A stretch of 64,000 bases of DNA from Chloroflexota bacterium. Lineage in GTDB: Bacteria; Chloroflexota; Anaerolineae; Anaerolineales; Anaerolineaceae. Below the pieces are notes generated by a model. It was given only the letters and a program-made list of their open reading frames with translations. It had not been told where the DNA came from and did no database searches. The stretch covers positions 82,811 to 146,810 of the forward strand of contig JAMCRR010000197.1 in NCBI GenBank assembly GCA_023381565.1, given 5' to 3'. Of this stretch, positions 1 to 64,000 are shown piece after piece (position 1 is the stretch's first letter; each line of letters opens with the position of its first letter). Made by a program: the position numbers and the translations under genes.

Positions 1-132
1 TGCCTCTTCCACGGCGATTCGTACGGAATAGATATCGTCTTCATTCAGGCCGGCCAGTTCAGCGCCTTGCCTGACAAATTCATCGATCCTGGCCAGGTTC
101 TCAAAGCGGCCTGGAAAAGTGGAGCTCGCCAT
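1..132 (-). CDS. Anti-sigma factor serine/threonine kinase, RsbW/SpoIIAB-like (3' part missing)
   Basis: Only the first 44 codons lie in the window; the gene runs off the left edge. The N-terminus translated from the complement (start ATG at 132-130) contains FPGRFENL, then an acidic stretch and RIAVEEA, which matches the first strand and the N-box helix of HATPase_c_2 anti-sigma kinases. This family phosphorylates a STAS-domain antagonist and sequesters a sigma factor in a partner-switching circuit. The STAS gene lies just upstream on the same strand and in the same frame, which supports the call. No good ribosome binding site precedes the ATG, so translation may be coupled to the STAS gene. 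Confidence 0.72.
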   Translation of the reverse strand, partial: MASSTFPGRFENLARIDEFVRQGAELAGLNEDDIYSVRIAVEEA

Positions 133-156
133 GCGTAATGAATGCTTATGAAAAGG

Positions 157-492
157 TTAGAAATACCCTACTGCGGCGGTAACGTCGTCAAATGTCCTGA
201 AAAATGGGACAAACCCGGCTAGATCGAGCGTTGAATAGATGCGAGCAGGGACGCATGCCAGGACAATCTCGCCGCGGTTGTAGCGCTTGGAGGTTTTTTG
301 AGCGTTCACCAAAACCCACAACCCCGAGCTGGATATGAAATCAACCGCGGCCATATCAAAGACAATTTTATAACGTCCATTTTTTTGGATGTTATTAAAA
401 GTTTCCGCCAGTTGAGAGGAAGTGGCGCTATCGATCCGGCCGGTAACTTTTACGAGATCGCTGCGTTTGAATGAATTGGTAATGATTTCCAT
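157..492 (-). CDS. STAS-domain anti-sigma factor antagonist
   Basis: A 111-residue single STAS domain, the usual size for SpoIIAA/RsbV-type antagonists. These proteins bind the anti-sigma kinase when unphosphorylated and so free the sigma factor. The phosphorylation loop reads DFISSSGLWVL (residues 51-61). The Ser at about residue 55 aligns with the phosphorylated Ser of SpoIIAA, although the usual Asp before it is Ser here. A strong AGGAGG lies just upstream of the ATG at 492. The kinase gene follows with a 24-base gap. No sigma factor gene is visible beside the pair; it may lie to the left of the window or elsewhere. Confidence 0.88.
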   Translation of the reverse strand: MEIITNSFKRSDLVKVTGRIDSATSSQLAETFNNIQKNGRYKIVFDMAAVDFISSSGLWVLVNAQKTSKRYNRGEIVLACVPARIYSTLDLAGFVPFFRTFDDVTAAVGYF

Positions 493-663
493 CTGAAACC
501 CTCCTGATGCTAGGATATGTTCACCAGCAGATTGCTTATCAATGGAATTATAACATTACCCTCTATACGACTGCTGTCTCTTGATCCGCAAAATACCGCC
601 ATAGACCGATCCAGTGTGTCTTGCAGACGGCCTATGGCGGGAGCAAATAATTGTGATTTGAGA

Positions 664-1389
664 TTAGAGAGTTACCTGATCCGGCACCCGGAAGACCTCA
701 TTCCGCTTGCGGACCTCATCCGTAACATTGAAATTGAAGTCGGCGCCAATCATCTGGCGGGTGAAGTTTTTCAGGGATGTGTTCCAATGCCTCTTGGTGA
801 CATAGTAGACGCGGGCGCCCCCGAGTTCGTGCTGGTATTCAGGCCATGGGTAAGTAGGTTGGGCCATTTCAAGACCGGCCATTCTCCAGCCATTGTAGCT
901 CTCAAATGTAGACCACCACTCCTTGCAACCCAGGGTCTCGAGGGCGTAGAAGCTCTTCGCATAATACATGGCGTAGCCAATGCGTCCGCCACGGGCGAAG
1001 GTCATCGTGTGCAGGCTAATGGCAATGTCTTCATTCATCACGCGGCCGTTAGCGAACCCGGCCAGCATTCCATCGAATAAGCCGATCAGGGTGAAGGGAT
1101 CTTTGACGCGTTTGCGCTGCCATCCCAATATTTCGGCATACACGCGAGCACCGACGATGTCATAGAAATCGTGATCGCAATCCATCACCTTCTTCATGTA
1201 CTCTAGTAGCAACGGGACGTCGTCCAGTCGGGCTTCGCGAATGTACAACACCCGCCCATCCTTGAGGGTGATCATCGCTTCGGGCCATGGTTTCAAATCC
1301 ATCGGCGGAGCTTGAAGCAAAGGTTCGATTTCACGTACATCCAGGGTGATCTGTTCTTGCGATACTTTTTCTGGGGGATCTAGTTTCAT
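664..1389 (-). CDS. GNAT-like protein of unknown function, copy A
   Basis: A 241-residue soluble protein. The central part (about residues 45-160) starts with DGRVLYIREARLDD and ends with a RGGRIG turn, which resembles the first strand and the acyl-CoA loop of GNAT acetyltransferases. This assignment is by eye only. The C-terminal third contains ESYNGW and YPWPEYQHELGGARVYY, which I do not recognise from any named family. A close paralogue of identical length lies at 24785-25510, and the first 30 residues of the two are nearly the same. The two copies bracket the Mo-hydroxylase/cyclase island, one on each strand. The start has an AGGAG-type site (gctccttttgg complement is less ideal). The substrate is unknown. 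Confidence 0.7.
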   Translation of the reverse strand: MKLDPPEKVSQEQITLDVREIEPLLQAPPMDLKPWPEAMITLKDGRVLYIREARLDDVPLLLEYMKKVMDCDHDFYDIVGARVYAEILGWQRKRVKDPFTLIGLFDGMLAGFANGRVMNEDIAISLHTMTFARGGRIGYAMYYAKSFYALETLGCKEWWSTFESYNGWRMAGLEMAQPTYPWPEYQHELGGARVYYVTKRHWNTSLKNFTRQMIGADFNFNVTDEVRKRNEVFRVPDQVTL

Positions 1390-1619
1390 TCCTGCGGCTC
1401 CTTTTGGGTATCTATTCGATTAAAGATTGATCCAGCTCATAAAAAGCCCGAGCAACAACCCTCTGATTGTTACCCATGGGAACGACCTGCGTGTAGCTGT
1501 ACGTGTCGAAATAAATCGGGCGTTGGAAACCGGTTCAACTGATTATACCCCGAGTTATCAACCGGCTTTATCCGGGTTGGCAGTGCTTATGACATTTGTC
1601 TGAGAAATAAATCACACAG

Positions 1620-1664
1620 CACAATTGTGAAATGATTGACACGAGGTTAAACTGATGCTATACT
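1620..1664 (+). promoter_or_regulatory. Sigma-70 type promoter with adjacent palindrome, for the fdrA operon
   Basis: TTGACA at 1636-1641 and TATACT at 1659-1664 are separated by exactly 17 bases, an almost ideal housekeeping promoter. A perfect 10-base palindrome CACAATTGTG at 1620-1629 ends six bases upstream of the -35 box, which is a good place for an activator or repressor. Transcription would start near 1671, giving a leader of about 345 bases before fdrA. Confidence 0.72.
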
Positions 1665-2016
1665 CACTTTTGAAGCTTGCGGCAGCAAGTTTTTCGTCCC
1701 AAATTTCCGTGAGATTATTGACATCGGTATATCTAGATCAATTTGCTGAAACCAATGCTCGTGAATAAGGTCGGGGTTAATACTCTTACCCATGAGAAGT
1801 ACTGGTAACATGCGTCAGAGAATATTTCTGAAGCCGCATCAATTAATCCCGCCTCAACGATATGAATGATCTCCCCTGTCAAGATACCATGGCTGGACAG
1901 GCAGATTTATTTTTTTACTCCCTTATTTGTATACCTAATAGTATAAAAAATTAGTTCGATCAAGCAATAATAGTGGGACCACGGCTTTATTCGAACATTT
2001 ATTTCAGGAGGATAAC
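1665..2016 (+). promoter_or_regulatory. Long structured 5' leader of the fdrA operon
   Basis: No gene is seen in 1390-2016. The leader holds two terminator-like elements. The first is a 7-bp hairpin (AGCTTGC 1674-1680, loop GGCA, GCAAGTT 1685-1691) ending in TTTTT. The second is a 6-bp hairpin (CCTGTC 1875-1880 / GACAGG 1896-1901) followed by a T-rich run at about 1906-1916. A short inverted repeat TATAC-N6-GTATA sits at 1930-1945. Together they suggest attenuation or an alternative downstream promoter/operator. I do not recognise a known riboswitch family. Confidence 0.45.
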
Positions 2017-3744
2017 TTGGCAAGTATCAAAGTTGAAATCCGATCTGGCGCGTATTATGATTCGGCATTCCTGATGCAACTGCAGCGATCGCTGGCTACC
2101 CTCCCCGGTGTCCAGGATGCAGGGGTGATCATGGGAACAGAAGCCAACAAGGAGCTGCTCGCGCACATCGATCTGCTCCCGGCAGAAGCGGAGTCAGCCA
2201 AACCGGATGATCTCATTATTGTCGTGCGCGCTGAGACTGAGACGGGGGCGATTGAAGCGCTCTCCAAAGTGGATGAGCTGATCAACAGGCGCAAATCCAC
2301 CAGCAGCCAGGAACACCGCCCGCAGAGCCTGGAGACCGCCGTCCAGGAGCTCCCGGAGGCGGAATGGGTTCTCGTCTCGGTCGCCGGACGCTACGCGGCC
2401 GGGGTAACCCGCCAGGCGCTGCGGCTGAATAAGCACGTCTTCCTATTCAGCGATAATGTTTCCGTTGATGAAGAGATAGAGCTCAAACAAATCTCTTCAG
2501 AAAAAGGATTGCTGGTGATGGGACCCGATTGCGGCACAGCCATCATCCGCGGGGTTGGCCTGGGCTTTGCCAATAAAGTGCGCCTGGGTCCGATTGGGGT
2601 GGTGGCGGCAGCCGGCACCGGCTTGCAGCAGGTGACCTCCCACATCCATCAACTCGGCAGCGGGATTACCTACGGCATCGGTACGGGCGGACGCGATCTT
2701 TCTGAGAAGGTCGGAGCGGTGACCTTCTTGCAGGGGATCGATGTGCTGAGCAGGGATCCTGAAACGCGCGTCATCGTGCTGGTTTCCAAGCCACCGGCGC
2801 CAAAAGTCGCCGAGAAGGTCCTCGAGGTTGCCCGGCGCGCGGGCAAACCGGTGGTGGTGAACTTCATCGGGCGCACGCCTGCCGCGCGCCAGGTGGACAA
2901 TCTGACCTTTGCCGGCAGTCTGGACGATGCGGCGGAGCAGGCAGTGAAAATTGCCAACCAGGGGACGCCGGTCGCTGAGGAATCAAAAGTCAAGATTGAC
3001 CGCTTCGCTCCAGGCCAGCGTTATCTGCGCGGGCTGTTTTCTGGCGGCACACTGGCTTATGAAGCGCAGTTCATCCTGCAAGATTACCTGCCGCGTGTGT
3101 TCGCCAATGCCCCATTGAATAAAGAGAACCGCCTGCCAAACTCGCTGGTTAGCCAGGAGCATACCATTGTTGACCTGGGTGAAGACGAGTTCACCGTCGG
3201 ACGGCTGCATCCTATGATGGATAACGAGCTACGCATCCGCAGGCTGCTGGAGGAAGCTGCCGATCCACAGGTGGCGGTGATTATGCTGGACGTGGTGCTG
3301 GGATATGGCTCCCATCCAGATCCGGCGGGTGAGCTTGGCCCGGCAATTGCGAAGGCGCGAAAGTTGGCTGAAGCAGCCGGCCGCTACCTGGAAGTGGTGG
3401 CGGTGGTTACCGGCACAGATGAAGACCCGCAAACCCTCGACCATCAGATCGAGCAATTGAAAGCTGCCGGGGCCTGGGTGCATCCCAGCAATGAAACCGT
3501 GGTGCGCTACGCCGGCAGGATCCTTCAGGCGCTCAACCAGCCCAAAGAGCAACCAGAAGCAGCAGCCACAACACCGGTTGCGTTGGCCACGTTGCAGGGC
3601 ACGTTGATCGCGATCAACGTTGGATTGGAGTCCTTTGCGGAAAACCTGACTGCCCAGGGAACTCCGGTCATCCAGGTAGATTGGCGGCCTCCAGCCGGAG
3701 GGAATGAACGGTTGATGTCCATTCTGGAGAAGATGAAGAAGTAA
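2017..3744 (+). CDS. fdrA: FdrA/AllF, acyl-CoA synthetase-like subunit of an oxamate carbamoyltransferase-type enzyme
   Basis: A 575-residue protein of the FdrA family (E. coli FdrA is about 555). FdrA resembles succinyl-CoA synthetase. Here the Rossmann-like part has GPDCGTAII (about residue 169) and a GVVAAAGTGLQQV loop (about 194-206), followed by a C-terminal ligase-like half with SGGTLAYEAQ. In E. coli, FdrA works with YlbE and YlbF (AllF, AllG, AllH) in the carbamoyl transfer step that links oxalurate or oxamate to carbamoyl phosphate. The start is TTG, with AGGAGG five bases upstream. AllG follows in the operon and AllH is at 14904-15872 on the other strand. The real substrate here is not fixed by the sequence. 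Confidence 0.9.
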   Translation: MASIKVEIRSGAYYDSAFLMQLQRSLATLPGVQDAGVIMGTEANKELLAHIDLLPAEAESAKPDDLIIVVRAETETGAIEALSKVDELINRRKSTSSQEHRPQSLETAVQELPEAEWVLVSVAGRYAAGVTRQALRLNKHVFLFSDNVSVDEEIELKQISSEKGLLVMGPDCGTAIIRGVGLGFANKVRLGPIGVVAAAGTGLQQVTSHIHQLGSGITYGIGTGGRDLSEKVGAVTFLQGIDVLSRDPETRVIVLVSKPPAPKVAEKVLEVARRAGKPVVVNFIGRTPAARQVDNLTFAGSLDDAAEQAVKIANQGTPVAEESKVKIDRFAPGQRYLRGLFSGGTLAYEAQFILQDYLPRVFANAPLNKENRLPNSLVSQEHTIVDLGEDEFTVGRLHPMMDNELRIRRLLEEAADPQVAVIMLDVVLGYGSHPDPAGELGPAIAKARKLAEAAGRYLEVVAVVTGTDEDPQTLDHQIEQLKAAGAWVHPSNETVVRYAGRILQALNQPKEQPEAAATTPVALATLQGTLIAINVGLESFAENLTAQGTPVIQVDWRPPAGGNERLMSILEKMKK

Positions 3745-3751
3745 TTATTAC

Positions 3752-3795
3752 CACTCGAGGTTAAGGGTAGCCATCCCGCCTCGAGTGATTTTTTT
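3752..3795 (+). terminator. Terminator-like hairpin between fdrA and allG
   Basis: CACTCGAGG (3752-3760) pairs perfectly with CCTCGAGTG (3779-3787), followed by ATTTTTTT to 3795. The GGAGG ribosome binding site of allG begins at the next base. Placed inside an operon, it probably lowers rather than stops transcription, or marks an mRNA end that sets the fdrA:allG ratio. Confidence 0.65.
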
Positions 3796-3807
3796 GGAGG
3801 ATAAACC

Positions 3808-5052
3808 ATGGTCGATATTGAACAGGCAAATGCCAAAGCTGTGGAACGGATGATGGAAGCGCGTCCGGTTTTGGTGGGCGTGGCAAAAGCGATCGAGGTA
3901 ATCCCGGGAATGCACCCCAATTTGCTCTTGCATGCGGGACCCCCGGTCACCTGGGACCGCATGGCGGGGCCGGTTAAAGGCGCAGTATTTGGAGCTTTGA
4001 TCTTCGAAGGCAAGGCAAAAAATGCTGAAGAGGCTGAAGCTCTGGTGCAGGCTGGGAAAGTGGAATTCGCTCCCTGCCACCACCACGACGCAGTCGGCCC
4101 AATGGCGGGTGTCATCTCACCCTCGATGATGGTGTACATTGTCGAGAATAAAACCCACGGGAACAGGGCGTATTCAGGCCTTAACGAAGGGCGCGGCAAA
4201 GTCCTGCGCATGGGCGCCTACAGCCCCGAAGTCATTGCCAAAATGCAGTGGATGAATGAGGTGCTCGGTCCTGTGCTGGATTCAGCCATTAAAGAGGGCG
4301 ATGGGGTCGACATCCGCACGCTCCTGGCGAAAGCTCTACATATGGGCGACGACGGCCACAACCGTCTGGATGCGGCGTCATTGCAGTATACCAATATCCT
4401 GGCTCCCAACATCGTGCGCGTGACCAAAGAAAAGAATACCGCCGCTGAGATCATCCGATTCCTGGGAGATAACGCCCTGAGCATTTTGAACCCGGTGATG
4501 GCGGGTTGCAAGACCATGACCTTAGCCGGGCACAATGTCGAAGGGTCGACCATTGTGACGGTGATGGCCCGTAATGGGACGGATTTCGGCATCCGTGTCA
4601 GTGGGTTAGGTGATCAATGGTTCACCGGTCCCGCAGGACACGTCAAGGCTCTGTATTTTCCCGGTTTTACAGACAAAGATGCCAACCCCGACATCGGCGA
4701 CAGCACGATCACCGAGACGGCCGGTATCGGCGGGTTTGCCATGGCTGCCGCTCCGGCGATCGTTACCTTTATCAGTGGAACGCCGAAGGATGCCATCAAT
4801 ACTACCCTGGATATGTATGAGATCACTTTTGCAGAGCATAAATACTTCACTATTCCTCAGCTCGACTTCCGCGGTACCCCGACGGGGATCGATATCCGCA
4901 AAGTGGTCGAGAAGGGCATGCTGCCCAGGGTGAATACAGGCGTCGCCCATAAAGACCCAGGCATCGGCCAGGTCGGCGCGGGCGTAGTGACCCCACCGAT
5001 GAATATCTTTGAAGATGCTCTGGTTGCCTTTGCAGAAAAATACGGTTTCTAA
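3808..5052 (+). CDS. allG: DUF1116 protein AllG (YlbE), carbamoyltransferase subunit
   Basis: A 414-residue DUF1116 protein; E. coli YlbE is of similar length. It contains PCHHHDAVGPMAGV (about residues 91-104), HMGDDGHNR (about 182-190) and a late run of Gly-rich loops, with no transmembrane segments. The family almost always occurs with FdrA and DUF2877 and forms the oxamate carbamoyltransferase complex AllFGH. Its gene follows fdrA after a terminator-like hairpin, with GGAGG eight bases before the ATG. The protein is intact. It is the second subunit of the complex inferred for this island. Confidence 0.88.
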   Translation: MVDIEQANAKAVERMMEARPVLVGVAKAIEVIPGMHPNLLLHAGPPVTWDRMAGPVKGAVFGALIFEGKAKNAEEAEALVQAGKVEFAPCHHHDAVGPMAGVISPSMMVYIVENKTHGNRAYSGLNEGRGKVLRMGAYSPEVIAKMQWMNEVLGPVLDSAIKEGDGVDIRTLLAKALHMGDDGHNRLDAASLQYTNILAPNIVRVTKEKNTAAEIIRFLGDNALSILNPVMAGCKTMTLAGHNVEGSTIVTVMARNGTDFGIRVSGLGDQWFTGPAGHVKALYFPGFTDKDANPDIGDSTITETAGIGGFAMAAAPAIVTFISGTPKDAINTTLDMYEITFAEHKYFTIPQLDFRGTPTGIDIRKVVEKGMLPRVNTGVAHKDPGIGQVGAGVVTPPMNIFEDALVAFAEKYGF

Positions 5053-5082
5053 CCAAAATCCATACCATTTCTGGAGGGATGT

Positions 5083-6756
5083 ATGAAACGGGACGAATTT
5101 ATCAATATGATGGCTAATGCCAAGGCGTTCGATTTGACTCAGGGGTGCAGCATTTTCACTCCACCCTGGCCGGGAGAGAAATCGTTGGAGGTACATTTCT
5201 TCAAACGCCTGACAGGCGCATATGGGGGCGGCGCAGGAGCGAATGGTCAGATCTTAAATTGGAGCAATACGGTGGGTACGCACCTGGTGGGCGAGCGCGC
5301 CTTCCATTCGGCGGGACGTGCTATCGCGGATATCCCCTTGAAGGCGCTGAGTGGGCCCGGTGTGGTAGTCGACATTTCGGATGAGGTATCCGATTACAGC
5401 CTTTATACGCCTGAAATGATCATGGCTAAAGCCAACGTCAAGAAAGGCGATATCCTGATCATCAATACCGGTTACCATCGTTATTCTTGGGATCGACCCG
5501 ATACCCTGAACCCAAATGCCCAGGGTGGGGTTGAATCAAAAGAGTTCGGATTTTACGTCCGCCATCCAGGCCCTTCCCCCGAGTTCTTCCAATGGGCGTT
5601 GGATATGCAGTTTAAAGTGGTCGGCGTGGACTGCGGGTGCGCTGAGCATCCCATGAACACCCCGATCCGGCGCATGCACGAAAACCACTTCCAAAAAGCG
5701 GAAGAGAAGCTCAAGAAAGAGTACGGTAAAACCTGGGATGAGATGTTCCCGCAAGATGAATATTACACCATGACGCACATCACGCTGCCGAAAGCCCACC
5801 TGGTCTTTGCCGAAGCGCTTGTGGGTGATATCGATAAGCTCAGCAACCAGCGTGCCTGGATCACCATCCAACCGATCCCCTTCATGGAAGTCGAAGCGGC
5901 CTGGGCGCGGGTTGTGGCTTACCAGGCTCCGAAAGGGATGTCCGAGGATGAGTTCTTCAAGGAGATGGAAGCCTGCGAGATGCTGGACATGACCGTGCCT
6001 TTCAGCGTACAGAACCCGCAGTGGGCCAACTACGTGCCGCTGACCGTGACCTATACCAAGCGAGTTGGCGGGCAACATTTTGGGATGGGGCGCAACGGCT
6101 CGATCTGCAACGCCAGTATCCACCTGGGAACCCATATGGATGGGGAGAAGCACTTCTACCCCACCGGCGGGCGAACTATCGGCCAGGTACCCCTTGAAGA
6201 ATGGGTTGGCCCAGGCGTGGTGGCCGATATCTCTGAGCTTGTCAGCAATTCGAGCGTATATACGCCAAAGATGATCATGGATGTCGTCGATGTCCATGAA
6301 GGCGACATCCTGATTATCAAAATCGGATGGTCAAAATATGGATGGAACAGCCCAGACTCCGATGAATTCCGCTATATGATCAAGCACCCGGGTCCCTCTC
6401 CGGACTTTGGACAATGGTGTGTCGATATGAAGATTAAATGGATCGGGATCGACGCCGTCTCTGCTGACCACCCCATGAACACCATCCAGCGTATCTGGCA
6501 CCCCAAGACCTTCGCCGAAGCTAATGCTAAATTGAAGAGAGATTTCGGTAAAGAGTGGGATGAGATGTACCCATACGATCAATATTATCAGGACATGCAT
6601 TTTAACCTGTTCCCAAAAAGGATTGTCCATGCCGAAAACCTGGGTGGGCAGATTGCCGATATGCCCAGCGGACGGTACTACATCGGGTGCTTTGTCCAGA
6701 AAGCCATGGAAGCCGAGTCCATGTGGGGCCGCTTCGTGGCCTTTAAAGAAGGATAG
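5083..6756 (+). CDS. Tandem cyclase-family (kynurenine formamidase-like) protein, N-terminal half degenerate
   Basis: A 557-residue protein built of two consecutive cyclase domains (PF04199 type), about residues 1-285 and 290-557; ordinary members have one domain of 210-310 residues. The family hydrolyses amide or lactam bonds with a metal site built on HxGTHxDxPxHF; kynurenine formamidase and isatin hydrolase are known examples. The second domain has the set intact (H347, H351, D353, H357). In the first domain the aligned positions are T63, H67, V69 and A73, so three of four ligands are lost. The first half is therefore probably structural or regulatory. GGAGG precedes the ATG. The single-domain homologue is at 23871-24752. 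A likely role is opening of a cyclic amide made by the neighbouring Mo hydroxylase (inference). Confidence 0.85.
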   Translation: MKRDEFINMMANAKAFDLTQGCSIFTPPWPGEKSLEVHFFKRLTGAYGGGAGANGQILNWSNTVGTHLVGERAFHSAGRAIADIPLKALSGPGVVVDISDEVSDYSLYTPEMIMAKANVKKGDILIINTGYHRYSWDRPDTLNPNAQGGVESKEFGFYVRHPGPSPEFFQWALDMQFKVVGVDCGCAEHPMNTPIRRMHENHFQKAEEKLKKEYGKTWDEMFPQDEYYTMTHITLPKAHLVFAEALVGDIDKLSNQRAWITIQPIPFMEVEAAWARVVAYQAPKGMSEDEFFKEMEACEMLDMTVPFSVQNPQWANYVPLTVTYTKRVGGQHFGMGRNGSICNASIHLGTHMDGEKHFYPTGGRTIGQVPLEEWVGPGVVADISELVSNSSVYTPKMIMDVVDVHEGDILIIKIGWSKYGWNSPDSDEFRYMIKHPGPSPDFGQWCVDMKIKWIGIDAVSADHPMNTIQRIWHPKTFAEANAKLKRDFGKEWDEMYPYDQYYQDMHFNLFPKRIVHAENLGGQIADMPSGRYYIGCFVQKAMEAESMWGRFVAFKEG

Positions 6757-6766
6757 GAATAAGCAT

Positions 6767-6822
6767 ATCCGGAGGCCTGCTCCCGCAAGGAGAACCGATC
6801 TCATCGGGGACAGGCTCCGGAT
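6767..6822 (+). ncRNA. Compact three-way-junction RNA candidate upstream of the Mo hydroxylase genes
   Basis: An outer stem of 12 bp with one bulged G (ATCCGGA 6767-6773 and GCCTG 6775-6779 with CAGGC 6811-6815 and TCCGGAT 6816-6822) closes on two hairpins. They are CTCC-CGCAA-GGAG (6780-6792) and CCGAT-CTC-ATCGG (6795-6807). A run of six T lies at about 6835-6840, and the ribosome binding site of the next gene follows. It lies between the cyclase gene and the FAD subunit gene, so it could be an intercistronic riboswitch, an attenuator or an mRNA-stabilising element. It does not match the purine riboswitch core I know. Confidence 0.5.
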
Positions 6823-6878
6823 CGACGTTACCACTTTTTTCCCATAATTTTCCCCCTGCAACAGGAGGGTATTAGGAA

Positions 6879-7754
6879 ATGAAACCCGCTTCATTTGAGT
6901 ACTACGCCCCAACCAATGTAGACGAGGCGTTGGCCCGTCTGGCAGAGTTGGGTTATGGGGTCAAAGTACTGGCTGGGGGGCAAAGCCTGGTTCCTTCGAT
7001 GAACTTCCGCCTTGCCCAACCGCCTGCGCTTCTCGACTTGAATAATGTTCAAGAGCTGTTTTACATCCGGCCCACCTCCGATGGAGGCGTGGCGATTGGA
7101 ACGATGACACGCGACAGCCAGGTCGAGCACGATGCCCTGATCAAAGAGAAATTCCCGATCATCGCAGCGGCCATGCATTTTATGGCTCACCCGCAGATCC
7201 GCAACCGGGGGACGTTCGGAGGGGCGATCGCGCACGCCGACCCCACCGCGCAGCTCCCGGCAGTCGTGTTAGCGCTCAACGGACGGATGCGCATCCGCAG
7301 CCAGCAGGGCGAGCGCTGGGTCGCCGCAGAAGAATTTTTCGTCGGGCCGTTTACATCGGTGCTCGAACCGGAAGAGCTGCTCGTCGAGGTCGAGCTTCCC
7401 CCCACGCCTGCGCACAGCGGGTGGAGCTACCGGCAGATGGAACGCCAGGCAGGCGCTCAGGCACTCGTCGGAGTCGCCGTAATGGTATCGCTGGATGAAG
7501 CCGGTAAATGCCGGTCTGCGCGGATTGCATTCCTCAGTGTGGGAGAAACTGCCGTACTGGCGAGGCAAGCGGCGCAGATGCTTACCGGACAGAAGCCAAC
7601 GGCGGAGTTGATCCACGCGGCTGCCGAGACAGCAGCGAATGTCGATATCGAACCCGGGGGCGACATCCACTGCTCGGTGGAATATCGACGTCACCTGGCT
7701 GAGGTTCTGGCCCGCCAGGCTCTCACCGAAGCCTTCGAACGGGCGGGGCGGTGA
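6879..7754 (+). CDS. Molybdenum hydroxylase FAD-binding subunit (CoxM/XdhB-like), set 1
   Basis: 291 residues, the normal size of the medium FAD subunit of xanthine dehydrogenase-type enzymes. The FAD-binding motif AGGQSLVPSMNFRLAQP is at about residues 32-48, and RNRGTFGGAIAHADPTAQLP (about 108-127) is the second family signature. It passes electrons from the 2Fe-2S clusters to FAD and then to NAD or another acceptor. The gene order FAD, 2Fe-2S, Mo with coxG after it is typical of CoxMSL-type operons. AGGAGG lies about 12 bases before the ATG. The oxidised substrate cannot be read from this subunit. Confidence 0.93.
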   Translation: MKPASFEYYAPTNVDEALARLAELGYGVKVLAGGQSLVPSMNFRLAQPPALLDLNNVQELFYIRPTSDGGVAIGTMTRDSQVEHDALIKEKFPIIAAAMHFMAHPQIRNRGTFGGAIAHADPTAQLPAVVLALNGRMRIRSQQGERWVAAEEFFVGPFTSVLEPEELLVEVELPPTPAHSGWSYRQMERQAGAQALVGVAVMVSLDEAGKCRSARIAFLSVGETAVLARQAAQMLTGQKPTAELIHAAAETAANVDIEPGGDIHCSVEYRRHLAEVLARQALTEAFERAGR

Positions 7755-7764
7755 GGAGGGAGAT

Positions 7765-8268
7765 ATGAGTGATTTGATTAATGTTAAAGTCACTGTGAAC
7801 GGAATGGCCTACGAGCGTGAGGTGGAACCGCGCATGCTCCTGGTGGATTTTATCCGCCACGAGCTGGGCCTTACCGGAACGCATGTCGGATGCGAGCATG
7901 GCGTGTGCGGCACCTGCACCATCTTGTTTGACGGCTCACCCGTCCGGTCGTGCCTGCTGTTTGCGGTTCAGGCAGTCGGGCATGAAATCCGGACGATCGA
8001 GGGGTTGGGCACGATCGATCATCTTCACCCGGTACAGGAGGCCTTCCGCGAAGCTCACGGGGCGCAGTGTGGTTTCTGTACCCCCGGCATGATCATGAGC
8101 GTCTTGCCTTTCCTCGAAGAAAATCAGGACCCAACCGAGCAAGAAATTCGGGAAGCGATCGATGGCAACCTCTGCCGGTGCACCGGCTACCAGCACATCA
8201 TCCAGGCTGTAGAACTCGCCTCAGATAAGTTGGCCGAACAGCGCCAGTCGGTAAAGGAGGGGAGGTAG
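7765..8268 (+). CDS. Molybdenum hydroxylase 2Fe-2S subunit (CoxS/XdhC-like), set 1
   Basis: 167 residues with both ferredoxin-type clusters. The plant-type cluster is CEHGVCGTCT (about residues 43-52) with a further Cys at about 64; the second is CGFCTPGM together with CRCTGY near residues 103 and 137. I chose ATG 7765, which has GAGGAGGGA five bases upstream and gives the usual NVKVTVNG start. A longer reading from 7639 would overlap the FAD gene by 116 bases and adds no homologous sequence. It carries electrons from the Mo site to FAD. Confidence 0.94.
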   Translation: MSDLINVKVTVNGMAYEREVEPRMLLVDFIRHELGLTGTHVGCEHGVCGTCTILFDGSPVRSCLLFAVQAVGHEIRTIEGLGTIDHLHPVQEAFREAHGAQCGFCTPGMIMSVLPFLEENQDPTEQEIREAIDGNLCRCTGYQHIIQAVELASDKLAEQRQSVKEGR

Positions 8269-8272
8269 AGCC

Positions 8273-10618
8273 ATGGAAACCAAATACTTTGGCAAGCGTA
8301 TCCAAAGGAATGAAGATCCCCGCATATTAACCGGGCAGGCATTGTTTGTCGATGACGTCGAGTTGCCGGACATGCTCCACGCAACCTTTTTGCGCAGCGA
8401 TTACCCTCACGCTCGCATTAACAGCATCGATATATCCGCGGCGCTGGCGAGGCCGGGGGTGATCGCCGTATATACCGCCAAAGATATGGGCGATTATTGG
8501 AAACCCGGCCCGCTGCTGGTGCCTGCGCCGACGGCGATTCCGGGGGTGGTCTTCAATAAACGTACTCAAGTTCCGATGGCACGCGAAGAAATCCGCCACC
8601 AGGGCGAGCCAATCGCAGTGGTCATCGCCAAAAGCCGCTATATTGCTGAAGATGCGCTGGCGGATATCGTTGCCGATCTGGAGCCACTCGATCCGGTTGT
8701 GGACGTGGAAAAAGCGCTCGAACCCGGCTCGCCACTCGTCTATAACGATCTGGGCACCAACCTGGCGTCGCACGTTCAGCAAGAAAACGGCAATTACGCC
8801 GCGGCGGCTGCTCAGGCAGATGTGGTCATCAAAGCCCATATCGTCATCGACCGCGGCATTGCCGGGGCGATGGAAAACCGCGGGCTGGTCGTGCAGTGGG
8901 ACCCGAAAAGCCAGCACCTGACTGTGTGGGCGACCACGCAGGCGCCAATTGCCCTGCGGAATGGGTTGTCGGGTATCCTGGGGCTATCCGAAAGCCAGGT
9001 GCGGGTGATCGCGCCTTTCGTGGGCGGCGGTTTTGGCCCCAAGATCATGGTTTTCCAACCCGAAGAGGTGGTGCTGACCTGGGCTTCAATGAAGCTCGGC
9101 CTGCCCATTAAATATATCGAAGACCGGCAGGAGAATTTCCTGGCGATGACCCAGGAACGCAACCAGATCCACGATGCTGAGATCGCCTTGACCAAAGACG
9201 GGAAGATTCTGGGGGTGAAGGACGTATTCGTGCAGGATACGGGAGCCTTCAACTCCTATGCGCTGACTGTTCCCCTCAATACACAGACGCACACCACGGG
9301 TCCTTACAAAGTGCCGAATTACTATTCCGAGTTCAGGGTAGCGTTCACCGACCGGATATTGGTAACGCCGGTGCGCGGCGCCGGCCGGCCATACGGGGTG
9401 TTCGTCATGGAGCGGCTGATGGATCTGGCAGCCAAGAAATTGGGCCTCGATCCCACAGAGATTCGCCGGCGCAACTACCTGCAGCCGGAGGAATTCCCTT
9501 ACCGGACCGGGATCATCGGCCAGGATTTTGCCAAGAACATCCTGGACAGCGGGAACTACCCGGCAACGCTCGACAAAGCGCTGGAAATGATTGAGTACGA
9601 ACAATTTATAAAAGAAGAACAACCAAAATTGAGGGCGCAAGGCAAACATGTCGGCATTGGCGTGGTCACCTTTACCGAAGGGACCGGCGTCGGGCCTTAT
9701 GAAGGCGGCCGGGTCACCGTGGAAGCCAGCGGCAAGGTGAGTGTGGCAACCGGGGTAGGCACGCAAGGGCAGGGCCATTACACTTCCTTTGCACAGGTAG
9801 TAGCTGAACAGCTCGGCGTGCCGGTCGAGGATGTGCGTGTAGTCACCGGCGATACCGACCAGTTCCATTGGGGAGCTGGCACTTTCGCCAGCCGCGGCGC
9901 GACGGTTGCCGGCAATGCTATCCATGCAGCCGCCTCCCTGGTGAGGGCCAAGATCCTCAAACTAGCCAGCAAAACGCTGCAGGTGCCTGAGGAAGACCTG
10001 GTGTTGGAAAACAGCGAGATTCACTCGGCGACCCACCCAACGACCTGCATCCCGTTGGGTGAGCTGGCGGTCAAAGCCAACCCTTCGCGCGGCGCTGTGG
10101 AACCGGGGGCCGAGCCTGGGTTGGAAGCCACGGCATACTACGGCCCTCCGTATGGGGCGACAGCCGGTGGCACGGTCGCCATGATCGTCGAGGTCGATAC
10201 CGAGCTCATGCGAGTGGAGATCAAGCGCTATGTGATTGCTCACGACTGCGGCACTGTAATCAATCCCCTGATTGTCGACGGTCAGATTCACGGCGGGGTG
10301 TCGCTTGGAGTAGGCAACTCATTCTTTGAGAAGCTGGTTTACGATGAGAATGGGCAATTGATGAACGGCACTTTCATGGATTATCTGATACCCAGAGCCA
10401 CGGATATGCCTTACATCGAAATCGGACATTTATCTACCCCTTCTCCGCTGAACCCCTTGGGCATCAAGGGTGTGGGAGAAGCCGGAGCAATCCCCACACC
10501 GGCCGCCTTTGCCCAGGCAGTTGAAAATGCGCTGGCGGATTACAACCTGGAAGTTCGCGAGATTCCGTTGAGCCCGAACCGCCTGTTCGAGCTGCTCGAG
10601 GAAAGTAAAACATCTTGA
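8273..10618 (+). CDS. Molybdenum hydroxylase large Mo-cofactor subunit (CoxL/XdhA-like), set 1
   Basis: 781 residues, close to the family norm of about 760-800. The Mo-pterin contact loop VGGGFGPK is at about residues 248-255, RGAGRPYGVFVMER at about 371-384, GQGQGHYTSF-type loop at about 500, and the catalytic Glu in KGVGEAGAIPTP near the C-terminus. The CO dehydrogenase active-site loop AYRCSFR is absent, so this is not a CO dehydrogenase despite the coxG neighbour. Together with the two preceding subunits it hydroxylates an N-heterocycle or aldehyde. The position beside a UraA-type permease suggests a pyrimidine or purine substrate (inference). Confidence 0.92.
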   Translation: METKYFGKRIQRNEDPRILTGQALFVDDVELPDMLHATFLRSDYPHARINSIDISAALARPGVIAVYTAKDMGDYWKPGPLLVPAPTAIPGVVFNKRTQVPMAREEIRHQGEPIAVVIAKSRYIAEDALADIVADLEPLDPVVDVEKALEPGSPLVYNDLGTNLASHVQQENGNYAAAAAQADVVIKAHIVIDRGIAGAMENRGLVVQWDPKSQHLTVWATTQAPIALRNGLSGILGLSESQVRVIAPFVGGGFGPKIMVFQPEEVVLTWASMKLGLPIKYIEDRQENFLAMTQERNQIHDAEIALTKDGKILGVKDVFVQDTGAFNSYALTVPLNTQTHTTGPYKVPNYYSEFRVAFTDRILVTPVRGAGRPYGVFVMERLMDLAAKKLGLDPTEIRRRNYLQPEEFPYRTGIIGQDFAKNILDSGNYPATLDKALEMIEYEQFIKEEQPKLRAQGKHVGIGVVTFTEGTGVGPYEGGRVTVEASGKVSVATGVGTQGQGHYTSFAQVVAEQLGVPVEDVRVVTGDTDQFHWGAGTFASRGATVAGNAIHAAASLVRAKILKLASKTLQVPEEDLVLENSEIHSATHPTTCIPLGELAVKANPSRGAVEPGAEPGLEATAYYGPPYGATAGGTVAMIVEVDTELMRVEIKRYVIAHDCGTVINPLIVDGQIHGGVSLGVGNSFFEKLVYDENGQLMNGTFMDYLIPRATDMPYIEIGHLSTPSPLNPLGIKGVGEAGAIPTPAAFAQAVENALADYNLEVREIPLSPNRLFELLEESKTS

Positions 10619-10673
10619 GACTCGCCTGAGTCTGGGATGCACATTGTCTGTTTACTTGGGAGGGATGAGATCG

Positions 10674-11132
10674 ATGAAACTGGAAGGTGAATATCTTTTC
10701 AACGGGCCGCGGGAAGAAGTATGGAACATTGTGAGAGACCCGGATGTGCTTGCCACGTGCATACCCGGAACCCAAACCCTAAAACAGGTGAACGAGAATG
10801 AATACGAAGGGGCGATCGGTGTGCGTATTGGGCCGGTCAACGCTGCCTTTACAGGAAAGCTGACTGTTTCCGATGAAATCCCTCCTGAGAGCTGCACACT
10901 GACTGCGGAAGGGAAGGGCGCGGCAGGGTTTGCCCGGGGAGTCGGTCACGTGGTCCTGGAGGAACAAGGCAGCGACAAAACTTTGCTCAAATATACCGGT
11001 GAGCTGATCATCGGCGGGAAATTGATGAGCGTTGGGCAAAGGCTCATCGATAGCGTTGGCAAAAGCATGATCAATAAGGGTTTTGAAACTTTGGACAAGA
11101 CTCTGGCAACCCGCCTGGCGGCAAAATCATAA
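10674..11132 (+). CDS. coxG: CoxG-like SRPBCC protein
   Basis: 152 residues from ATG 10674, which has GGAGGG nine bases upstream; earlier in-frame starts at 10644 and 10665 are too far from or too close to that site. The protein begins MKLEGEYLFNGPREEVW, a standard CoxG start, and has VLATCIPGTQTL and GAIGVRIGPVNAAF. CoxG proteins accompany many Mo hydroxylases and help with membrane recruitment or maturation of the enzyme. The C-terminal membrane-anchor extension seen in some CoxG proteins is missing, but the next gene encodes a small single-span membrane protein that might supply it. Confidence 0.9.
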   Translation: MKLEGEYLFNGPREEVWNIVRDPDVLATCIPGTQTLKQVNENEYEGAIGVRIGPVNAAFTGKLTVSDEIPPESCTLTAEGKGAAGFARGVGHVVLEEQGSDKTLLKYTGELIIGGKLMSVGQRLIDSVGKSMINKGFETLDKTLATRLAAKS

Positions 11133-11184
11133 CGGAGATAGTGGCGCTGACCCGAAAAACACTTTTAGACGATAAGGATTGAAA

Positions 11185-11397
11185 ATGGCCGAACAATTTC
11201 CAGAAATTGAGACCAAAGCAGAGACAGAAGAAGAGCCCAAACAAAATTCCAGCGAGTTACATACTTTATCCGATCGGACAGAAGGTGATAAACGCGACTG
11301 GAAGTCCATTGCTGAAGTGAGAATGGTGATGTATGTAGTGCCCGTGGCAATCGTCTTCGTCATCATTGCCTGGCTCATGTCACACTACGTCCGCTGA
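11185..11397 (+). CDS. Small single-pass membrane protein of unknown function
   Basis: 70 residues from ATG 11185, with AAGGA seven bases upstream. The first 45 residues are acidic and polar (EETEEEPK-type). One hydrophobic helix, about residues 46-66, lies near the C-terminus, followed by HYVR, giving a tail-anchored layout. I find no recognised domain. It lies 52 bases after coxG in the Mo-hydroxylase operon and before the permease gene. A possible role is a membrane tether for the soluble Mo enzyme or CoxG; this is inferred only from position. Confidence 0.62.
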   Translation: MAEQFPEIETKAETEEEPKQNSSELHTLSDRTEGDKRDWKSIAEVRMVMYVVPVAIVFVIIAWLMSHYVR

Positions 11398-11421
11398 AAT
11401 TTACAATCGCCATGGCTGCGT

Positions 11422-11457
11422 GATCCATAATATTATGATTTTTTATTATTCTGGATC
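11422..11457. terminator. AT-rich hairpin after the small membrane protein gene
   Basis: GATCCATAATA (11422-11432) pairs with TATTCTGGATC (11447-11457) with one mismatch, around a loop containing TTTTTT. It resembles a weak terminator between the Mo-hydroxylase genes and the permease. The remaining bases to 11646 carry no gene that I can support. Confidence 0.45.
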
Positions 11458-11646
11458 TGCGAACGATCGCGCAACCGGCTGAAAGGAGGCAACTGATCAC
11501 TAACGGATTCTGTTGAACCCATTTCGGCAGGGATGTCGGCTTCCGTGTACAGGAAGTATAGGGAAGAATCGCATCCTCAACTAAGCAAGCTGTCAACGAC
11601 TATCCTGATCAGGAATACTTTATCTATCCAAGGAAGGAAGACGCAA

Positions 11647-13065
11647 ATGGCCACAACAGCAGCAAAAGTCAAACCGGCAGTCATGGGTTATCTGCCGAAT
11701 GACCAGCCTCCTTTCGGCAAAATGATCTTGCTAGGCCTGCAGCACGTGATCACTATGTTCCCGGCGACAGTTTTATGCGCCATGCTCATGGGGTTCCATG
11801 TGAGCACAGTGCTGACGATCACCGGCCTGGGCACGATCACGGCGTTGATCGGGTCAAAGCTAAGCATGGGCAAGTTCATCCCTCTCTACTACGGCTCCAG
11901 CTTCAGCTATATTGCAGCAGTCACCGCCGTCACCCATGCACAATTTGGGGTTCCGGTGAGCGACCACCTGCTCTCTATCGTCCAGGCGGGCTTCCTCGCC
12001 ACCGGTATCATCAATGTCGTGGTTGGGTTGCTCATTCGTCTGGTCGGCGGAAAAGAGGCCGTCGATGTAGTTCTGCCCCCCATTGTCACCGGTTCAGTCG
12101 CCTGCACCATTGGTATTGGCCTGGGCGCCGCGGCATTGGGCATGGCCTCTGGCTCATCCAGCGGCATTGCAACTGGCTCGAACACCTGGTGGGTGGTGGC
12201 TTTGATCACCCTCGTGGCGACGATCTGCTACTCTGTTTACCTGCAGGGTAAGGGCTTTATCGGGCTGCTTCCAATTCTACTCGGCGGCATCACCGGCTAC
12301 ATCATCGCCATCCCCTTTGGCCTCGTAAACCTGGCCTTCACCTCGGCGGTTATCCGCGCTCCGCACATCACCTTCCCGGTCTTTAACGACCCGATGACTA
12401 TCTCGATCATCTTCAGTGTAGGCGTCATGTGCATCGCCACCATCCCCGAGTCGACGGCGCACCTGTATCAGATCAGCCTGTACGTCGACCACCTGGCTGA
12501 ACAGAAGGGTGTGCAAAAAGTTGGATTAAGCCGCTACATAGGCCTGAACCTGATGCTGGATGGCCTCGACGACATCATCAACGGCATCTTCGGCAGCACG
12601 GCGGGCACAAACTACGGTGAGAACAACTCATTGATGGTGATCACCCGCAACTACTCCGGACCGGTCCTGATCGCTGCTGGTGCCATCGCCATCCTCCTGG
12701 GCTTCATCGGCCCTCTGGCGGACCTGGTCACGAGCATCCCGACCGCAGTGTCCGGTGGATTGGCGATCTACCTGTACGGCGTGATCGGCATGCAGGGTAT
12801 TGCCCTGATGATGTCGGAGAAGGTCAACCTCTTCGATCCCCGGCAGCTCGCCATTGGCGCAGTGATCCTGATCGTCGGCATCGGCGGGAACATCGGCTAC
12901 CCCGGTGGATTCATTCCCTTCCCGATCCTCACGGGAATCTTCCCCTCAGGTCTGCCTGCGATTGCTACAGGCGCCGTGTTTGGTATTTTGTTAAACCTGA
13001 TCTTTGTCTTCTTCAAGCCTGCGGTTGAACGCGAGGCAATCGGCGAAAAAGCCGCAACCGATTAA
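11647..13065 (+). CDS. NCS2 nucleobase:cation symporter, UraA/RutG (uracil) type
   Basis: 472 residues with about 14 hydrophobic segments, the normal layout of the NCS2 family. The substrate region reads TIPESTAHLYQIS in TM8 and GTNYGENNSLMVITRNYS in TM10. The TxYGEN form is that of uracil permeases such as UraA and PyrP, whereas xanthine permeases have FxQNNGV or FSQNVG. This makes uracil or a related pyrimidine the more likely cargo, though the evidence is motif-level only. ATG 11647 has AGGAAGGAAG six bases upstream; an upstream in-frame start at 11533 adds a polar, non-homologous stretch. It is the last gene of the first operon. Confidence 0.9.
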   Translation: MATTAAKVKPAVMGYLPNDQPPFGKMILLGLQHVITMFPATVLCAMLMGFHVSTVLTITGLGTITALIGSKLSMGKFIPLYYGSSFSYIAAVTAVTHAQFGVPVSDHLLSIVQAGFLATGIINVVVGLLIRLVGGKEAVDVVLPPIVTGSVACTIGIGLGAAALGMASGSSSGIATGSNTWWVVALITLVATICYSVYLQGKGFIGLLPILLGGITGYIIAIPFGLVNLAFTSAVIRAPHITFPVFNDPMTISIIFSVGVMCIATIPESTAHLYQISLYVDHLAEQKGVQKVGLSRYIGLNLMLDGLDDIINGIFGSTAGTNYGENNSLMVITRNYSGPVLIAAGAIAILLGFIGPLADLVTSIPTAVSGGLAIYLYGVIGMQGIALMMSEKVNLFDPRQLAIGAVILIVGIGGNIGYPGGFIPFPILTGIFPSGLPAIATGAVFGILLNLIFVFFKPAVEREAIGEKAATD

Positions 13066-13094
13066 ACCGCGGTTCTTTCTACGCGAAACCCTGA

Positions 13095-13122
13095 AGCGGG
13101 GTCGGGAATTCCTGACCCCGCT
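13095..13122 (+). terminator. Hairpin after the permease gene
   Basis: AGCGGGGTC (13095-13103) pairs perfectly with GACCCCGCT (13114-13122) around a loop containing GGAATTCC. No clear T-run follows, so it may be a transcript-end stabiliser rather than a classical intrinsic terminator. Confidence 0.5.
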
Positions 13123-13165
13123 GATGTGGTTCGATAAGTTCCTTCGATACTGGTAGAATGATAGG

Positions 13166-13687
13166 ATGCAGGCGATGCTTACATGCGATGTGTGCGGTAG
13201 AGAGATCGATAACGAAGGTGAGAAGGTCCACCTCTACACCGCGAAATTGATCAGCAGGGAAGTTGGGGACCGCGTGCTGGTTACATCGAAAACTACCAGC
13301 GCTTTCAAGGATTTCCGTCCGGTGGAAGTGACGGTCTGCCCTCGTCACAGGCGTGAACTTTTTGTGCAACGCCTGATGCCGGGCGTGATCATCTTTGTGA
13401 TCTTCTTCATCCCGATATTTTTCTTTACGGTCAAGCTCCCCAGGATATTTCTGGGTCCCATTCCTTTGCAGTATCTGGCCGGGGTCATTATCGATCTGGT
13501 ACTGGTTTTTTTTGTCGTGCGGTTGATACAGCTGGACGGGTTGGTGGCGGCTTCCCTGACCATTCAGGAAAAAAGAAAAAAGACCGGGATTGAGTACCTG
13601 ACTGAAAAGAAATACCAGCGGGCATTAGGGACAAAAAGGCCGGAACCAGTCAAGAAATCTGTAAAATCAAAATCCCAACACCGTTGA
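13166..13687 (+). CDS. Membrane protein with an N-terminal zinc-ribbon-like segment, unknown function
   Basis: 173 residues. CDVCG at about residues 7-11 and CPRH at about 58-61 could form a metal site. Two hydrophobic helices follow, about residues 73-91 and 100-120. The C-terminal 50 residues are strongly basic (Lys/Arg-rich), which predicts a cytoplasmic tail. I do not recognise a family. It starts a short group with the NmrA-like gene 16 bases downstream. It could be a small regulatory or assembly factor, but nothing in the sequence fixes that. Confidence 0.6.
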   Translation: MQAMLTCDVCGREIDNEGEKVHLYTAKLISREVGDRVLVTSKTTSAFKDFRPVEVTVCPRHRRELFVQRLMPGVIIFVIFFIPIFFFTVKLPRIFLGPIPLQYLAGVIIDLVLVFFVVRLIQLDGLVAASLTIQEKRKKTGIEYLTEKKYQRALGTKRPEPVKKSVKSKSQHR

Positions 13688-13703
13688 AAGCCGGAGAATC
13701 AGA

Positions 13704-14552
13704 ATGATCATCGTGACAGGGGCAGGTGGCAAAACCGGCCGGGCTGTGCTTCAAGCGTGCTCGCGCCGGAAGCTAAAAGTGCGCGCAGTCGTCCACCACC
13801 CTGACCAGACCCAGAAAGCGCTTGATCTGGGGGCTGAGGAAGCTCTCTGGGGAGACATTCAGGACGACCAATTCTTGGAAGAGGCTTTTCGAGATGGAGA
13901 GGCGGTCTATCACATCTGCCCAAACGTGCATCCTGAAGAGATCTCGATTGGTCGGGCTGTGATCCAGGCGGCGCGATCTGCGGGGGTGGGTCATATTGTC
14001 TACCATTCCGTCCTGCACCCCCAGGTTGAGGTCATGCCGCACCATTGGAAGAAGCTCAGGGTAGAAGAAGCCTTGTTCGCGTCAGGGCTGGAGTTCACCA
14101 TCCTACAGCCCACCGTGTATATGCAGAACGTACTCGCCCAGTGGAAATCCATCACCGAGCGCGGCGTTTATCTGGTCCCCTACCCGGTAGAGACGCGATT
14201 GAGTCTGCTCGATCTCGAGGATCTGGGGGAGGTTGTTGCCGCCGTGCTCTGCGAACCACAGCACCGCGGGGCAGTATACGAACTGGTTGGGACGCCGCCG
14301 ATGAGCCAGCAGGAAGTGGCTGAGGCGCTGAGCGCAGTGATCGGCAGGTCGGTAAGGGCTGAAGAATCTTCCTTAGATGTGTGGGAACGCCAGGCACGCG
14401 CTGCCGGGCAAAGCGATTTTGCGATAGGCACCCTCCTCGGAATGTTCCGCTACTATGCTGAGCACGGGTTATGGGGCAGCCCGCAGGTTCTCCGCTGGCT
14501 GCTTGGCCGGGAACCGCATACGTTTCAGGAATTTTTAAGCGCCTACCATTAG
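13704..14552 (+). CDS. NmrA-like NAD(P)-binding protein (atypical SDR)
   Basis: 282 residues. The N-terminus MIIVTGAGGKTGRAVLQACSR carries the GxxGxxG dinucleotide loop of atypical short-chain dehydrogenases, and HIVYHSVLHP at about residue 93 follows the usual strand pattern. The Tyr-x-x-x-Lys catalytic pair of classical SDRs is not evident. This fits the NmrA/HSCARG group, where the protein may sense NAD(P) or reduce a small substrate. It is preceded by a weak GGAG. Its 3' end overlaps the convergent gene at 14549 by four bases. Its role in the island is unknown. Confidence 0.8.
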   Translation: MIIVTGAGGKTGRAVLQACSRRKLKVRAVVHHPDQTQKALDLGAEEALWGDIQDDQFLEEAFRDGEAVYHICPNVHPEEISIGRAVIQAARSAGVGHIVYHSVLHPQVEVMPHHWKKLRVEEALFASGLEFTILQPTVYMQNVLAQWKSITERGVYLVPYPVETRLSLLDLEDLGEVVAAVLCEPQHRGAVYELVGTPPMSQQEVAEALSAVIGRSVRAEESSLDVWERQARAAGQSDFAIGTLLGMFRYYAEHGLWGSPQVLRWLLGREPHTFQEFLSAYH

Positions 14553-14884
14553 TTAAAAAACCAACTAAAAGCAACGATTCCCAACGAGACCGGCACCCAC
14601 CAGAGATGCTGGTATTGGGTGTGGATGGTATTGATATACATGAGTATTCCGAGCATAATGATCACGTAGCCTGAGCCCCCAATAAACCAGTCCTTCTTTT
14701 TTTTGCTGAAAGAACCGAAAGAAGGGGGTGAAGCGGGCAAATTTTTTAACGCCTTCTTCTTATTTGCAGCCCGATCGTGCGCTGCTCTCCATTCCACGGC
14801 TTTACGGCGCTGTGCAGTGATCATCTTTGCGTAGAACGCCAGTACAGCCAGGATCAGGGCGATCGTGCCGATATCGATATTCAT
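14549..14884 (-). CDS. Small membrane protein of unknown function
   Basis: 111 residues. One hydrophobic helix lies at about residues 5-22, a basic Lys-rich stretch at 25-70 contains KKKK, and two more helices lie at about 70-87 and 95-110. I find no recognised motif. The ATG at 14884 is preceded on the minus strand by GGAGCTTCC-type sequence (AGGAGC). It lies 19 bases downstream of allH and may be cotranscribed with it. It also overlaps the end of the NmrA-like gene on the plus strand. Confidence 0.55.
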   Translation of the reverse strand: MNIDIGTIALILAVLAFYAKMITAQRRKAVEWRAAHDRAANKKKALKNLPASPPSFGSFSKKKKDWFIGGSGYVIIMLGILMYINTIHTQYQHLWWVPVSLGIVAFSWFFN

Positions 14885-14903
14885 GGAAGCTCCTCATTCC
14901 GGT

Positions 14904-15872
14904 TCAAGTAGCCGCTTCACCAAGGGTAATTGCGGGCCAGGATTGGCTTGCACCGATAATTAATGACATCCCCAGGAGCGCATCTGCGCCGGAAGAATTG
15001 CCCCAGGAGCATAATCCCTCCACGCAGCGCTCCACGGCCGGGTGGCCGGAAATTATTGCATCCATCGCCGCGATCAGGCGTTCGTCAGCCTGCCCGGCAG
15101 CGGCGCACTCGATCAAGTTGGCGCTCAGCGTGGTAGTTATTGCATAGGCGGCGTCGATCAAAGAGCGGGTAAACGCTTCGGATTGGGAGGCTTCGATGTG
15201 ACTTCGAAAACTGGAGAGTGCCAGCATAACACCTATAATGAAGTCGTCGCCGGAAGGGGTCAATCCGATTCCCAGTCCCAGGAATTTCTCACAGGCGCGT
15301 TCCAATCCTGAGTGCAGCCCACTCCGGGCTGCATTCATGCATTCTTCGAGCAAGCCCGGCAGGCCGGGATAATCAGGAGAAGCATATGAGATGCCCGGTG
15401 ATTCTTGCCGACGAGAAGTATAGCGGATCAGCCCAGCGCCATTTTTCCTTTCCCGGACGGCTGTGATGACGGCATTCAGGCGTGCGGCGATATCTTCAAA
15501 TGGCTCTCCGTTATAAAGGGTTGGTTTTGCCTGCCAGACCCGCGCCTCCATTGTGGAGATTGTTGGATTCGGCGCTGGAAATCTCAAGCGTCCAGCGTGA
15601 ATACTCACAGGATCGCCAGCCTCGATCTGAGTCAGGCGCCCGGCTCGGGGATCAATATTGATTGTAAGTGGCCCACGGAAAGGCTCGTAGGATAGGAAGA
15701 TCATCCGGTTAGGAGGCAGGTGAACAAAAATACCGCGCGAAATGACCCCTCTCACCTCGCCCAGGCAGGCTAATTTCAGCAGTGACCTGGCAGCCGACCC
15801 GATGCTGTAGGCGGATAGCTGCGACGCAGGTGGATCCGTCTGGAGAGGCGGAATGTCAGACATCCTGACCAA
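14904..15872 (-). CDS. allH: DUF2877 protein AllH (YlbF), carbamoyltransferase subunit
   Basis: About 322 residues with the family's hallmark GLGIGLTPSGDDFIIGV (about residues 205-221). DUF2877 proteins are the third partner of FdrA and DUF1116 in the AllFGH oxamate carbamoyltransferase. Here the gene is separated from fdrA-allG by 10 kb and lies on the opposite strand, which is unusual for this trio. Two starts are possible, TTG 15872 or ATG 15863; neither has a strong ribosome binding site. The protein has no transmembrane segment or signal peptide and is full length. Confidence 0.87.
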   Translation of the reverse strand: MVRMSDIPPLQTDPPASQLSAYSIGSAARSLLKLACLGEVRGVISRGIFVHLPPNRMIFLSYEPFRGPLTINIDPRAGRLTQIEAGDPVSIHAGRLRFPAPNPTISTMEARVWQAKPTLYNGEPFEDIAARLNAVITAVRERKNGAGLIRYTSRRQESPGISYASPDYPGLPGLLEECMNAARSGLHSGLERACEKFLGLGIGLTPSGDDFIIGVMLALSSFRSHIEASQSEAFTRSLIDAAYAITTTLSANLIECAAAGQADERLIAAMDAIISGHPAVERCVEGLCSWGNSSGADALLGMSLIIGASQSWPAITLGEAAT

Positions 15873-16249
15873 CTTTCAACTATTTTGGGATATAATACCA
15901 AGCAGTAGAAATTATACCTTGTTTGATGACTGTCGTTATTATCACCATCAATTTGAAAACCAAAGCCCCAGAACAGACAGGAAAGGTAGGCATGCCAGTC
16001 CTGTGTGATGTGTATCACTAATCATTGATGACATTTGCCAATTGCTAGATTTATAGGTTCAGGCGAAGATTAGAAGCAAAGTACCGGATTTATCGCGGCT
16101 TTTTTTAGAATTCCAGGTTTTATTTATATTCAAATTAAAATTGACTTTCGTGGAAGTAAACTGTACCGGGTAATTGCGATATCTGTTTATCTATCCTTGC
16201 AGGCACTCGCCTGGGGAATCAGTCCATGATTTGACGAGGATGTTTGCTT
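15873..16249. promoter_or_regulatory. Divergent intergenic region between allH and the second Mo-hydroxylase operon
   Basis: This 377-base stretch holds no gene I can support. It contains TATAAT-like boxes on both strands (for example ATATAAT near 15890-15896) and a CRP/FNR-type palindrome (listed separately). TTGACT lies at about 16141-16146, with a weak TACCGG 17 bases on. It most likely carries the promoters for both flanking transcripts. Confidence 0.45.
16004..16019. promoter_or_regulatory. CRP/FNR-family-like binding site
   Basis: TGTGA (16004-16008), six bases, then TCACT (16015-16019) differs from the CRP consensus TGTGA-N6-TCACA by one base. It lies about 230 bases upstream of the second Mo-hydroxylase operon and about 140 bases upstream of allH, in the shared intergenic region. 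CRP/FNR-family regulators respond to cAMP, oxygen or redox state, depending on the member. Chance occurrence cannot be excluded. Confidence 0.4.
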
Positions 16250-17158
16250 ATGATAAACGTTCATGCAGGTCTTCCAGAATTTGAGTACGTTAAGCCTGGG
16301 ACCATGGCAGAAGCCAGCCGGTTCCTGGTAGATCACGTTGGTGAGGCGCGCCTTTTCACCGGGGGGACAGACACTTTCGTACGCATGCGGGATGGGTTTT
16401 GGAAAGAAAAGTACCTGGTGGATGTAAAACACCTGCAGGGGATGAGAACGATCCGCTTTGACCCTGAAAAGGGCCTGACCCTGGGTGCGGCGGTGAATAT
16501 GAACGAGGTGATTGCCTCGGCCGAAGTCAACGCGCATTACCCCTTATTAGCCGAGGCAGCCCAAACGGTAGCCAGCTATCAGCTTCGCAACCGGGCAACG
16601 ATTGCCGGGAATATCTGCAACGCTTCTCCTGCGGGAGATACCCTCGGCGCCTGCCTCGTCTATAATGCCTCCCTGTATGTCCATGGTGTGGACGGCTTAC
16701 GCGATGAGCTGCTGCGCACCTTCTTCTGCGGGCCGGGGAAGACGGTCTTGCACGTTGGAGATATCGTGACCGAGCTCAACTTTCCGATCCCACCCCAGGG
16801 AGCGCGAGGGAAGTATATCAAGCTCGGGCGCAACGTCATCAGCGACCTGGCAATCGTCGGCATAACCGTGCTGGGTTTTCCGGACGCGGATGTTCCCTCG
16901 GGTTTCCGCTACCGGATTGCGCTGGCGTCTGTTGCCCCAACTCCGCTGGTGGTTGAGGCGGCCGGTGGGCTGTTGGAGGAGAAGGCTGCCTCAGCAGAAA
17001 CGATTGAGGCTGCCGCGCAGTTGGTGATGGAAGCCTGTTCGCCCATCGATGATGTACGGGGAAGCGCCAGGTACCGTAAATTAATGGTTCGTAACTTGAC
17101 CCGCCGCGCGCTTACTCAGGTAGCCAGCGATCTGGCAGCTTCTGGCGAAGCCCATTAG
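16250..17158 (+). CDS. Molybdenum hydroxylase FAD-binding subunit, set 2
   Basis: 302 residues from ATG 16250, with GAGGA nine bases upstream; an in-frame TTG at 16244 is too close to that site. The FAD loop reads FTGGTDTFVRMRDG (about residues 37-50), and LRNRATIAGNICNASPAGDTLG (about 108-129) is a strong family signature. It is only distantly similar to the set 1 subunit and is closer to xanthine dehydrogenase/YgfM-type proteins. It starts the second island operon (FAD, 2Fe-2S, Mo), followed by the decarboxylase genes. Confidence 0.92.
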   Translation: MINVHAGLPEFEYVKPGTMAEASRFLVDHVGEARLFTGGTDTFVRMRDGFWKEKYLVDVKHLQGMRTIRFDPEKGLTLGAAVNMNEVIASAEVNAHYPLLAEAAQTVASYQLRNRATIAGNICNASPAGDTLGACLVYNASLYVHGVDGLRDELLRTFFCGPGKTVLHVGDIVTELNFPIPPQGARGKYIKLGRNVISDLAIVGITVLGFPDADVPSGFRYRIALASVAPTPLVVEAAGGLLEEKAASAETIEAAAQLVMEACSPIDDVRGSARYRKLMVRNLTRRALTQVASDLAASGEAH

Positions 17159-17172
17159 AGGAGGCAACAACG

Positions 17173-17655
17173 ATGTCTAATCACAAGATCAATGTCACGG
17201 TCAATGGCGAGGTCGAGGTTGTAGAAGTCCCTGCGAATATGACTTTATTGCGCATGCTGCGGGAGAAGCTCGCCCTGACTGGCACGAAAAACGGTTGCTC
17301 GGCGGGTGAATGCGGCGCTTGTACGGTGATCTTGAATGGCGAGCCGGTGAACAGCTGCATGGTCCTGGCCGTCGAATGCGATGGAGCTTCAGTCATGACG
17401 ATCGAAGGCCTCTCGAAAGATGGCCAGCTGCATGCCTTGCAGCAAGCGGTGATCGACCAGGGGGCTGTGCAGTGCGGCTTTTGCACACCAGGGGTTCTCA
17501 TGTCGGCATATGCTTTGCTGCAGCGGAATGCCAAACCGACCGATGAAGAGATACGCGAAGCCCTGGTGGGGAACCTGTGCCGCTGCACGGGGTACAACCG
17601 CATTGTCGAGGCGGTCAAGCAAGCAGCCGATCAGCCAGAAACTGTGGCTGCGTGA
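17173..17655 (+). CDS. Molybdenum hydroxylase 2Fe-2S subunit, set 2
   Basis: 160 residues with both clusters: CSAGECGACT (about residues 43-52) plus a following Cys, and CGFCTPGVLM with CRCTGY near residues 100 and 138. It begins HKINVTVNGE, as expected for this family. AGAGGAGG-type sequence lies a few bases before the ATG. It is separated from the FAD gene by 14 bases. The 81 bases to the next gene hold no other feature. Confidence 0.94.
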   Translation: MSNHKINVTVNGEVEVVEVPANMTLLRMLREKLALTGTKNGCSAGECGACTVILNGEPVNSCMVLAVECDGASVMTIEGLSKDGQLHALQQAVIDQGAVQCGFCTPGVLMSAYALLQRNAKPTDEEIREALVGNLCRCTGYNRIVEAVKQAADQPETVAA

Positions 17656-17736
17656 TGCAGGGACCGCCGGCCGGCCAGTAACCATGGTTCGGCAAAGGCG
17701 GCTTACGGGCAGTTTCACCGCAGTGTGGAGGATACT

Positions 17737-20097
17737 ATGGCAAATAAGGAAGCTCAGCGAGAGAAGATCCCGAATCCAATCGGGGTGAGCGTACCTCGTA
17801 TTGATGCACGTGAGAAAGTCACCGGAGCGGCAATTTACGCGGACGATATTCAATATGGTCCCGGATTGTTATACGCGCGGATTAAACGCAGCCCTCATCC
17901 TCATGCGCTGATCAAGAGTATTGATTGTAGTAAAGCCAAGGCGCTACCGGGGGTTAAAGCGGTTGTCACTGGAGATGATTTCCCGGGATATATCGGCCTG
18001 TACCTGCAGGACCGCTATATTTTCTGCCGGGACCGGGTGCGCTACGTCGGCGACCCGGTGGCGGGTGTGGCTGCGATCAGCGAAGAGATTGCTGAGCAAG
18101 CTGTGGAGCTGATCAATGTGGAGTATGAGGTGCTGGAGCCGGTATTAAACCCTGAGTTCGGCGCCGGGCCGGATGCAGCCATCATCCACCCAAAACTGGG
18201 CGAATACGTTGTGGCCAACTTCATCTTCCCCGAGCCGGGATCCAATATCTCCAACCATTTTCGCATCCGCAAGGGAGATGTGGAGGGTGCCTGGAAAGAC
18301 TGTGCCGCGATTGTCGAGAAGCGATACCAGATACCGCACGTGCAGCACGTGCCAATCGAACCCCACATCGCTGTTGCGAAAGTCGACGAGAATGGGAAAG
18401 TGACCCTGTGGGGGAGCTCGCAGTCGCCTTTCGCGCAGCGGAACCTGATCGCATCTGCATTGGGAAAATCGCAGAGCGATGTAGAAGTGATTGCGCCTTT
18501 TGTTGGCGGCGGTTTTGGTTCGAAGGCCGGGGTTAGCATGGAATCGCTGGCAGTGGCTATCGCCACGAGGGTCAAGGGACGCCCGGTCAAACTGCGTCTA
18601 ACTCGTGAGGAGGAGTTTTATACAGCCTTCGTACGCCAGGGGCTGATCGCTTATTTCAAGATGGGCTGCGACAAGGATGGGCGCTTGCTGGCCATGGAGA
18701 ACCGCTTTTATTGGGACGGCGGGGCGTACACCGAATACAGCGTCAATATTACCCGGGCAGCCGGGTACAGCAGCTCTGGTCCGTATGACGTCCCCAACGT
18801 CAAGGCCGACAGCTATTGTGTATATACCAACCACCCGGTAACAGGCCCGATGCGCGGTTTTGGGATGCCCGAAATGCATTCGGGTTTGGAGCAGTGCATC
18901 GATGACCTGGCCCATGAGATTGGCATCGACCCCGTACAGTTCCGCCTGCTCAACTGCGTGCGCACCGGCGATACGATTGTGACCGGGATGAAGATGCACC
19001 CCACCGGCCTTTCGGAGTGTATCGAAAAGGTAGCTAAAGCCATCCAGTGGGGAGAGAAAGCGCCTCCCAGTGCCCCGAACAAAAGGCGTGGAAAAGGGAT
19101 TGCCATCATGTGGAAGGCTCCAGCCATGCCTCCGAATGCAGGTTCGAGCGCCTGGGTTGAAATGAACGAAGATGGCACGGCGACAGTCGGTGTAGGCGGG
19201 CAGGAGCTGGGTCAGGGGACCTTCACGGTGATGGCACAGATGGCGGCTGGAGCTCTGGGTATCCCTTACGAGGATGTGCGTGTAGCCAGACCAGTCGATA
19301 CGGATTACAGCCCCTATGAATGGCAGACGGTAGCCAGCCGCCTGACCTGGAGCATGGGGAATGCCGTGGTCAACGCGGCGAAAGATGCCCGCCGGCAGAT
19401 CCTTGAAATGGTGGCTCAATCCTGGGATGAGAACCCGGATGATCTGGATATCGTCAACGGTGTGGTGATCTCGTACAAATCCGAAGAAGCAGTGCCTCTG
19501 AAAAACCTGGTGATCTACGGCTTACCGAAACCCAACGACCAGGGCTGGATTGGCGGGCCGGTGGTGGGGCGGGGCAAATTTATGCCGACCTACGTCACCG
19601 GGCTGGATCCTCAAACCGGGCAGGGACCGCGCGCTGTAGTGCACTATACCACCGGCGCTGAGGCTGTTGAGCTGGAAGTGGACATCGAAACCGGAAAGGT
19701 GGAGGTGATCCGGGGAGTAGCGGCGTTCGATGTCGGCAAGGCGATCAACCCGGATATGGTCAAAGCACAGGTAGAGGGCGGGTTTGTCCAGGGCCTGAGC
19801 ACCGCATTCTTCGAAAGCCTGATCCTGAAAGATGGGGTGCTGCAAAATCCAAGCTTTGTCGATTACCGTATCGCCACCAGCGCTGATGCGCCCAAGGACA
19901 TTCAGGCGATTATAGTCGAGGTGGCTCAAGACGATGGCCCCTATGGCGCGCGCGGGGTTGGCGAGCATCCCCTCGTTCCCACTATCCCTGCCATCGGCAA
20001 CGCCATCTACGACGCAATTGGGGTGCGAGTGGGGGCGCCGCCCTTCTCGGCAGAGAAAGTTTACCTGGCCATGGTAGACGCCGGGATCATCGCATAA
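17737..20097 (+). CDS. Molybdenum hydroxylase large Mo-cofactor subunit, set 2
   Basis: 786 residues from ATG 17737, with GGAGGA five bases upstream (a GTG at 17725 would overlap that site). It has VGGGFGSKAGVSME at about residues 250-263, PMRGFGMPEMHSGLEQ at about 370, GGQELGQGTFTVMAQ at about 490 and GARGVGEHPLVPT with the catalytic Glu near the C-terminus. These are xanthine dehydrogenase-family hallmarks. It differs clearly from set 1, so the two enzymes probably act on different substrates or different steps. The CO dehydrogenase Cys loop is absent. It is the third gene of the operon, and a hairpin follows the stop codon. Confidence 0.92.
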   Translation: MANKEAQREKIPNPIGVSVPRIDAREKVTGAAIYADDIQYGPGLLYARIKRSPHPHALIKSIDCSKAKALPGVKAVVTGDDFPGYIGLYLQDRYIFCRDRVRYVGDPVAGVAAISEEIAEQAVELINVEYEVLEPVLNPEFGAGPDAAIIHPKLGEYVVANFIFPEPGSNISNHFRIRKGDVEGAWKDCAAIVEKRYQIPHVQHVPIEPHIAVAKVDENGKVTLWGSSQSPFAQRNLIASALGKSQSDVEVIAPFVGGGFGSKAGVSMESLAVAIATRVKGRPVKLRLTREEEFYTAFVRQGLIAYFKMGCDKDGRLLAMENRFYWDGGAYTEYSVNITRAAGYSSSGPYDVPNVKADSYCVYTNHPVTGPMRGFGMPEMHSGLEQCIDDLAHEIGIDPVQFRLLNCVRTGDTIVTGMKMHPTGLSECIEKVAKAIQWGEKAPPSAPNKRRGKGIAIMWKAPAMPPNAGSSAWVEMNEDGTATVGVGGQELGQGTFTVMAQMAAGALGIPYEDVRVARPVDTDYSPYEWQTVASRLTWSMGNAVVNAAKDARRQILEMVAQSWDENPDDLDIVNGVVISYKSEEAVPLKNLVIYGLPKPNDQGWIGGPVVGRGKFMPTYVTGLDPQTGQGPRAVVHYTTGAEAVELEVDIETGKVEVIRGVAAFDVGKAINPDMVKAQVEGGFVQGLSTAFFESLILKDGVLQNPSFVDYRIATSADAPKDIQAIIVEVAQDDGPYGARGVGEHPLVPTIPAIGNAIYDAIGVRVGAPPFSAEKVYLAMVDAGIIA

Positions 20098-20126
20098 GCC
20101 ACAGGGAACAATATTTATGTAAAAAC

Positions 20127-20162
20127 ACTTGCCCATTCCAATCAATTCTGAGATGGGCAAGT
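20127..20162 (+). terminator. Terminator-like hairpin between Mo hydroxylase set 2 and the decarboxylase genes
   Basis: ACTTGCCCAT (20127-20136) pairs perfectly with ATGGGCAAGT (20153-20162) around a 16-base loop, followed by ATTTTC. The short T-run suggests partial termination, so the decarboxylase genes may be expressed at a lower level or from their own promoter. Confidence 0.6.
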
Positions 20163-20201
20163 ATTTTCAAGAATAAAGGACTGTTCTTCAGGAGTCGAAA
20201 T

Positions 20202-21809
20202 ATGGAATTAACGGAAAACAATCAACCCAAGTCTGAGGAAGTGGAGGGAGTTCAGATCGATCCTCATCAAGCAATGATCGACGAGCTCAAAGAAAAACGC
20301 TCTCAGGCTTCCCAGGGAGGGGGCAAAGCACGCATTGACGCTCAGCGCGCTAAGGGCAAACAAACGGCGCGGGAACGCGTTTACAAACTCCTCGACGAAG
20401 GGTCTTTCCAGGAAGTCGACGCGCTCATGTCTCACCGCCACACCGATTTTGGCATGGATCAGCAGCGCTTCCTTGGGGATGGTGTGGTGACCGGCTTTGG
20501 CAAGATCAACGGACGCCGCGTATGCGTCTATGCCCAGGATTTCACCATCCTGGGAGGGACGTTTTCGGAGGTAGCCGGGCAAAAAGTCAGCAAGCTCATG
20601 GACCTGGCTATGGAAGCCGGAGTACCGGTGATTGCCCTCAATGACAGCGGTGGTGCTCGCATCCAGGAAGGTGTCCATTCGTTGGATGCCTATGGACAGC
20701 TTTTCTGGCGCAACACGCAGGCCAGTGGAGTGATTCCCCAGCTCAGTGTGATCATGGGGCCCTGCGCAGGGGGAGCGGTGTATTCTCCAGGACTGACCGA
20801 TTTCATCTTTATGTCTGCTCAAACGAGTAATATGTTCATCACCGGGCCTGAGGTGATCAAAACCGTGACCGGCGAAACGGTCGACTTTGAAACACTGGGC
20901 GGGGCCTCGGCGCACAGCGCGACCAGTGGCGTAGCTCACTTCGTAGGCAGCAGTGAGGACCACACGCTCGAGCTGGTGAGGACTTTAATCGGTTACTTGC
21001 CCTCGAACAACGCCGAACCGGCGCCTGCGATCGTGCCTGAAGATGACCCCAATCGCAAGGATGCTTTGCTTAACCGCATCGTGCCCGCTGACCCCAATGA
21101 GCCTTACGATATGAAGGAAGTCATCATCCGGATAGTCGATACGGGCAGCTTCTTCGAGGTGCATGAAAATTTTGCCCGCAATGCCTTGGTCGGGTTCGCC
21201 CGGCTGCACGGCCAGGTGGTGGGCATTGTTGCCCAGCAGCCCATGTACCTGGCAGGGTGTATCGACATAGACGCCTCGGATAAGATGGCCCGCTTCGTGC
21301 GCTTCTGCGATGCCTTCAATATCCCCCTGGTCACATTTGTCGATTCTCCAGGATTCTTACCCGGTGTGGTGCAGGAGCACGGCGGGATCATCCGGCACGG
21401 TGCAAAGATCGTCTACGCATACTCGGAAGCCACCGTTCCAATGGTCTCGATCGTTACCCGCAAGGGCTATGGGGGCGCCTACCTGGTGATGGGCAGCAAG
21501 AGCATCCACGCTGACCTGGCTTTTGCCTGGCCAACGGCCGAAATTGCCGTTATGGGTGCAGACGGCGCGGTCAACATCCTGTATCGTAAGCAGATTCAGG
21601 AAAAAGAAAATGCAGCCGAAGAAAGAAAACGCCTGATCAAAGAATTCCGGGAGAAATTCTCCAATCCTTACCAGGCGGCGAAATTCGGGTTTGTCGATGA
21701 AGTTCTGATCCCCGAAGAAACCCGGCCGAGGCTCATCGGCGCGTTGGAACTGCTGCGAGATAAGCATCACACTCGCTTTCCCAGGAAGCATGGTACCATG
21801 CCGTTATGA
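20202..21809 (+). CDS. mmdA: Carboxyltransferase subunit of a Na+-pumping biotin decarboxylase (MmdA/PccB family)
   Basis: 535 residues. The two crotonase-like halves have HTDFGMDQ, INDSGGARIQEG, MGPCAGGAVYSP and FITGPEVIKTVTGE in the first, and VDSPGFLPGVVQEHGGIIRHGAK and RKGYGGAYLVMGSK in the second. This matches MmdA of methylmalonyl-CoA decarboxylase and PccB, and is shorter than glutaconyl-CoA decarboxylase alpha. It moves CO2 from an acyl-CoA to biotin. The three genes that follow complete a Na+-pump complex, so decarboxylation with Na+ export is favoured over ATP-driven carboxylation; no biotin carboxylase gene is present. The substrate could be methylmalonyl-CoA or malonyl-CoA. Confidence 0.9.
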   Translation: MELTENNQPKSEEVEGVQIDPHQAMIDELKEKRSQASQGGGKARIDAQRAKGKQTARERVYKLLDEGSFQEVDALMSHRHTDFGMDQQRFLGDGVVTGFGKINGRRVCVYAQDFTILGGTFSEVAGQKVSKLMDLAMEAGVPVIALNDSGGARIQEGVHSLDAYGQLFWRNTQASGVIPQLSVIMGPCAGGAVYSPGLTDFIFMSAQTSNMFITGPEVIKTVTGETVDFETLGGASAHSATSGVAHFVGSSEDHTLELVRTLIGYLPSNNAEPAPAIVPEDDPNRKDALLNRIVPADPNEPYDMKEVIIRIVDTGSFFEVHENFARNALVGFARLHGQVVGIVAQQPMYLAGCIDIDASDKMARFVRFCDAFNIPLVTFVDSPGFLPGVVQEHGGIIRHGAKIVYAYSEATVPMVSIVTRKGYGGAYLVMGSKSIHADLAFAWPTAEIAVMGADGAVNILYRKQIQEKENAAEERKRLIKEFREKFSNPYQAAKFGFVDEVLIPEETRPRLIGALELLRDKHHTRFPRKHGTMPL

Positions 21810-21840
21810 GCTCGGCAACGTATAAGATGGAGGTGGACAC

Positions 21841-22194
21841 TTGAGTGAATTCACGCAAGGTTTGATGGTGAGCCTGTGGGGATTGGCGTCGACTTTTATC
21901 GCCATTGGCTTGCTGGTTGTGGTCATCATCTTGATCGACAAAGCTTTTCCGGAAAAGGCTGAAGAAGAGAAAGAAGAAGTCCCGGAACTTTCTACCAGCA
22001 TCCTTTGTGAGACCGAGCCGCCGGTATCAGAAGCTGAGATCGCCGCGGTGATTGCAGCCGCGATCTACGCATTAAGGGAAACAGAACCGGTATCCGCTGA
22101 CCTGGGCCGGGCATTGGAAGCCGGCCACGGACCCTGGTGGGCGATGCACCAGACGTCTAACGCGACCCATCAATTGAGGAGATCTGAGAAGTGA
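21841..22194 (+). CDS. mmdD: Na+-pump decarboxylase small membrane subunit (OadG/MmdD family)
   Basis: 117 residues from a TTG start with GGAGGTGG seven bases upstream. One N-terminal transmembrane helix (about residues 10-33) is followed by a Glu/Lys-rich stretch and a soluble C-terminus with PPVSEAEIAAVIAAAIYAL, the usual OadG/MmdD layout. This subunit anchors the carboxyltransferase to the membrane beta subunit. The last four bases overlap the next gene, so translation is coupled. Confidence 0.85.
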   Translation: MSEFTQGLMVSLWGLASTFIAIGLLVVVIILIDKAFPEKAEEEKEEVPELSTSILCETEPPVSEAEIAAVIAAAIYALRETEPVSADLGRALEAGHGPWWAMHQTSNATHQLRRSEK

Positions 22195-22679
22195 ATATAC
22201 AAATCAATAAGCCAATCAAGATCGTAATCAATGGGAAGACTTATGAGGTTGAGGTCGATGAAGCTGGCGACACCACTATGACGGTCTGCGTCAATGGAGA
22301 ATATTTCACTGTGGAACTCGAAGAAGAGTTCCGCCTGGCAAGCCAGCCAAAACCCCTGCCTGCAGCGGCTGAGCCGAAAACGCCACCGGCGCCGCCAAAG
22401 CCTGCACCAGTTACCCAACCCGTGCGTCCGGTTCAGACGCCAACCCCGGCTGCCGGACCCGGACAGGGGTTTCAGATCAAGGCGCCTATGCCTGGCACAA
22501 TCCTGGACATTAACGTCAAGGTCGGTGAAACGGTACAGGTCGGTAAGCAGCTTTGCGCGCTAGAAGCCATGAAGATGAAAAACGCCATCCGGGCGCCCAA
22601 AGAGGGAGTCGTCGCCAGCGTGAACGTGAACGAAGGGCAGACGGTTGCCTACGGGATGCTGTTGTTCATCCTGGAGTGA
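22191..22679 (+). CDS. mmdC: Biotin carboxyl carrier subunit of the Na+-pump decarboxylase
   Basis: 162 residues from GTG 22191, overlapping the stop of the previous gene. An N-terminal basic/acidic segment (1-55) leads into a Pro/Ala-rich flexible linker (about 58-92), then a biotinyl domain (about 93-162). The biotin-acceptor lysine is K128 in LEAMKMKNAI. It shuttles carboxyl-biotin between the carboxyltransferase and the membrane pump. The layout matches MmdC and GcdC rather than the short acetyl-CoA carboxylase carrier. Confidence 0.93.
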   Translation: MNIQINKPIKIVINGKTYEVEVDEAGDTTMTVCVNGEYFTVELEEEFRLASQPKPLPAAAEPKTPPAPPKPAPVTQPVRPVQTPTPAAGPGQGFQIKAPMPGTILDINVKVGETVQVGKQLCALEAMKMKNAIRAPKEGVVASVNVNEGQTVAYGMLLFILE

Positions 22680-22686
22680 GGCATTC

Positions 22687-23808
22687 ATGACAAATTATCT
22701 GCAACTCCTCTTACAAGGTCCTCTTCATTTCGATTGGCGGATGGCTATCATGATGGTGATCGGGGGCGTCCTGATCTACCTCGCCATCGCTAAAGACTTC
22801 GAGCCGGTCTTGCTGCTGCCCATTGGCTTTGGGGCGATCCTCACCAATCTCCCTCTGACCGGTATCACTGATGCGGGTGGGCTGCTCGGGATCCTTTACA
22901 ATGCTGGCATCCAGACCGAGCTATTCCCGTTGCTGATTTTCATCGGTATCGGGGCCATGACCGACTTTGGACCGCTACTTGAAAACCCGCGCATGGCCTT
23001 TCTGGGGGCAGCCGGTCAGTTCGGGATTTTCGCCACGCTCCTGCTGGCATTGATGGTTGGTTTTCGGCTGAATGAGGCTGCTTCGATCGGGATAATCGGA
23101 GCGATCGATGGGCCTACAGCGATCTATGTTTCCTCAAAACTGGCGCCCCATTTGCTCGGTCCGATTGCGGTCACGGCTTACAGCTATATGTCGCTGGTAC
23201 CGATCATTCAACCGCCGGTGATGCGCCTTCTGACCAACCAGAAAGAACGGCTTGTACGCATGCCGTATTCGGAGCGCAAAGTATCCCGCACAACCCGCAT
23301 CGTCTTCCCCATTGTCGTCACGATCATCATTTCATTCCTCTCTCCGAAAGCGTCGCCGTTGATCGCCTCTCTGATGTTTGGCAACTTGCTGCGTGAATCG
23401 CTGGCTGTGGAACGCTTGAGCAAAGCAGCACAGAATGAGATCGCCAATGTGACGACGGTTTTCTTGGGATTGACCATCGGTTCCACCATGACCGGAGCGA
23501 CCTTTATCCAACCTACCACACTCCTCATCCTGGCAATGGGACTGCTGGCATTTATTTTCGATACTGCGGGTGGCGTGCTATTGGGCAAGTTATTCTATTG
23601 GCTATCCAATAAGAAGTTCAACCCCTTAATCGGGGCAGCAGGCATCAGCGCATTCCCAATGTCTGCCCGCATCGTCCAACGCTTTGCCGCGAAGTATGAT
23701 TTCGAGAACTTTCTATTAATGCACGCGATGGGCGCCAACGCTGCCGGGCAGTTAGGCAGCGTGGTTGCCGGCGGGATAGTCCTGGCTATTTTGGCGGGAT
23801 CCTTCTGA
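22687..23808 (+). CDS. mmdB: Na+-transporting decarboxylase beta subunit (OadB/MmdB/GcdB)
   Basis: 373 residues from ATG 22687, with GGAGTGAGG close upstream; an earlier in-frame start at 22645 lies inside the carrier gene. It has about ten hydrophobic segments and the family's conserved stretches LLLPIGFGAILTNLP, GAIDGPTAIYVSSKLAP (with the Na+-linked Asp) and TAYSYMSLVPIIQPP. This subunit decarboxylates carboxybiotin and exports Na+. With the three genes before it, the complex is complete. An Na+ gradient made this way can drive ATP synthesis or the NCS2 permease. Confidence 0.94.
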   Translation: MTNYLQLLLQGPLHFDWRMAIMMVIGGVLIYLAIAKDFEPVLLLPIGFGAILTNLPLTGITDAGGLLGILYNAGIQTELFPLLIFIGIGAMTDFGPLLENPRMAFLGAAGQFGIFATLLLALMVGFRLNEAASIGIIGAIDGPTAIYVSSKLAPHLLGPIAVTAYSYMSLVPIIQPPVMRLLTNQKERLVRMPYSERKVSRTTRIVFPIVVTIIISFLSPKASPLIASLMFGNLLRESLAVERLSKAAQNEIANVTTVFLGLTIGSTMTGATFIQPTTLLILAMGLLAFIFDTAGGVLLGKLFYWLSNKKFNPLIGAAGISAFPMSARIVQRFAAKYDFENFLLMHAMGANAAGQLGSVVAGGIVLAILAGSF

Positions 23809-23870
23809 GTTGGTGAATGGATCAATCCGAGGGGTTAACCCAATATCTATTAATCAAAAAGGAGAAAACC

Positions 23871-24752
23871 ATGAAACTGATCGATCTGACTATTCCTTTG
23901 GGCGTTGGCACGCCTCCCTGGCCTACTTATGAGCCCCTGCAGCTTAAATACTTCAAGCGTCTGTCTTCTAATGGCGCAAACGGGCAGGTTTTGACGCATT
24001 CCAACCACCTGGGCACCCACCTGGATGGCGAAATCCACTTCCATACCCCTGGCAAAGACATCGCTCAACTGGAGTTGGATTACCTGGTGAACGAGGGCGC
24101 TATCGTCGATTTGAGCGATTGCGTGGGTGATTACGACGTGTACACCAGCAAAATGATCGAGGATAAAGTTGAGGTTCACGAGGGCGATATTCTCATCCTG
24201 CATACCGGGTATCACCACTTCGGCTGGGATATGCCCACAGCCAATGAAGTACGTTACATGGTGCAGCACCCTGGACCTGATCGTGAAATGGCTGAGTGGA
24301 TGAAGAAAAAGAAGATCAAATGGTTTGGGGTCGACTGCGGCAGTGCAGATCACCCCATGAACACGATCGTGCGCGACTGGGCTCCGCGCCAGGCACGCAT
24401 CGCCGATAAGGTCTTCCGCAAGAAATTTGGCAAGCCGATGGCTGAGGTCTTCGACGATACCAAATATCAGCTGATGCATCTGGAAATGTTCCCGTATGGG
24501 ATCATTCATGCCGAATGCATCGGCGGTGAGATTGATCTTCTCTTGAATAAGCGGTTAAAAATCGGTTTCTTCCCCTGGCGCTTCGTCGATGGCGAGTCCT
24601 GCATCGGCAGGTGTGTGGCGATGGTGGAGGATGACGAGTACGAAGAGCTAATGCAGAAGAAGGCTACCATGCCCAAGACGAAGTTCGGAGATGCCTTCAA
24701 CCCCAAGCACGTCGAGATCATCAACCAGCATACAGCAGAAAACCTGGCCTGA
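23871..24752 (+). CDS. Cyclase-family (kynurenine formamidase/isatin hydrolase-like) metal-dependent hydrolase
   Basis: 293 residues from ATG 23871, with AAGGAG seven bases upstream; the longer reading from 23817 lacks a ribosome site. It is a single-domain relative of both halves of the 557-residue protein at 5083-6756. The metal motif HLGTHLDGEIHF is intact (H46, H50, D52, H56). Further shared motifs are HTGYHHFGWD and VDCGSADHPMNT. It probably hydrolyses an amide or lactam bond in the cytoplasm. The position after the decarboxylase genes and before the GNAT-like paralogue repeats the cyclase/GNAT pairing seen at the left end of the island. Confidence 0.88.
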   Translation: MKLIDLTIPLGVGTPPWPTYEPLQLKYFKRLSSNGANGQVLTHSNHLGTHLDGEIHFHTPGKDIAQLELDYLVNEGAIVDLSDCVGDYDVYTSKMIEDKVEVHEGDILILHTGYHHFGWDMPTANEVRYMVQHPGPDREMAEWMKKKKIKWFGVDCGSADHPMNTIVRDWAPRQARIADKVFRKKFGKPMAEVFDDTKYQLMHLEMFPYGIIHAECIGGEIDLLLNKRLKIGFFPWRFVDGESCIGRCVAMVEDDEYEELMQKKATMPKTKFGDAFNPKHVEIINQHTAENLA

Positions 24753-24784
24753 TTAATATTCCTTCACCGTAGAGGAGATGATAA

Positions 24785-25510
24785 ATGTACCTCGAACCGC
24801 CTGAAAAGGTATCTCAAGAACAGATTACCCTGGATGTCCGGGAAATCGAGCCGCTGCTCCAGGCGCCTCCTATGGATGTTCCGGCCTGGCCGGGAGCCAT
24901 GATTACCTTGAAAGATGGCCGCAAAATGTATATCCGGGAGGCTAAGCTTAGCGAAGCCCCCATGATGATGGAATACATGAAGAAGGTCATGGAGAGCGAC
25001 CACGATTTCTACGACGTGGTAGGGGCGCGGGTGTATGCTGAGATCGTGGGCTGGTACCGAAAACGCCTCAAAGATCCCTATGTGTTGCTGGGCTTGATCG
25101 ACGGTTTATGGGTAGGTTTCGCCAACGGGCGCCTGCAGAACGCCGATATCAACATCAGCCTGCACACCATGGCGTTGGCGCGCGGTGGGCGCATTGGCGC
25201 GGTGATGTACTACGCCAAAGCCTATTACGGGTTCGAAATCCTGGGCAACAAAGAGTGGTGGGCCACCTATGAGAGTTATAATGGCTGGCACCGCTGGGGC
25301 CTGGGAATGGCCCAACCGAGCTACCCGTGGCCTGAGTACCAGCACGAGCTGGGCGGCGCCCGGGTGTATTATGTGACCAAGAAATACTGGGATACGACGG
25401 TGAAGCAATACGTGCGCCAGATGGTCGGCGCCGACCTCGTTTTCGATGTGCCGGATGAGATCATCAAAGCGAATGAAGTAATGCACCCTCCGGAGGAAGT
25501 CCTGGTATAA
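24785..25510 (+). CDS. GNAT-like protein of unknown function, copy B
   Basis: 241 residues, the same length as the protein at 664-1389 and very similar along its whole length; the stretch EKVSQEQITLDVREIEPLLQ near the start is identical. The central DGRKMYIREAKL and RGGRIG elements again suggest a GNAT-like fold, by eye only. It follows the cyclase gene after 32 bases with GAGGAG upstream, so the two are probably cotranscribed. A role with the cyclase product, for example acyl transfer or ligand sensing, is possible but unproven. Confidence 0.75.
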   Translation: MYLEPPEKVSQEQITLDVREIEPLLQAPPMDVPAWPGAMITLKDGRKMYIREAKLSEAPMMMEYMKKVMESDHDFYDVVGARVYAEIVGWYRKRLKDPYVLLGLIDGLWVGFANGRLQNADINISLHTMALARGGRIGAVMYYAKAYYGFEILGNKEWWATYESYNGWHRWGLGMAQPSYPWPEYQHELGGARVYYVTKKYWDTTVKQYVRQMVGADLVFDVPDEIIKANEVMHPPEEVLV

Positions 25511-25534
25511 CGCCTGGCTGCAGGAAGGAGATTT

Positions 25535-25566
25535 GGGGGAGCCGGCATCCAGCCGCTCCCCCTTTT
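25535..25566 (+). terminator. Intrinsic terminator after the GNAT-like gene copy B
   Basis: GGGGGAGC (25535-25542) pairs perfectly with GCTCCCCC (25555-25562), followed directly by TTTT. It is one of the clearest terminators in the window. xdhC begins only 10 bases later, so xdhC depends on readthrough. Confidence 0.78.
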
Positions 25567-25576
25567 GATTGATCCG

Positions 25577-26626
25577 ATGAAACACATCTTTTACGATATC
25601 CAAAGTTTGTTCGACCAGCAGGAATGTTTCGCTCTGGCGACGATCCTCGAACGAGCCGGGTCAGCGCCGCGTGGAGTTGGAGCCCGGATGGCGATCCGGC
25701 AAGGGGGAGGAATTATAGGGACAATCGGCGGTGGCCTGCTTGAGGCGGAGGTGATCCAGCTGGGGCAGGAGATCCTGCAAAAGGGGACGGCTTCCTTGCG
25801 CTCGTACCATTTCAACGCCAAACAGGCGGGGGATGCCGGCATGCTCTGCGGCGGTCAGGTGCGGGTATTGGTGCAGCGTATGGATGGAAATGACTCAGAG
25901 CAGGGCGGGATCTTTGCGGAGCTCACGCGAGCGTTGAAATCAGGCCGCAAAGCCTGGCTGGTCACCGAGATAGAGGGAGAGGATGGCGATCGGGATATTC
26001 GCATAGCCCAAGGGGTGGGAGTTGAGGATGGGTCTGTGACTGGCGGGCTGCAGGTGGGCGGTCCGGAATTAAAAGAAACGCTAATGGGGACCTGGAGCCG
26101 CGGTCCGGAATGGGTAGACTTGCAGGGCCACCGCTTGCTGATCGAGCCGGTGCGCAGCCAGGATACGGTCTATATTTTCGGAGCCGGGCATATTTCACAG
26201 ATGCTGGCCCCACTTACTACCTGGGTCGGTTTTCGGACCGTCGTTCTGGATGACCGCGCAGATTTTGCCTGCCAGGAGCGCTTCGCCACCGCTGATCAGA
26301 TCGAAGTTGTGAACTCCTTTGACCGCGCTTTTGAAGGCCTCGAGATCGGTGAAGATAGCTACCTGGTGATCGTCACCCGCGGGCACATGGACGACCGGAC
26401 CGTGCTGGCGCAGGCGCTGCACACCGGCGCCGGGTATATCGGGATGATCGGCAGCCAGCGTAAACGCGACCTGATCTACCGCTCGCTGCTAGAAGAAGGC
26501 GTGGAAGCGCACGATCTGGCTCGCGTGCGTTCGCCAATCGGGATCGATATCCATGCCGAAACGCCGGAGGAGATCGCCATCAGCATCCTGGCGGAGCTGA
26601 TCAAAGCCAGGGCGGAAAGAGGGTAG
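25577..26626 (+). CDS. xdhC: XdhC/CoxI-family Mo-hydroxylase maturation factor
   Basis: 349 residues from ATG 25577; no strong ribosome site is visible, and a TTG at 25565 is the alternative. The N-terminal domain has GSAPRGVGARMAI and IGTIGGGLLEAEV. The C-terminal Rossmann domain has YIFGAGHISQ (about residues 199-208), TRGHMDD and GMIGSQRKRD, followed by SPIGIDIHAETPEEIA. XdhC proteins bind the Mo cofactor, help insert its sulfido ligand and load it into xanthine dehydrogenase-type enzymes. One copy probably serves both Mo hydroxylases of the window. Its position right after a terminator suggests low expression. Confidence 0.92.
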   Translation: MKHIFYDIQSLFDQQECFALATILERAGSAPRGVGARMAIRQGGGIIGTIGGGLLEAEVIQLGQEILQKGTASLRSYHFNAKQAGDAGMLCGGQVRVLVQRMDGNDSEQGGIFAELTRALKSGRKAWLVTEIEGEDGDRDIRIAQGVGVEDGSVTGGLQVGGPELKETLMGTWSRGPEWVDLQGHRLLIEPVRSQDTVYIFGAGHISQMLAPLTTWVGFRTVVLDDRADFACQERFATADQIEVVNSFDRAFEGLEIGEDSYLVIVTRGHMDDRTVLAQALHTGAGYIGMIGSQRKRDLIYRSLLEEGVEAHDLARVRSPIGIDIHAETPEEIAISILAELIKARAERG

Positions 26627-26631
26627 GTGTA

Positions 26632-26680
26632 AGACAAGCTTGAAGCTTGTCTGCGTGTAGGAAAAGTATCTAACTTTTCC
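26632..26680. repeat. Two tandem short hairpins between convergent xdhC and panC
   Basis: The first is a 21-base near-palindrome, AGACAAGCTT-G-AAGCTTGTCT (26632-26652). The second pairs GGAAAAGT (26660-26667) with ACTTTTCC (26673-26680). Each can act in both directions, so they could terminate both convergent transcripts. Their simple palindromic form also resembles dispersed intergenic repeats; copies elsewhere in the genome would settle that. Confidence 0.5.
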
Positions 26681-26702
26681 AGGGTTAAGAGGAAATCTTG
26701 CC

Positions 26703-27545
26703 CTACATGGATTCGCCTAAAATGGCATTGTCGATCAACCTGGTGCGACCGATCTTTACGGCTAACAGCACGAGCTCGCCGCCGGAAAGCCGGTCGCGCG
26801 TGCGGAACGTCTCCGGATCGACAATGGCGATATATTGGATGTTTGCCAGGGGTTCCCGGTCGAATATCTCCTGCATGGCTGCGCGTACAATCTCGGCCCG
26901 AGTTTCTCCAGATCTTACTGCGGCCTGAGCCGCGAGGAGGGAACGGTACAAGACTGTCGCAGCCTGCCGTTCCTCGACGTTCAGGTAGACGTTCCGGCTC
27001 GACATTGCCAGGCCGTCTGGCTCGCGCGCGATCGGGCAAATGACGATCTCTATCGGGAAATTAAGGTCGCGGACCATACGGCCGATCACGGCAGCCTGCT
27101 GGGCATCCTTCTGCCCAAAATATGCTTTTTGCGGCTGGACCGCGTTGAAGAGCTTGGAGACCACGGTGGTCACCCCGCGGAAATGCCCGGGTCGCAGCGC
27201 CCCTTCCAACGGTGCGGTCAAATCATCGACGGAAACCCATGTCTGAAAACCGGGCGGGTACATTTCGTCTGCCGAGGGCGACCAGACCAAGTCGACATGA
27301 GCTTCTTCGAGGAGAGCGAGGTCGCGCTGCAGGTTGCGCGGGTACGATGCCAGGTCTTCAGATGGCCCAAACTGCGTTGGGTTAACGAAAATGCTGACTA
27401 CTACACTGGCGCAAGCTGCGCGAGCCTGGCGCACAAGGGATAGATGCCCTTCGTGCAGGTAGCCCATGGTGGGCACAAATCCCACCGGAGCCGGAAGCTG
27501 TGCTCGAGCCTGGCGGAGATCATCCAGGGAAATCACGGTTTTCAT
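26703..27545 (-). CDS. panC: Pantothenate synthetase
   Basis: 280 residues, the usual length. It joins pantoate and beta-alanine with ATP to make pantothenate. The nucleotidyl-transferase signature PTMGYLHEGHLSLV is at about residues 25-38, with QKDAQQAAVI at about 150 and a SSRN-type KMSKS-like loop (AMSSRNVYL) near residue 183. It overlaps panE by four bases (27542-27545), so it is translationally coupled. It is the last gene of the panB-panE-panC operon; panD is not in the window. Confidence 0.97.
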   Translation of the reverse strand: MKTVISLDDLRQARAQLPAPVGFVPTMGYLHEGHLSLVRQARAACASVVVSIFVNPTQFGPSEDLASYPRNLQRDLALLEEAHVDLVWSPSADEMYPPGFQTWVSVDDLTAPLEGALRPGHFRGVTTVVSKLFNAVQPQKAYFGQKDAQQAAVIGRMVRDLNFPIEIVICPIAREPDGLAMSSRNVYLNVEERQAATVLYRSLLAAQAAVRSGETRAEIVRAAMQEIFDREPLANIQYIAIVDPETFRTRDRLSGGELVLLAVKIGRTRLIDNAILGESM

Positions 27546-28465
27546 GGTGTGGTAATTCTTTGCAGCTCAACTTTGGATCTGATTAGCTGCCAGAGCAGGC
27601 GGTTGGCCGGAGCCGAAACTCCGAGCGTTTCTCCCGTGAGTACGATAGCTCCGTTAATGGCGTCGATTTCAGTGGGAGCCTCGCGGCGCAGATCCTGAAC
27701 CATCGAGGAAATATTGCCGGCGGTTTGTTCCAATACGGTATCGACCATGCGAATCGTTTCATCTGGCGAGAGAGGGATACCTTTATGTCCGGCTACGTCG
27801 ATCGTCTCGCGGATGACCGAGTGGATCAATTCCATAGCAGCGGGAGATTGGCGCAGCTGGCCATTGGTGGCGTCGAGCAGGGCGCTCAGCGGATTGATCG
27901 CCGCGTTCGCTGCCAGCTTGCGCCATACCACCCTTTGCAGGTCAGGCTCGATCTGTACCCCGAACCCTGCCCGGCGTAAGATCGCTTCCCATTCGCCAAT
28001 CCGAGAACGCTCGCCAAGGTTGACCAATCCTTGCCCCTGCGAGCGGACAATCCCCGGAGCGACGAGCGCAGCCCCCAGGGTCACCGTTCCGGCAGCCACG
28101 CGTGCTTCTCCCAGGGCGTCGGTTAATATTTCGACATTTCCCAGGCCATTCTGCAAGGTGAGCGCCAGCCCGGTAGGGCTCAGGATGTGCGCCAACTGTC
28201 CGGCGGCTCTCTCAGTCTGCCAGGTTTTAACAAGGACCAGAGCCATCTTGGATTCATGGCACTCGTCCGGGTTATCGGTGGCGCGCACGGGGAAAGATTG
28301 CAATTCGCCGTTCAGGCCAATTACGCGGATACCGTTCTCCTGCAGCGCGTGAATGCCTTCACGCCAGGTTCCCAGCAAGGTGACCGGCAAACCGACCGCG
28401 GAAAAACGGGCGCCAAATATGCAGGCTAATGCGCCAGTGCCTGCAATCAAGATCTCCTCGACCAT
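27542..28465 (-). CDS. panE: 2-Dehydropantoate 2-reductase (ketopantoate reductase)
   Basis: 307 residues. The N-terminal Rossmann loop GTGALACIFGARFSAVG (about residues 8-24) binds NADPH. LQNGLGN at about 110-116 and a conserved Lys near residue 187 in WRKLAANAAINPLSAL match the family. It reduces ketopantoate to pantoate, the step between PanB and PanC. It starts five bases after panB and overlaps panC, making a compact three-gene pantothenate operon. Confidence 0.95.
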   Translation of the reverse strand: MVEEILIAGTGALACIFGARFSAVGLPVTLLGTWREGIHALQENGIRVIGLNGELQSFPVRATDNPDECHESKMALVLVKTWQTERAAGQLAHILSPTGLALTLQNGLGNVEILTDALGEARVAAGTVTLGAALVAPGIVRSQGQGLVNLGERSRIGEWEAILRRAGFGVQIEPDLQRVVWRKLAANAAINPLSALLDATNGQLRQSPAAMELIHSVIRETIDVAGHKGIPLSPDETIRMVDTVLEQTAGNISSMVQDLRREAPTEIDAINGAIVLTGETLGVSAPANRLLWQLIRSKVELQRITTP

Positions 28466-28469
28466 TCCC

Positions 28470-29354
28470 TTATTCCCTGAGCTCTTTCAGCAGGGTCTCC
28501 CACTCCTCATCCGGCATCTCGACGGTGTGTTCGCTGGCGGGGAAACTTCCTGCTTCCACGTCTTCTTTATAAGCCGAGAAAGCGCGCATCATCTCCTGGT
28601 ATAAATTCGCATACCTCTTGACGAATTTGGGAGTAAAACGTTCGAACAGCCCGAGCATATCGTGGGTGACCAGTACCTGACCATCGCAGCCGGCGCCGGC
28701 CCCGATACCAATGGTGGGTATGGACAGCTTTTGTGAGATGAGAGCGGCCAGGCGAGCGGGGACAGATTCCAGGACGATGCCGAAGCAGCCCGCGTCTTGC
28801 AAGATGAGCGCATCTTCCAGAAGCCCACGGGCAGGCTGGGCAGATAATCCCTGGGGGAGGAAACCACCAAACTGGCGCACGCTCTGCGGGGTCAACCCCA
28901 GATGCCCCATTACCGGAATTCCCGTGGCGACGATCCGGCGTATGGTTTCAGCGCGCTCGCGCCCTCCCTCGAGCTTCACGGCATCCATACCAGCTTCTTG
29001 CAGGAACCGGCCTGCGTTGCGCACGGCTTCATTGTCCGATACCTGGAAGGAGAGAAACGGCATATCGCCGATCAGCAAGGCATACCGCACGCCCCTGGCG
29101 ACCGCTTTACAGTGGTGTAGCATATCATCTATGGTCACTGGAAGGGTGGTCTCATATCCCAAAACGACCATCCCCAGCGAATCACCCACCAGAATAGAAT
29201 CTAAACCGGCCTGGTCGAGGGCGACGGCCGTCTGGAAATCGTAGGCGGTGAGCATAGAGATCCGTTCGCCGTGCTGTTTCTTCAGGCGAAAGGTGCGTGT
29301 AGTAACCTTTTTGCGTTTTTGGGATTGAGAAGATTCGATCGGAGTGGTGGACAT
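28470..29354 (-). CDS. panB: 3-Methyl-2-oxobutanoate hydroxymethyltransferase
   Basis: 294 residues; typical members have about 265-285, with an N-terminal polar extension here. It makes ketopantoate from alpha-ketoisovalerate and methylene-tetrahydrofolate. Key motifs are MLTAYDFQTA, ILVGDSLGMVVLG (Mg-binding Asp) and GHLGLTPQSV, plus IGIGAGAGCDGQVLV. It is the first gene of panB-panE-panC and faces padR across a short divergent promoter region. The folate cofactor is linked to folD at 33454. Confidence 0.97.
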   Translation of the reverse strand: MSTTPIESSQSQKRKKVTTRTFRLKKQHGERISMLTAYDFQTAVALDQAGLDSILVGDSLGMVVLGYETTLPVTIDDMLHHCKAVARGVRYALLIGDMPFLSFQVSDNEAVRNAGRFLQEAGMDAVKLEGGRERAETIRRIVATGIPVMGHLGLTPQSVRQFGGFLPQGLSAQPARGLLEDALILQDAGCFGIVLESVPARLAALISQKLSIPTIGIGAGAGCDGQVLVTHDMLGLFERFTPKFVKRYANLYQEMMRAFSAYKEDVEAGSFPASEHTVEMPDEEWETLLKELRE

Positions 29355-29370
29355 GAGTAGTTCCTCGAAG

Positions 29371-29408
29371 TGATTATATCCTTATTTGAGGGATCTTTGA
29401 TATAATCA
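29371..29408. promoter_or_regulatory. Inverted-repeat operator with overlapping TATAAT in the panB/padR divergent region
   Basis: TGATTATATC (29371-29380) and GATATAATCA (29399-29408) form a perfect 10-base inverted repeat with an 18-base spacer, 37 bases before the padR start. TATAAT at 29401-29406 lies inside the right arm, so a bound regulator would block the padR-modAB promoter. PadR proteins bind such dyads and often control their own genes. The same site may also affect panB. Confidence 0.6.
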
Positions 29409-29444
29409 AGCATACTTATTTAATGATTATTCGGATGGTGGGTA

Positions 29445-30044
29445 ATGAGCCCGATGGTACGCACGCCTCTTTCGATTGAGCTGGCTTTGTTGGGATTATT
29501 TCGTAGCCGGCCTCGTTATGGATACGAAATTCACCACCAGTTAACCCAGCCTACCGGCCTGGGATTGATCTGGAGGCTGAAACAAAGCCAATTGTATGCC
29601 CTGCTCGACCGGTTGGAAGGGGAGGGATTATTAGAAGCCAGGTTAGAGCAGCAAGAGTCTCGCCCGCCGCGGAAAATCTTCAAATTAACCGAGCAGGGAT
29701 TGAGCGCTTTTCTGGAATGGCTGCAATCTCCGGTTCCTCACGGGCGGATGCTGCGGCAGGAGTTCCTGGCAAAGCTGTACTTTGCTCGCAACGAGCCGGC
29801 TCCATCAGCTCGCCTTCTGCTGGAGGCACAGCGCCAGGCATGCAGAGATTGGCTGGGGTCCCTGAAAAAGCAAGCCGAAAGCCTTTCGAGCGAGCGTAAG
29901 TATGATTGGCTGGTTTGCCAGTACCGCATCCGGCAAAGCGAGGCAGTCCTTCCCTGGCTCGACCTCTGCGAAAAAACCTTATTGGATGCGACAATTTACT
30001 CAGGTCAAAGTGAAAATCTGCTCGAAGCAGACATAACAAAATGA
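29445..30044 (+). CDS. PadR-family transcriptional regulator
   Basis: 199 residues. The N-terminal winged helix (about 8-85) has LALLGLFRSRPRYGYEIHHQL and SQLYALLDRLEGEGLL, both PadR hallmarks, and ends in a beta wing with PPRKIFKLTEQG. The C-terminal 100 residues are helical and probably dimerise or bind a ligand. Its last four bases overlap modA (ATGA), so it is coupled to the molybdate genes, and a strong dyad lies upstream. It could sense molybdate or a nucleobase; the ligand is not known. Confidence 0.9.
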   Translation: MSPMVRTPLSIELALLGLFRSRPRYGYEIHHQLTQPTGLGLIWRLKQSQLYALLDRLEGEGLLEARLEQQESRPPRKIFKLTEQGLSAFLEWLQSPVPHGRMLRQEFLAKLYFARNEPAPSARLLLEAQRQACRDWLGSLKKQAESLSSERKYDWLVCQYRIRQSEAVLPWLDLCEKTLLDATIYSGQSENLLEADITK

Positions 30045-30907
30045 AGGGATTATTCAGAGCCAGTTTATTCGCATTAATCATGGTCTTTGTCGTTGGCTGC
30101 ACGCCTGGTACCGTGAGGGCAATTTCTGGGGTAGCCGGCGGAACACAAGACCCCAGGTCCGCTGCTGCTGCCTCCAGCATTCCTGTGCATCCGGCAACAC
30201 TCACCGTGTTGGCCGCGGCTTCTCTCACCGAGCCTTTCACGGAAATCGGGGATGAGTTCGAAGCCCTCCATCCCGGCATGACCATCCAGTTCAATTTTGC
30301 CGGTTCCCAACAACTCTCCCAGCAGATAGCTGAGGGTGCTCCCGCGGATATCTTTGCCAGCGCCAATCAGACCCAGATGGATGTGGCCATTCAAGCAGGA
30401 GGAGTTAAGCCGGGAACTGCCCATGTCTTTGTCCACAACCGCCTGGTAGTCATTCTTCCTAAGGGGAATCCGGGCCAGATCCACTCACTTCAAGATCTGG
30501 CAAAACCAGGACTAGAAATCATCCTGGCAGCAAATGCTGTCCCTGTAGGCCAATACAGCCTGGAATTCCTGCAGAAAGCCAGCCAATCCCCTGCATTTGG
30601 TCCTGCTTTTGAGGCAGACGTCTTGAAAAACGTGGTCTCTTATGAAGAGAATGTGCAGGCGATAGTCACGAAGATTGCTCTGGGTGAAGGAGATGCGGGG
30701 ATCGTGTACACCAGCGATGTACAGAAAGCCGATTCGGATATCTCTCTGACTATCCCCGACGCTTTGAACGTGATTGCCAGTTACCCAATTGCTGCCATAA
30801 CCTACAGCAAGCACATTGACCAGGCGAACTCCCTGATCGAATTTATATTATCCGCACAAGGCCAATCCATTCTTGAGAAGTACGGGTTTATCCCTGCCGC
30901 TTCCTGA
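30041..30907 (+). CDS. modA: Molybdate ABC transporter substrate-binding lipoprotein
   Basis: 288 residues with a lipoprotein signal: a hydrophobic helix ending in VVGC, Cys at residue 20. The mature part starts its binding fold with LTVLAAASLTEPF (about residues 52-64), and has AGSQQLSQQI, GAPADIFASAN and VSYEENVQAIVTKIALGEGDAGIVY, all strong ModA motifs. It binds molybdate or tungstate outside the cell. The Mo supply fits the two Mo hydroxylases nearby. It overlaps padR by four bases and precedes modB. Confidence 0.95.
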   Translation: MKGLFRASLFALIMVFVVGCTPGTVRAISGVAGGTQDPRSAAAASSIPVHPATLTVLAAASLTEPFTEIGDEFEALHPGMTIQFNFAGSQQLSQQIAEGAPADIFASANQTQMDVAIQAGGVKPGTAHVFVHNRLVVILPKGNPGQIHSLQDLAKPGLEIILAANAVPVGQYSLEFLQKASQSPAFGPAFEADVLKNVVSYEENVQAIVTKIALGEGDAGIVYTSDVQKADSDISLTIPDALNVIASYPIAAITYSKHIDQANSLIEFILSAQGQSILEKYGFIPAAS

Positions 30908-30924
30908 GGATAGCCGGATTCTGT

Positions 30925-31809
30925 ATGGCTGCGAAAAGACTCACTCCTCAATTGATCAAAGAACTCAGGCAGGTCGAGGGACCCGAAGATCAGGATGCAG
31001 AAACCCGCTCTTTGCGGCGTTCCTGGCTGAAGAAGCAGCAGCAGAACCTGTGGCGCTGGTTGAGCATACCCATTTTGGCGTTCATTCTCCTGCCGCTGGG
31101 GACTTTGCTGCTGCGCATCCCACCAGGTGAATGGCTGGCCAACCTCAACCTGCTTCAGGTCCGAGAAGCATTCTTTTTAAGTTTAAGCACTACCCTGGTC
31201 ACTCTCGCCGTTACCATTATTTTTGGAACGCCGGTTGCCTATTGGCTGGCACGGAACAAGTCGATCCCTGGGCGCATCCTGGATAGTGTGATCGATCTGC
31301 CGACCGTATTGCCCCCCGCTGTAGCCGGGGTGGCCCTACTGCTGGCATTCGGGCGCAGGGGTTTGATGGGCGGGGTGTTCGACGCGGGAGGCATCCAGGT
31401 GGTTTTCACTCCCCTGGCGGTGATTATGGCCCAAACCTTTGTCGCTTCACCGTACTACATCCGGGCTGCGATGGTGGGCTTTACCGGCATTGAGGAAGAG
31501 CTGAAGCAGGCGGCGGCTCTGGATGGAGCCAACAATTGGGAAATCTTCCGCTTTATCGCCGCTCCTTTGGCTGCCTCTTCTGTGTTCAGCGGTGCGGTGA
31601 TGAGTTGGGCGCGCGCCCTGGGGGAATTTGGCGCCACGATTATCTTCGCCGGGAATTTCCCGGGCCGCACCCAGACCATGCCACTGGCAATTTATATGGG
31701 TTTCCAGCTCGATTTAAACGTAGCGCTGACCCTTTCCGTCACGCTGCTGCTGATCTCTTTTATCGTGCTGATGGTGGTCAAGGGCCTGCTGCACGGCGAG
31801 TGGAGATAG
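30925..31809 (+). CDS. modB: Molybdate ABC transporter permease
   Basis: 294 residues with about six hydrophobic helices. The EAA loop that contacts the ATPase reads ELKQAAALDGANNWEIFRFIAAPL (shortened here; about residues 192-215), and VLPPAVAGVALL and RALGEFGATIIFAGNFPG are typical ModB/CysT motifs. GAGGA precedes the ATG. The N-terminal 50 residues form a longer than usual cytoplasmic extension. No ATPase gene (modC) follows; the next gene is ugd on the opposite strand. The ATPase must be supplied from elsewhere. Confidence 0.93.
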   Translation: MAAKRLTPQLIKELRQVEGPEDQDAETRSLRRSWLKKQQQNLWRWLSIPILAFILLPLGTLLLRIPPGEWLANLNLLQVREAFFLSLSTTLVTLAVTIIFGTPVAYWLARNKSIPGRILDSVIDLPTVLPPAVAGVALLLAFGRRGLMGGVFDAGGIQVVFTPLAVIMAQTFVASPYYIRAAMVGFTGIEEELKQAAALDGANNWEIFRFIAAPLAASSVFSGAVMSWARALGEFGATIIFAGNFPGRTQTMPLAIYMGFQLDLNVALTLSVTLLLISFIVLMVVKGLLHGEWR

Positions 31810-31831
31810 CCTCCGCGAAAGTACGCCTGGG

Positions 31832-33148
31832 TTAATCGTGGTTGTTCACCAGACCCCTGCCGACCCCAAAGTAGGTGAAACCCATGGAGCGCAGCTTATC
31901 CGGGTCCCATTGGTTGCGCCCATCGACGAGCACCGGAGTGCGCATCAGCTCGTGCAGCCGGGCAAAGTCCAATTGCTTAAACTCATTCCACTCAGTCGCT
32001 AACACAAGGGCGTCTGCGCCGCGAGCCACCTCGTAAGGATTCTCGCACAGGTCCAGGCGCTTCATCATCCGGGCAGCGGCTCCCATCGCCTGGGGATCAT
32101 AGGCGCGCACGATCGCGCCTTCATTCTCTAACAGGTGAATCACCTCCAGGGCGGGGGCTTCGCGGATGTCGTCGGTATTGGGTTTGAAGGATAAGCCCAG
32201 GACGCCGATCACTTTTTCATTGAGGCTGCCCAGCGCCCGGCGCAGCCGCAGGACAACCCGGCGCCGCTGATTCCGGTTAATTTCCATGACTGCCTGTAGA
32301 AGCTGCGGGTGGGTGCCATGCAATACAGCCATGTGAGCGAGCGCTTTGACATCTTTGGGGAAGCAGCTGCCTCCCCACCCCAGGCCTGCATCCAGGAAGT
32401 CGTGCCCGATGCGGTGGTCGTAGCCCATCCCCAGGGCAACCTCGCTCACATCTGCGCCCATCTCTTCGCACATGTTGGCGATTTCATTAATGAAGGAGAT
32501 GCGTGTAGCCAGGAAAGCATTGGAAGCGTATTTGATCATCTCGGCGGTGCGCAGATCTGTGATGATGATCGGGCAGCGCAGGCTGAGGTAAAGTTGAGCC
32601 ACACTGCTGGCTGCATCATGGTCGAGCGATCCCAGGACAACCCGGTCGGGGCACATAAAATCGTTGATCGCCGACCCTTCACGCAAAAATTCTGGGTTGG
32701 AAACCACCGAAAACGCGAAAGGCTTATCGTTGCAGCGGCGGGTGATAATATCTGAAACCCAATCCCCGGTGCCGACCGGGACCGTAGATTTGTTGACCAC
32801 GATAATTGGATGATCGACCTCATCGGCGATCACTTCCGCGGCCGACCGGACGTATTGCAGGTCGGCTTCTCCATCCACGCCGGAAGGGGTTCCAACGGCG
32901 ACGAAGGCAAACTCGGCATTTTTCAAGGCTTCGCAATAATCGCATGTGAAGCTGATGCGCCCGCCGCGCACATTCTGGTCAACTAACTGTTTCAAGCCGG
33001 GTTCGTAGATTGGCATGATTCCCTGATTGAGCTTATCAATGCGGTCATGATCTACATCCATGCAGATGACGGTATTTCCCAGATCGGCGAAACACGCTCC
33101 GGTTACCAAACCTACATATCCGGTCCCGATCACGCAGATATTGCTCAT
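31832..33148 (-). CDS. ugd: UDP-glucose 6-dehydrogenase family protein
   Basis: 438 residues. The N-terminal NAD loop is [17 protein letters not shown] (about residues 7-23), and the catalytic Cys lies in [14 protein letters not shown] at about residue 263. It oxidises UDP-glucose or a related UDP-sugar to the uronate for envelope polysaccharides. The gene stands alone, with the modB 3' end convergent and folD divergent. It shows no link to the nucleobase island. Confidence 0.95.
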
Positions 33149-33453
33149 TGATTGTCCTCCAAGGGATAAGAGATGATCTTCATGGTTGGCCGGTGATTGG
33201 GCTAACCCAGGGTTAAATTGAGCACTTCAAGGAATAACCTTACAGGTTTCGATATTATACCGACAAATTTATCTTTTTGGGAAGCAGTCACAGACGGTTG
33301 AAATCGAGAGAAAGATGGAATAGCATTGGCCGCATTGCGCCAATTTTCACCAGTTTTAACCGCGTGCCTTGTGTCAGTACCATTGGGTTCTCTGTGGTAG
33401 GTGTATAATCCGAAAAGACACGCACCAATTCATATATACCATAGGAGTCTAGG
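33149..33453. promoter_or_regulatory. Divergent intergenic region between ugd and folD
   Basis: No gene is seen in these 305 bases. Toward folD there is a TATAAT at about 33406-33411, with TTGGGT 15 bases upstream, a sub-optimal spacing. A ribosome site TAGGAG precedes the folD ATG. The ugd side has TCCTTGGAGGA-type sequence next to its start (AAGGAGGACAAT on the coding strand). Confidence 0.4.
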
Positions 33454-34332
33454 ATGACCGCACAATTAATTGATGGGACCGCGATTGCGGAGCAAATTCG
33501 AGCGGGGGTAGCGGCTGATGTCAAGGCCAGGAAAGAGGCCGGCAAGTCTATTCCCGGACTGGCGACTGTCCTGATTGGGGAAAACCCGGCTTCACAGGTC
33601 TATGTGCGCTCGAAGCAGAAAGCCTGCGCAGAAGTTGGCATCCAGTCTTTCGGCCAGACTCTCCCGGCGACGGTTTCTCAGGCTGAAGCTGAGGCTCTGA
33701 TAAAGGAGCTGAATGACAACCCGGCAGTCAATGGGATTCTCGTGCAGCTTCCACTGCCGAAGGGCCTGGATGAGGAACGCATCTTGAATACCATCCGCCT
33801 GGATAAGGATGTGGATGGGTTCCACCCGGTGAACATCGGGCGGCTGGCGCAGAAAGGCCGCGACCCGTTGTTTGTTCCTTGCACTCCCTCCGGCGTGATG
33901 TATATGCTGGAAAAATCCCTACCCAGCCTGGAAGGCGTCAATGCGGTCGTCCTGGGGCGGTCGAATATCGTAGGGATGCCCGTTGCGTTGCTCCTGGTGA
34001 GGGCGAATGCCACGGTGACCATCTGCCACTCTCGCACGCACAACCTTCCGGATGTCGTGCGGTCGGCGGACGTGCTTGTGGCGGCGGTCGGCAAAGCCGA
34101 GATGGTGCGCGGCAGCTGGGTTAAACCCGGCGCCGTCGTGATCGACGTCGGCATCAACCGGGTTGAGGATGCTACCCGGCCCCGCGGCTACCGGCTGGTG
34201 GGCGATGTGGCTTTCGATGAGGTCAAAGAAGTTGCCGGGGCGATCACGCCGGTCCCCGGAGGGGTGGGCCCGATGACAATCGCCATGCTTTTGAAGAATA
34301 CCCTCGCGGCGGCAGAAATGTCAGACAAATAG
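33454..34332 (+). CDS. folD: Bifunctional methylene-tetrahydrofolate dehydrogenase/cyclohydrolase
   Basis: 292 residues. YVRSKQKACAEVGI (about residues 50-63, with the catalytic Lys), QLPLPKGLDEERI, KDVDGFHPVN and GRSNIVGMPVALLL (about 167-180) are the standard FolD motifs, ending with PVPGGVGPMTIAMLL. It interconverts methylene-, methenyl- and formyl-tetrahydrofolate. Formyl units are used in purine synthesis, and methylene-tetrahydrofolate by PanB. The stop codon falls inside a hairpin that may end the transcript. Confidence 0.97.
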   Translation: MTAQLIDGTAIAEQIRAGVAADVKARKEAGKSIPGLATVLIGENPASQVYVRSKQKACAEVGIQSFGQTLPATVSQAEAEALIKELNDNPAVNGILVQLPLPKGLDEERILNTIRLDKDVDGFHPVNIGRLAQKGRDPLFVPCTPSGVMYMLEKSLPSLEGVNAVVLGRSNIVGMPVALLLVRANATVTICHSRTHNLPDVVRSADVLVAAVGKAEMVRGSWVKPGAVVIDVGINRVEDATRPRGYRLVGDVAFDEVKEVAGAITPVPGGVGPMTIAMLLKNTLAAAEMSDK

Positions 34333-34345
34333 CAAAATTGCTATT
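34328..34345 (+). terminator. Hairpin over the folD stop codon
   Basis: AATAGCAA (34328-34335) pairs with TTGCTATT (34338-34345). It is flanked by a direct repeat TGTCAGACAA at 34319-34328 and 34346-34355 (approximate). It is short and lacks a T-run, so it is a weak candidate. Confidence 0.35.
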
Positions 34346-34384
34346 GTCAGACAATTGACAAATTCCGCAAACATCATTACACTT

Positions 34385-34461
34385 GGGGCAGTGTTAGATC
34401 TTTAGGATTGCACGAGCGTCCACTTACCAATCGTATAGATTCTATTCGTCAGCACTGCCCC
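34385..34461 (+). promoter_or_regulatory. Long-range inverted repeat directly before the 8-oxoguanine deaminase start
   Basis: GGGGCAGTG (34385-34393) is the exact reverse complement of CACTGCCCC (34453-34461), and the ATG of the next gene is at 34467. No ribosome binding site is visible there, so a stem closing at 34461 could affect translation. A small mobile repeat is the other reading. Confidence 0.4.
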
Positions 34462-34466
34462 TACAT

Positions 34467-35849
34467 ATGTCTACTCTCCTTGTTCGTCATGCTGCTCTGC
34501 TGGTTACAATGGATGACCAGCGTCGAGAAATTCCAGACGGGGGATTGTACGTACAAGACGGTTTCATTGAAAATATTGGAAAAACAGAAGACTTACCCAA
34601 GTCTGCGGATACAATTCTGGATCTGGACGGTCATATCCTCCTCCCCGGGTTAATCAACACCCACCACCATTTTTACCAGACCCTTACGCGCGCCGTCCCT
34701 GCAGCACAGGACGCGAATTTATTTCACTGGCTGAAAACGCTCTACCCCATTTGGGCGCGCATGACTCCTGAAGACATCTATATTTCCACGCAAACTGCCC
34801 TGGCAGAGCTGGCGCTATCGGGGTGCACTACCGCATCAGATCACCTCTACCTGTTCCCGAACGGCTCCCGGTTAGACGATGAGATCGAAGCTGCTCGCCA
34901 GGTTGGTTTGCGGCTGCACGCCTCGCGCGGTTCGATGAGCCTGGGTGAGAGCCAGGGTGGGTTACCCCCCGATACTGTCGTCGATACTCCCGAGCAGATA
35001 CTGCGTGACAGCCAACGCTTGATCGAGCAATACCACGATTCGCAACCCGGCGCAATGACCCGTATTGTGCTGGCGCCTTGCTCACCATTCAGCGTTACCG
35101 GGGACCTGATGCGAGAGAGCGCTAAAATGGCTCGCCATTATGGGGTGCATTTGCACACCCATCTGGCTGAGACTAAGGACGAAGAAGTATTTTGCCTCGA
35201 GAAATTTGGAAAACGTCCGGTCGCCTACATGCAGTCTTTAGACTGGGTAGGGCCGGACGTTTGGTTTGCCCACTCTGTTCACGTCAACAACGACGAGATT
35301 GGGGTGTATGCCCAGACCGGCTGCGGTGTGGCGCACTGCCCCAGCTCGAATATGCGCCTGGCTTCGGGAATTGCTCCCCTGTGGGAGTGGCAGAGAGCCG
35401 GGGTGCGTGTAGGGCTGGGAGTCGACGGTTCGGCCAGCAACGACAGCTCGCATATGCTGGCTGAGGCGCGCCAGGCTTTGCTTCTGGCGCGTATCCGGGC
35501 CGGATTGTTGGGCGCCTCGCTGTCTGCAGAAGGAGCGCCTCCGCTTCTTAGCGCCCGCCAGGCGCTGGAGTTGGCCACTCGGGGTGGAGCTTCTGTCCTG
35601 GGCCGCCAGGATATTGGCGTCCTTGCGAACGGGAAGTGCGCAGACTTCATTGCCATCAACTTGAATCACCTGGGGTTGGCCGGCGCATTGGCTGACCCTC
35701 TGGCTGCGCTGGTGTTCTGCGAGCCTCAGACTGTAGATTTCAACGTTGTGCAGGGGAAATTCGTTGTCAGGGATGGAGAACTCTGCACCATCGACGTTCC
35801 TCGCCTGGTCGAAAAACACAACCAGGCCTCAATGCGGCTCTTATCCTAA
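34467..35849 (+). CDS. 8-Oxoguanine deaminase (TRZ/ATZ amidohydrolase family)
   Basis: 460 residues. The metal motif NTHHHFYQTLTRAVPAAQDAN (about residues 65-80, shortened here) and SGCTTASDHLYLFP are the signatures that separate 8-oxoguanine deaminases from guanine deaminases and atrazine hydrolases. Further motifs are ASRGSMSLGESQGGLPPD, HLHTHLAETKDE, HCPSSNMRLASG and GLGVDGSASNDSSHML. The enzyme converts 8-oxoguanine to urate and ammonia using one divalent metal. It starts the deaminase/carbamoyl cluster and sits 88 bases before adenine deaminase. The start lacks a clear ribosome site. Confidence 0.9.
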   Translation: MSTLLVRHAALLVTMDDQRREIPDGGLYVQDGFIENIGKTEDLPKSADTILDLDGHILLPGLINTHHHFYQTLTRAVPAAQDANLFHWLKTLYPIWARMTPEDIYISTQTALAELALSGCTTASDHLYLFPNGSRLDDEIEAARQVGLRLHASRGSMSLGESQGGLPPDTVVDTPEQILRDSQRLIEQYHDSQPGAMTRIVLAPCSPFSVTGDLMRESAKMARHYGVHLHTHLAETKDEEVFCLEKFGKRPVAYMQSLDWVGPDVWFAHSVHVNNDEIGVYAQTGCGVAHCPSSNMRLASGIAPLWEWQRAGVRVGLGVDGSASNDSSHMLAEARQALLLARIRAGLLGASLSAEGAPPLLSARQALELATRGGASVLGRQDIGVLANGKCADFIAINLNHLGLAGALADPLAALVFCEPQTVDFNVVQGKFVVRDGELCTIDVPRLVEKHNQASMRLLS

Positions 35850-35937
35850 TCTGTGTTTGTTTCGGGTGCTTTCCCCTCAGGGTTGATTACGCTGAGGATG
35901 AATTGCCGTGGAAGGATTTTCAAGAAAGGAGACGTGA

Positions 35938-37776
35938 TTGGCTAATAAACATTCTGCAGGTTATCAACATCAGCGGAAGAACCTGTATGAAGTCACGCAG
36001 GACGTTGTTGCTACGGCCATGGGTAGGGAACCCGCCGATCTCCTCATTCGCAGCGGACGCCTGGTGAACGTGAACGTCGGCCGCATCCAGGATGGCGTAA
36101 GCGTGGCGATCCGTCATGGGATTATCGCCTACGTCGGCAGCAGCGATCACATCCAGATTGGCAAGCATACGAGGGTGGTCGACGCCGGTGGCCGCTTTCT
36201 TGCGCCCGGATTTATCGATACCCACGACCACGTAGAGAGCAGCATGGTGGACGTGCGCAGTTTTGCGGCAGGGGTGCTGCCTCACGGAACGACGACCATC
36301 GCCTGCGATAACCACGAGATTACGAACGTATTTGGGCTGCGGGCGGTCGAGTTATTTCACAAGGCGGCAGAAGGGCTGCCCTTGAAGGTGCTGGTGGCCA
36401 TGCCGGTGTGCGTTCCCTCGATACCGGGGTTTGAAGACACGGGAGCGAGGATCACGGCTTCAGAAACGACAGAAGCCTACCGCCAGGGTTGGGCTCAGCT
36501 GCAGGGCGAACAAATGAATTTCCCGGGGGTGATCTACGGCGACCCCGATGTGCACGCTATCACCGCCTCTTCGTTAAAAGCCGGAGTCGTATTGACAGGT
36601 CATTATGCCAGCCTGGAGCTGGACAAAGGGCTGCCCGCCTTCATTGCTTCTGGCGTGACCGCCTGTCATGAGGCGACCACCGCCGAAGCGGTCATGCGAC
36701 GCGCAGAACTGGGCTGCTACGCACAGCAGCGTTATGGCACCGCCTGGCTGGATATGCCCAATACCATCCGCGCCATCACCGAAAACCCGGGCCTGGACAC
36801 GCGATTTTTCACACTGGTCACGGATGACGTGACCCCGGCGACCATTGCCGAGCAAGGCCATATGAGCCGGGTAGTACGCGATGCGATTGCGCAGGGAGTC
36901 TCCCCGATCCAGGCGATCCAGATGGTGACGATCAATGCAGCTCAGCTCCTGGAGAAGTCGCGCTGGATTGGCACGATCTCACCCGGCCGCGCTGCCGATA
37001 TTTTAATAATTAGTGATCTGGTGAATGTGAAAATTGACCAGGTATTCGCAGACGGGGTATTGGTCGCCGAAAATGGGAAAATGGTCGTCCAGCTGAATGA
37101 TTATCGCTATCCAGAGTGGGCGCTGCACTCGGTCTTTGTGCCTCCACTTTCGGCTGCGGACTTCGCCATTCCCGCTGAAAAACCGGTCAAAGTGCGGGTC
37201 ATGCGGCTCTTTCCTGGAAAAGTGCACACCGTTGAGGAATTTCACGATCTTAAACCCAGCCATGGTCAGCTTCAAGCCGATCCTGCCCGCGACCTGGCAA
37301 AAGTCGCTGTGATTTATCGGCATGAGCCCCGCCCAGAGGTGAAAAAAACCAGGGAGTTGGGTTTTGTCACCGGGTTGAATTTCAAACCTGGTTCAGCTTA
37401 CGCCTCGACTGTATCGCACGACTGCCACAACCTGCTGGTAATTGGCACCAGCGATGAAGCGATGGCCAAAGCTGCAAATGAGCTGATTAAATCTGGCGGC
37501 GGGCTGTGCGTTGTCGTTGGAGGAAATGTTGAGGCCGTGCTGCCGCTGCCGCTGGGTGGGCTGATGTCGTTGGAATCGGTGGGTGTCGTTGCCGAGCAGG
37601 TGAATTCGATTGAGAAAGCACTCAAGAAGGCCGGATCTCCTGATAGTTCCATTGAAATGACGATGAGTCTGCTGGGTCTGATTGTGCTCGAAGAGCTGCA
37701 CATTTCCAACCAGGGTCTGGTAGAACTAAAACCCGGCCAAATGCCAAAATTTGTGGACCTGGTAGTCAACCATTAA
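35938..37776 (+). CDS. ade: Adenine deaminase
   Basis: 612 residues, similar to the usual 570-600. It deaminates adenine to hypoxanthine. The metal-binding segment reads GFIDTHDHVESSMV (about residues 94-107; most members have HVHIESS, so one residue differs). Later come CDNHEITNVFG, GHYASLELDKGLPAF, FFTLVTDDVTP and STVSHDCHNLLVIG. The start is TTG with AAAGGAGA about nine bases upstream. It is followed after four bases by a GntR regulator. With the Mo hydroxylase it would feed hypoxanthine into the xanthine/urate route. Confidence 0.94.
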   Translation: MANKHSAGYQHQRKNLYEVTQDVVATAMGREPADLLIRSGRLVNVNVGRIQDGVSVAIRHGIIAYVGSSDHIQIGKHTRVVDAGGRFLAPGFIDTHDHVESSMVDVRSFAAGVLPHGTTTIACDNHEITNVFGLRAVELFHKAAEGLPLKVLVAMPVCVPSIPGFEDTGARITASETTEAYRQGWAQLQGEQMNFPGVIYGDPDVHAITASSLKAGVVLTGHYASLELDKGLPAFIASGVTACHEATTAEAVMRRAELGCYAQQRYGTAWLDMPNTIRAITENPGLDTRFFTLVTDDVTPATIAEQGHMSRVVRDAIAQGVSPIQAIQMVTINAAQLLEKSRWIGTISPGRAADILIISDLVNVKIDQVFADGVLVAENGKMVVQLNDYRYPEWALHSVFVPPLSAADFAIPAEKPVKVRVMRLFPGKVHTVEEFHDLKPSHGQLQADPARDLAKVAVIYRHEPRPEVKKTRELGFVTGLNFKPGSAYASTVSHDCHNLLVIGTSDEAMAKAANELIKSGGGLCVVVGGNVEAVLPLPLGGLMSLESVGVVAEQVNSIEKALKKAGSPDSSIEMTMSLLGLIVLEELHISNQGLVELKPGQMPKFVDLVVNH

Positions 37777-37786
37777 AGGAATGATT

Positions 37787-38560
37787 ATGAGTGAGACAAT
37801 CCATCCCTTCCAGCGACTGACAAACATGCTGGCCGCGTTAATAGCAGAAACCCCGCCTGGCGAGAGGCTTCCATCCGAACCGGACCTGGCACGCAGTATG
37901 GGCGTCTCACGGGCTACTTTACGAGAGGCAATGCGTTCATTCGAGGGGCAGGGGCTTATTCGCAGGCGTCAGGGGGTCGGGACGTTTGTCGTCGGGCGCT
38001 CTCAGATCATTGAGAGTGGGCTGGAGGTTCTGGAAAGCATCGAAGCGCTGGCCAACAGAATCCAACTTGATGTGGCTATGGGCGCTTTGCACGTCACTCA
38101 GGTGAAAGCCGATGCTTTCCAGGCTGCACAGTTGAACTGCCAAAGCGGAGATCCGTTGATCGAAGTGTCGCGTGTGATCCTGGCGGATAACCGGCCGGTG
38201 GCTTATCTGGTGGATCTCCTGCCTGAAGATGTTTTGTCGCCAAGTGATTTATCCAATGGATTTACAGGCTCGGTCCTCGATTTGCTTCTCCAACGAGGAG
38301 AGCTCCAACTGGCGCAATCGCGCACAGAAATCCGGGCGGTTGCAGCCTCGGCAGAGCTGGCGAGAGCGCTGCAAATCCAAAGAAGCGATGTACTTCTGCT
38401 CTTCGTGGCTTTTCTATACACGACAGCCGGGAGGGTTGTTGATTATTCACTCAGCTACTTTTTGCCGGGTTACTTCCGCTTCCATGTCGTGCGGAGTGTC
38501 GGATTTGATGCCTCGATCCCCCGGGGCAGCCGAGCAAGAGAGGAGGAAATACAGGCATAG
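37787..38560 (+). CDS. GntR-family (HutC/UTRA) transcriptional regulator
   Basis: 257 residues from ATG 37787, with AAAGGA six bases upstream. The N-terminal winged helix has LPSEPDLARSMGVSRATLREAMRSFE (shortened here), GLIRRRQGVGTFV, the standard GntR pattern. The C-terminal UTRA domain (about 95-245) has PLIEVSRVILADNRPVAYLVDLLP and a VVDYSLSYFLPGYFRF end. UTRA domains bind small metabolites. Its position between adenine deaminase and the carbamoyltransferases suggests it controls this cluster in response to a purine-pathway intermediate. Confidence 0.93.
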   Translation: MSETIHPFQRLTNMLAALIAETPPGERLPSEPDLARSMGVSRATLREAMRSFEGQGLIRRRQGVGTFVVGRSQIIESGLEVLESIEALANRIQLDVAMGALHVTQVKADAFQAAQLNCQSGDPLIEVSRVILADNRPVAYLVDLLPEDVLSPSDLSNGFTGSVLDLLLQRGELQLAQSRTEIRAVAASAELARALQIQRSDVLLLFVAFLYTTAGRVVDYSLSYFLPGYFRFHVVRSVGFDASIPRGSRAREEEIQA

Positions 38561-38652
38561 GGATACGCAGTTGCACAAAACTACTGAATGAGCAGGTTGA
38601 GAATCTGCATATTCGAACCATTAAAACATATTTAACCAGGAGGTAATAAACC

Positions 38653-39603
38653 ATGCGTAGCTTTTCAGGTCGTGACATTCTATCTCTCAAGGATTTCGAA
38701 AGAGAGGAGTTCTTTCGTATCTTCGAAGTTGCCAAAGAATTGGAACCCATCGCCCGCAACCGCCGCAACAGCGACATTCTCGCCAACAAAACATTGGTAA
38801 CCGCTTTTTATCAGCCCAGCACGCGCACGCGTCTGGCTCACGAAGCCGCCATGCACCGTCTCGGTGGTCATGTCACCGGATTCGCGGATGCGAAGATGAC
38901 CCGCGCCGGAGATTTCTATCAGGAATCCATCAAAGATACTGTAAAAATGCTGGAGTTCTACGGCGACGTCATTGTGATGCGCCACTTCCAGCAAGGCGCG
39001 CCGCAAGAGGCCGCGCGTTGGGCAAGCGTACCGGTGATTAATGCTGGCGATGGGTGGGGAGAACACCCTACCCAGATCTTAACTGACCTGTACACGGTTC
39101 TGCAAGAGAAAGGCCGGATCGATGGGTTGCGCTGGCTGGCAGTCGGCGATATGCGCATGCGCACCATGCACTCGCTGGCGTACGCCCTCACCCAATTTGA
39201 TTGCCCGATTACGTTTGTTTCTCCGCCGGATATGTCCTTGACGGAAGAGTTCAAGGCTGAGCTGCAGAAGTACAGCCTGAATTTCACCGAGGCCGACCAC
39301 GTTGAGAAAGCCATAAGCCAGGCAGACGTCATTCTGGTCGAACCGGTGGTGCAGCCCGATTACACCAAGTCGCGCCAGGAAGCCGGCGAGCATGGTCTGA
39401 CCCCGGCGAACTACAAGATCACTCGTGAACTGCTTTCCTCCAAGGCGAAATCGGATGCCATCCTGCTGCACTCACTGCCGCGCATGGATGAGGTCCCCAC
39501 AGATGTGGATATCACCCGCTGGTCGCGCTACTGGCAGGAAGCCTTCAACGGCGTCGTGATGCGTATGTCTCTGTTGGCCCTGATATTAGGTGCAATGGAG
39601 TAA
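38653..39603 (+). CDS. Aspartate carbamoyltransferase paralogue with altered substrate loops
   Basis: 316 residues with the carbamoyl-phosphate site intact: PSTRTR (55-60), HPTQILTDLYT and HSLPRMDE. It aligns well with PyrB overall, but by eye two aspartate-binding elements differ. In the 80s loop the KKGET of E. coli PyrB (Lys83-Lys84) becomes RAGDF. The TRVQKER segment (Arg229, Gln231) becomes EPVVQPDY, so Arg229 appears lost. HPLPR also becomes HSLPR. The gene follows the GntR regulator and precedes a YgeW-type paralogue and carbamate kinase. It probably uses a ureido compound from purine breakdown rather than aspartate. AGGAGG precedes the ATG. Confidence 0.85.
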   Translation: MRSFSGRDILSLKDFEREEFFRIFEVAKELEPIARNRRNSDILANKTLVTAFYQPSTRTRLAHEAAMHRLGGHVTGFADAKMTRAGDFYQESIKDTVKMLEFYGDVIVMRHFQQGAPQEAARWASVPVINAGDGWGEHPTQILTDLYTVLQEKGRIDGLRWLAVGDMRMRTMHSLAYALTQFDCPITFVSPPDMSLTEEFKAELQKYSLNFTEADHVEKAISQADVILVEPVVQPDYTKSRQEAGEHGLTPANYKITRELLSSKAKSDAILLHSLPRMDEVPTDVDITRWSRYWQEAFNGVVMRMSLLALILGAME

Positions 39604-39627
39604 TCATAGCCAATGGACAATAAATAG

Positions 39628-39656
39628 TGGACGGTGAGCGGTTGACGGTATATAAT
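39628..39656 (+). promoter_or_regulatory. Promoter between the two carbamoyltransferase genes
   Basis: TGGACG (39628-39633) and TATAAT (39651-39656) have an exact 17-base spacing. The region 39604-39748 has no gene and contains short repeated words (GGACGG, TTGACGG, GTGACGG; GATCACT twice). The YgeW-like gene can therefore be transcribed separately. Confidence 0.55.
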
Positions 39657-39748
39657 AAGTGACGGGGGCATAATGTGTATTACCACTGATCACTTAGTAC
39701 TGACAACCGATCACTGAACACTAATAATTGTTCTCGGAGGAGTACATC

Positions 39749-40729
39749 ATGCAAACATTTTTACATGGTCGTGACCTGATCGGAGACCTGGATTTCAGCA
39801 AGGAAGAGGTCGAGACAGTTTTAGATGTTGCGTTTGACCTCAAACGGAAGCGTGCGCTCAACGAGCCCCATGCTTACCTCAGGGATAAAGTCCTGGCGAT
39901 GCTGTTCTTCTTCAGCAGCACGCGTACTCGAGGCTCATTCGAGGCCGGCATGGCGCAGCTTGGCGGGCACGGCGCTTTTATCGAATCGCGCACCACGCAA
40001 ATCGCCCATGGCGACACGCCGAAAGAGATTGGCGAGATCTTCGGGCGCTATTTCGACGGCATCGCCATCCGGCACGTGGATTGGGGTGTCGGGAATGGTT
40101 ATCTCAATGCTGTCGCTAAAGCCTCGCGGGTGCCTGTCCTGAATATGCAGTGCGATATCTACCATCCTTTCCAGATCCTGGCCGACCTGATGACCATCGT
40201 CGAGAAGAAAGGCCGTGATCTGCGGCGGAAGAAGATGGTCGTTTCCTGGGCTTATGCAGCCTCCTATCAGAAACCTATGTCGGTGCCGCAATCTTTGGTG
40301 CTGCAGATGCCGCGCTTTGGGATGGATGTAGTTTTGGCGCACCCGCCGGAGTTTCGCCTGATGCCCGAGATCATGGATCAGGCTCGCGAGCAGGCGCGCA
40401 AGTTTGGCGTTGGATTTGAGGTGGTGGACGATATGGAAGCGGCATTCAAAGATGCCGATGTCGTCTATGCCAAATCCTGGGGCGCGATGGTGCATACACC
40501 GGACCCTGATAAAGGCGCTGAAATCATCAAGAAATACTCGCATTGGATCACCGACGAACGCAAGATGGCGCTGGCAAAACCAGATGCAATCTATATGCAT
40601 CCGCTGCCTGCCGACCGTAACATCGAGGTCACAGATGGCGTCATGGATGGGCCGCATTCGGTGGTTTACGACGAGGCCGAAAACCGCCTGCATGCCCAAA
40701 AGGCGGTGATGGCTTTAACCATGGGCTAA
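39749..40729 (+). CDS. YgeW-type carbamoyltransferase
   Basis: 326 residues from ATG 39749, with GGAGGAG six bases upstream. It has FFSSTRTRGSFEAGM near residue 53, MQCDIYHPFQILADLMTI at about 135 and SWAYAASYQKPMSVPQS at about 170. The latter two match YgeW of E. coli (LQCDIDHP, WAYSPSYGKPLSVPQG) more than ornithine or aspartate carbamoyltransferase. YgeW lies in the E. coli purine-related ygeW-xanQ cluster and its substrate is uncertain. Here it lies 28 bases before carbamate kinase, so it probably feeds carbamoyl phosphate to ATP synthesis. Confidence 0.87.
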   Translation: MQTFLHGRDLIGDLDFSKEEVETVLDVAFDLKRKRALNEPHAYLRDKVLAMLFFFSSTRTRGSFEAGMAQLGGHGAFIESRTTQIAHGDTPKEIGEIFGRYFDGIAIRHVDWGVGNGYLNAVAKASRVPVLNMQCDIYHPFQILADLMTIVEKKGRDLRRKKMVVSWAYAASYQKPMSVPQSLVLQMPRFGMDVVLAHPPEFRLMPEIMDQAREQARKFGVGFEVVDDMEAAFKDADVVYAKSWGAMVHTPDPDKGAEIIKKYSHWITDERKMALAKPDAIYMHPLPADRNIEVTDGVMDGPHSVVYDEAENRLHAQKAVMALTMG

Positions 40730-40757
40730 TTTGAAGACCTTCGAGGAGGATTACTGA

Positions 40758-41711
40758 ATGGCAAAAAAAGTTGCAGTTGTTGCGATTGGCGGCAATTCAT
40801 TGATCAAGGATAAGAATCACCAATCGGTGGAGGACCAATATCTAGCCGCCAAGGAGACCACCCATCACATTGCCGATATGATCGAAGCCGGCTGGGATGT
40901 AGCGATTGGGCACGGAAACGGGCCCCAGGTGGGTTTCATCCTACGCCGGTCTGAAATCGCCCACAAGGTCGAGGGGATGCACGAAATCCCGTTGGATGTG
41001 TGCGGCGCCGACAGCCAGGGCGCCATCGGCTACGCCTTGCAGCAGACGCTGCAGAACGAGCTGGTTAACCGTGGAATCGTAAAACCGGTTGCTACAGTCG
41101 TAACCCAGGTGTGTGTAGATAAAAACGACCAGGCGTTCCGAAATCCATCAAAACCGATCGGCGGTTTCATGGACGAAGGCGATGCCAAAACTCGAGCGCG
41201 CGATCTGGGATGGACGGTGGTGGAAGATGCCGGGCGGGGATGGCGACGGGTGGTTGCTTCACCCATCCCGACCGAAGTAGTCGAGCTTCCCTCGGTGAAG
41301 GCATTGATCGATGCCGGACATGTCGTCATCACCGTCGGCGGCGGAGGAATCCCCGTGATCGATAATGGCAACCACTGCTATGAAGGCACGGCAGCAGTTA
41401 TCGATAAGGATTATGCCAGCAGCCTGCTCGCCCGCCTCATCAAAGCCGACCTGTTCTTAATCTCGACGGCAGTGGAGAAAGTGGCGCTGAACTTTGGCAA
41501 ACCCAACCAGCAGTTGATCGACCGTATGACTCTGGCCGAAGCCAAGAAATATCTGGCCGAAGGGGTTCATTTTGCTAAAGGTTCCATGGCGCCCAAGATC
41601 CAGGCCATTATCTGGTTCCTGGAAGCCGGCGGTAAGCAAGCCATCATCACCAATCCCGAAAATATCGGCCGCGCTTTAGCCGGTGATACCGGTACCCTGA
41701 TTGTTCCATAA
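40758..41711 (+). CDS. arcC: Carbamate kinase
   Basis: 317 residues, the usual length. It has VVAIGGNSLI (residues about 6-15), GHGNGPQVGFI (about 53-63), VTQVCVDKNDQAF and GGGGIPV, with FAKGSMAPKIQA near the C-terminus, the set found in all carbamate kinases. It makes ATP from carbamoyl phosphate and ADP, releasing CO2 and ammonia. GAGGA precedes the ATG. Arginine deiminase is absent, so the source of carbamoyl phosphate is most likely the adjacent carbamoyltransferases or the AllFGH complex. Confidence 0.96.
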   Translation: MAKKVAVVAIGGNSLIKDKNHQSVEDQYLAAKETTHHIADMIEAGWDVAIGHGNGPQVGFILRRSEIAHKVEGMHEIPLDVCGADSQGAIGYALQQTLQNELVNRGIVKPVATVVTQVCVDKNDQAFRNPSKPIGGFMDEGDAKTRARDLGWTVVEDAGRGWRRVVASPIPTEVVELPSVKALIDAGHVVITVGGGGIPVIDNGNHCYEGTAAVIDKDYASSLLARLIKADLFLISTAVEKVALNFGKPNQQLIDRMTLAEAKKYLAEGVHFAKGSMAPKIQAIIWFLEAGGKQAIITNPENIGRALAGDTGTLIVP

Positions 41712-41725
41712 GGGAACGGTTCGTT

Positions 41726-41776
41726 TTTATGAATGGTGTACAATAATCGTGTATAAATACACAAACCATTCATAAA
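41726..41776. promoter_or_regulatory. Nested inverted repeats after arcC
   Basis: TTTATGAATGGT (41726-41737) is the exact reverse complement of ACCATTCATAAA (41765-41776). Inside lies a second dyad, GTGTA-TAAA-TACAC (41749-41762). The outer arms are 12 bases and perfect. This could be a large operator for the transporter operon at 41955 or an unusual transcript end for arcC. Confidence 0.5.
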
Positions 41777-41783
41777 CTAGGCA

Positions 41784-41832
41784 CGAGAAACCGGCTGACG
41801 GCTTGCAGGCTCAACGGTTAGCCGGTTTCTCG
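41784..41832 (+). terminator. Long-stem hairpin before the BMP transporter operon
   Basis: CGAGAAACCGGCT (41784-41796) pairs perfectly over 13 bases with AGCCGGTTTCTCG (41820-41832), loop 23 bases. No T-run follows; it may terminate weakly or protect mRNA. Between it and the ATG at 41955 I see only GGAGGAGATG as the ribosome binding site. Confidence 0.55.
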
Positions 41833-41954
41833 GGATTATAGCTCTCCCAACCGGTCAAGGAAAGGAGGAAGAAGGCTCGAGATACAACCACTCACATACG
41901 AATGTCTATTCTTAATTTAAACCATTAGGTAAGTATGTTCGGAGGAGATGTGTA

Positions 41955-43334
41955 ATGAATAAAAATTTGTTGTGGCGAAGCTTTGCAATGCTCATCGTTG
42001 CAACATTCCTTGTCACCGCTTGCGCTCCGGCGGCAACCTCTACGCCCGCACCGACGGTAGCACCAACCAGCGCACCCGCCCCTACGACTGCCCCGACGAC
42101 TGCACCAACTAGCGCAGCTGCACCCACGACAGCGCCGACCAGTGGAGCCGCACCGACGGCTGCACCAACAGCTGCACCTACCCCTACCGTTGCAGTGGCA
42201 CCCACTGTTGCGGCAACAGGCGCCGCATCAGGTACGCCGATCACGATAGGCGAAATTCTGGTCGGACCTCACAACGATACCGGCTGGAGCCAGGCTACCT
42301 ATGAGGGCCTTCAGTACGTCCAGAGCAAGCTGCCTGGAACGAAGCTGATCTACATCGATAACGCCTTTAACTACCAGGGCACCACCCCGGCCCAACTGGC
42401 CGAGCAGCTGCTTGCCCAGGGTGCTAACGTGATCGTTTTCAACTCAGACAGCTTTATGGATGACTCCAATACCTTCGCAGCGGCTCATCCGACCATCCCG
42501 GTGATCATGCTTTCCGGAGATCAAAACTGGGCCGAAGGCCAGGATTATAAGAACATCCCCAATATGATCGACATCATGGGTCAGATGGAGTATATGAAAG
42601 AGATCGCCGGCTGTGCGGCGGCTCTGACCACCCAGACAGGTAAGATTGGCTTCCTGGGCCCATTAATCAATCCTGAAACCCGCCGCCTGGCCTCTTCAGC
42701 TTTCCTGGGCGCTGAGTACTGCTGGACCAAGGTGCTCAACAAGAATGCCAGCGATTTATCGTTCGACGTTACCTGGATTGGCAACTGGTTCAACGTCCCC
42801 GGGCAGACCCTCGACCCCACCCAGGTCGCCGACCAGTTCTTTAACAGCGGTCATGATGTCGTTATTTCAGGCATCGACACGACCGAGGCGTTGCAAGAGG
42901 CCAAGAAGATGACCGATAATGGCATGAAGGTATTTGCCATTCCCTACGATTATCATGCGGCTTGCGATGTGGCGCCCTCGGTATGTTTGGGCGTACCGTA
43001 TTTCAACTGGGGTCCTGCCCTGCTGACGAATATCAAAGCCATTCAGGATGGCACCTGGAAACCTCACTTCGAATGGAATCCACCCGATTGGGCTCACTTT
43101 AACAACCCAGACTACGGCGCGGTGGGCTTTAACGAAGGCCCTGCGCTGACCGCAGCGAACAAAGCCACGCTGGATAAGTTCATCAGCGATCTGGCCGGCG
43201 GGTTAGACTTGTGGACAGGCCCGATCACACTTCAGGACGGCACCGTCTATGTCCAGGCAGGTGTTGCCGCTACTCCACAGCAGATCTGGTACCTGCCTCA
43301 ACTGCTGAAGGGTATGACCGGCGCAAGCAAATAA
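41955..43334 (+). CDS. BMP-family (PnrA-like) substrate-binding lipoprotein
   Basis: 459 residues. The signal ends in LVTAC, with the lipid-bearing Cys at residue 23. A low-complexity linker of Ala, Pro and Thr (about 24-95) follows, then a BMP periplasmic-binding domain starting TIGEILVGPHNDTGWSQATYEG (shortened here). PnrA-type proteins bind purine nucleosides; other BMP proteins bind different nucleosides or autoinducers. The full transporter follows. The linker would hold the domain away from the membrane. The transporter probably supplies nucleosides or bases to the nearby deaminases. Confidence 0.92.
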   Translation: MNKNLLWRSFAMLIVATFLVTACAPAATSTPAPTVAPTSAPAPTTAPTTAPTSAAAPTTAPTSGAAPTAAPTAAPTPTVAVAPTVAATGAASGTPITIGEILVGPHNDTGWSQATYEGLQYVQSKLPGTKLIYIDNAFNYQGTTPAQLAEQLLAQGANVIVFNSDSFMDDSNTFAAAHPTIPVIMLSGDQNWAEGQDYKNIPNMIDIMGQMEYMKEIAGCAAALTTQTGKIGFLGPLINPETRRLASSAFLGAEYCWTKVLNKNASDLSFDVTWIGNWFNVPGQTLDPTQVADQFFNSGHDVVISGIDTTEALQEAKKMTDNGMKVFAIPYDYHAACDVAPSVCLGVPYFNWGPALLTNIKAIQDGTWKPHFEWNPPDWAHFNNPDYGAVGFNEGPALTAANKATLDKFISDLAGGLDLWTGPITLQDGTVYVQAGVAATPQQIWYLPQLLKGMTGASK

Positions 43335-43366
43335 AATCGTTTAAGATTTAGGTTTCTCTAGAACAA

Positions 43367-43417
43367 GGGCACGGCGGTGATTCCAAGCTTTTCTGAGGTC
43401 ATTGAACCGCCGTGCCC
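43367..43417 (+). terminator. Strong hairpin between the binding protein and ATPase genes
   Basis: GGGCACGGCGGT (43367-43378) pairs perfectly with ACCGCCGTGCCC (43406-43417), loop 27 bases, with no T-run. Such intercistronic stems often stabilise the upstream mRNA and let the binding protein be made in excess over the membrane complex. Confidence 0.6.
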
Positions 43418-43431
43418 AATAAGGCAATCTG

Positions 43432-44910
43432 ATGCAAGTTGAACTGCATGATATTCACAAAACCTTTGGCCCGGTATATGCCAATAAAGGTCTGACCCTA
43501 GTGGTTCCTTCCGGGATGATCCAGGGGATTCTCGGCGAAAACGGCGCCGGGAAAAGTACCCTGATGAAGATTCTATCGGGGTTTATCCAGGCTGACCGCG
43601 GAGAGATCATCCTGAACGGGAAGCAAGTTGTCATTAAATCTCCTGCGGATGCTATCAAGCATGGTATCGGCATGCTTCACCAGGATCCGCTCGATTTCCC
43701 GCCCATGCAGATACTGGATAATTTTCTGATTGGGCACAGCGGCGGGATTTTCCCCCAGAAGATTAAAGCCAAGCGTGAGTTTCTAAATCTGGCAAAGGAG
43801 TTTGGGTTTTCCCTGGATCCAAACAATTACGTCGACGCCCTGACCGTGGGAGAACGCCAACAGCTCGAAATCATGCGTTTGTTGTGGCTTGGAGTAGATG
43901 TCCTGATTCTCGATGAGCCGACAACCGGGATCAGCGCCGAGCAAAAGAAGAAGCTCTTTGAAACCCTGCGTAAACTTGCTGCCGGGGGTAAGACGATCAT
44001 TTTCGTTTCTCATAAACTTGAGGATGTTGGCGATCTTTGCGCGCGCGTGGCAGTCTTGCGTGAGGGCGAGTTGGTCGGTTCGATGGAGCCGCCATTTGAT
44101 AACGAGAAATTGGTTGAGATGATGTTCGGCAAGGTGATCGTCCAGCCACAACTCCAGACGATAAAACCGGGTGAATGTGTCCTGGAAATGCGGGACGTGG
44201 CGATCGAGGATTACCGTTTGAAGATGTCGGAGATCAACCTCGAAGCCTACGCAGGAGAGGTGATTGGATTGGCCGGCATGGAAGGCAGCGGGCAAAGTCT
44301 TTTCCTGAAAGCCTGTGCAGGGCTCCTCCGCCCGGTCGGCGGAGCTGTCTATGTCCACAATGAAAATATGACCGGAAAGGTTTACCGGTCTTTCTTGCAA
44401 AGGGGGGTTGCCTACCTGCCCGCCTCGCGTTTAGAAGAAGGCCTGGTGCCTGGCTTGACTCTAAGCGAGCATTTTTGTTTAGCGGATGGCAACACTGGCT
44501 TTTTCATCGATCGTAAACAAAATCTGGCATTAACGAACACCCGTATCAAAGACTTCAATATCCATGGTTTGGCTACGACGCCAGTCGAATCGCTTTCTGG
44601 TGGTAACCAACAGCGTGCATTACTGGCGTTGCTGAAGGATAAACTGTCATTAATCCTGTTAGAGCACCCTACACGCGGATTGGATATTGAATCGGCGATC
44701 TACATCTGGCGTAAATTAAAGGCTCGCTGCAATGATGGAACTGCTATCATTTTTATCTCCTCGGATTTGGAAGAGGTATTGAACTACAGCGATCGTATCC
44801 TGGTATTTTTTAGCGGCAGAGTATCGCGACCCATTCGTGCCGATAAGACCAATGTTGAGGAATTGGGAGAATTGATCGGCGGTAGAGGTTGGACTAAATT
44901 AGCCACATAA
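43432..44910 (+). CDS. ABC transporter ATPase of the nucleoside (BMP/YufO) type, two nucleotide-binding domains
   Basis: 492 residues with two ABC domains in tandem. The first has Walker A GENGAGKSTLMKI (about residues 36-48), signature LTVGERQQLEI and Walker B VLILDEP. The second (about 250-490) has a degenerate Walker A, GMEGSGQSLFLK with Gln in place of Lys, signature LSGGNQQRALLA and LILLEHPTRGLD. This asymmetry is normal for RbsA/YufO-like ATPases. It powers the two permeases that follow. Confidence 0.94.
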   Translation: MQVELHDIHKTFGPVYANKGLTLVVPSGMIQGILGENGAGKSTLMKILSGFIQADRGEIILNGKQVVIKSPADAIKHGIGMLHQDPLDFPPMQILDNFLIGHSGGIFPQKIKAKREFLNLAKEFGFSLDPNNYVDALTVGERQQLEIMRLLWLGVDVLILDEPTTGISAEQKKKLFETLRKLAAGGKTIIFVSHKLEDVGDLCARVAVLREGELVGSMEPPFDNEKLVEMMFGKVIVQPQLQTIKPGECVLEMRDVAIEDYRLKMSEINLEAYAGEVIGLAGMEGSGQSLFLKACAGLLRPVGGAVYVHNENMTGKVYRSFLQRGVAYLPASRLEEGLVPGLTLSEHFCLADGNTGFFIDRKQNLALTNTRIKDFNIHGLATTPVESLSGGNQQRALLALLKDKLSLILLEHPTRGLDIESAIYIWRKLKARCNDGTAIIFISSDLEEVLNYSDRILVFFSGRVSRPIRADKTNVEELGELIGGRGWTKLAT

Positions 44911-44924
44911 TAAGGGACCGGAAT

Positions 44925-45971
44925 ATGCTGCAAAAACAAACCTCGCGATGGGTCAATCTGGGATTCCAATTCCTGGCAATCCTGGTTGCTTTGGCTTTTA
45001 CGACACTCCTTTTGGTGCTGTCTGGCGCGCCTCCAATTCAGGCTTATAAGGAACTGATCCTTGGGGCTTTCGGATCCATTGACAACGTATCCAATGTATT
45101 GATTGCCTGGGCGCCTCTCCTGATTACTACCGCCGGGCTTCTGGTTACATTTGCTGCGGGTTTATGGAATATTGGCATCGAGGGGCAAATTACCCTTGGA
45201 GCCATCTTTACCACCTGGGTATTGCGCAGTTTTGAGAATAGCTCCCTTTCACCGACGATGATCATCATCCTGAGTATCGTGGCGGGGATGTTTGGCGGTA
45301 TGTTATGGGCTTCATTGGTAGGCGTTCTGAAGACTTTTGGCGGAGTCAATGAAATTTTTGGCGGGTTAGGCTTAAATTTTATTGCCAGTACCCTCGTGCT
45401 CTACCTGATCTATGGCCCCTGGCGTCGCCCAGGTGTAGCCTCTTTGAGCGGCACCGAAATCTTCCCGAATAGACTTTGGCTTCCCTCCATTTCGAACCTG
45501 GGGATCAGTCCCTGGGCATTTGCCCTGGGCATTCTCGGTATCCTGATTATTTATTTCTTCTTACGGGGCACCTATATCGGTTTGAAATTAAAAGCCATTG
45601 GTAAGAACATACGGTCTGCCCATACCCTGGGAATTCCCACCTGGCAATACATGATGCTTTCGTTTATGATCTGCGGATTGTTTGCCGGTTTGACTGGAGC
45701 GCTTCAAGTCACGAATGTCTATCACCGGCTGCTTCCCTACATTACCAGCGGCTATGGATTTTTAGGACTGCTGGTAGCCATGCTGATCAACTACCAGGCC
45801 ATTTGGGTCGCACCGATCACACTGTTTTATGTTGCCCTGAATGTCGGCAGTGTGCAACTCCCAATCGCATTAAAATTGGACTCAAATCTTTCGGGCGTTC
45901 TACAGGGTTTTTTGGTGCTTTTTGTATTATTGATGGAAGGCGTTCGCCAGAAGTTGACCCGAAAGGTCTAA
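44925..45971 (+). CDS. ABC transporter permease 1 (YufP-like)
   Basis: 348 residues, about nine to ten hydrophobic helices. It has WNIGIEGQITLGAIF (about residues 83-97) and GLKLKAIGKNIRSAHTLGI, typical of BPD_transp_2 nucleoside permeases; the latter is the likely ATPase-contact loop. It starts 14 bases after the ATPase gene. It pairs with the second permease to form the membrane channel. Confidence 0.93.
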   Translation: MLQKQTSRWVNLGFQFLAILVALAFTTLLLVLSGAPPIQAYKELILGAFGSIDNVSNVLIAWAPLLITTAGLLVTFAAGLWNIGIEGQITLGAIFTTWVLRSFENSSLSPTMIIILSIVAGMFGGMLWASLVGVLKTFGGVNEIFGGLGLNFIASTLVLYLIYGPWRRPGVASLSGTEIFPNRLWLPSISNLGISPWAFALGILGILIIYFFLRGTYIGLKLKAIGKNIRSAHTLGIPTWQYMMLSFMICGLFAGLTGALQVTNVYHRLLPYITSGYGFLGLLVAMLINYQAIWVAPITLFYVALNVGSVQLPIALKLDSNLSGVLQGFLVLFVLLMEGVRQKLTRKV

Positions 45972-45984
45972 GAGGTAAAAAGGC

Positions 45985-46983
45985 ATGAGCTTTGAAATCG
46001 TCTTGATTGGCCTGGCAACAGTCATCATTTCTGCAGCTCCGATAGTATTTGCAGTCATCGGTGAAACCTTCTCCGAGCGATCGGGCGTCATCAACCTTTC
46101 CCTCAATGGAACGATCGTCCTTTCAGCGATGATCAGTTTTGCTGTTGCTGTTCATACCAACAGCTTAATTTTTGGCTATTTGTCGGGGATGGTTGTGGGT
46201 GCAATCTTAGCCTGGATTGTTGCCTTCAGCAGCATTTCCCTTCATCAGTCTCAAGTTGCGGTTGGCTTTGTCTTGACGGAAACCGCGCTCAGTCTGGCTT
46301 ATTTTCTGGGCAGTCCTTATACGAATTCCCAGGGACCTACCATTCAGAGAGTTCCTATCCCTCTCTTATCTAGCATCCCAGTCATCGGCCCATTGCTCTT
46401 CAATGCCGACCCGCTGACCTATCTGAGCTATCTCCTGATTATCGGCGCCTGGATCTACGTGTTCAAAACCCGTCCAGGTTTGATCCTGCAGGGGATTGGC
46501 GAGCGGCCCGCAGCGGCCTTCGTGCGTGGAGCAAACGTAAACCGCTTGCGCTACATGTATACCATTTTAGGCGGCGCGCTGGTCGGGCTGGCAGGTCCAA
46601 TTTTCTCTTTAGGGGTGAAGGCGGGTTGGAAAGGCACGATTTCGGGACTGGACGGCTTTGGCTGGATTGCCCTTTCGATCACCATCTTTGGCGGTTGGAA
46701 CCCGGTCCGGGCTGCTTTTGGCGCGTACCTGTTCTCTTTGTTGCAGTGGCTGAGTTTGATCGCCCAACCGGCATTCCCATCCATTCCGGGTGCGGTGCTG
46801 CAGGTGGCGCCCTTCCCGCTGATGATCCTCACACTGCTTCTGGTCAATATTAGCGATGCGGAATGGGTTAACCGTACCCTGGCCGGAATGCCCGAATCTA
46901 CCCGCAAGGTGATTGCCCGTATCTTACGGGCGTTGCACGCCTCTCCGCCCGCCGGGCTGGGGATACCCTTTGAAAACGAATAG
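45985..46983 (+). CDS. ABC transporter permease 2 (YufQ-like)
   Basis: 332 residues, about eight to nine hydrophobic helices. Conserved pieces are FSERSGVINLSLNGTIVLSAM (shortened; about residues 29-45), GIGERPAAAFVRGANVNRLR near residue 170 and GFGWIALSITIFGGWNPV. GAGGTAAAAAGG lies upstream of the ATG. It ends the four-gene nucleoside transporter operon. The 11-base gap to the threonine synthase gene suggests cotranscription with it. Confidence 0.93.
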   Translation: MSFEIVLIGLATVIISAAPIVFAVIGETFSERSGVINLSLNGTIVLSAMISFAVAVHTNSLIFGYLSGMVVGAILAWIVAFSSISLHQSQVAVGFVLTETALSLAYFLGSPYTNSQGPTIQRVPIPLLSSIPVIGPLLFNADPLTYLSYLLIIGAWIYVFKTRPGLILQGIGERPAAAFVRGANVNRLRYMYTILGGALVGLAGPIFSLGVKAGWKGTISGLDGFGWIALSITIFGGWNPVRAAFGAYLFSLLQWLSLIAQPAFPSIPGAVLQVAPFPLMILTLLLVNISDAEWVNRTLAGMPESTRKVIARILRALHASPPAGLGIPFENE

Positions 46984-46994
46984 GTGATGAATTA

Positions 46995-48239
46995 ATGGAT
47001 CCATTCCAAAGTTATGAATGTTCGTTATGCGGCGCCGAATATCTTCCTGGTCAGGTAGAGTATGTTTGCCCCAAGGATGGGGGCAACCTGAATGTGCTCC
47101 TGGATTATGCGGCGATCCGCCAAAAATTCCATATTGAGGACCTTACCTCACGGACCGATTATTCGTTATGGCGCTATCTGCCCCTGCTGCCGGTGACCGA
47201 CCCGGGAGGACAAGGCACCCCGCTGCGCATGGCTGGATGGACTCCTACCTATGCACCTGCCCGGCTGGCGGAACAGCTGGGTTTGAAACACCTGTGGGTT
47301 AAAGATGAGGGACGCAACCCAACCGCATCTTTTAAGGATCGCGCCAGCGCAGTCGTCGTGGCTCGAGCGCAGCAGATTGGGGCGCAGGTTGTCGTCACAG
47401 CCTCTACCGGGAATGCCGGAGCGGCTTTAGCGGGGATGGCCGCGGCAGTTGGCCAAAAAGCAGTCATCTTCGCCCCCAAGACGGCGCCGCCCGCCAAGAT
47501 CGCTCAACTGCTTATTTATGGGTCGCAGGTACTGCTCGTGGATGGGAATTATGATCAGGCTTTTGATCTGACCATCGATGCGGCCCGCGAATTTGGCTGG
47601 TACTGCCGGAATACAGGCTACAACCCTTTTACCGTCGAGGGCAAGAAAACCGCTGCCTTTGAAATTTGGGAGAGAGTCATGCTCCCCGGTAACCTGGATA
47701 AACCTCTGGTCGTGTTTACCTCGGTAGGCGACGGCAATATCATCTCGGGTTTGCATAAGGGTTTCAAGGATCTGGTTAAGCTCGGCTGGCTCGAACAGCC
47801 CCCCAGATTATTTGGCATTCAGGCAGAGGGATCGGCCGCTATCGCAAATGCTTTCCAAGCCCACACGGAGAAAATCACGCCGGTTTCAGCGAAGACGATC
47901 GCCGACAGCATTTCGGTGGACTTGCCGCGCGATGGGGTGCGGGCGGTTAGAGCCGCGACTCAAACGGATGGCACCTTCCTGACCGTCTCGGATGCCGAGA
48001 TCATCAAGGCAATTGCTGCGCTTGGGAAAGTGGGTATCTTTGCCGAGCCTGCGGGGGCGGCAGGGTATGCCGGGCTTACGAAAGCCGTGCAGCAGGGGTT
48101 GATCGGTACTGACGATCCGGTGCTGGTGCTCAATACCGGCAGCGGTTTAAAAGATGTGCGCGCGGCCATGCAAGCAGTGGTTGAGGCGCCGGTGATTGAA
48201 CCCTCTCTGGACGCGGTCAGGCGAATCTTGAAAATATAG
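46995..48239 (+). CDS. thrC: Threonine synthase
   Basis: 414 residues, PLP fold-type II. The N-terminal CSLCGAEY and CPKDGG (residues 8-30) form the short zinc-ribbon-like segment of this threonine synthase class. The PLP lysine lies in NPTASFKDRASAVVVA (about residue 110), and ASTGNAGAALAGMAAA binds the phosphate. It normally makes threonine from phosphohomoserine. Its place behind a nucleoside transporter is unexpected, so a related PLP lyase activity cannot be excluded. Confidence 0.82.
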   Translation: MDPFQSYECSLCGAEYLPGQVEYVCPKDGGNLNVLLDYAAIRQKFHIEDLTSRTDYSLWRYLPLLPVTDPGGQGTPLRMAGWTPTYAPARLAEQLGLKHLWVKDEGRNPTASFKDRASAVVVARAQQIGAQVVVTASTGNAGAALAGMAAAVGQKAVIFAPKTAPPAKIAQLLIYGSQVLLVDGNYDQAFDLTIDAAREFGWYCRNTGYNPFTVEGKKTAAFEIWERVMLPGNLDKPLVVFTSVGDGNIISGLHKGFKDLVKLGWLEQPPRLFGIQAEGSAAIANAFQAHTEKITPVSAKTIADSISVDLPRDGVRAVRAATQTDGTFLTVSDAEIIKAIAALGKVGIFAEPAGAAGYAGLTKAVQQGLIGTDDPVLVLNTGSGLKDVRAAMQAVVEAPVIEPSLDAVRRILKI

Positions 48240-48248
48240 AACGGTAAA

Positions 48249-49199
48249 ATGCAACCTACCTACTCCATCATTGCGCCCATCTACAACGAGCTTCAGAATC
48301 TGCCCGTCCTCTACGACCGAATCTGCGAGGTGATGGAAAAGACCGGCGAACCCTGGGAATTAGTCTTGGTTGACGATGGATCGCGCGATGGCTCGACCGG
48401 GGTTATCCACCAGCTTGCCGAGCGGGACCCGAGGGTGCGCCCTGTGATCTTTGCGCGCAACTTCGGCCACCAGATTGCAGTGACTGCCGGATTGGATTTC
48501 AGCCGGGGGCAGGCTGTGGCAATCATCGACGCGGACTTGCAGGATCCGCCGGAAGTGATCCTGGAGATGATTGCCCGTTGGAAGGAAGGGAACCAGGTGG
48601 TATATGGCGTGAGGGTGGAGCGCGAGGGCGAAACCTGGTTCAAGAAAACGACTGCTGCATTGTTTTACCGCCTCATCTATCGCATCACCGAAGTGAATAT
48701 CCCGCTGGACAGCGGCGACTTCCGCCTGCTCGACCGGAAGGTCGTGGACGTGATGAAAAAAATGCGCGAGCGGCACCGCTTCTTGCGAGGCATGTCTTCC
48801 TGGGTAGGTTTTTCACAGGTAGGCGTTCCCTACCGGCGTGCGGCGCGTTTCGCCGGTGAGACGCACTATCCATTCCGGAAAATGCTGCGTCTGGCGCTCA
48901 ATGCCGTCACCAGTTTCTCGTATTTCCCCCTGCAGGTAGCAACTTATATGGGTTTTATCTCAGCTGGTATTGCGATTGTCGCCATACCGATTGTCGTTGT
49001 GCTCAGGCTGGCAGTTGGGTACAGTATATTTGGAGGCCAGGCGACGACCTTGATCGCCGTGCTGTTTCTTGGCGGTGTCCAGTTGATTTCGCTTGGCATT
49101 TTGGGTGAATATATTGGCAGGGTTTATGACGAAGTCAAAGGTCGCCCGCTGTATATTACCAGTGAAGAACCTCAACCCGATCAAGATCTTAATCCTTAA
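48249..49199 (+). CDS. Family 2 glycosyltransferase (GtrB/DPM1-like)
   Basis: 316 residues. The N-terminal GT2 domain has [25 protein letters not shown] and [11 protein letters not shown] (about residues 90-100, the metal-binding Asp pair). [12 protein letters not shown] follows at about residue 180. The C-terminus has two hydrophobic helices (about 230-255 and 265-290), as in GtrB and ArnC. It transfers a sugar from a nucleotide donor to undecaprenyl phosphate at the membrane. No function in the nucleobase island is apparent. Confidence 0.92.
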
Positions 49200-49213
49200 G
49201 GAGTAAATTCAAA

Positions 49214-50689
49214 ATGGCAAGTATCGATCTTACCCTTCAACCCGAGCGTCTGGAACGCGTAGTTAAGCGTGCCCGCGAGCGGAATATTATCATCCCCACC
49301 TTTGCCCAACAAAAGAATCCCAATCTTGTTCCTGCGAAGGTCAAAGCTGAGCTCAAGAAGATCGGTTTATGGGATGTAGCACCTCGCAACCTCTTTCGCA
49401 TTACCTGGAAGAACGAACCGACTGCATTTGGTGGCAGCTTTGGTGGGGTGAATTATATGGAATTGCCCTCCAGCCTGACCGGAGTGGAGGCGCGCATTGT
49501 CGTCCTGGTCGGGAAGTGGTTCCCCACCGGTGCGCATAAAGTGGGGGCAGCGTTTGGCTGCCTGGTGCCACGGTTGGTGACTGGTCAGTTCGATCCGACG
49601 ACTCAAAAAGCGGTCTGGCCTTCGACGGGTAACTTCTGCCGGGGTGGAGCCTACGATTCTGCCCTGCTGGCAACGACTTCAATTGCGATCCTGCCAGAAG
49701 GTATGAGCCGCGAGCGCTTCGAATGGCTATCGAAAATCTCTGGCGAGGTCATCGCCACCCCTGGGACTGAATCGAACGTCAAAGAAATTTTCGATAAATG
49801 CTGGGAGCTGCGTAAATCTGGCGAGGATCTGATGATCTTCAACCAGTTCGAAGAGTTCGGCAACTACCTCTGGCATTATGAGGTCACCGGCCATGCTATG
49901 GAGGAAGTGCTCCAAAAGGTGATGGGCCCTGGCGACCACTTCCGGGGCATAGCCTCCGCCACAGGGTCGGCCGGCACGATTGCTTCGGGTGATTACATGA
50001 AGCAGATCTTCCCTGACAGCAAGATCGTCGCCAGCGAAGCGCTGCAGTGCCCGACCTTGCTTGAAAACGGTTTCGGTGCTCACCGCATCGAAGGTATTGG
50101 CGATAAACACGTTCCCTGGATCCATAATGTGAAAAACACGGATATGGTTGTGGCAATCGATGATGCCGCAGTGGTGAATCTGGCGCGGTTGTTCAACGAG
50201 CCGGACGGCCGTGCATACCTGGTCAAGAAGGGCGTACCTGAAGATCTGGTTAGCAAGCTGGACTTGATGGGTTTCTCGGGTATCTCCAATGTGCTTTCAG
50301 CGATTAAATTCGCCAAGTATTACGAGCTCGGCCGGAACGATGTCGTCATGACCGTACTCACTGACTCGATGGAACTCTACGGCAGCCGTTTGAAAGAAAT
50401 GCGCCAGGAGAGCGGCGAGTACACAGCTTCTGATGCGGCTGCAGATTTTGCTCAATACCTGCATGGGCAGTCGACCGATAACCTGCTCGAGCTTCGTTAT
50501 ACAGACCGCCGCCGGGTGCATAATTTGAAATATTTCACCTGGGTCGAACAGCAAGGCAAGACTTACGATGAGATTAAAGCTCAATGGAACGCCCCGGATT
50601 ATTTTACAGACGTACAAAAGCAGACCGAAGAAATCGACAGTTTGATCACCGCTTTTAATGAGCGGGTTGGATTGGTTAAAGAACTTTGA
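49214..50689 (+). CDS. PLP-dependent enzyme of the cysteine synthase fold, unknown substrate
   Basis: 491 residues, longer than cysteine synthase (about 310). The likely PLP lysine is in WFPTGAHKVGAAFG (about residues 99-112), and the phosphate loop could be PSTGNFCRGGAYDS (about 136-149). ATGSAGTIASGDY near residue 255 matches the fold. The C-terminal 150 residues do not match a family I know. By motif it is a lyase or beta-replacement enzyme. AAGGAG precedes the ATG, and a strong terminator follows. Confidence 0.75.
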   Translation: MASIDLTLQPERLERVVKRARERNIIIPTFAQQKNPNLVPAKVKAELKKIGLWDVAPRNLFRITWKNEPTAFGGSFGGVNYMELPSSLTGVEARIVVLVGKWFPTGAHKVGAAFGCLVPRLVTGQFDPTTQKAVWPSTGNFCRGGAYDSALLATTSIAILPEGMSRERFEWLSKISGEVIATPGTESNVKEIFDKCWELRKSGEDLMIFNQFEEFGNYLWHYEVTGHAMEEVLQKVMGPGDHFRGIASATGSAGTIASGDYMKQIFPDSKIVASEALQCPTLLENGFGAHRIEGIGDKHVPWIHNVKNTDMVVAIDDAAVVNLARLFNEPDGRAYLVKKGVPEDLVSKLDLMGFSGISNVLSAIKFAKYYELGRNDVVMTVLTDSMELYGSRLKEMRQESGEYTASDAAADFAQYLHGQSTDNLLELRYTDRRRVHNLKYFTWVEQQGKTYDEIKAQWNAPDYFTDVQKQTEEIDSLITAFNERVGLVKEL

Positions 50690-50700
50690 GTAACTAGCCT

Positions 50701-50753
50701 GGCGCTTCTCTCGCTTTGTAATTGCCGTTTCATCCTGAAGCGGGAGAAGCGCC
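50701..50753 (+). terminator. Long-stem terminator-like hairpin after the PLP enzyme gene
   Basis: GGCGCTTCTC (50701-50710) pairs with GAGAAGCGCC (50744-50753), and the stem extends inward by CGCTT/AAGCG after one T-G wobble, about 16 bp in all. ACTATTTTCC follows. It probably ends the transcript that began with the transporter genes. Confidence 0.68.
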
Positions 50754-50766
50754 CCAACTATTTTCC

Positions 50767-51345
50767 ATGGAAAGCTACCCACCTCCGACATCTCTGATCC
50801 TGGTTGCGGTAGTCCCCTCAGCGAGGGACCTGGAGATCGCGCGGGTATTGGGTTGGTATCGAATCCCGCTGCGTAAAGCGCCTAAGGTGGTCGCGGTAGA
50901 TTATCTGGCATTTTACCAAACAGCGGCTTTTGGAGATGCGGATAAGTGGCAAATCCAATACGTGGCGCCCGTGCGTGGCCACGAGCTGACGACGCGGGCT
51001 GAGCTTCTTAGGGATGAGCCCGACCATCCTCGAGCTAACGAGGAATATTATAAGATCCAGATTGGACCGTTGCAGCGGCTGCCGCGAGCGATCCCAGCCG
51101 ATAAATGGCGCCGGGTGACTTTTTTCTATACAACGGGTGAGTATCTGAGCCAGGCAATGGATGTGAATGACCTGGTTGTACAGACGGATGAGCGCGAGGT
51201 GCTTTGGTCGGCATTGCGCGAACGCGCTATCTCCAGTGGTCAATATCTGGCTGAGGAGCTCCCCGATTTGGAACTTGATCCGGCTGTGATCGCTTTATTC
51301 GAGGCATTTGCATTGGGGAAAAAGAATAACCCCGATATGGAGTAG
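50767..51345 (+). CDS. Hypothetical protein upstream of the hydantoinase
   Basis: 192 residues from ATG 50767; an upstream start at 50722 would lie inside the terminator hairpin. It has no signal peptide or transmembrane helix. The N-terminus SLILVAVVPSARDLEIARVLGWYRIPL and a later WRRVTFFYTTGEYLSQAMD (both shortened readings) give no recognised family. The composition is ordinary and full of charged residues. It ends three bases before the hydantoinase start, so the two are cotranscribed. Its function is unknown. Confidence 0.65.
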   Translation: MESYPPPTSLILVAVVPSARDLEIARVLGWYRIPLRKAPKVVAVDYLAFYQTAAFGDADKWQIQYVAPVRGHELTTRAELLRDEPDHPRANEEYYKIQIGPLQRLPRAIPADKWRRVTFFYTTGEYLSQAMDVNDLVVQTDEREVLWSALRERAISSGQYLAEELPDLELDPAVIALFEAFALGKKNNPDME

Positions 51346-51348
51346 ACT

Positions 51349-52764
51349 ATGGCTTTATTGATCAAATCTGGAACGATTATTACTGCCAGCGAGACATTTA
51401 CCGGCGATATTCTTGTAGAAGGGGAAAAGATCTCTTCGGTAGGCGCCAATCTGCATGTCGATGGGGTTGAGGTGATCGATGCTGCGGGGAAGCTTGTCCT
51501 TCCGGGAGGGATCGACCCGCATGTCCACCTGGATTTGCCGATGGCGGGGACTGTCTCGTCCGACGACCATTATACCGGGACAAAAGCGGCAGCCTTTGGA
51601 GGAACCACCACTGTTTTAGATTTTGTTAGCCAGGATACCTCTCCGTTAACCGCGAACGTCGGCGCGTGGCGGTTAAAGGCGGAGAAGGCTGCTATAGATT
51701 ATGCGGCGCACATGAATATTACCCGGTTGGATCAGAAGGTCGCCGGGGAGATCCCCGATCTGGTGGAAGAAGGGATCACCAGCTTGAAAGTTTTCACGGC
51801 CTACAATGGGCGCTTGCGGCTGCAAGATGGTGAAATCTTTCGAGTTTTGCGCATAGCCAGAGAGCGCGGGATGATCACTATGTTGCACGCTGAAAATGGA
51901 GACGTGATCGACCTGCTGGTTGCCGAAGCGCTTGTTTCCGGGCACACCACGCCCGAGTGGCACGCGCGAACTCGCCCGGCTTGGGGCGCGGTGGAAGCTG
52001 TCTTAAGAGCCTCTGCTCTGGCGGCACAGGCCGAGGCGCCTCTCTATATCGTGCACATGAATGTGGCCGGTGAAGTAGACCAGCTCCGGTATGCACGCGA
52101 GCGCGGCGTAAAGGTCATGGGCGAAACCTGCCCTCAATATCTGTTTTTCTCCATCGAACACCTTCGCCGCTCTGACGGGGCGAAATGGTTGTGCTCGCCG
52201 CCGATGCGAACGCCGGAGGATAACGACCGTCTTTGGAAAGGCCTGGCCGACGGCACGATCCAGACCATTGGTACCGACCATTGCCCCTTCTTTTTCGATG
52301 GGACAAAACCGATTACCTACGAGGGTACATCCATCGCTATCCCTGGGAAGGAACTGGGCAAAGACGATTTCTCCAAAGTCCCCAACGGCTTGCCCGGGGT
52401 GGGCGACCGCCTGCCGGTAATGTGGACATATGGTGTGCGCGCCGGGCACATCACTCCTAACCAGTTTGTGGCTCTAACCAGTACCAATCCGGCCAAGATC
52501 TTCGGTCTGTATCCTCGTAAAGGGAGCCTGCTTCCGGGAGCCGATGCGGATATCGTAATCTGGGATCCGGAACGGCGCCTGACCTATGGTATTGCTTATG
52601 CCAAGCACCGCACCGATTACAACCTGTATGAGGGTTGGGAGTTGGTCGGTTATCCTGACAAGGTGTTTCTGCGTGGGAACCTGATTGTGGACGGCGACCG
52701 TTGGGTAGGCCGTTCGGGTATGGGGCGCTTTATCCCCTGCCAACCCGGGGCGCCCGCTCTCTAA
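51349..52764 (+). CDS. Dihydropyrimidinase/D-hydantoinase-like cyclic amidohydrolase
   Basis: 471 residues, the usual length. It has the metal motif DPHVHLDLPM (about residues 57-66), the carboxylated lysine in SLKVFTAYNG (about 146), VHMNVAGE with its metal His near 232, and TIGTDHCPF (about 305). The family opens six- or five-membered cyclic ureides: dihydrouracil, hydantoins and, in relatives, allantoin. In this island it could act on dihydropyrimidines or on a hydantoin such as allantoin. It shares the operon with the preceding hypothetical gene. Confidence 0.9.
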   Translation: MALLIKSGTIITASETFTGDILVEGEKISSVGANLHVDGVEVIDAAGKLVLPGGIDPHVHLDLPMAGTVSSDDHYTGTKAAAFGGTTTVLDFVSQDTSPLTANVGAWRLKAEKAAIDYAAHMNITRLDQKVAGEIPDLVEEGITSLKVFTAYNGRLRLQDGEIFRVLRIARERGMITMLHAENGDVIDLLVAEALVSGHTTPEWHARTRPAWGAVEAVLRASALAAQAEAPLYIVHMNVAGEVDQLRYARERGVKVMGETCPQYLFFSIEHLRRSDGAKWLCSPPMRTPEDNDRLWKGLADGTIQTIGTDHCPFFFDGTKPITYEGTSIAIPGKELGKDDFSKVPNGLPGVGDRLPVMWTYGVRAGHITPNQFVALTSTNPAKIFGLYPRKGSLLPGADADIVIWDPERRLTYGIAYAKHRTDYNLYEGWELVGYPDKVFLRGNLIVDGDRWVGRSGMGRFIPCQPGAPAL

Positions 52765-52801
52765 CCCTGTCCTTTGTATTTTTTCCCTTCAGGCATTTTT
52801 C

Positions 52802-54412
52802 ATGCTGGTTTTGCTGCCGGTAGCATTCCTGATCGTTTCGGCTCTGGCGATCCTGATCATCCACTGGCTTCGACCCGAGTTTATCGGCTCCTGGCTGATT
52901 GCAGCCGTTGGGGCTTTCTTGAGTTGGGCAGTGATCCTGTTTCTACGCTTCCGGCTGCCGCAGCAGATTTCGCTGGCCGTCTGGCAGCCGGTTGAATTAT
53001 TTACTTCCTCGCCGGCGCTGGTGTTCGACCGGGTGTCCTGGTTATATGCCTTAAGCGTTGCCACTCTGGCCTTTGCCGTGATTCTGACCGCCACCGCGCG
53101 GGGGCAGTACCAGACCAATGTCTCTGCCTGGGCAGGGAGTCTGATCCTGGGCGGTTTGGGATTGCTGGCCGTTCTGGCAGCAAACCCATTAACCCTCGTC
53201 ATCACCTGGGCTGCCCTGGACCTGGCAGAGCTTGCCATCATGTTGGGCAGCGTTGAAGGTGAGGAATTGGGCCAGAGGACGGTGTTGGCGTTTGCCGCCA
53301 GAGTAACCGGAATCTTTTTTATCCTTTGGGCAATCATCAGCAGCCGCGCCCAGGGTGTTAACCTGGAGTTTTCATCGGTCCCCAGCGGGGTCGGGTTTTT
53401 CATTTTGCTGGGAGCTGGTTTGCGGCTGGGTGTGCTGCCGCTGCACCTCCCGTTTCCTGCAGAGCCGCGCATGCGGCGAGGCCTGGGGAATATCCTCCGC
53501 CTTATCCCGGCCGCCTCCAGTCTGGTGATCCTGGCGCGCTTGCCCGAGGCGGTTGTCCCGCAGGCATGGATGCCATACGTGATGGTTCTGCTGGTTTTCA
53601 CCGCAGTCTACGGAGCAGCCATGTGGGCGCTGGCTACCGATGAGCTCAACGGCCGCCCATATTGGATCATCAGCCTGGCGGCCCTGGCGCTTATCTGTGT
53701 GGTGCGTGGCGACCCGGGCGCCTCTGCTGCCTGGGGCACGGCTTTACTGCTCTCAGGAGGACTGCTCTTCCTCTATTCTGCGCGCGACCGTCGATTGGGT
53801 GTGATCTGGCTGCTCGGTGTGTGGGGGTTTTCCGGCATTCCCTTCTCCCCGGTCGCTAATGGGTGGAGGGGCTTGTGGGCGGTGCCGTTCTCGGGATTGA
53901 ATCTCGTTTTTCTGGTTGTATTACCCCTCTTGCTTTTCGGTTATATCAAGCATGCTTTGCTTCCCGGGGATCCGCTGTTTGCCATGGAACGCTGGATCCA
54001 GACGATCTACCCGCTGGGATTGCTGGTCCTCCCGGTTACACACCTAGCGATTGCTGTGTCGAATTGGTCGCGCCAGGTTGACCCTGGCATCTGGTGGGCA
54101 GGCGGCGTCCTATCCAGCCTCCTTACGGTGGCCACTTTATGGGTTTGGCGCATGCCCGACTCGCGAGTCCAGCGTATTTTATCCGACCCCTCACGCAAGC
54201 TGCTTGAACCGGTATTCTTACCAATCTTGAATTGGATTACTGCTTTCCTCGGATTGGAGTGGCTTTACCGCTGGTTATGGGCAATTTTCAGATTGGTTGG
54301 GAAGCTGGTGTCGGTGATTACCATGGTGATCGAAGGGGATGGCGGCGTTTTGTGGGCATTGGTATTCCTGGCGCTGTTGATCTCGCTTATCAGGGTCGGA
54401 GCAAACCCATGA
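52802..54412 (+). CDS. Complex-I-like membrane antiporter subunit (divergent)
   Basis: 536 residues with about 14 hydrophobic helices. Parts such as LVFDRVSWLYALSVATLAFA and GLRLGVLPLHLPFPAEP follow the pattern of NuoL/NuoM/MrpA-type proton translocators (PF00361), but the sequence is divergent; the usual TM7 Lys and TM5 Glu cannot be assigned by eye. It overlaps the next gene by four bases. No NADH dehydrogenase or hydrogenase catalytic subunit is near. Confidence 0.68.
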   Translation: MLVLLPVAFLIVSALAILIIHWLRPEFIGSWLIAAVGAFLSWAVILFLRFRLPQQISLAVWQPVELFTSSPALVFDRVSWLYALSVATLAFAVILTATARGQYQTNVSAWAGSLILGGLGLLAVLAANPLTLVITWAALDLAELAIMLGSVEGEELGQRTVLAFAARVTGIFFILWAIISSRAQGVNLEFSSVPSGVGFFILLGAGLRLGVLPLHLPFPAEPRMRRGLGNILRLIPAASSLVILARLPEAVVPQAWMPYVMVLLVFTAVYGAAMWALATDELNGRPYWIISLAALALICVVRGDPGASAAWGTALLLSGGLLFLYSARDRRLGVIWLLGVWGFSGIPFSPVANGWRGLWAVPFSGLNLVFLVVLPLLLFGYIKHALLPGDPLFAMERWIQTIYPLGLLVLPVTHLAIAVSNWSRQVDPGIWWAGGVLSSLLTVATLWVWRMPDSRVQRILSDPSRKLLEPVFLPILNWITAFLGLEWLYRWLWAIFRLVGKLVSVITMVIEGDGGVLWALVFLALLISLIRVGANP

Positions 54413-54999
54413 ACGCCACTTTACAGGCTTACCTGGTTATCGCCCTCCTCGCCTTATCCTCCCTCGTGATCGTCATTAACCTGGATTGGCGTGTCAATAT
54501 CTTTGCGCTAGCCGCTCAATACGTGGGAGTGTTCCTTTTGGTGGCGGGGGAATGGCCGACCGGGATGGCGCTGACGAAACTGGCCGTCGGTTGGATGGCT
54601 GCAGCGGTGCTGATGATCACTCGCATAGCGCAGAAGGAGGAACCTCGTGAGACTTCGTGGCCGTCGGGCAGAGTGTTCCGCTTATTGGCCGCCGGATTGG
54701 TGCTGCTGACCGTGTGGTCGGCTTCAGCTGTGGTCGCAGAATGGTTACCTAATCTGGCGCTCTTCCAGATCCAGGCAGGCCTGATATTGATCGGCATGGG
54801 CTTGCTGCAGCTAGGGTTGACCGCCCAGCCGCTGCGGGTCACCATCGGGCTCCTAACCTTGATGGCCGGGTTTGAGATCATCTATGCGGCGGTAGAGATT
54901 TCATTGCTGGTGGCAGGACTGCTGGCGGGTGTGAATCTGGGATTGGCATTTTTCGGGGCTTATCTGATTACGGCTCCTTCACAGGAGGAGCACCAGTGA
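54409..54999 (+). CDS. Small multi-spanning membrane subunit, HyfE/NuoK-like position
   Basis: 196 residues from ATG 54409, overlapping the previous stop (ATGA). It has about six hydrophobic helices and few charged residues. The size and position between two antiporter-like subunits recall HyfE of hydrogenase-4 (about 215 residues), but no motif confirms it. An upstream in-frame start at 54232 lies inside the previous gene and is unlikely. Overlaps at both ends imply translational coupling. Confidence 0.6.
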   Translation: MNATLQAYLVIALLALSSLVIVINLDWRVNIFALAAQYVGVFLLVAGEWPTGMALTKLAVGWMAAAVLMITRIAQKEEPRETSWPSGRVFRLLAAGLVLLTVWSASAVVAEWLPNLALFQIQAGLILIGMGLLQLGLTAQPLRVTIGLLTLMAGFEIIYAAVEISLLVAGLLAGVNLGLAFFGAYLITAPSQEEHQ

Positions 55000-56393
55000 G
55001 CGCTCCCATTCTTTGGATCTTCGCACCACTGGCTGCCGGGTTGGCGATGTTATCCATTCCCAGGCGAACGCATTTAAAGGCTGTCCTCGGGACGGGCATA
55101 TTGGTTTTGCTGGCCTGGGCGACCTGGATCCTCCCTACCGTAGACACAGTTTCAATAGGATCGTTATCCATAGGTATTTCCGATACGTTGAATATTCTGG
55201 GGAGGAAGTTTATCCTGTCCGCCGGTGATCGGGGTTTGGTCATCTTGATTGATCTCATCACGGCTTTCTGGTTTACCGGGACCCTGGCGGTAAAAGTCAA
55301 CCGCATGTTTATTCCGCTCGGGCTTGGAATCGTGTCCGCCGAAGTGGCCGCTTTGATGGTCGACCCATTCTTATACGCGGCTCTGCTCATCGAGCTGGCA
55401 GTGCTCATAGCAATCCCGATCCTGGCTCCAATGGGAAAACCAATCGGACGCGGGGTGATACGCTTCCTGATCTTCCAGACTCTGGCGCTCCCTTTCATCT
55501 TATTTACCGGTTGGATGCTCACCGGTGTTGAAGCGGGTACGGCTGATCCAGCGCTGATCCTGCGAGCAGGCACTTTGTTGGGGCTGGGGTTTGCTTTCCT
55601 GCTGGCGATCTTCCCGTTTCACACGTGGATTCCTCTGGTGGCTGAGGAGAACCATCCTTACGAGGCGGGGTTTGTCTTCATGATGCAGTCGACGGTTGTC
55701 CTTCTCTTTGGGGTTAATCTGATGAGCCGGTATTCCTGGCTGAACTCCTCAGCGGATGTGTATGCTATTCTGCGTCTGGTAGGTGCCTTGATGGTGGTGA
55801 TTGGCGGGCTATCGGCGGCTTTCGAGAATCATCTCGGACGGATGATGGGATATGCTGTAATCGCAGAGACAGGTTTCTCCCTCCTGGCTGCAAGTTTGGG
55901 GACCCAGAGCGGAACGGAAATATTCAGCCTGTTATTTCTTCCACGAGTTCTCGGTTTTGGCGTCTGGGCTATAACGCTTTCAATCTTACGCAGCCTGGTA
56001 GGGTCGCTCCACTTCAGCACGATCCAGGGAGCGGGGAGGAAATACCCATTGGTGGTCGTCGGGTTGGTCTTGGCACAACTTTCCATCGTGGGATTGCCCC
56101 TGCTGGCGGGTTTTCCGGTTAAGCTGGCGCTTTTCGAAGCGTTGGCTAGCCAATCTTCTCAAGCAGCATTGTGGCCCCTGCTGGGGAGCGCTTTTTTGCT
56201 GACGGGTGTGCTTCATTCCCTGGGTGTGCTCACGATCGGAAAGCAGCGGAAGTTCGCAGCAGGGGTTTCTCGGATGCAATACCTGCTGCTTGGAGCGGGA
56301 GGGCTTGCTTTGCTAGTTATTGGGATCCAGCCGCAAACCGTGTATCCGGCTTTGAATATCCTGCTTTCTTCGATAGGTCAATTGGCGCATTAA
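54996..56393 (+). CDS. NuoN/HyfF-like membrane antiporter subunit
   Basis: 465 residues from GTG 54996 (overlapping TGA). About 13 hydrophobic helices. FPFHTWIPLVAEENHPYEAGFVFMM (about residues 207-225, shortened) is the conserved TM7 region of NuoM/NuoN and HyfF proteins, which normally reads FPFHxWLPxA. MGYAVIAETGFSLLA and AQLSIVGLPLLAGFPVKL also match. It is the clearest of the three subunits. Proton or Na+ translocation is the expected role. Confidence 0.8.
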   Translation: MSAPILWIFAPLAAGLAMLSIPRRTHLKAVLGTGILVLLAWATWILPTVDTVSIGSLSIGISDTLNILGRKFILSAGDRGLVILIDLITAFWFTGTLAVKVNRMFIPLGLGIVSAEVAALMVDPFLYAALLIELAVLIAIPILAPMGKPIGRGVIRFLIFQTLALPFILFTGWMLTGVEAGTADPALILRAGTLLGLGFAFLLAIFPFHTWIPLVAEENHPYEAGFVFMMQSTVVLLFGVNLMSRYSWLNSSADVYAILRLVGALMVVIGGLSAAFENHLGRMMGYAVIAETGFSLLAASLGTQSGTEIFSLLFLPRVLGFGVWAITLSILRSLVGSLHFSTIQGAGRKYPLVVVGLVLAQLSIVGLPLLAGFPVKLALFEALASQSSQAALWPLLGSAFLLTGVLHSLGVLTIGKQRKFAAGVSRMQYLLLGAGGLALLVIGIQPQTVYPALNILLSSIGQLAH

Positions 56394-56480
56394 ATACTGA
56401 AGCTGTCGCGAGAGCGAATGGTATAATTTTATTAACGTTGCTCTGAAATTTCCCCGCTTAGACGTAAAGGATAAAAACCC

Positions 56481-57659
56481 ATGGACCAGGAACAATTGAT
56501 CAAACGTCTGGAATGGCTGGACGATGAACACCGCAAGGATAAGACGATTTTATCCACCCTGGAAAAACGCCTCGAGGCCCTGGAAGGCGGCATTCCGGCG
56601 CTCAATGCGCAGTTTAAAGAGCTTAGCGGCGAGCTGGCGCGATTGACTGCCGTCCAGACCAGGATCGATCAGCTCGAGGCTTCTGTGGGCCAGGTCCGCA
56701 TCGATTTAACACGTAATCTGGAAGCTGTCGAAAAAATGCGCCTCGACCACGAGCGGGAAACTGAGAAGATCAAACGTGCCAGCCGGAATTCTTTCAATAA
56801 AGCCATCGGGGAAATCAGGAAAGGGTTGGACCAGATCCCGGAGTTGAAGAAGACCCTGCAGGCACGCGTGGAGGAAGAATTCCGGCTGGCACGTTTGATC
56901 GAGGAGGTCGAAAAAAGGATTGTCGAATCTCGCCGAGATGACGAGGAATATAAGCGGGCTCAGCGCATCCTCGAGGAAGGGCGCCGGCAGGATAACAAAC
57001 GTTTGACCGACATGGTAGGGGAGGTAGCCGCTTTACGCAAGCGGATCGACGAGCAGCGGGGGAAGGTGGATCTTACGGCCGACCAGTTCCGGAAAATCGA
57101 AGCGCGCCTTGGCGAGCTTACCTCCGGCGAAATCGAACGGCGCCAGGCGCAGGCAGCCTTCGTCGAAAAACAAACCCTGCTCCAGGTTGAACGCGAACGG
57201 ACCTGGAAGGAATGGCTGGTGCGTTTCGAATCGGTGGAAAAACAGGCTGCAAACCTGGATACACAGCTCTTGAACCTGGATGCCATCAACCGTTCCGTGA
57301 AGAAATCTCAGGAAGGGCTGGATGAAGTCACACAAAGGATTGAGAGGCGCATCAATGAGATCACAGAGGTGCAACGGTTAACCGATGACCGTTTCAGGCA
57401 GGATTGGACTGCTTTCAAGGCAGATGACCAGAAACGGTGGACGAATTACACGATCTCTCAAGAAGAACAGCAGCGCGAGTTTAACCGGCAATTCGATAAG
57501 ATAACCGAGAGGTTCAGCAACCTGGAAGATCTAACCCACGATTTGCAGGATATGCTGCGTCAGATCAATGAAGAGTCAGAGAAGAGACTGCAGGGCTTAT
57601 TAACGCTCTCTCACGAGTGGATGGCAGCGTATGAGCGTACGTTCAGCCAATCGGGTTAA
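56481..57659 (+). CDS. Long coiled-coil protein of unknown function
   Basis: 392 residues, almost wholly charged helix with heptad-like Leu/Ile spacing over about residues 5-380. No signal peptide or membrane helix. It carries many Glu, Arg, Lys and Gln residues and very few Gly or Pro residues, as in SMC-like or cytoskeletal coiled coils. TATAAT near 56421 may be its promoter. It lies 14 bases before selB, so the two may be cotranscribed. I do not recognise a family. Confidence 0.75.
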   Translation: MDQEQLIKRLEWLDDEHRKDKTILSTLEKRLEALEGGIPALNAQFKELSGELARLTAVQTRIDQLEASVGQVRIDLTRNLEAVEKMRLDHERETEKIKRASRNSFNKAIGEIRKGLDQIPELKKTLQARVEEEFRLARLIEEVEKRIVESRRDDEEYKRAQRILEEGRRQDNKRLTDMVGEVAALRKRIDEQRGKVDLTADQFRKIEARLGELTSGEIERRQAQAAFVEKQTLLQVERERTWKEWLVRFESVEKQAANLDTQLLNLDAINRSVKKSQEGLDEVTQRIERRINEITEVQRLTDDRFRQDWTAFKADDQKRWTNYTISQEEQQREFNRQFDKITERFSNLEDLTHDLQDMLRQINEESEKRLQGLLTLSHEWMAAYERTFSQSG

Positions 57660-57673
57660 GCGTAAGAGGTAAA

Positions 57674-59581
57674 ATGCGTGTAATCGGCACCGCCGGGCAT
57701 GTGGATCACGGTAAATCCACCCTGGTTGCAGCACTGACCGGAACTCACCCCGACCGCCTGAAGGAAGAGCGCGACCGGGAGATGACAATCGACCTGGGGT
57801 TCGCCTGGCTGCAGATCCCAAATGGTGAGACGATCGGGATTATAGACGTTCCCGGGCATCGCGATTTCATCGAAAATATGTTGGCGGGTGTAGGGGGGAT
57901 CGATGCAGCGCTGTTCGTGGTAGCTGCAGACGAAGGCGTTATGCCCCAGACACGCGAACACCTGGCGATCCTCGATATTCTGCAGATTCCAGGCGGCGTG
58001 ATCGCCCTGACCAAGATCGATCTGATCGAGGACCCGGAGTGGCTGGAGCTGGTCGAAAGTGATCTGCGCACTGCCGTCCAGGGGACAGTCCTGGAAGGCG
58101 CCCCGCTTATCCGGGTATCGGCCCGCACGCGAGTGGGACTGGCAGAGCTTGTCGATGTGCTTGCGGCGAACCTGGCACAAACCCCAGAGCGTCCTGACCT
58201 GGGCCGGCCGCGGCTCCCGGTTGACCGCGTTTTTTCCATGCCGGGTTTTGGGACCGTGGTTACCGGAACACTCTCCGACGGCAAATTCCAGGTCGGCGAA
58301 GAGGTGGAGGTTTTACCTTCTGGGCTAAAGGGACGTATCCGAGGCCTTCAAACACACAATCAGAAGGAAGAAACCGCTTTGCCCGGCAGCCGGACGGCGA
58401 TCAACATCTCTGGCATCGATGCGTCTGCGATCCGGCGCGGCGAGGTGGTGGCGCATCCGGGTAAATATATTCCCACGCGCCGCCTGGACGTGCAATTCCG
58501 CCTGCTGCCTGATGCATCTGGCCCACTCAAGCACAGCAGTGAGGTGAAATTGTTCATTGGCGCCACCGAGGTCTTGGGGAGAGTACGCACGTTAGGGCTG
58601 GAAGAGATAAAACCCGGCGGAACGGGCTGGCTGCAGCTTGAGTTGCGCGAGCCGGTGATCGCGCTACGAGGGGACCGGTATATCCTGCGCAGGCCGTCTC
58701 CCGGGGAAACGCTAGGCGGCGGGCTCGTGGTGAATCCCCACCCGGACGAGCGCCACAAACGCTTCGACGATGAGGTCTTGCGCCAGCTCAATGCGTATCT
58801 TGAGGGCTCACCCGATGAAATCCTATTGCAGGTGAGCGAAGCTCTAGGACCGGCCTCCGTCCGAGATGTGATCCAAAAAAGCCGGCTCGAGGAGAAATCG
58901 GCCGATGCGGCTTTGCAGGAATTAATTGGGCGAGGGTTTATCTTGCTCATCAAAGAGGAAATGGCTGGTGCTGAGAAGGAGAGATTGATCATTTCCCTCT
59001 CGCGATGGAAGGCAGCAGTAGATCTGATCGACGCAGAGCTGAGAGCTTACCATGTCGCCTACCCACTGCGCAAGGGAATGCCGCGCGAAGAGCTCAAAAG
59101 CCGGATGAAGTTGGCCGGCCGGGTGTTCAATGCCATTCTTGAGCTGGCGAAGCACGAAGGGCTTCTCGTTGAGAATGGTGTTTTTATCCGGCTACCGGAA
59201 CACGAAATCAGGCTTTCTGCTCGCCAGCAGGAGCAGGTTGACAGGTTGATGGCTCGATTTAGGCAGGATCCTTTCTCGCCTCCGACCGTAAAGGAATGCC
59301 AGGCTGAGGTAGGGGAGGAGGTGTTCAATGCTCTGATCGAGACCAACCGGCTGATGCAGGTTTCACCCGATGTGGTCTACCTGCGTGACGATTATGACCG
59401 GTTGATCGCAGAGGTCCGCAAGCATTTCGAGCAGAACGCTACACTGACCGTAGCCGAGTTCCGTGACAAATTCCACACCAGCCGCCGGTATGCCCTGGCG
59501 TTCCTGGAGCACGCCGATGCCACAGGGTTAACGGTGAGGGAGGGAGACCTGCGCCGCCTGCGCAAATCACCCCTCGGCTGA
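57674..59581 (+). CDS. selB: Selenocysteine-specific elongation factor
   Basis: 635 residues, normal for bacterial SelB. The GTPase domain has GTAGHVDHGKSTLVAALTG (residues 4-22), DVPGHRDFIENML (about 58-70) and TKIDL. EF-Tu-like domains 2 and 3 follow, and the C-terminal winged-helix repeats (about 370-635) would bind the SECIS hairpin. It delivers selenocysteyl-tRNA at in-frame UGA codons. No selA, selD or tRNA-Sec gene is in the window, and I saw no gene here broken by a single UGA. Confidence 0.96.
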   Translation: MRVIGTAGHVDHGKSTLVAALTGTHPDRLKEERDREMTIDLGFAWLQIPNGETIGIIDVPGHRDFIENMLAGVGGIDAALFVVAADEGVMPQTREHLAILDILQIPGGVIALTKIDLIEDPEWLELVESDLRTAVQGTVLEGAPLIRVSARTRVGLAELVDVLAANLAQTPERPDLGRPRLPVDRVFSMPGFGTVVTGTLSDGKFQVGEEVEVLPSGLKGRIRGLQTHNQKEETALPGSRTAINISGIDASAIRRGEVVAHPGKYIPTRRLDVQFRLLPDASGPLKHSSEVKLFIGATEVLGRVRTLGLEEIKPGGTGWLQLELREPVIALRGDRYILRRPSPGETLGGGLVVNPHPDERHKRFDDEVLRQLNAYLEGSPDEILLQVSEALGPASVRDVIQKSRLEEKSADAALQELIGRGFILLIKEEMAGAEKERLIISLSRWKAAVDLIDAELRAYHVAYPLRKGMPREELKSRMKLAGRVFNAILELAKHEGLLVENGVFIRLPEHEIRLSARQQEQVDRLMARFRQDPFSPPTVKECQAEVGEEVFNALIETNRLMQVSPDVVYLRDDYDRLIAEVRKHFEQNATLTVAEFRDKFHTSRRYALAFLEHADATGLTVREGDLRRLRKSPLG

Positions 59582-59595
59582 ATGATCGATTCTCA

Positions 59596-59624
59596 TTGAC
59601 AAGGCATCCCCCTTCCGGTATAAT
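59596..59624 (+). promoter_or_regulatory. Consensus promoter for the rplU-rpmA-rpmE genes
   Basis: TTGACA (59596-59601) and TATAAT (59619-59624) both match consensus, with the ideal 17-base spacing. Transcription would start near 59631, which is the best promoter seen in the window and fits ribosomal protein genes. Confidence 0.88.
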
Positions 59625-59636
59625 ATCACCACCTTG

Positions 59637-59674
59637 CCCCGGCAGGAAATGCTGGGGTATCTATATGTATCCCC
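59637..59674 (+). promoter_or_regulatory. L21 leader with two mutually exclusive hairpins
   Basis: CCCCGGCA (59637-59644) pairs with TGCTGGGG (59650-59657) around GGAAA. The same GGGG can instead pair with CCCC at 59671-59674. Alternative pairing in a leader before rplU suggests autoregulation by L21, as known for L21 leaders in some bacteria. Confidence 0.6.
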
Positions 59675-59738
59675 AACTTCCCCGAGATCCGGCGCGACGG
59701 GCGCGGGAAAACCGGCGAAGTGAAGATTGGAGAAAAGA

Positions 59739-60059
59739 ATGAAGTACGCAATTATTGAAAGCGGCGGAAAGCAGTACAAAGCCGTTGAAGGCAGCCAGAT
59801 TGAAGTAGACCTGCTGCAGCTCCAGCCGGGAGAATCCTGTGTTCTGGATCAGGTCCTCCTGGTAGTGGATGATGAAGCGGTATCGGTGGGCGCTCCAACG
59901 GTAAAAGGCGCCCATGTGCAGGCGACCGTCGTGGGTCATACCAAAGGGCCAAAGATCGTCGTGTTCAAGTACCGCCCCAAGAAACATTATCGTGTCAAGA
60001 CTGGTCACCGGCAGCAATATACTCGCCTGCAGGTGGAATCGATTTCTCTGGAGAAGTAG
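59739..60059 (+). CDS. rplU: 50S ribosomal protein L21
   Basis: 106 residues from ATG 59739, with GGAGAAAAG just upstream. The start [17 protein letters not shown] and the end [14 protein letters not shown] are hallmarks of bacterial L21. It binds 23S rRNA in the large subunit. It is followed after two bases by rpmA, the conserved bacterial order. Confidence 0.98.
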
Positions 60060-60061
60060 CC

Positions 60062-60325
60062 ATGGCTCATAAAAAAGGTGGTGGTTCCACACGCAACGGC
60101 CGCGACAGCAATTCCCAACGTCTCGGCGTAAAGAAATATGCAGGTCAGGCTGTGCTTTCGGGTAATATCCTGGTTCGCCAGCGTGGCACTCACATTAAGC
60201 CCGGCAAGAATGTTGATATCGGGAAAGACGACACCCTGTTTGCCACTGCGGAGGGCGTAGTGATGTTTGAAACCCTCCCCGACGGCCGCAAACGGGTGAA
60301 CGTGCTGCCCGCCGAATCGGAATGA
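60062..60325 (+). CDS. rpmA: 50S ribosomal protein L27
   Basis: 87 residues, [16 protein letters not shown] at the start with no N-terminal extension needing cleavage, then [15 protein letters not shown]. Its N-terminal tail reaches the peptidyl transferase centre. It lies directly after rplU and seven bases before rpmE. Confidence 0.98.
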
Positions 60326-60332
60326 GGTTATT

Positions 60333-60809
60333 ATGAAAAAAGATATCCATCCCACGTTTTACCCCGATGCGCAGGTGATATGCGCCTGCGGTAACACCTG
60401 GACAACCGGATCGACCAAGAAGGTCATCCATACCGAAGTGTGCTCGAAATGCCATCCGTTCTTTACCGGGCAACAGCAACGCCTGATCGATATCGAAGGG
60501 CAGGTCGATCGCTTCTATAAGAAACTGCAAGCTCGCCAGAATTTCGTGGATCAGAAAAAGGCGCGCGAAATGGAACGCACCTCACCCGACCGTCCGATTG
60601 CCGAGCTAGGGATAGGGGTACGACCCACCGAGGCTCTGGCAAAAGCAGGGTTAACCAATGTCGGCCAGATCTTAGAAAAACTGGCGCAGGGTGAATCCGC
60701 CTTACTGGCAGTAGATGGATTTGGCAGGAAATCATTGATCGATCTGAAAAAACATCTCCGTCAGTTTGGTTATCGCTTGCCTGCTGCCGCGGAAGAGATT
60801 TCCGTTTAG
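60333..60809 (+). CDS. rpmE: 50S ribosomal protein L31 fused to an RNA polymerase alpha-CTD-like domain
   Basis: 158 residues, twice the normal L31 length of about 70. Residues 1-70 are an ordinary zinc-type L31 with C17, C19, C37 and C40 and HPFFTGQQQ. After a charged linker (70-87), residues 88-150 read IAELGIGVRPTEALAKAG, then FGRKSLIDLKKHL and FGYRLP. This is the two-helix-hairpin-helix pattern of the RNA polymerase alpha C-terminal domain (compare VDDLxLTVRSxNCLK and LGKKSLTEIKDxL). No stop or ribosome site separates the parts. This is either an L31 with an extra nucleic-acid-binding domain or a link between transcription and translation. Confidence 0.85.
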   Translation: MKKDIHPTFYPDAQVICACGNTWTTGSTKKVIHTEVCSKCHPFFTGQQQRLIDIEGQVDRFYKKLQARQNFVDQKKAREMERTSPDRPIAELGIGVRPTEALAKAGLTNVGQILEKLAQGESALLAVDGFGRKSLIDLKKHLRQFGYRLPAAAEEISV

Positions 60810-60841
60810 CTTCGCCATCAGCTCGAGTTTAAGGTAAACTT

Positions 60842-60872
60842 AACAGGCAGATGCACTTTGCATCTGCCTGTT
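60842..60872 (+). terminator. Strong hairpin terminator after rpmE
   Basis: AACAGGCAGATGC (60842-60854) pairs perfectly over 13 bases with GCATCTGCCTGTT (60860-60872), loop ACTTT. It is followed by CCTATCT. It separates the ribosomal genes from tdk. Confidence 0.72.
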
Positions 60873-60900
60873 CCTATCTAAAATTACACATGAGGCCTGC

Positions 60901-61473
60901 ATGAAACATCATTCCGGGGTTGTCGAAGTCATCTGTGGTTCCATGTTCAGCGGTAAAACCGACGAATTGATCCGCCGGCTGCGGCGGGCAACTATTGCAC
61001 GGCAGAAGGTGCAGGTGTTTAAACCGGCTATCGACGACCGGTATGCAGTGCAAAAGGTCACTTCGCACGCTGGGACCGATTATGCTGCGATCCCGATCAA
61101 CAATGCGGCAGATATTCTGGATAAGGTTGATAATGACACCACCGTTGTGGGGATCGACGAGGCCCAATTCCTCGATCCCGAAGTGATCCCCATCGTGCAG
61201 AAGCTCGCCAACCAGGGCATGCGAGTGATCATTACCGGGCTGGATACGGATTTTCGCGGGGAACCTTTCGGCCCGATGCCGGTCTTGATGGCTCAAGCGG
61301 AACACGTGGATAAACTCCAGGCAATCTGTATGACTTGCGGAGAGCCTGCCTCGCGGACACAACGGTTGGTTAACGGTCGACCCGCCCATTACAACGATCC
61401 GGTGGTGATTGTAGGGGCCGCCGAGATGTATGAAGCTCGTTGTCGCGTACACCACGAAGTCCCTCGCGATTAA
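60901..61473 (+). CDS. tdk: Thymidine kinase
   Basis: 190 residues, type II. Walker [19 protein letters not shown] (about residues 12-29), Walker [12 protein letters not shown] (about 81-91) and zinc Cys in [13 protein letters not shown]. It phosphorylates thymidine for salvage, in keeping with the nucleobase theme of the window. TGAGG precedes the ATG. Confidence 0.96.
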
Positions 61474-61503
61474 CTGAATCCGGTAGAGAGAAAAGAGCCT
61501 AAC

Positions 61504-62061
61504 ATGCAAGATTATCATGACTTTCTCGGGGAGATCCTGATCACGGAGGATGCCCTACAAAAGCGCATAGCCGAATTAGGCGAGGAGATCAGCCGCGATT
61601 ACCAGGGTTTGGATCTGGTGCTCGTGTGTATTCTGCGCGGAGGGGTGATGTTCCTGACCGATTTGATGCGCCACATTACCATCCCTCACGCCATCGAATT
61701 TATGGCCGTCTCCTCGTATGGGATTGGCAACCGCCAGACGACGGGGCAGGTGCGCATCACCCTGGACTTGAATACCGACGTCAGCGGGCGGGATGTGATC
61801 CTGGTGGAAGATATCATCGACAGCGGGAGGACAATTGCCAGCGTGCTGGAATTCCTCTCCACCCGTCACCCGAAAAGCCTGTGCGTGTGCACGTTGTTAG
61901 ATAAATCCGAGCGTCGGGAAGTCTATGTCCCTGTCCGTTATTGCGGCTTTTCGATACCCGACCGGTTTGTATTCGGTTATGGATTGGACATCGATGAGTA
62001 TTATCGCAACTTGCCATTTGTTGGCGTTGTCGATCTGGACCGCTATAAGCTAAATCCGTAA
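61504..62061 (+). CDS. hpt: Hypoxanthine phosphoribosyltransferase
   Basis: 185 residues. The PRPP loop is ILVEDIIDSGRTIASVL (about residues 100-116), and LVCILRGGVMFLTDLM and KSERREVYVPVRYCGF are typical Hpt motifs. It makes IMP or GMP from hypoxanthine or guanine. It competes with the catabolic Mo hydroxylase for hypoxanthine made by adenine deaminase. It is followed after four bases by the nucleotidyltransferase gene. Confidence 0.96.
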   Translation: MQDYHDFLGEILITEDALQKRIAELGEEISRDYQGLDLVLVCILRGGVMFLTDLMRHITIPHAIEFMAVSSYGIGNRQTTGQVRITLDLNTDVSGRDVILVEDIIDSGRTIASVLEFLSTRHPKSLCVCTLLDKSERREVYVPVRYCGFSIPDRFVFGYGLDIDEYYRNLPFVGVVDLDRYKLNP

Positions 62062-62065
62062 GCCA

Positions 62066-63574
62066 TTGATCGTGACTGAGACAGTCTATCGATTTTCCAC
62101 TTTTTCACCTTTCCTTGAAACCATCTGGGCGGTTCTTCCCCCTGAAAAGGAAATCTACCTGGTGGGTGGCGCCGTGCGAGATGCGTTACTGCAGAAGCCG
62201 GTCCACGATCTAGATTTTGCCGTTCCTGCCGAGGCCTCGAGCCTGGCGAGGCGCGTGGCGAAATCCTTGGGAGCAGCATATTACCGCCTGGATGACGAAC
62301 GCGATACGGCGCGGGTGGTACTGTCTGGAGAGAATGGTTCGCAGCAAACCATCGATTTTGCAGCCTTCCGCGGCCCGGACCTGGAAAGTGACCTGCGCGG
62401 GAGGGATTTCACCATCAATGCAATGGCTGTCGAGAGGAGCGACCCCCAGCATTTGATCGATCCCCTGGGTGGAGCTGCGGATCTTAGAAATGGGGTGCTG
62501 CGCGATTGTTCACCCTCCTCGATGGCGGATGATCCTATCCGGGTGTTGCGCGCTGTGCGGTTGGCTTCCGCTTTTAACTGCCGCATCGATCCGAGTACAT
62601 TGCGGCGCGTGCGAGAAGCCGCCCCATCCCTGTCCAGCGTGTCGGCCGAGCGCCTGCGGGATGAGCTTTTTCGCATTCTGGAGGGACCCAAGCCGGCAAA
62701 AACACTACGCGCTCTGGATGCTTTGGGCGCCCTGGGGATTGTGCTGCCAGAACTGGCCAATTCGAAAGGCGTGCGGCAATCTCCGCCGCATATCTGGGAT
62801 GTATGGACGCATACCCTGAGCTTGATTGATCACCTCGATGACTTGCTGTCTGCCTTGCAGAGAGAATATTCCCAGGATAAAGTTGCCAATCTGAATCTGG
62901 GCTTACTGGTACTGTATTTGGGCCGTTACCGCGAAGCAATCAGCTCGCACGTTGAACAGCGCCTGAACCCTCAGCGCTCCGTCAGGGGGCTGCTGTTCCT
63001 GGCCGGGTTGTACCACGATGTAGCCAAGCCTGATACCTGGCAGATCCAGGAAGGTGGCCGCATCCGGAATTTTGGGCACGAGCAGCAGGGCGCTCTGGCA
63101 GCAACCCAGCGCGGCCAGGCGTTGCAGTTGAGCGGCCTGGAGATCGCCAGATTGGCCAGTATCGTACGCAACCATATGCGCATCCACCAGCTTGCGCAGG
63201 AAGGCAAAAAACCCAGCCGCCGGGCGATCTACCGCTATTTTAGAGATACCGGCAATGCCGGCATCGATATTTGCCTGCTGTCGCTGGCTGACACGCTGGC
63301 TACCTACGGGCCGGGAATTCCTACCGAGGTCTGGAGGGGGGAGCTGGAGGTATGCCGCTACCTGATGGAAAGTCTATGGGAGAAACCGGCGGAAGCTATA
63401 ACGCCACCGGTGTGGTTAAATGGCAATGATCTTCAAGAGGAGCTCGGTTTGCATCCAGGTCCGGCAGTTGGCAGGTTGCTAGAAGCGCTGCGTGAAGCTG
63501 GAGCCGCAGGGAAGATCCATTCACGCGAAGAAGCGTTGGATTTTGCCCGCCTCTGGCTGCAGAACACGGAATAA
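62066..63574 (+). CDS. CCA tRNA nucleotidyltransferase/poly(A) polymerase family protein with HD domain
   Basis: 502 residues. The nucleotidyltransferase head has LVGGAVRDALLQKPVHDLDFAVP (shortened; the LVGGAVRD loop and the DLD metal pair at about residues 31-52) and GRDFTINAMAV. The central helical part has DDPIRVLRAVRLAS. A later HD-type motif is GLYHDVAKPD (about residue 315). It adds CCA or A residues to RNA 3' ends. The start is TTG 62066 or GTG 62072; neither has a strong ribosome site. Confidence 0.9.
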   Translation: MIVTETVYRFSTFSPFLETIWAVLPPEKEIYLVGGAVRDALLQKPVHDLDFAVPAEASSLARRVAKSLGAAYYRLDDERDTARVVLSGENGSQQTIDFAAFRGPDLESDLRGRDFTINAMAVERSDPQHLIDPLGGAADLRNGVLRDCSPSSMADDPIRVLRAVRLASAFNCRIDPSTLRRVREAAPSLSSVSAERLRDELFRILEGPKPAKTLRALDALGALGIVLPELANSKGVRQSPPHIWDVWTHTLSLIDHLDDLLSALQREYSQDKVANLNLGLLVLYLGRYREAISSHVEQRLNPQRSVRGLLFLAGLYHDVAKPDTWQIQEGGRIRNFGHEQQGALAATQRGQALQLSGLEIARLASIVRNHMRIHQLAQEGKKPSRRAIYRYFRDTGNAGIDICLLSLADTLATYGPGIPTEVWRGELEVCRYLMESLWEKPAEAITPPVWLNGNDLQEELGLHPGPAVGRLLEALREAGAAGKIHSREEALDFARLWLQNTE

Positions 63575-63598
63575 ATCGTTCAATCAGGGAGGAAATGG

Positions 63599-64000
63599 AT
63601 GGTCAATCATCTGGTCAGGTTATTTTACGAGGAACATGGGTCGGGTTTACCCCTGGTGCTGATCCACGGATTTCCGTTCAACCATACAATTTGGTCTGAG
63701 GTGATCCCCGAGCTGGCGAAACAGGCGCGGGTCATTGTCCCCGACCTGCGTGGCTTTGGGCGCTCTGAAGCGCCGCCAGGCGTTTACACCATGCGGCAGA
63801 TGGCGGCTGATATCGCCGAGTTGCTGGATGCGCTCAAAATCCAGAAAACGACCCTGGTTGGGCACTCGATGGGAGGATATGTATCCCTGGCTTTTGCCCA
63901 GGCTTATCCTGACCAGATGCTTGCCCTGGGGATGGTGGCCAGCCATGCGGCTGCGGATACTCCCGAGAAGCGAGCCGACCGTTATGCGACCGCAGCAGAG
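63599..64000 (+). CDS. Alpha/beta hydrolase (3' end cut off)
   Basis: 134 codons lie in the window from ATG 63599, with GGGAGGAA upstream. The oxyanion region is LVLIHGFPFNHTIW, DLRGFGRSEAPPG follows, and the nucleophile elbow is GHSMGGYVSLAF (Ser at about residue 93). These are the classical motifs of a soluble hydrolase such as an esterase or BioH-like protein. The catalytic His would lie beyond the right edge. The substrate is unknown. Confidence 0.9.
   Translation, partial: MVNHLVRLFYEEHGSGLPLVLIHGFPFNHTIWSEVIPELAKQARVIVPDLRGFGRSEAPPGVYTMRQMAADIAELLDALKIQKTTLVGHSMGGYVSLAFAQAYPDQMLALGMVASHAAADTPEKRADRYATAAE

Follow-up and report, generated by a model that had tools for sequence, protein, structure and literature searches.

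A tandem cyclase-family protein of Anaerolineae with one intact and one degenerate metal site, encoded beside carbamoyltransferase genes

The tandem protein and its described relatives

The closest described relatives of the protein reported here are KynB, the bacterial kynurenine formamidase (PDB 4co9, 4cob, 4cog), in which two single domains of some 210 residues each form a homodimer, and isatin hydrolase (PDB 4j0n, 5nna, 5nmp), which consists of two identical active protomers. In KynB one Zn ion is bound by His50, His54 and Asp56, the second is held with the help of His161 and Glu173, and His60 is the proposed general base (PMC4243253; PMC6117287). The bridging Asp and His60 are conserved in all 336 sequences of the authors' survey, the enzyme is an obligate dimer in which 22-27% of the subunit surface is buried, and its pocket is lined by Val40 and Val42 of the partner subunit (PMC4243253). 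The pocket of isatin hydrolase is lined in the same manner by Trp59 and Trp61 of the partner (PMC6117287), and both pairs are located at positions -10 and -8 from the first metal His. Dihydrophloroglucinol cyclohydrolase and other ring-opening hydrolases of PF04199 (PMC10470551) have the family and the general ring-opening chemistry in common with the protein described below, but they are single-domain enzymes of a different pathway. The other relevant system is the recently identified E. coli AllFGH oxamate carbamoyltransferase, which converts oxalurate to carbamoyl phosphate and oxamate and of which no cyclase is described as a part (PMC11326118). Our literature search found no paper on tandem cyclases with a dead half and no paper linking AllG (DUF1116) with a cyclase.

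In the window, by which we mean the whole 64,000-nucleotide stretch of Chloroflexota DNA that was analysed, an open reading frame of 557 codons with verified coordinates and strand encodes two cyclase domains in one chain:

5083..6756, forward strand: tandem cyclase protein of 557 aa with two PF04199 domains (open reading frame, Pfam, half-to-half alignment)
5083..5937, forward strand: residues 1-285, the first half, with complete cyclase fold and degenerate metal site (PF04199 88.1 bits; KynB 4cob_A Z 21.7 over 14-283)
5938..6753, forward strand: residues 286-557, the second half, with intact metal site (PF04199 105.5 bits; isatin hydrolase 5nmp_G Z 23.6 over 284-556)
23871..24752, forward strand: single-domain cyclase P0002, motif intact, comparison protein (Pfam and genome profile search)

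The Pfam search finds two Cyclase stretches in the protein, and in the six-frame genome search both halves score above the family cut-off of 23.1 bits. Aligned over 282 columns, the halves share 42% identity (E 1e-76), which bears out the fusion of two cyclase domains noticed in the sequence-only reading of this DNA; the second half is 43% identical to P0002. The AlphaFold2 model built from 95 aligned sequences (pLDDT 93.4, pTM 0.92) supersedes an earlier one from 13 sequences, which was poor near both metal sites (pLDDT 68.6). According to this model both halves are confidently predicted to retain the full fold, each with Z above 20: KynB matches both of them with Z above 21, and the first half also matches 8f9x_B (Z 22.0, residues 10-281). 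Against the arylformamidase model TIGR03035 the protein scores 47.8 bits, below the equivalog cut-off of 223.

Metal ligands and partner hairpins

We compared 52 complete tandem orthologues, all of them from Chloroflexota and nearly all from Anaerolineae (60-85% identity to the window protein per half), and 44 single-domain relatives. The sampling drew on 400 Chloroflexota genomes and on 396 from the class Anaerolineae, together with a scan of selected, named genomes (Anaerolineaceae, Anaerolineae and Chloroflexota); outside the phylum it covered plasmids alone. The elements that distinguish the two halves are the following:

5236..5250, forward strand: first-half hairpin G52-A53-N54-G55-Q56, expected in the second-half (live) pocket from the example of KynB and isatin hydrolase; all five residues 52/52
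5269..5301, forward strand: degenerate metal motif T63-V-G-T-H67-L-V69-G-E-R-A73, counted across 52 tandems
5776..5778, forward strand: H232, retained first-half equivalent of KynB His161 (via H506, profile alignment); 52/52
5812..5814, forward strand: E244, retained first-half equivalent of KynB Glu173 (via E518, profile alignment); 52/52
6088..6102, forward strand: second-half hairpin G336-R337-N338-G339-S340, expected in the first-half pocket; R337 does not vary, whereas 339 and 340 do
6121..6153, forward strand: intact metal motif H347-L-G-T-H351-M-D353-G-E-K-H357; ligands invariant in 52 tandems and 43 single-domain relatives
6598..6600, forward strand: H506, second-half site-II metal ligand by family-profile alignment with KynB; invariant in tandems and singles
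6634..6636, forward strand: E518, second-half site-II metal ligand by the same alignment; invariant in tandems and singles

The second half carries the HxG[T/A]HxDxxxH motif known from isatin hydrolase and the binuclear ligand set of KynB, including the Glu. When the family profile is aligned with KynB by HMMER, H506 falls on the site-II His and E518 on the Glu, and the six residues H347, H351, D353, H357, H506 and E518 are each present in 52/52 second halves; they do not vary in the alignment of tandem and single proteins used for modelling, which includes 43 single-domain relatives. The GLQC/GLAS signature that isatin hydrolase has at the site of KynB Glu173 is absent, and HAEN is found at 516-519. 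The first half lacks the motif: across the 52 complete proteins position 63 is T29/N17/S6 and never His, position 69 is V50/M1/T1 and position 73 is A51/S1. A further loss concerns H516: this His is present in all second halves and singles, and at the equivalent first-half position, 242, the residue is L35/F17. None of the 52 complete proteins from the sampled phylum combines the fusion with an intact first half, so that the many family members with active first halves which would have spoken against the sequence-only reading did not turn up there. The pattern of losses is far above chance and is not drift.

The residues singled out by the sequence-only reading (H347, H351, D353 and H357; T63, V69 and A73) were correct. 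Its description of the first half as metal-less goes too far, because H67 (site I) as well as H232 and E244 (non-bridging site II) are each 52/52. The half-to-half alignment together with the pairing of H506 and E518 places H232 and E244 at KynB His161 and Glu173; thus the first half is without equivalents of His50, Asp56 and His60 and keeps those of His54, His161 and Glu173. Since the bridging Asp and the base are missing, KynB-like catalysis in the first half is unlikely.

The two hairpins differ as well. Counted along the sequence, the -10 and -8 offsets of KynB and isatin hydrolase point to A53 and G55 in the first half and to R337 and G339 in the second. GANGQ is present in 52/52 first halves and is identical in 21/21 single-domain proteins of the P0002 clade. 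The second-half hairpin now shows the pattern R-N-x-[SA], with R337 and N338 in 52/52 proteins, N20/G16/T9/S4/E2/L1 at 339 and S24/A24/D2/E1/G1 at 340. If the two halves associate with each other in the manner of KynB subunits, it is the hairpin of the live pocket that is frozen as in the active singles and that of the dead pocket that is altered. The conservation pattern fits such an arrangement, in which, by analogy with the composite pocket of KynB, the hairpin of one half would line the pocket of the other, and two composite sites would then have diverged in a complementary way. What is new here is this asymmetry of the hairpins between a live and a degenerate pocket. The invariance of R337 calls for caution, as the first-half pocket may serve a new use.

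Gene neighbourhood and possible reaction

The homologues of AllF, AllG and AllH and a carbamate kinase are all encoded in the window, as in the E. coli AllFGH system:

2017..3744, forward strand: AllF/FdrA homologue, carbamoyltransferase subunit (NF004760 574 bits, cut-off 433)
3808..5052, forward strand: AllG homologue, directly upstream of the tandem cyclase (PF06545 310 bits)
14904..15872, reverse strand: AllH homologue (PF11392 86.7 bits)
40758..41711, forward strand: carbamate kinase (TIGR00746 371.5 bits, cut-off 358)

The order AllF-AllG-tandem cyclase, with AllH elsewhere and on the other strand, is unlike that of the E. coli operon. Downstream of the tandem gene there are a molybdenum hydroxylase set, CoxG and an NCS2 permease; beyond AllH follow a second hydroxylase set, genes for a biotin-dependent carboxyltransferase, a biotin carrier and the beta subunit of a Na+-pumping decarboxylase (20202-23808), and then the single cyclase. 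The genes of 20202-23808 possibly serve malonyl- or methylmalonyl-CoA decarboxylation. AllF, AllG and the tandem sit together in most of the relatives examined. AllG was found in 53 of the 56 class genomes that bear the tandem; it is on the same contig in 42 of these, always within 4.5 kb and in 34 cases within 1 kb. A cyclase (E < 1e-20) occurs in 161/396 genomes, AllG in 155/396 and both in 142, a co-occurrence that treats the cyclase and AllG class searches as the same genome draw. In the two genomes L049 and L050, in which the search found no tandem, the orthologue of the single cyclase P0002 adjoins AllG-AllF.

An 8-oxoguanine deaminase, an adenine-deaminase-like gene, two carbamoyltransferases of aspartate and ornithine type, the carbamate kinase, ABC transporter genes and a hydantoinase are encoded at 34467-52764, and the deaminase, carbamoyltransferase, kinase and hydantoinase genes among them make the region a nucleobase-catabolism cluster. 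This gene run resembles parts of anaerobic uric acid clusters (PMC12507026). No tryptophan genes were found in the neighbourhood of the tandem cyclase. As AllG is a near neighbour in 42/42 testable genomes, we infer that ring opening or amide hydrolysis is linked to acyl-urea phosphorolysis; a cyclase-family hydrolase beside AllFGH could open a cyclic acyl-urea and so provide a substrate of this kind, or hydrolyse the amide product. Ureidomalonate is the malonyl analogue of oxalurate. Barbiturate to ureidomalonate is therefore an attractive candidate reaction, guessed from this resemblance and from the nearby biotin-dependent Na+ decarboxylase set. That set was seen in just one other cluster (L040/L041), and barbiturate is for this reason offered as a tentative guess which is more probably wrong than right. 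The conserved, uncharacterised link between a cyclase-family hydrolase and the AllFGH carbamoyltransferase points to an undescribed anaerobic nucleobase pathway.

Some further observations concern the surroundings of the cyclase genes. Two paralogous 241-aa proteins without a Pfam or NCBIfam match (664-1389, reverse strand; 24785-25510, forward strand) flank both cyclase loci and accompany them in relatives. On a plasmid of the haloarchaeon Halorussus halophilus (L153, 9001-15049) a single cyclase stands beside a BMP-family ABC transporter; in L038 and L042 the tandem is separated from the single cyclase by ABC transporter genes that include a similar lipoprotein.

Origin and role of the first half

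In the maximum likelihood tree, which has 98 rows, all first halves cluster together. The second halves make up a sister cluster (support 100/98), although the program warns that long branches meet. Two proteins labelled as single, L114 and L115, fall within the second-half cluster; each is located at the end of a contig and appears to be a truncated tandem. One duplication and fusion is the simplest reading that fits this tree, in agreement with the earlier proposal of a duplication followed by conversion of one half, and multiple separate losses find no support in it. Purifying selection acts on both halves to a similar degree: the median omega is 0.15 for the first and 0.13 for the second (Nei-Gojobori, 517 pairs), and 71/271 columns of the first half and 80/258 of the second are invariant in the 52 tandems. 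Ongoing decay of the first half is ruled out by these values, and an assembly artefact or frameshift by the recurrence of the fusion in 52 complete proteins of many genomes. A loss of catalytic residues that is conserved in all 52 proteins and maintained under an omega of 0.15 marks the first half as a probable pseudoenzyme.

Considering all this, we favour, as probably correct, the reading of the tandem as an obligate pseudo-heterodimer with a non-catalytic but required first half and one live composite site, which would perform amide hydrolysis in series with AllF-AllG(-AllH). In the fold of kynurenine formamidase and isatin hydrolase each active site is composite, one subunit providing the metal ligands and its partner the hairpin; after a single duplication and fusion the two composite sites would have diverged in opposite directions. 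The site formed by H347, H351, D353, H357, H506 and E518 and by the first-half GANGQ hairpin would be the one kept active, and the site formed by the first-half ligands and the second-half hairpin the one abandoned for catalysis. Because the first half keeps the hairpin that completes the partner pocket in known relatives, the live site probably depends on it, regardless of any binding in the first-half pocket itself. The live site would most likely hydrolyse a cyclic or linear amide and either supply the acyl-urea of the adjacent carbamoyltransferase or remove its amide product, and carbamate kinase would then yield ATP. The contrast between lost ligands in all first halves and retained ones in all second halves, the frozen hairpin of the live pocket beside the altered one, the full fold of both halves, the similar selection on them, their single origin and the constant proximity of AllG speak for this reading. 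The invariance of H67, H232, E244 and R337 speaks against it, since it suggests that the first-half pocket was not merely abandoned; the long-branch warning on the sister grouping and the counting of the -10/-8 offsets by sequence are to be held against it as well.

One might argue that the first half is a structural dimerisation partner only, which contributes nothing to the live pocket and binds no ligand. Given the obligate dimer of KynB, a second half on its own could not do without a partner of some sort; yet the invariant GANGQ hairpin and the 71 fully invariant columns exceed the needs of a scaffold, and the divergence of the two hairpins is that expected where a single pocket is of importance. 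We consider this explanation improbable. It is just as improbable that the first half still holds a single metal ion, with H67, H232 and E244 as ligands, and has a different activity of its own: the three possible ligands are invariant and match His54, His161 and Glu173 of KynB, but essentially all members have lost the bridging Asp and the presumed base His60, both of which KynB keeps throughout the survey mentioned above (PMC4243253). The main rival to the obligate-partner reading is a regulatory pocket, in which the catalytic metal is gone, R337 supplies the positive charge and a bound anion, for example an acyl-urea or carbamoyl phosphate, would control the live site. The invariance of H67, H232, E244, E188, H189 and H161 in the first half and of R337 in the second goes beyond what a bare scaffold requires. 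However, these residues could be structural, and the variation at 63 (T/N/S), 29 (W/F/V/Y) and 339 is unexpected in a precise binding site; we regard such a pocket as unlikely. In an extended version, which appears quite unlikely, the dead half is a sensor: its pocket, with R337 from the live-half hairpin in place of the metal, would bind carbamoyl phosphate or the acyl-urea of the pathway and link ring opening to AllFG in an undescribed ATP-yielding nucleobase route (perhaps via barbiturate and ureidomalonate). The choice between scaffold and regulatory half left by the sequence-only reading is thus sharpened to an obligate partner that, by analogy, probably completes the live site via its kept hairpin, and its interpretation as a whole is partly supported.

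The obligate-partner reading would make the tandem a natural case in which a symmetric homodimer with two composite sites turned into a single-site enzyme through complementary loss in its halves after fusion; a dimer that was once symmetric seems now to be a single, lopsided enzyme. Several apparent relatives proved to be of another kind. The tblastn matches on plasmids that span both halves are single stretches of about 760 bases, i.e. single-domain proteins, and an apparent relative of 560 aa (L112) is a long open frame running into one single cyclase. The neighbouring cyclase genes in L018, L019, L020 and L023 carry intact motifs in both members and were rejected as precursors of the fusion; these unfused pairs belong to another Chloroflexota family and possibly form heterodimers.
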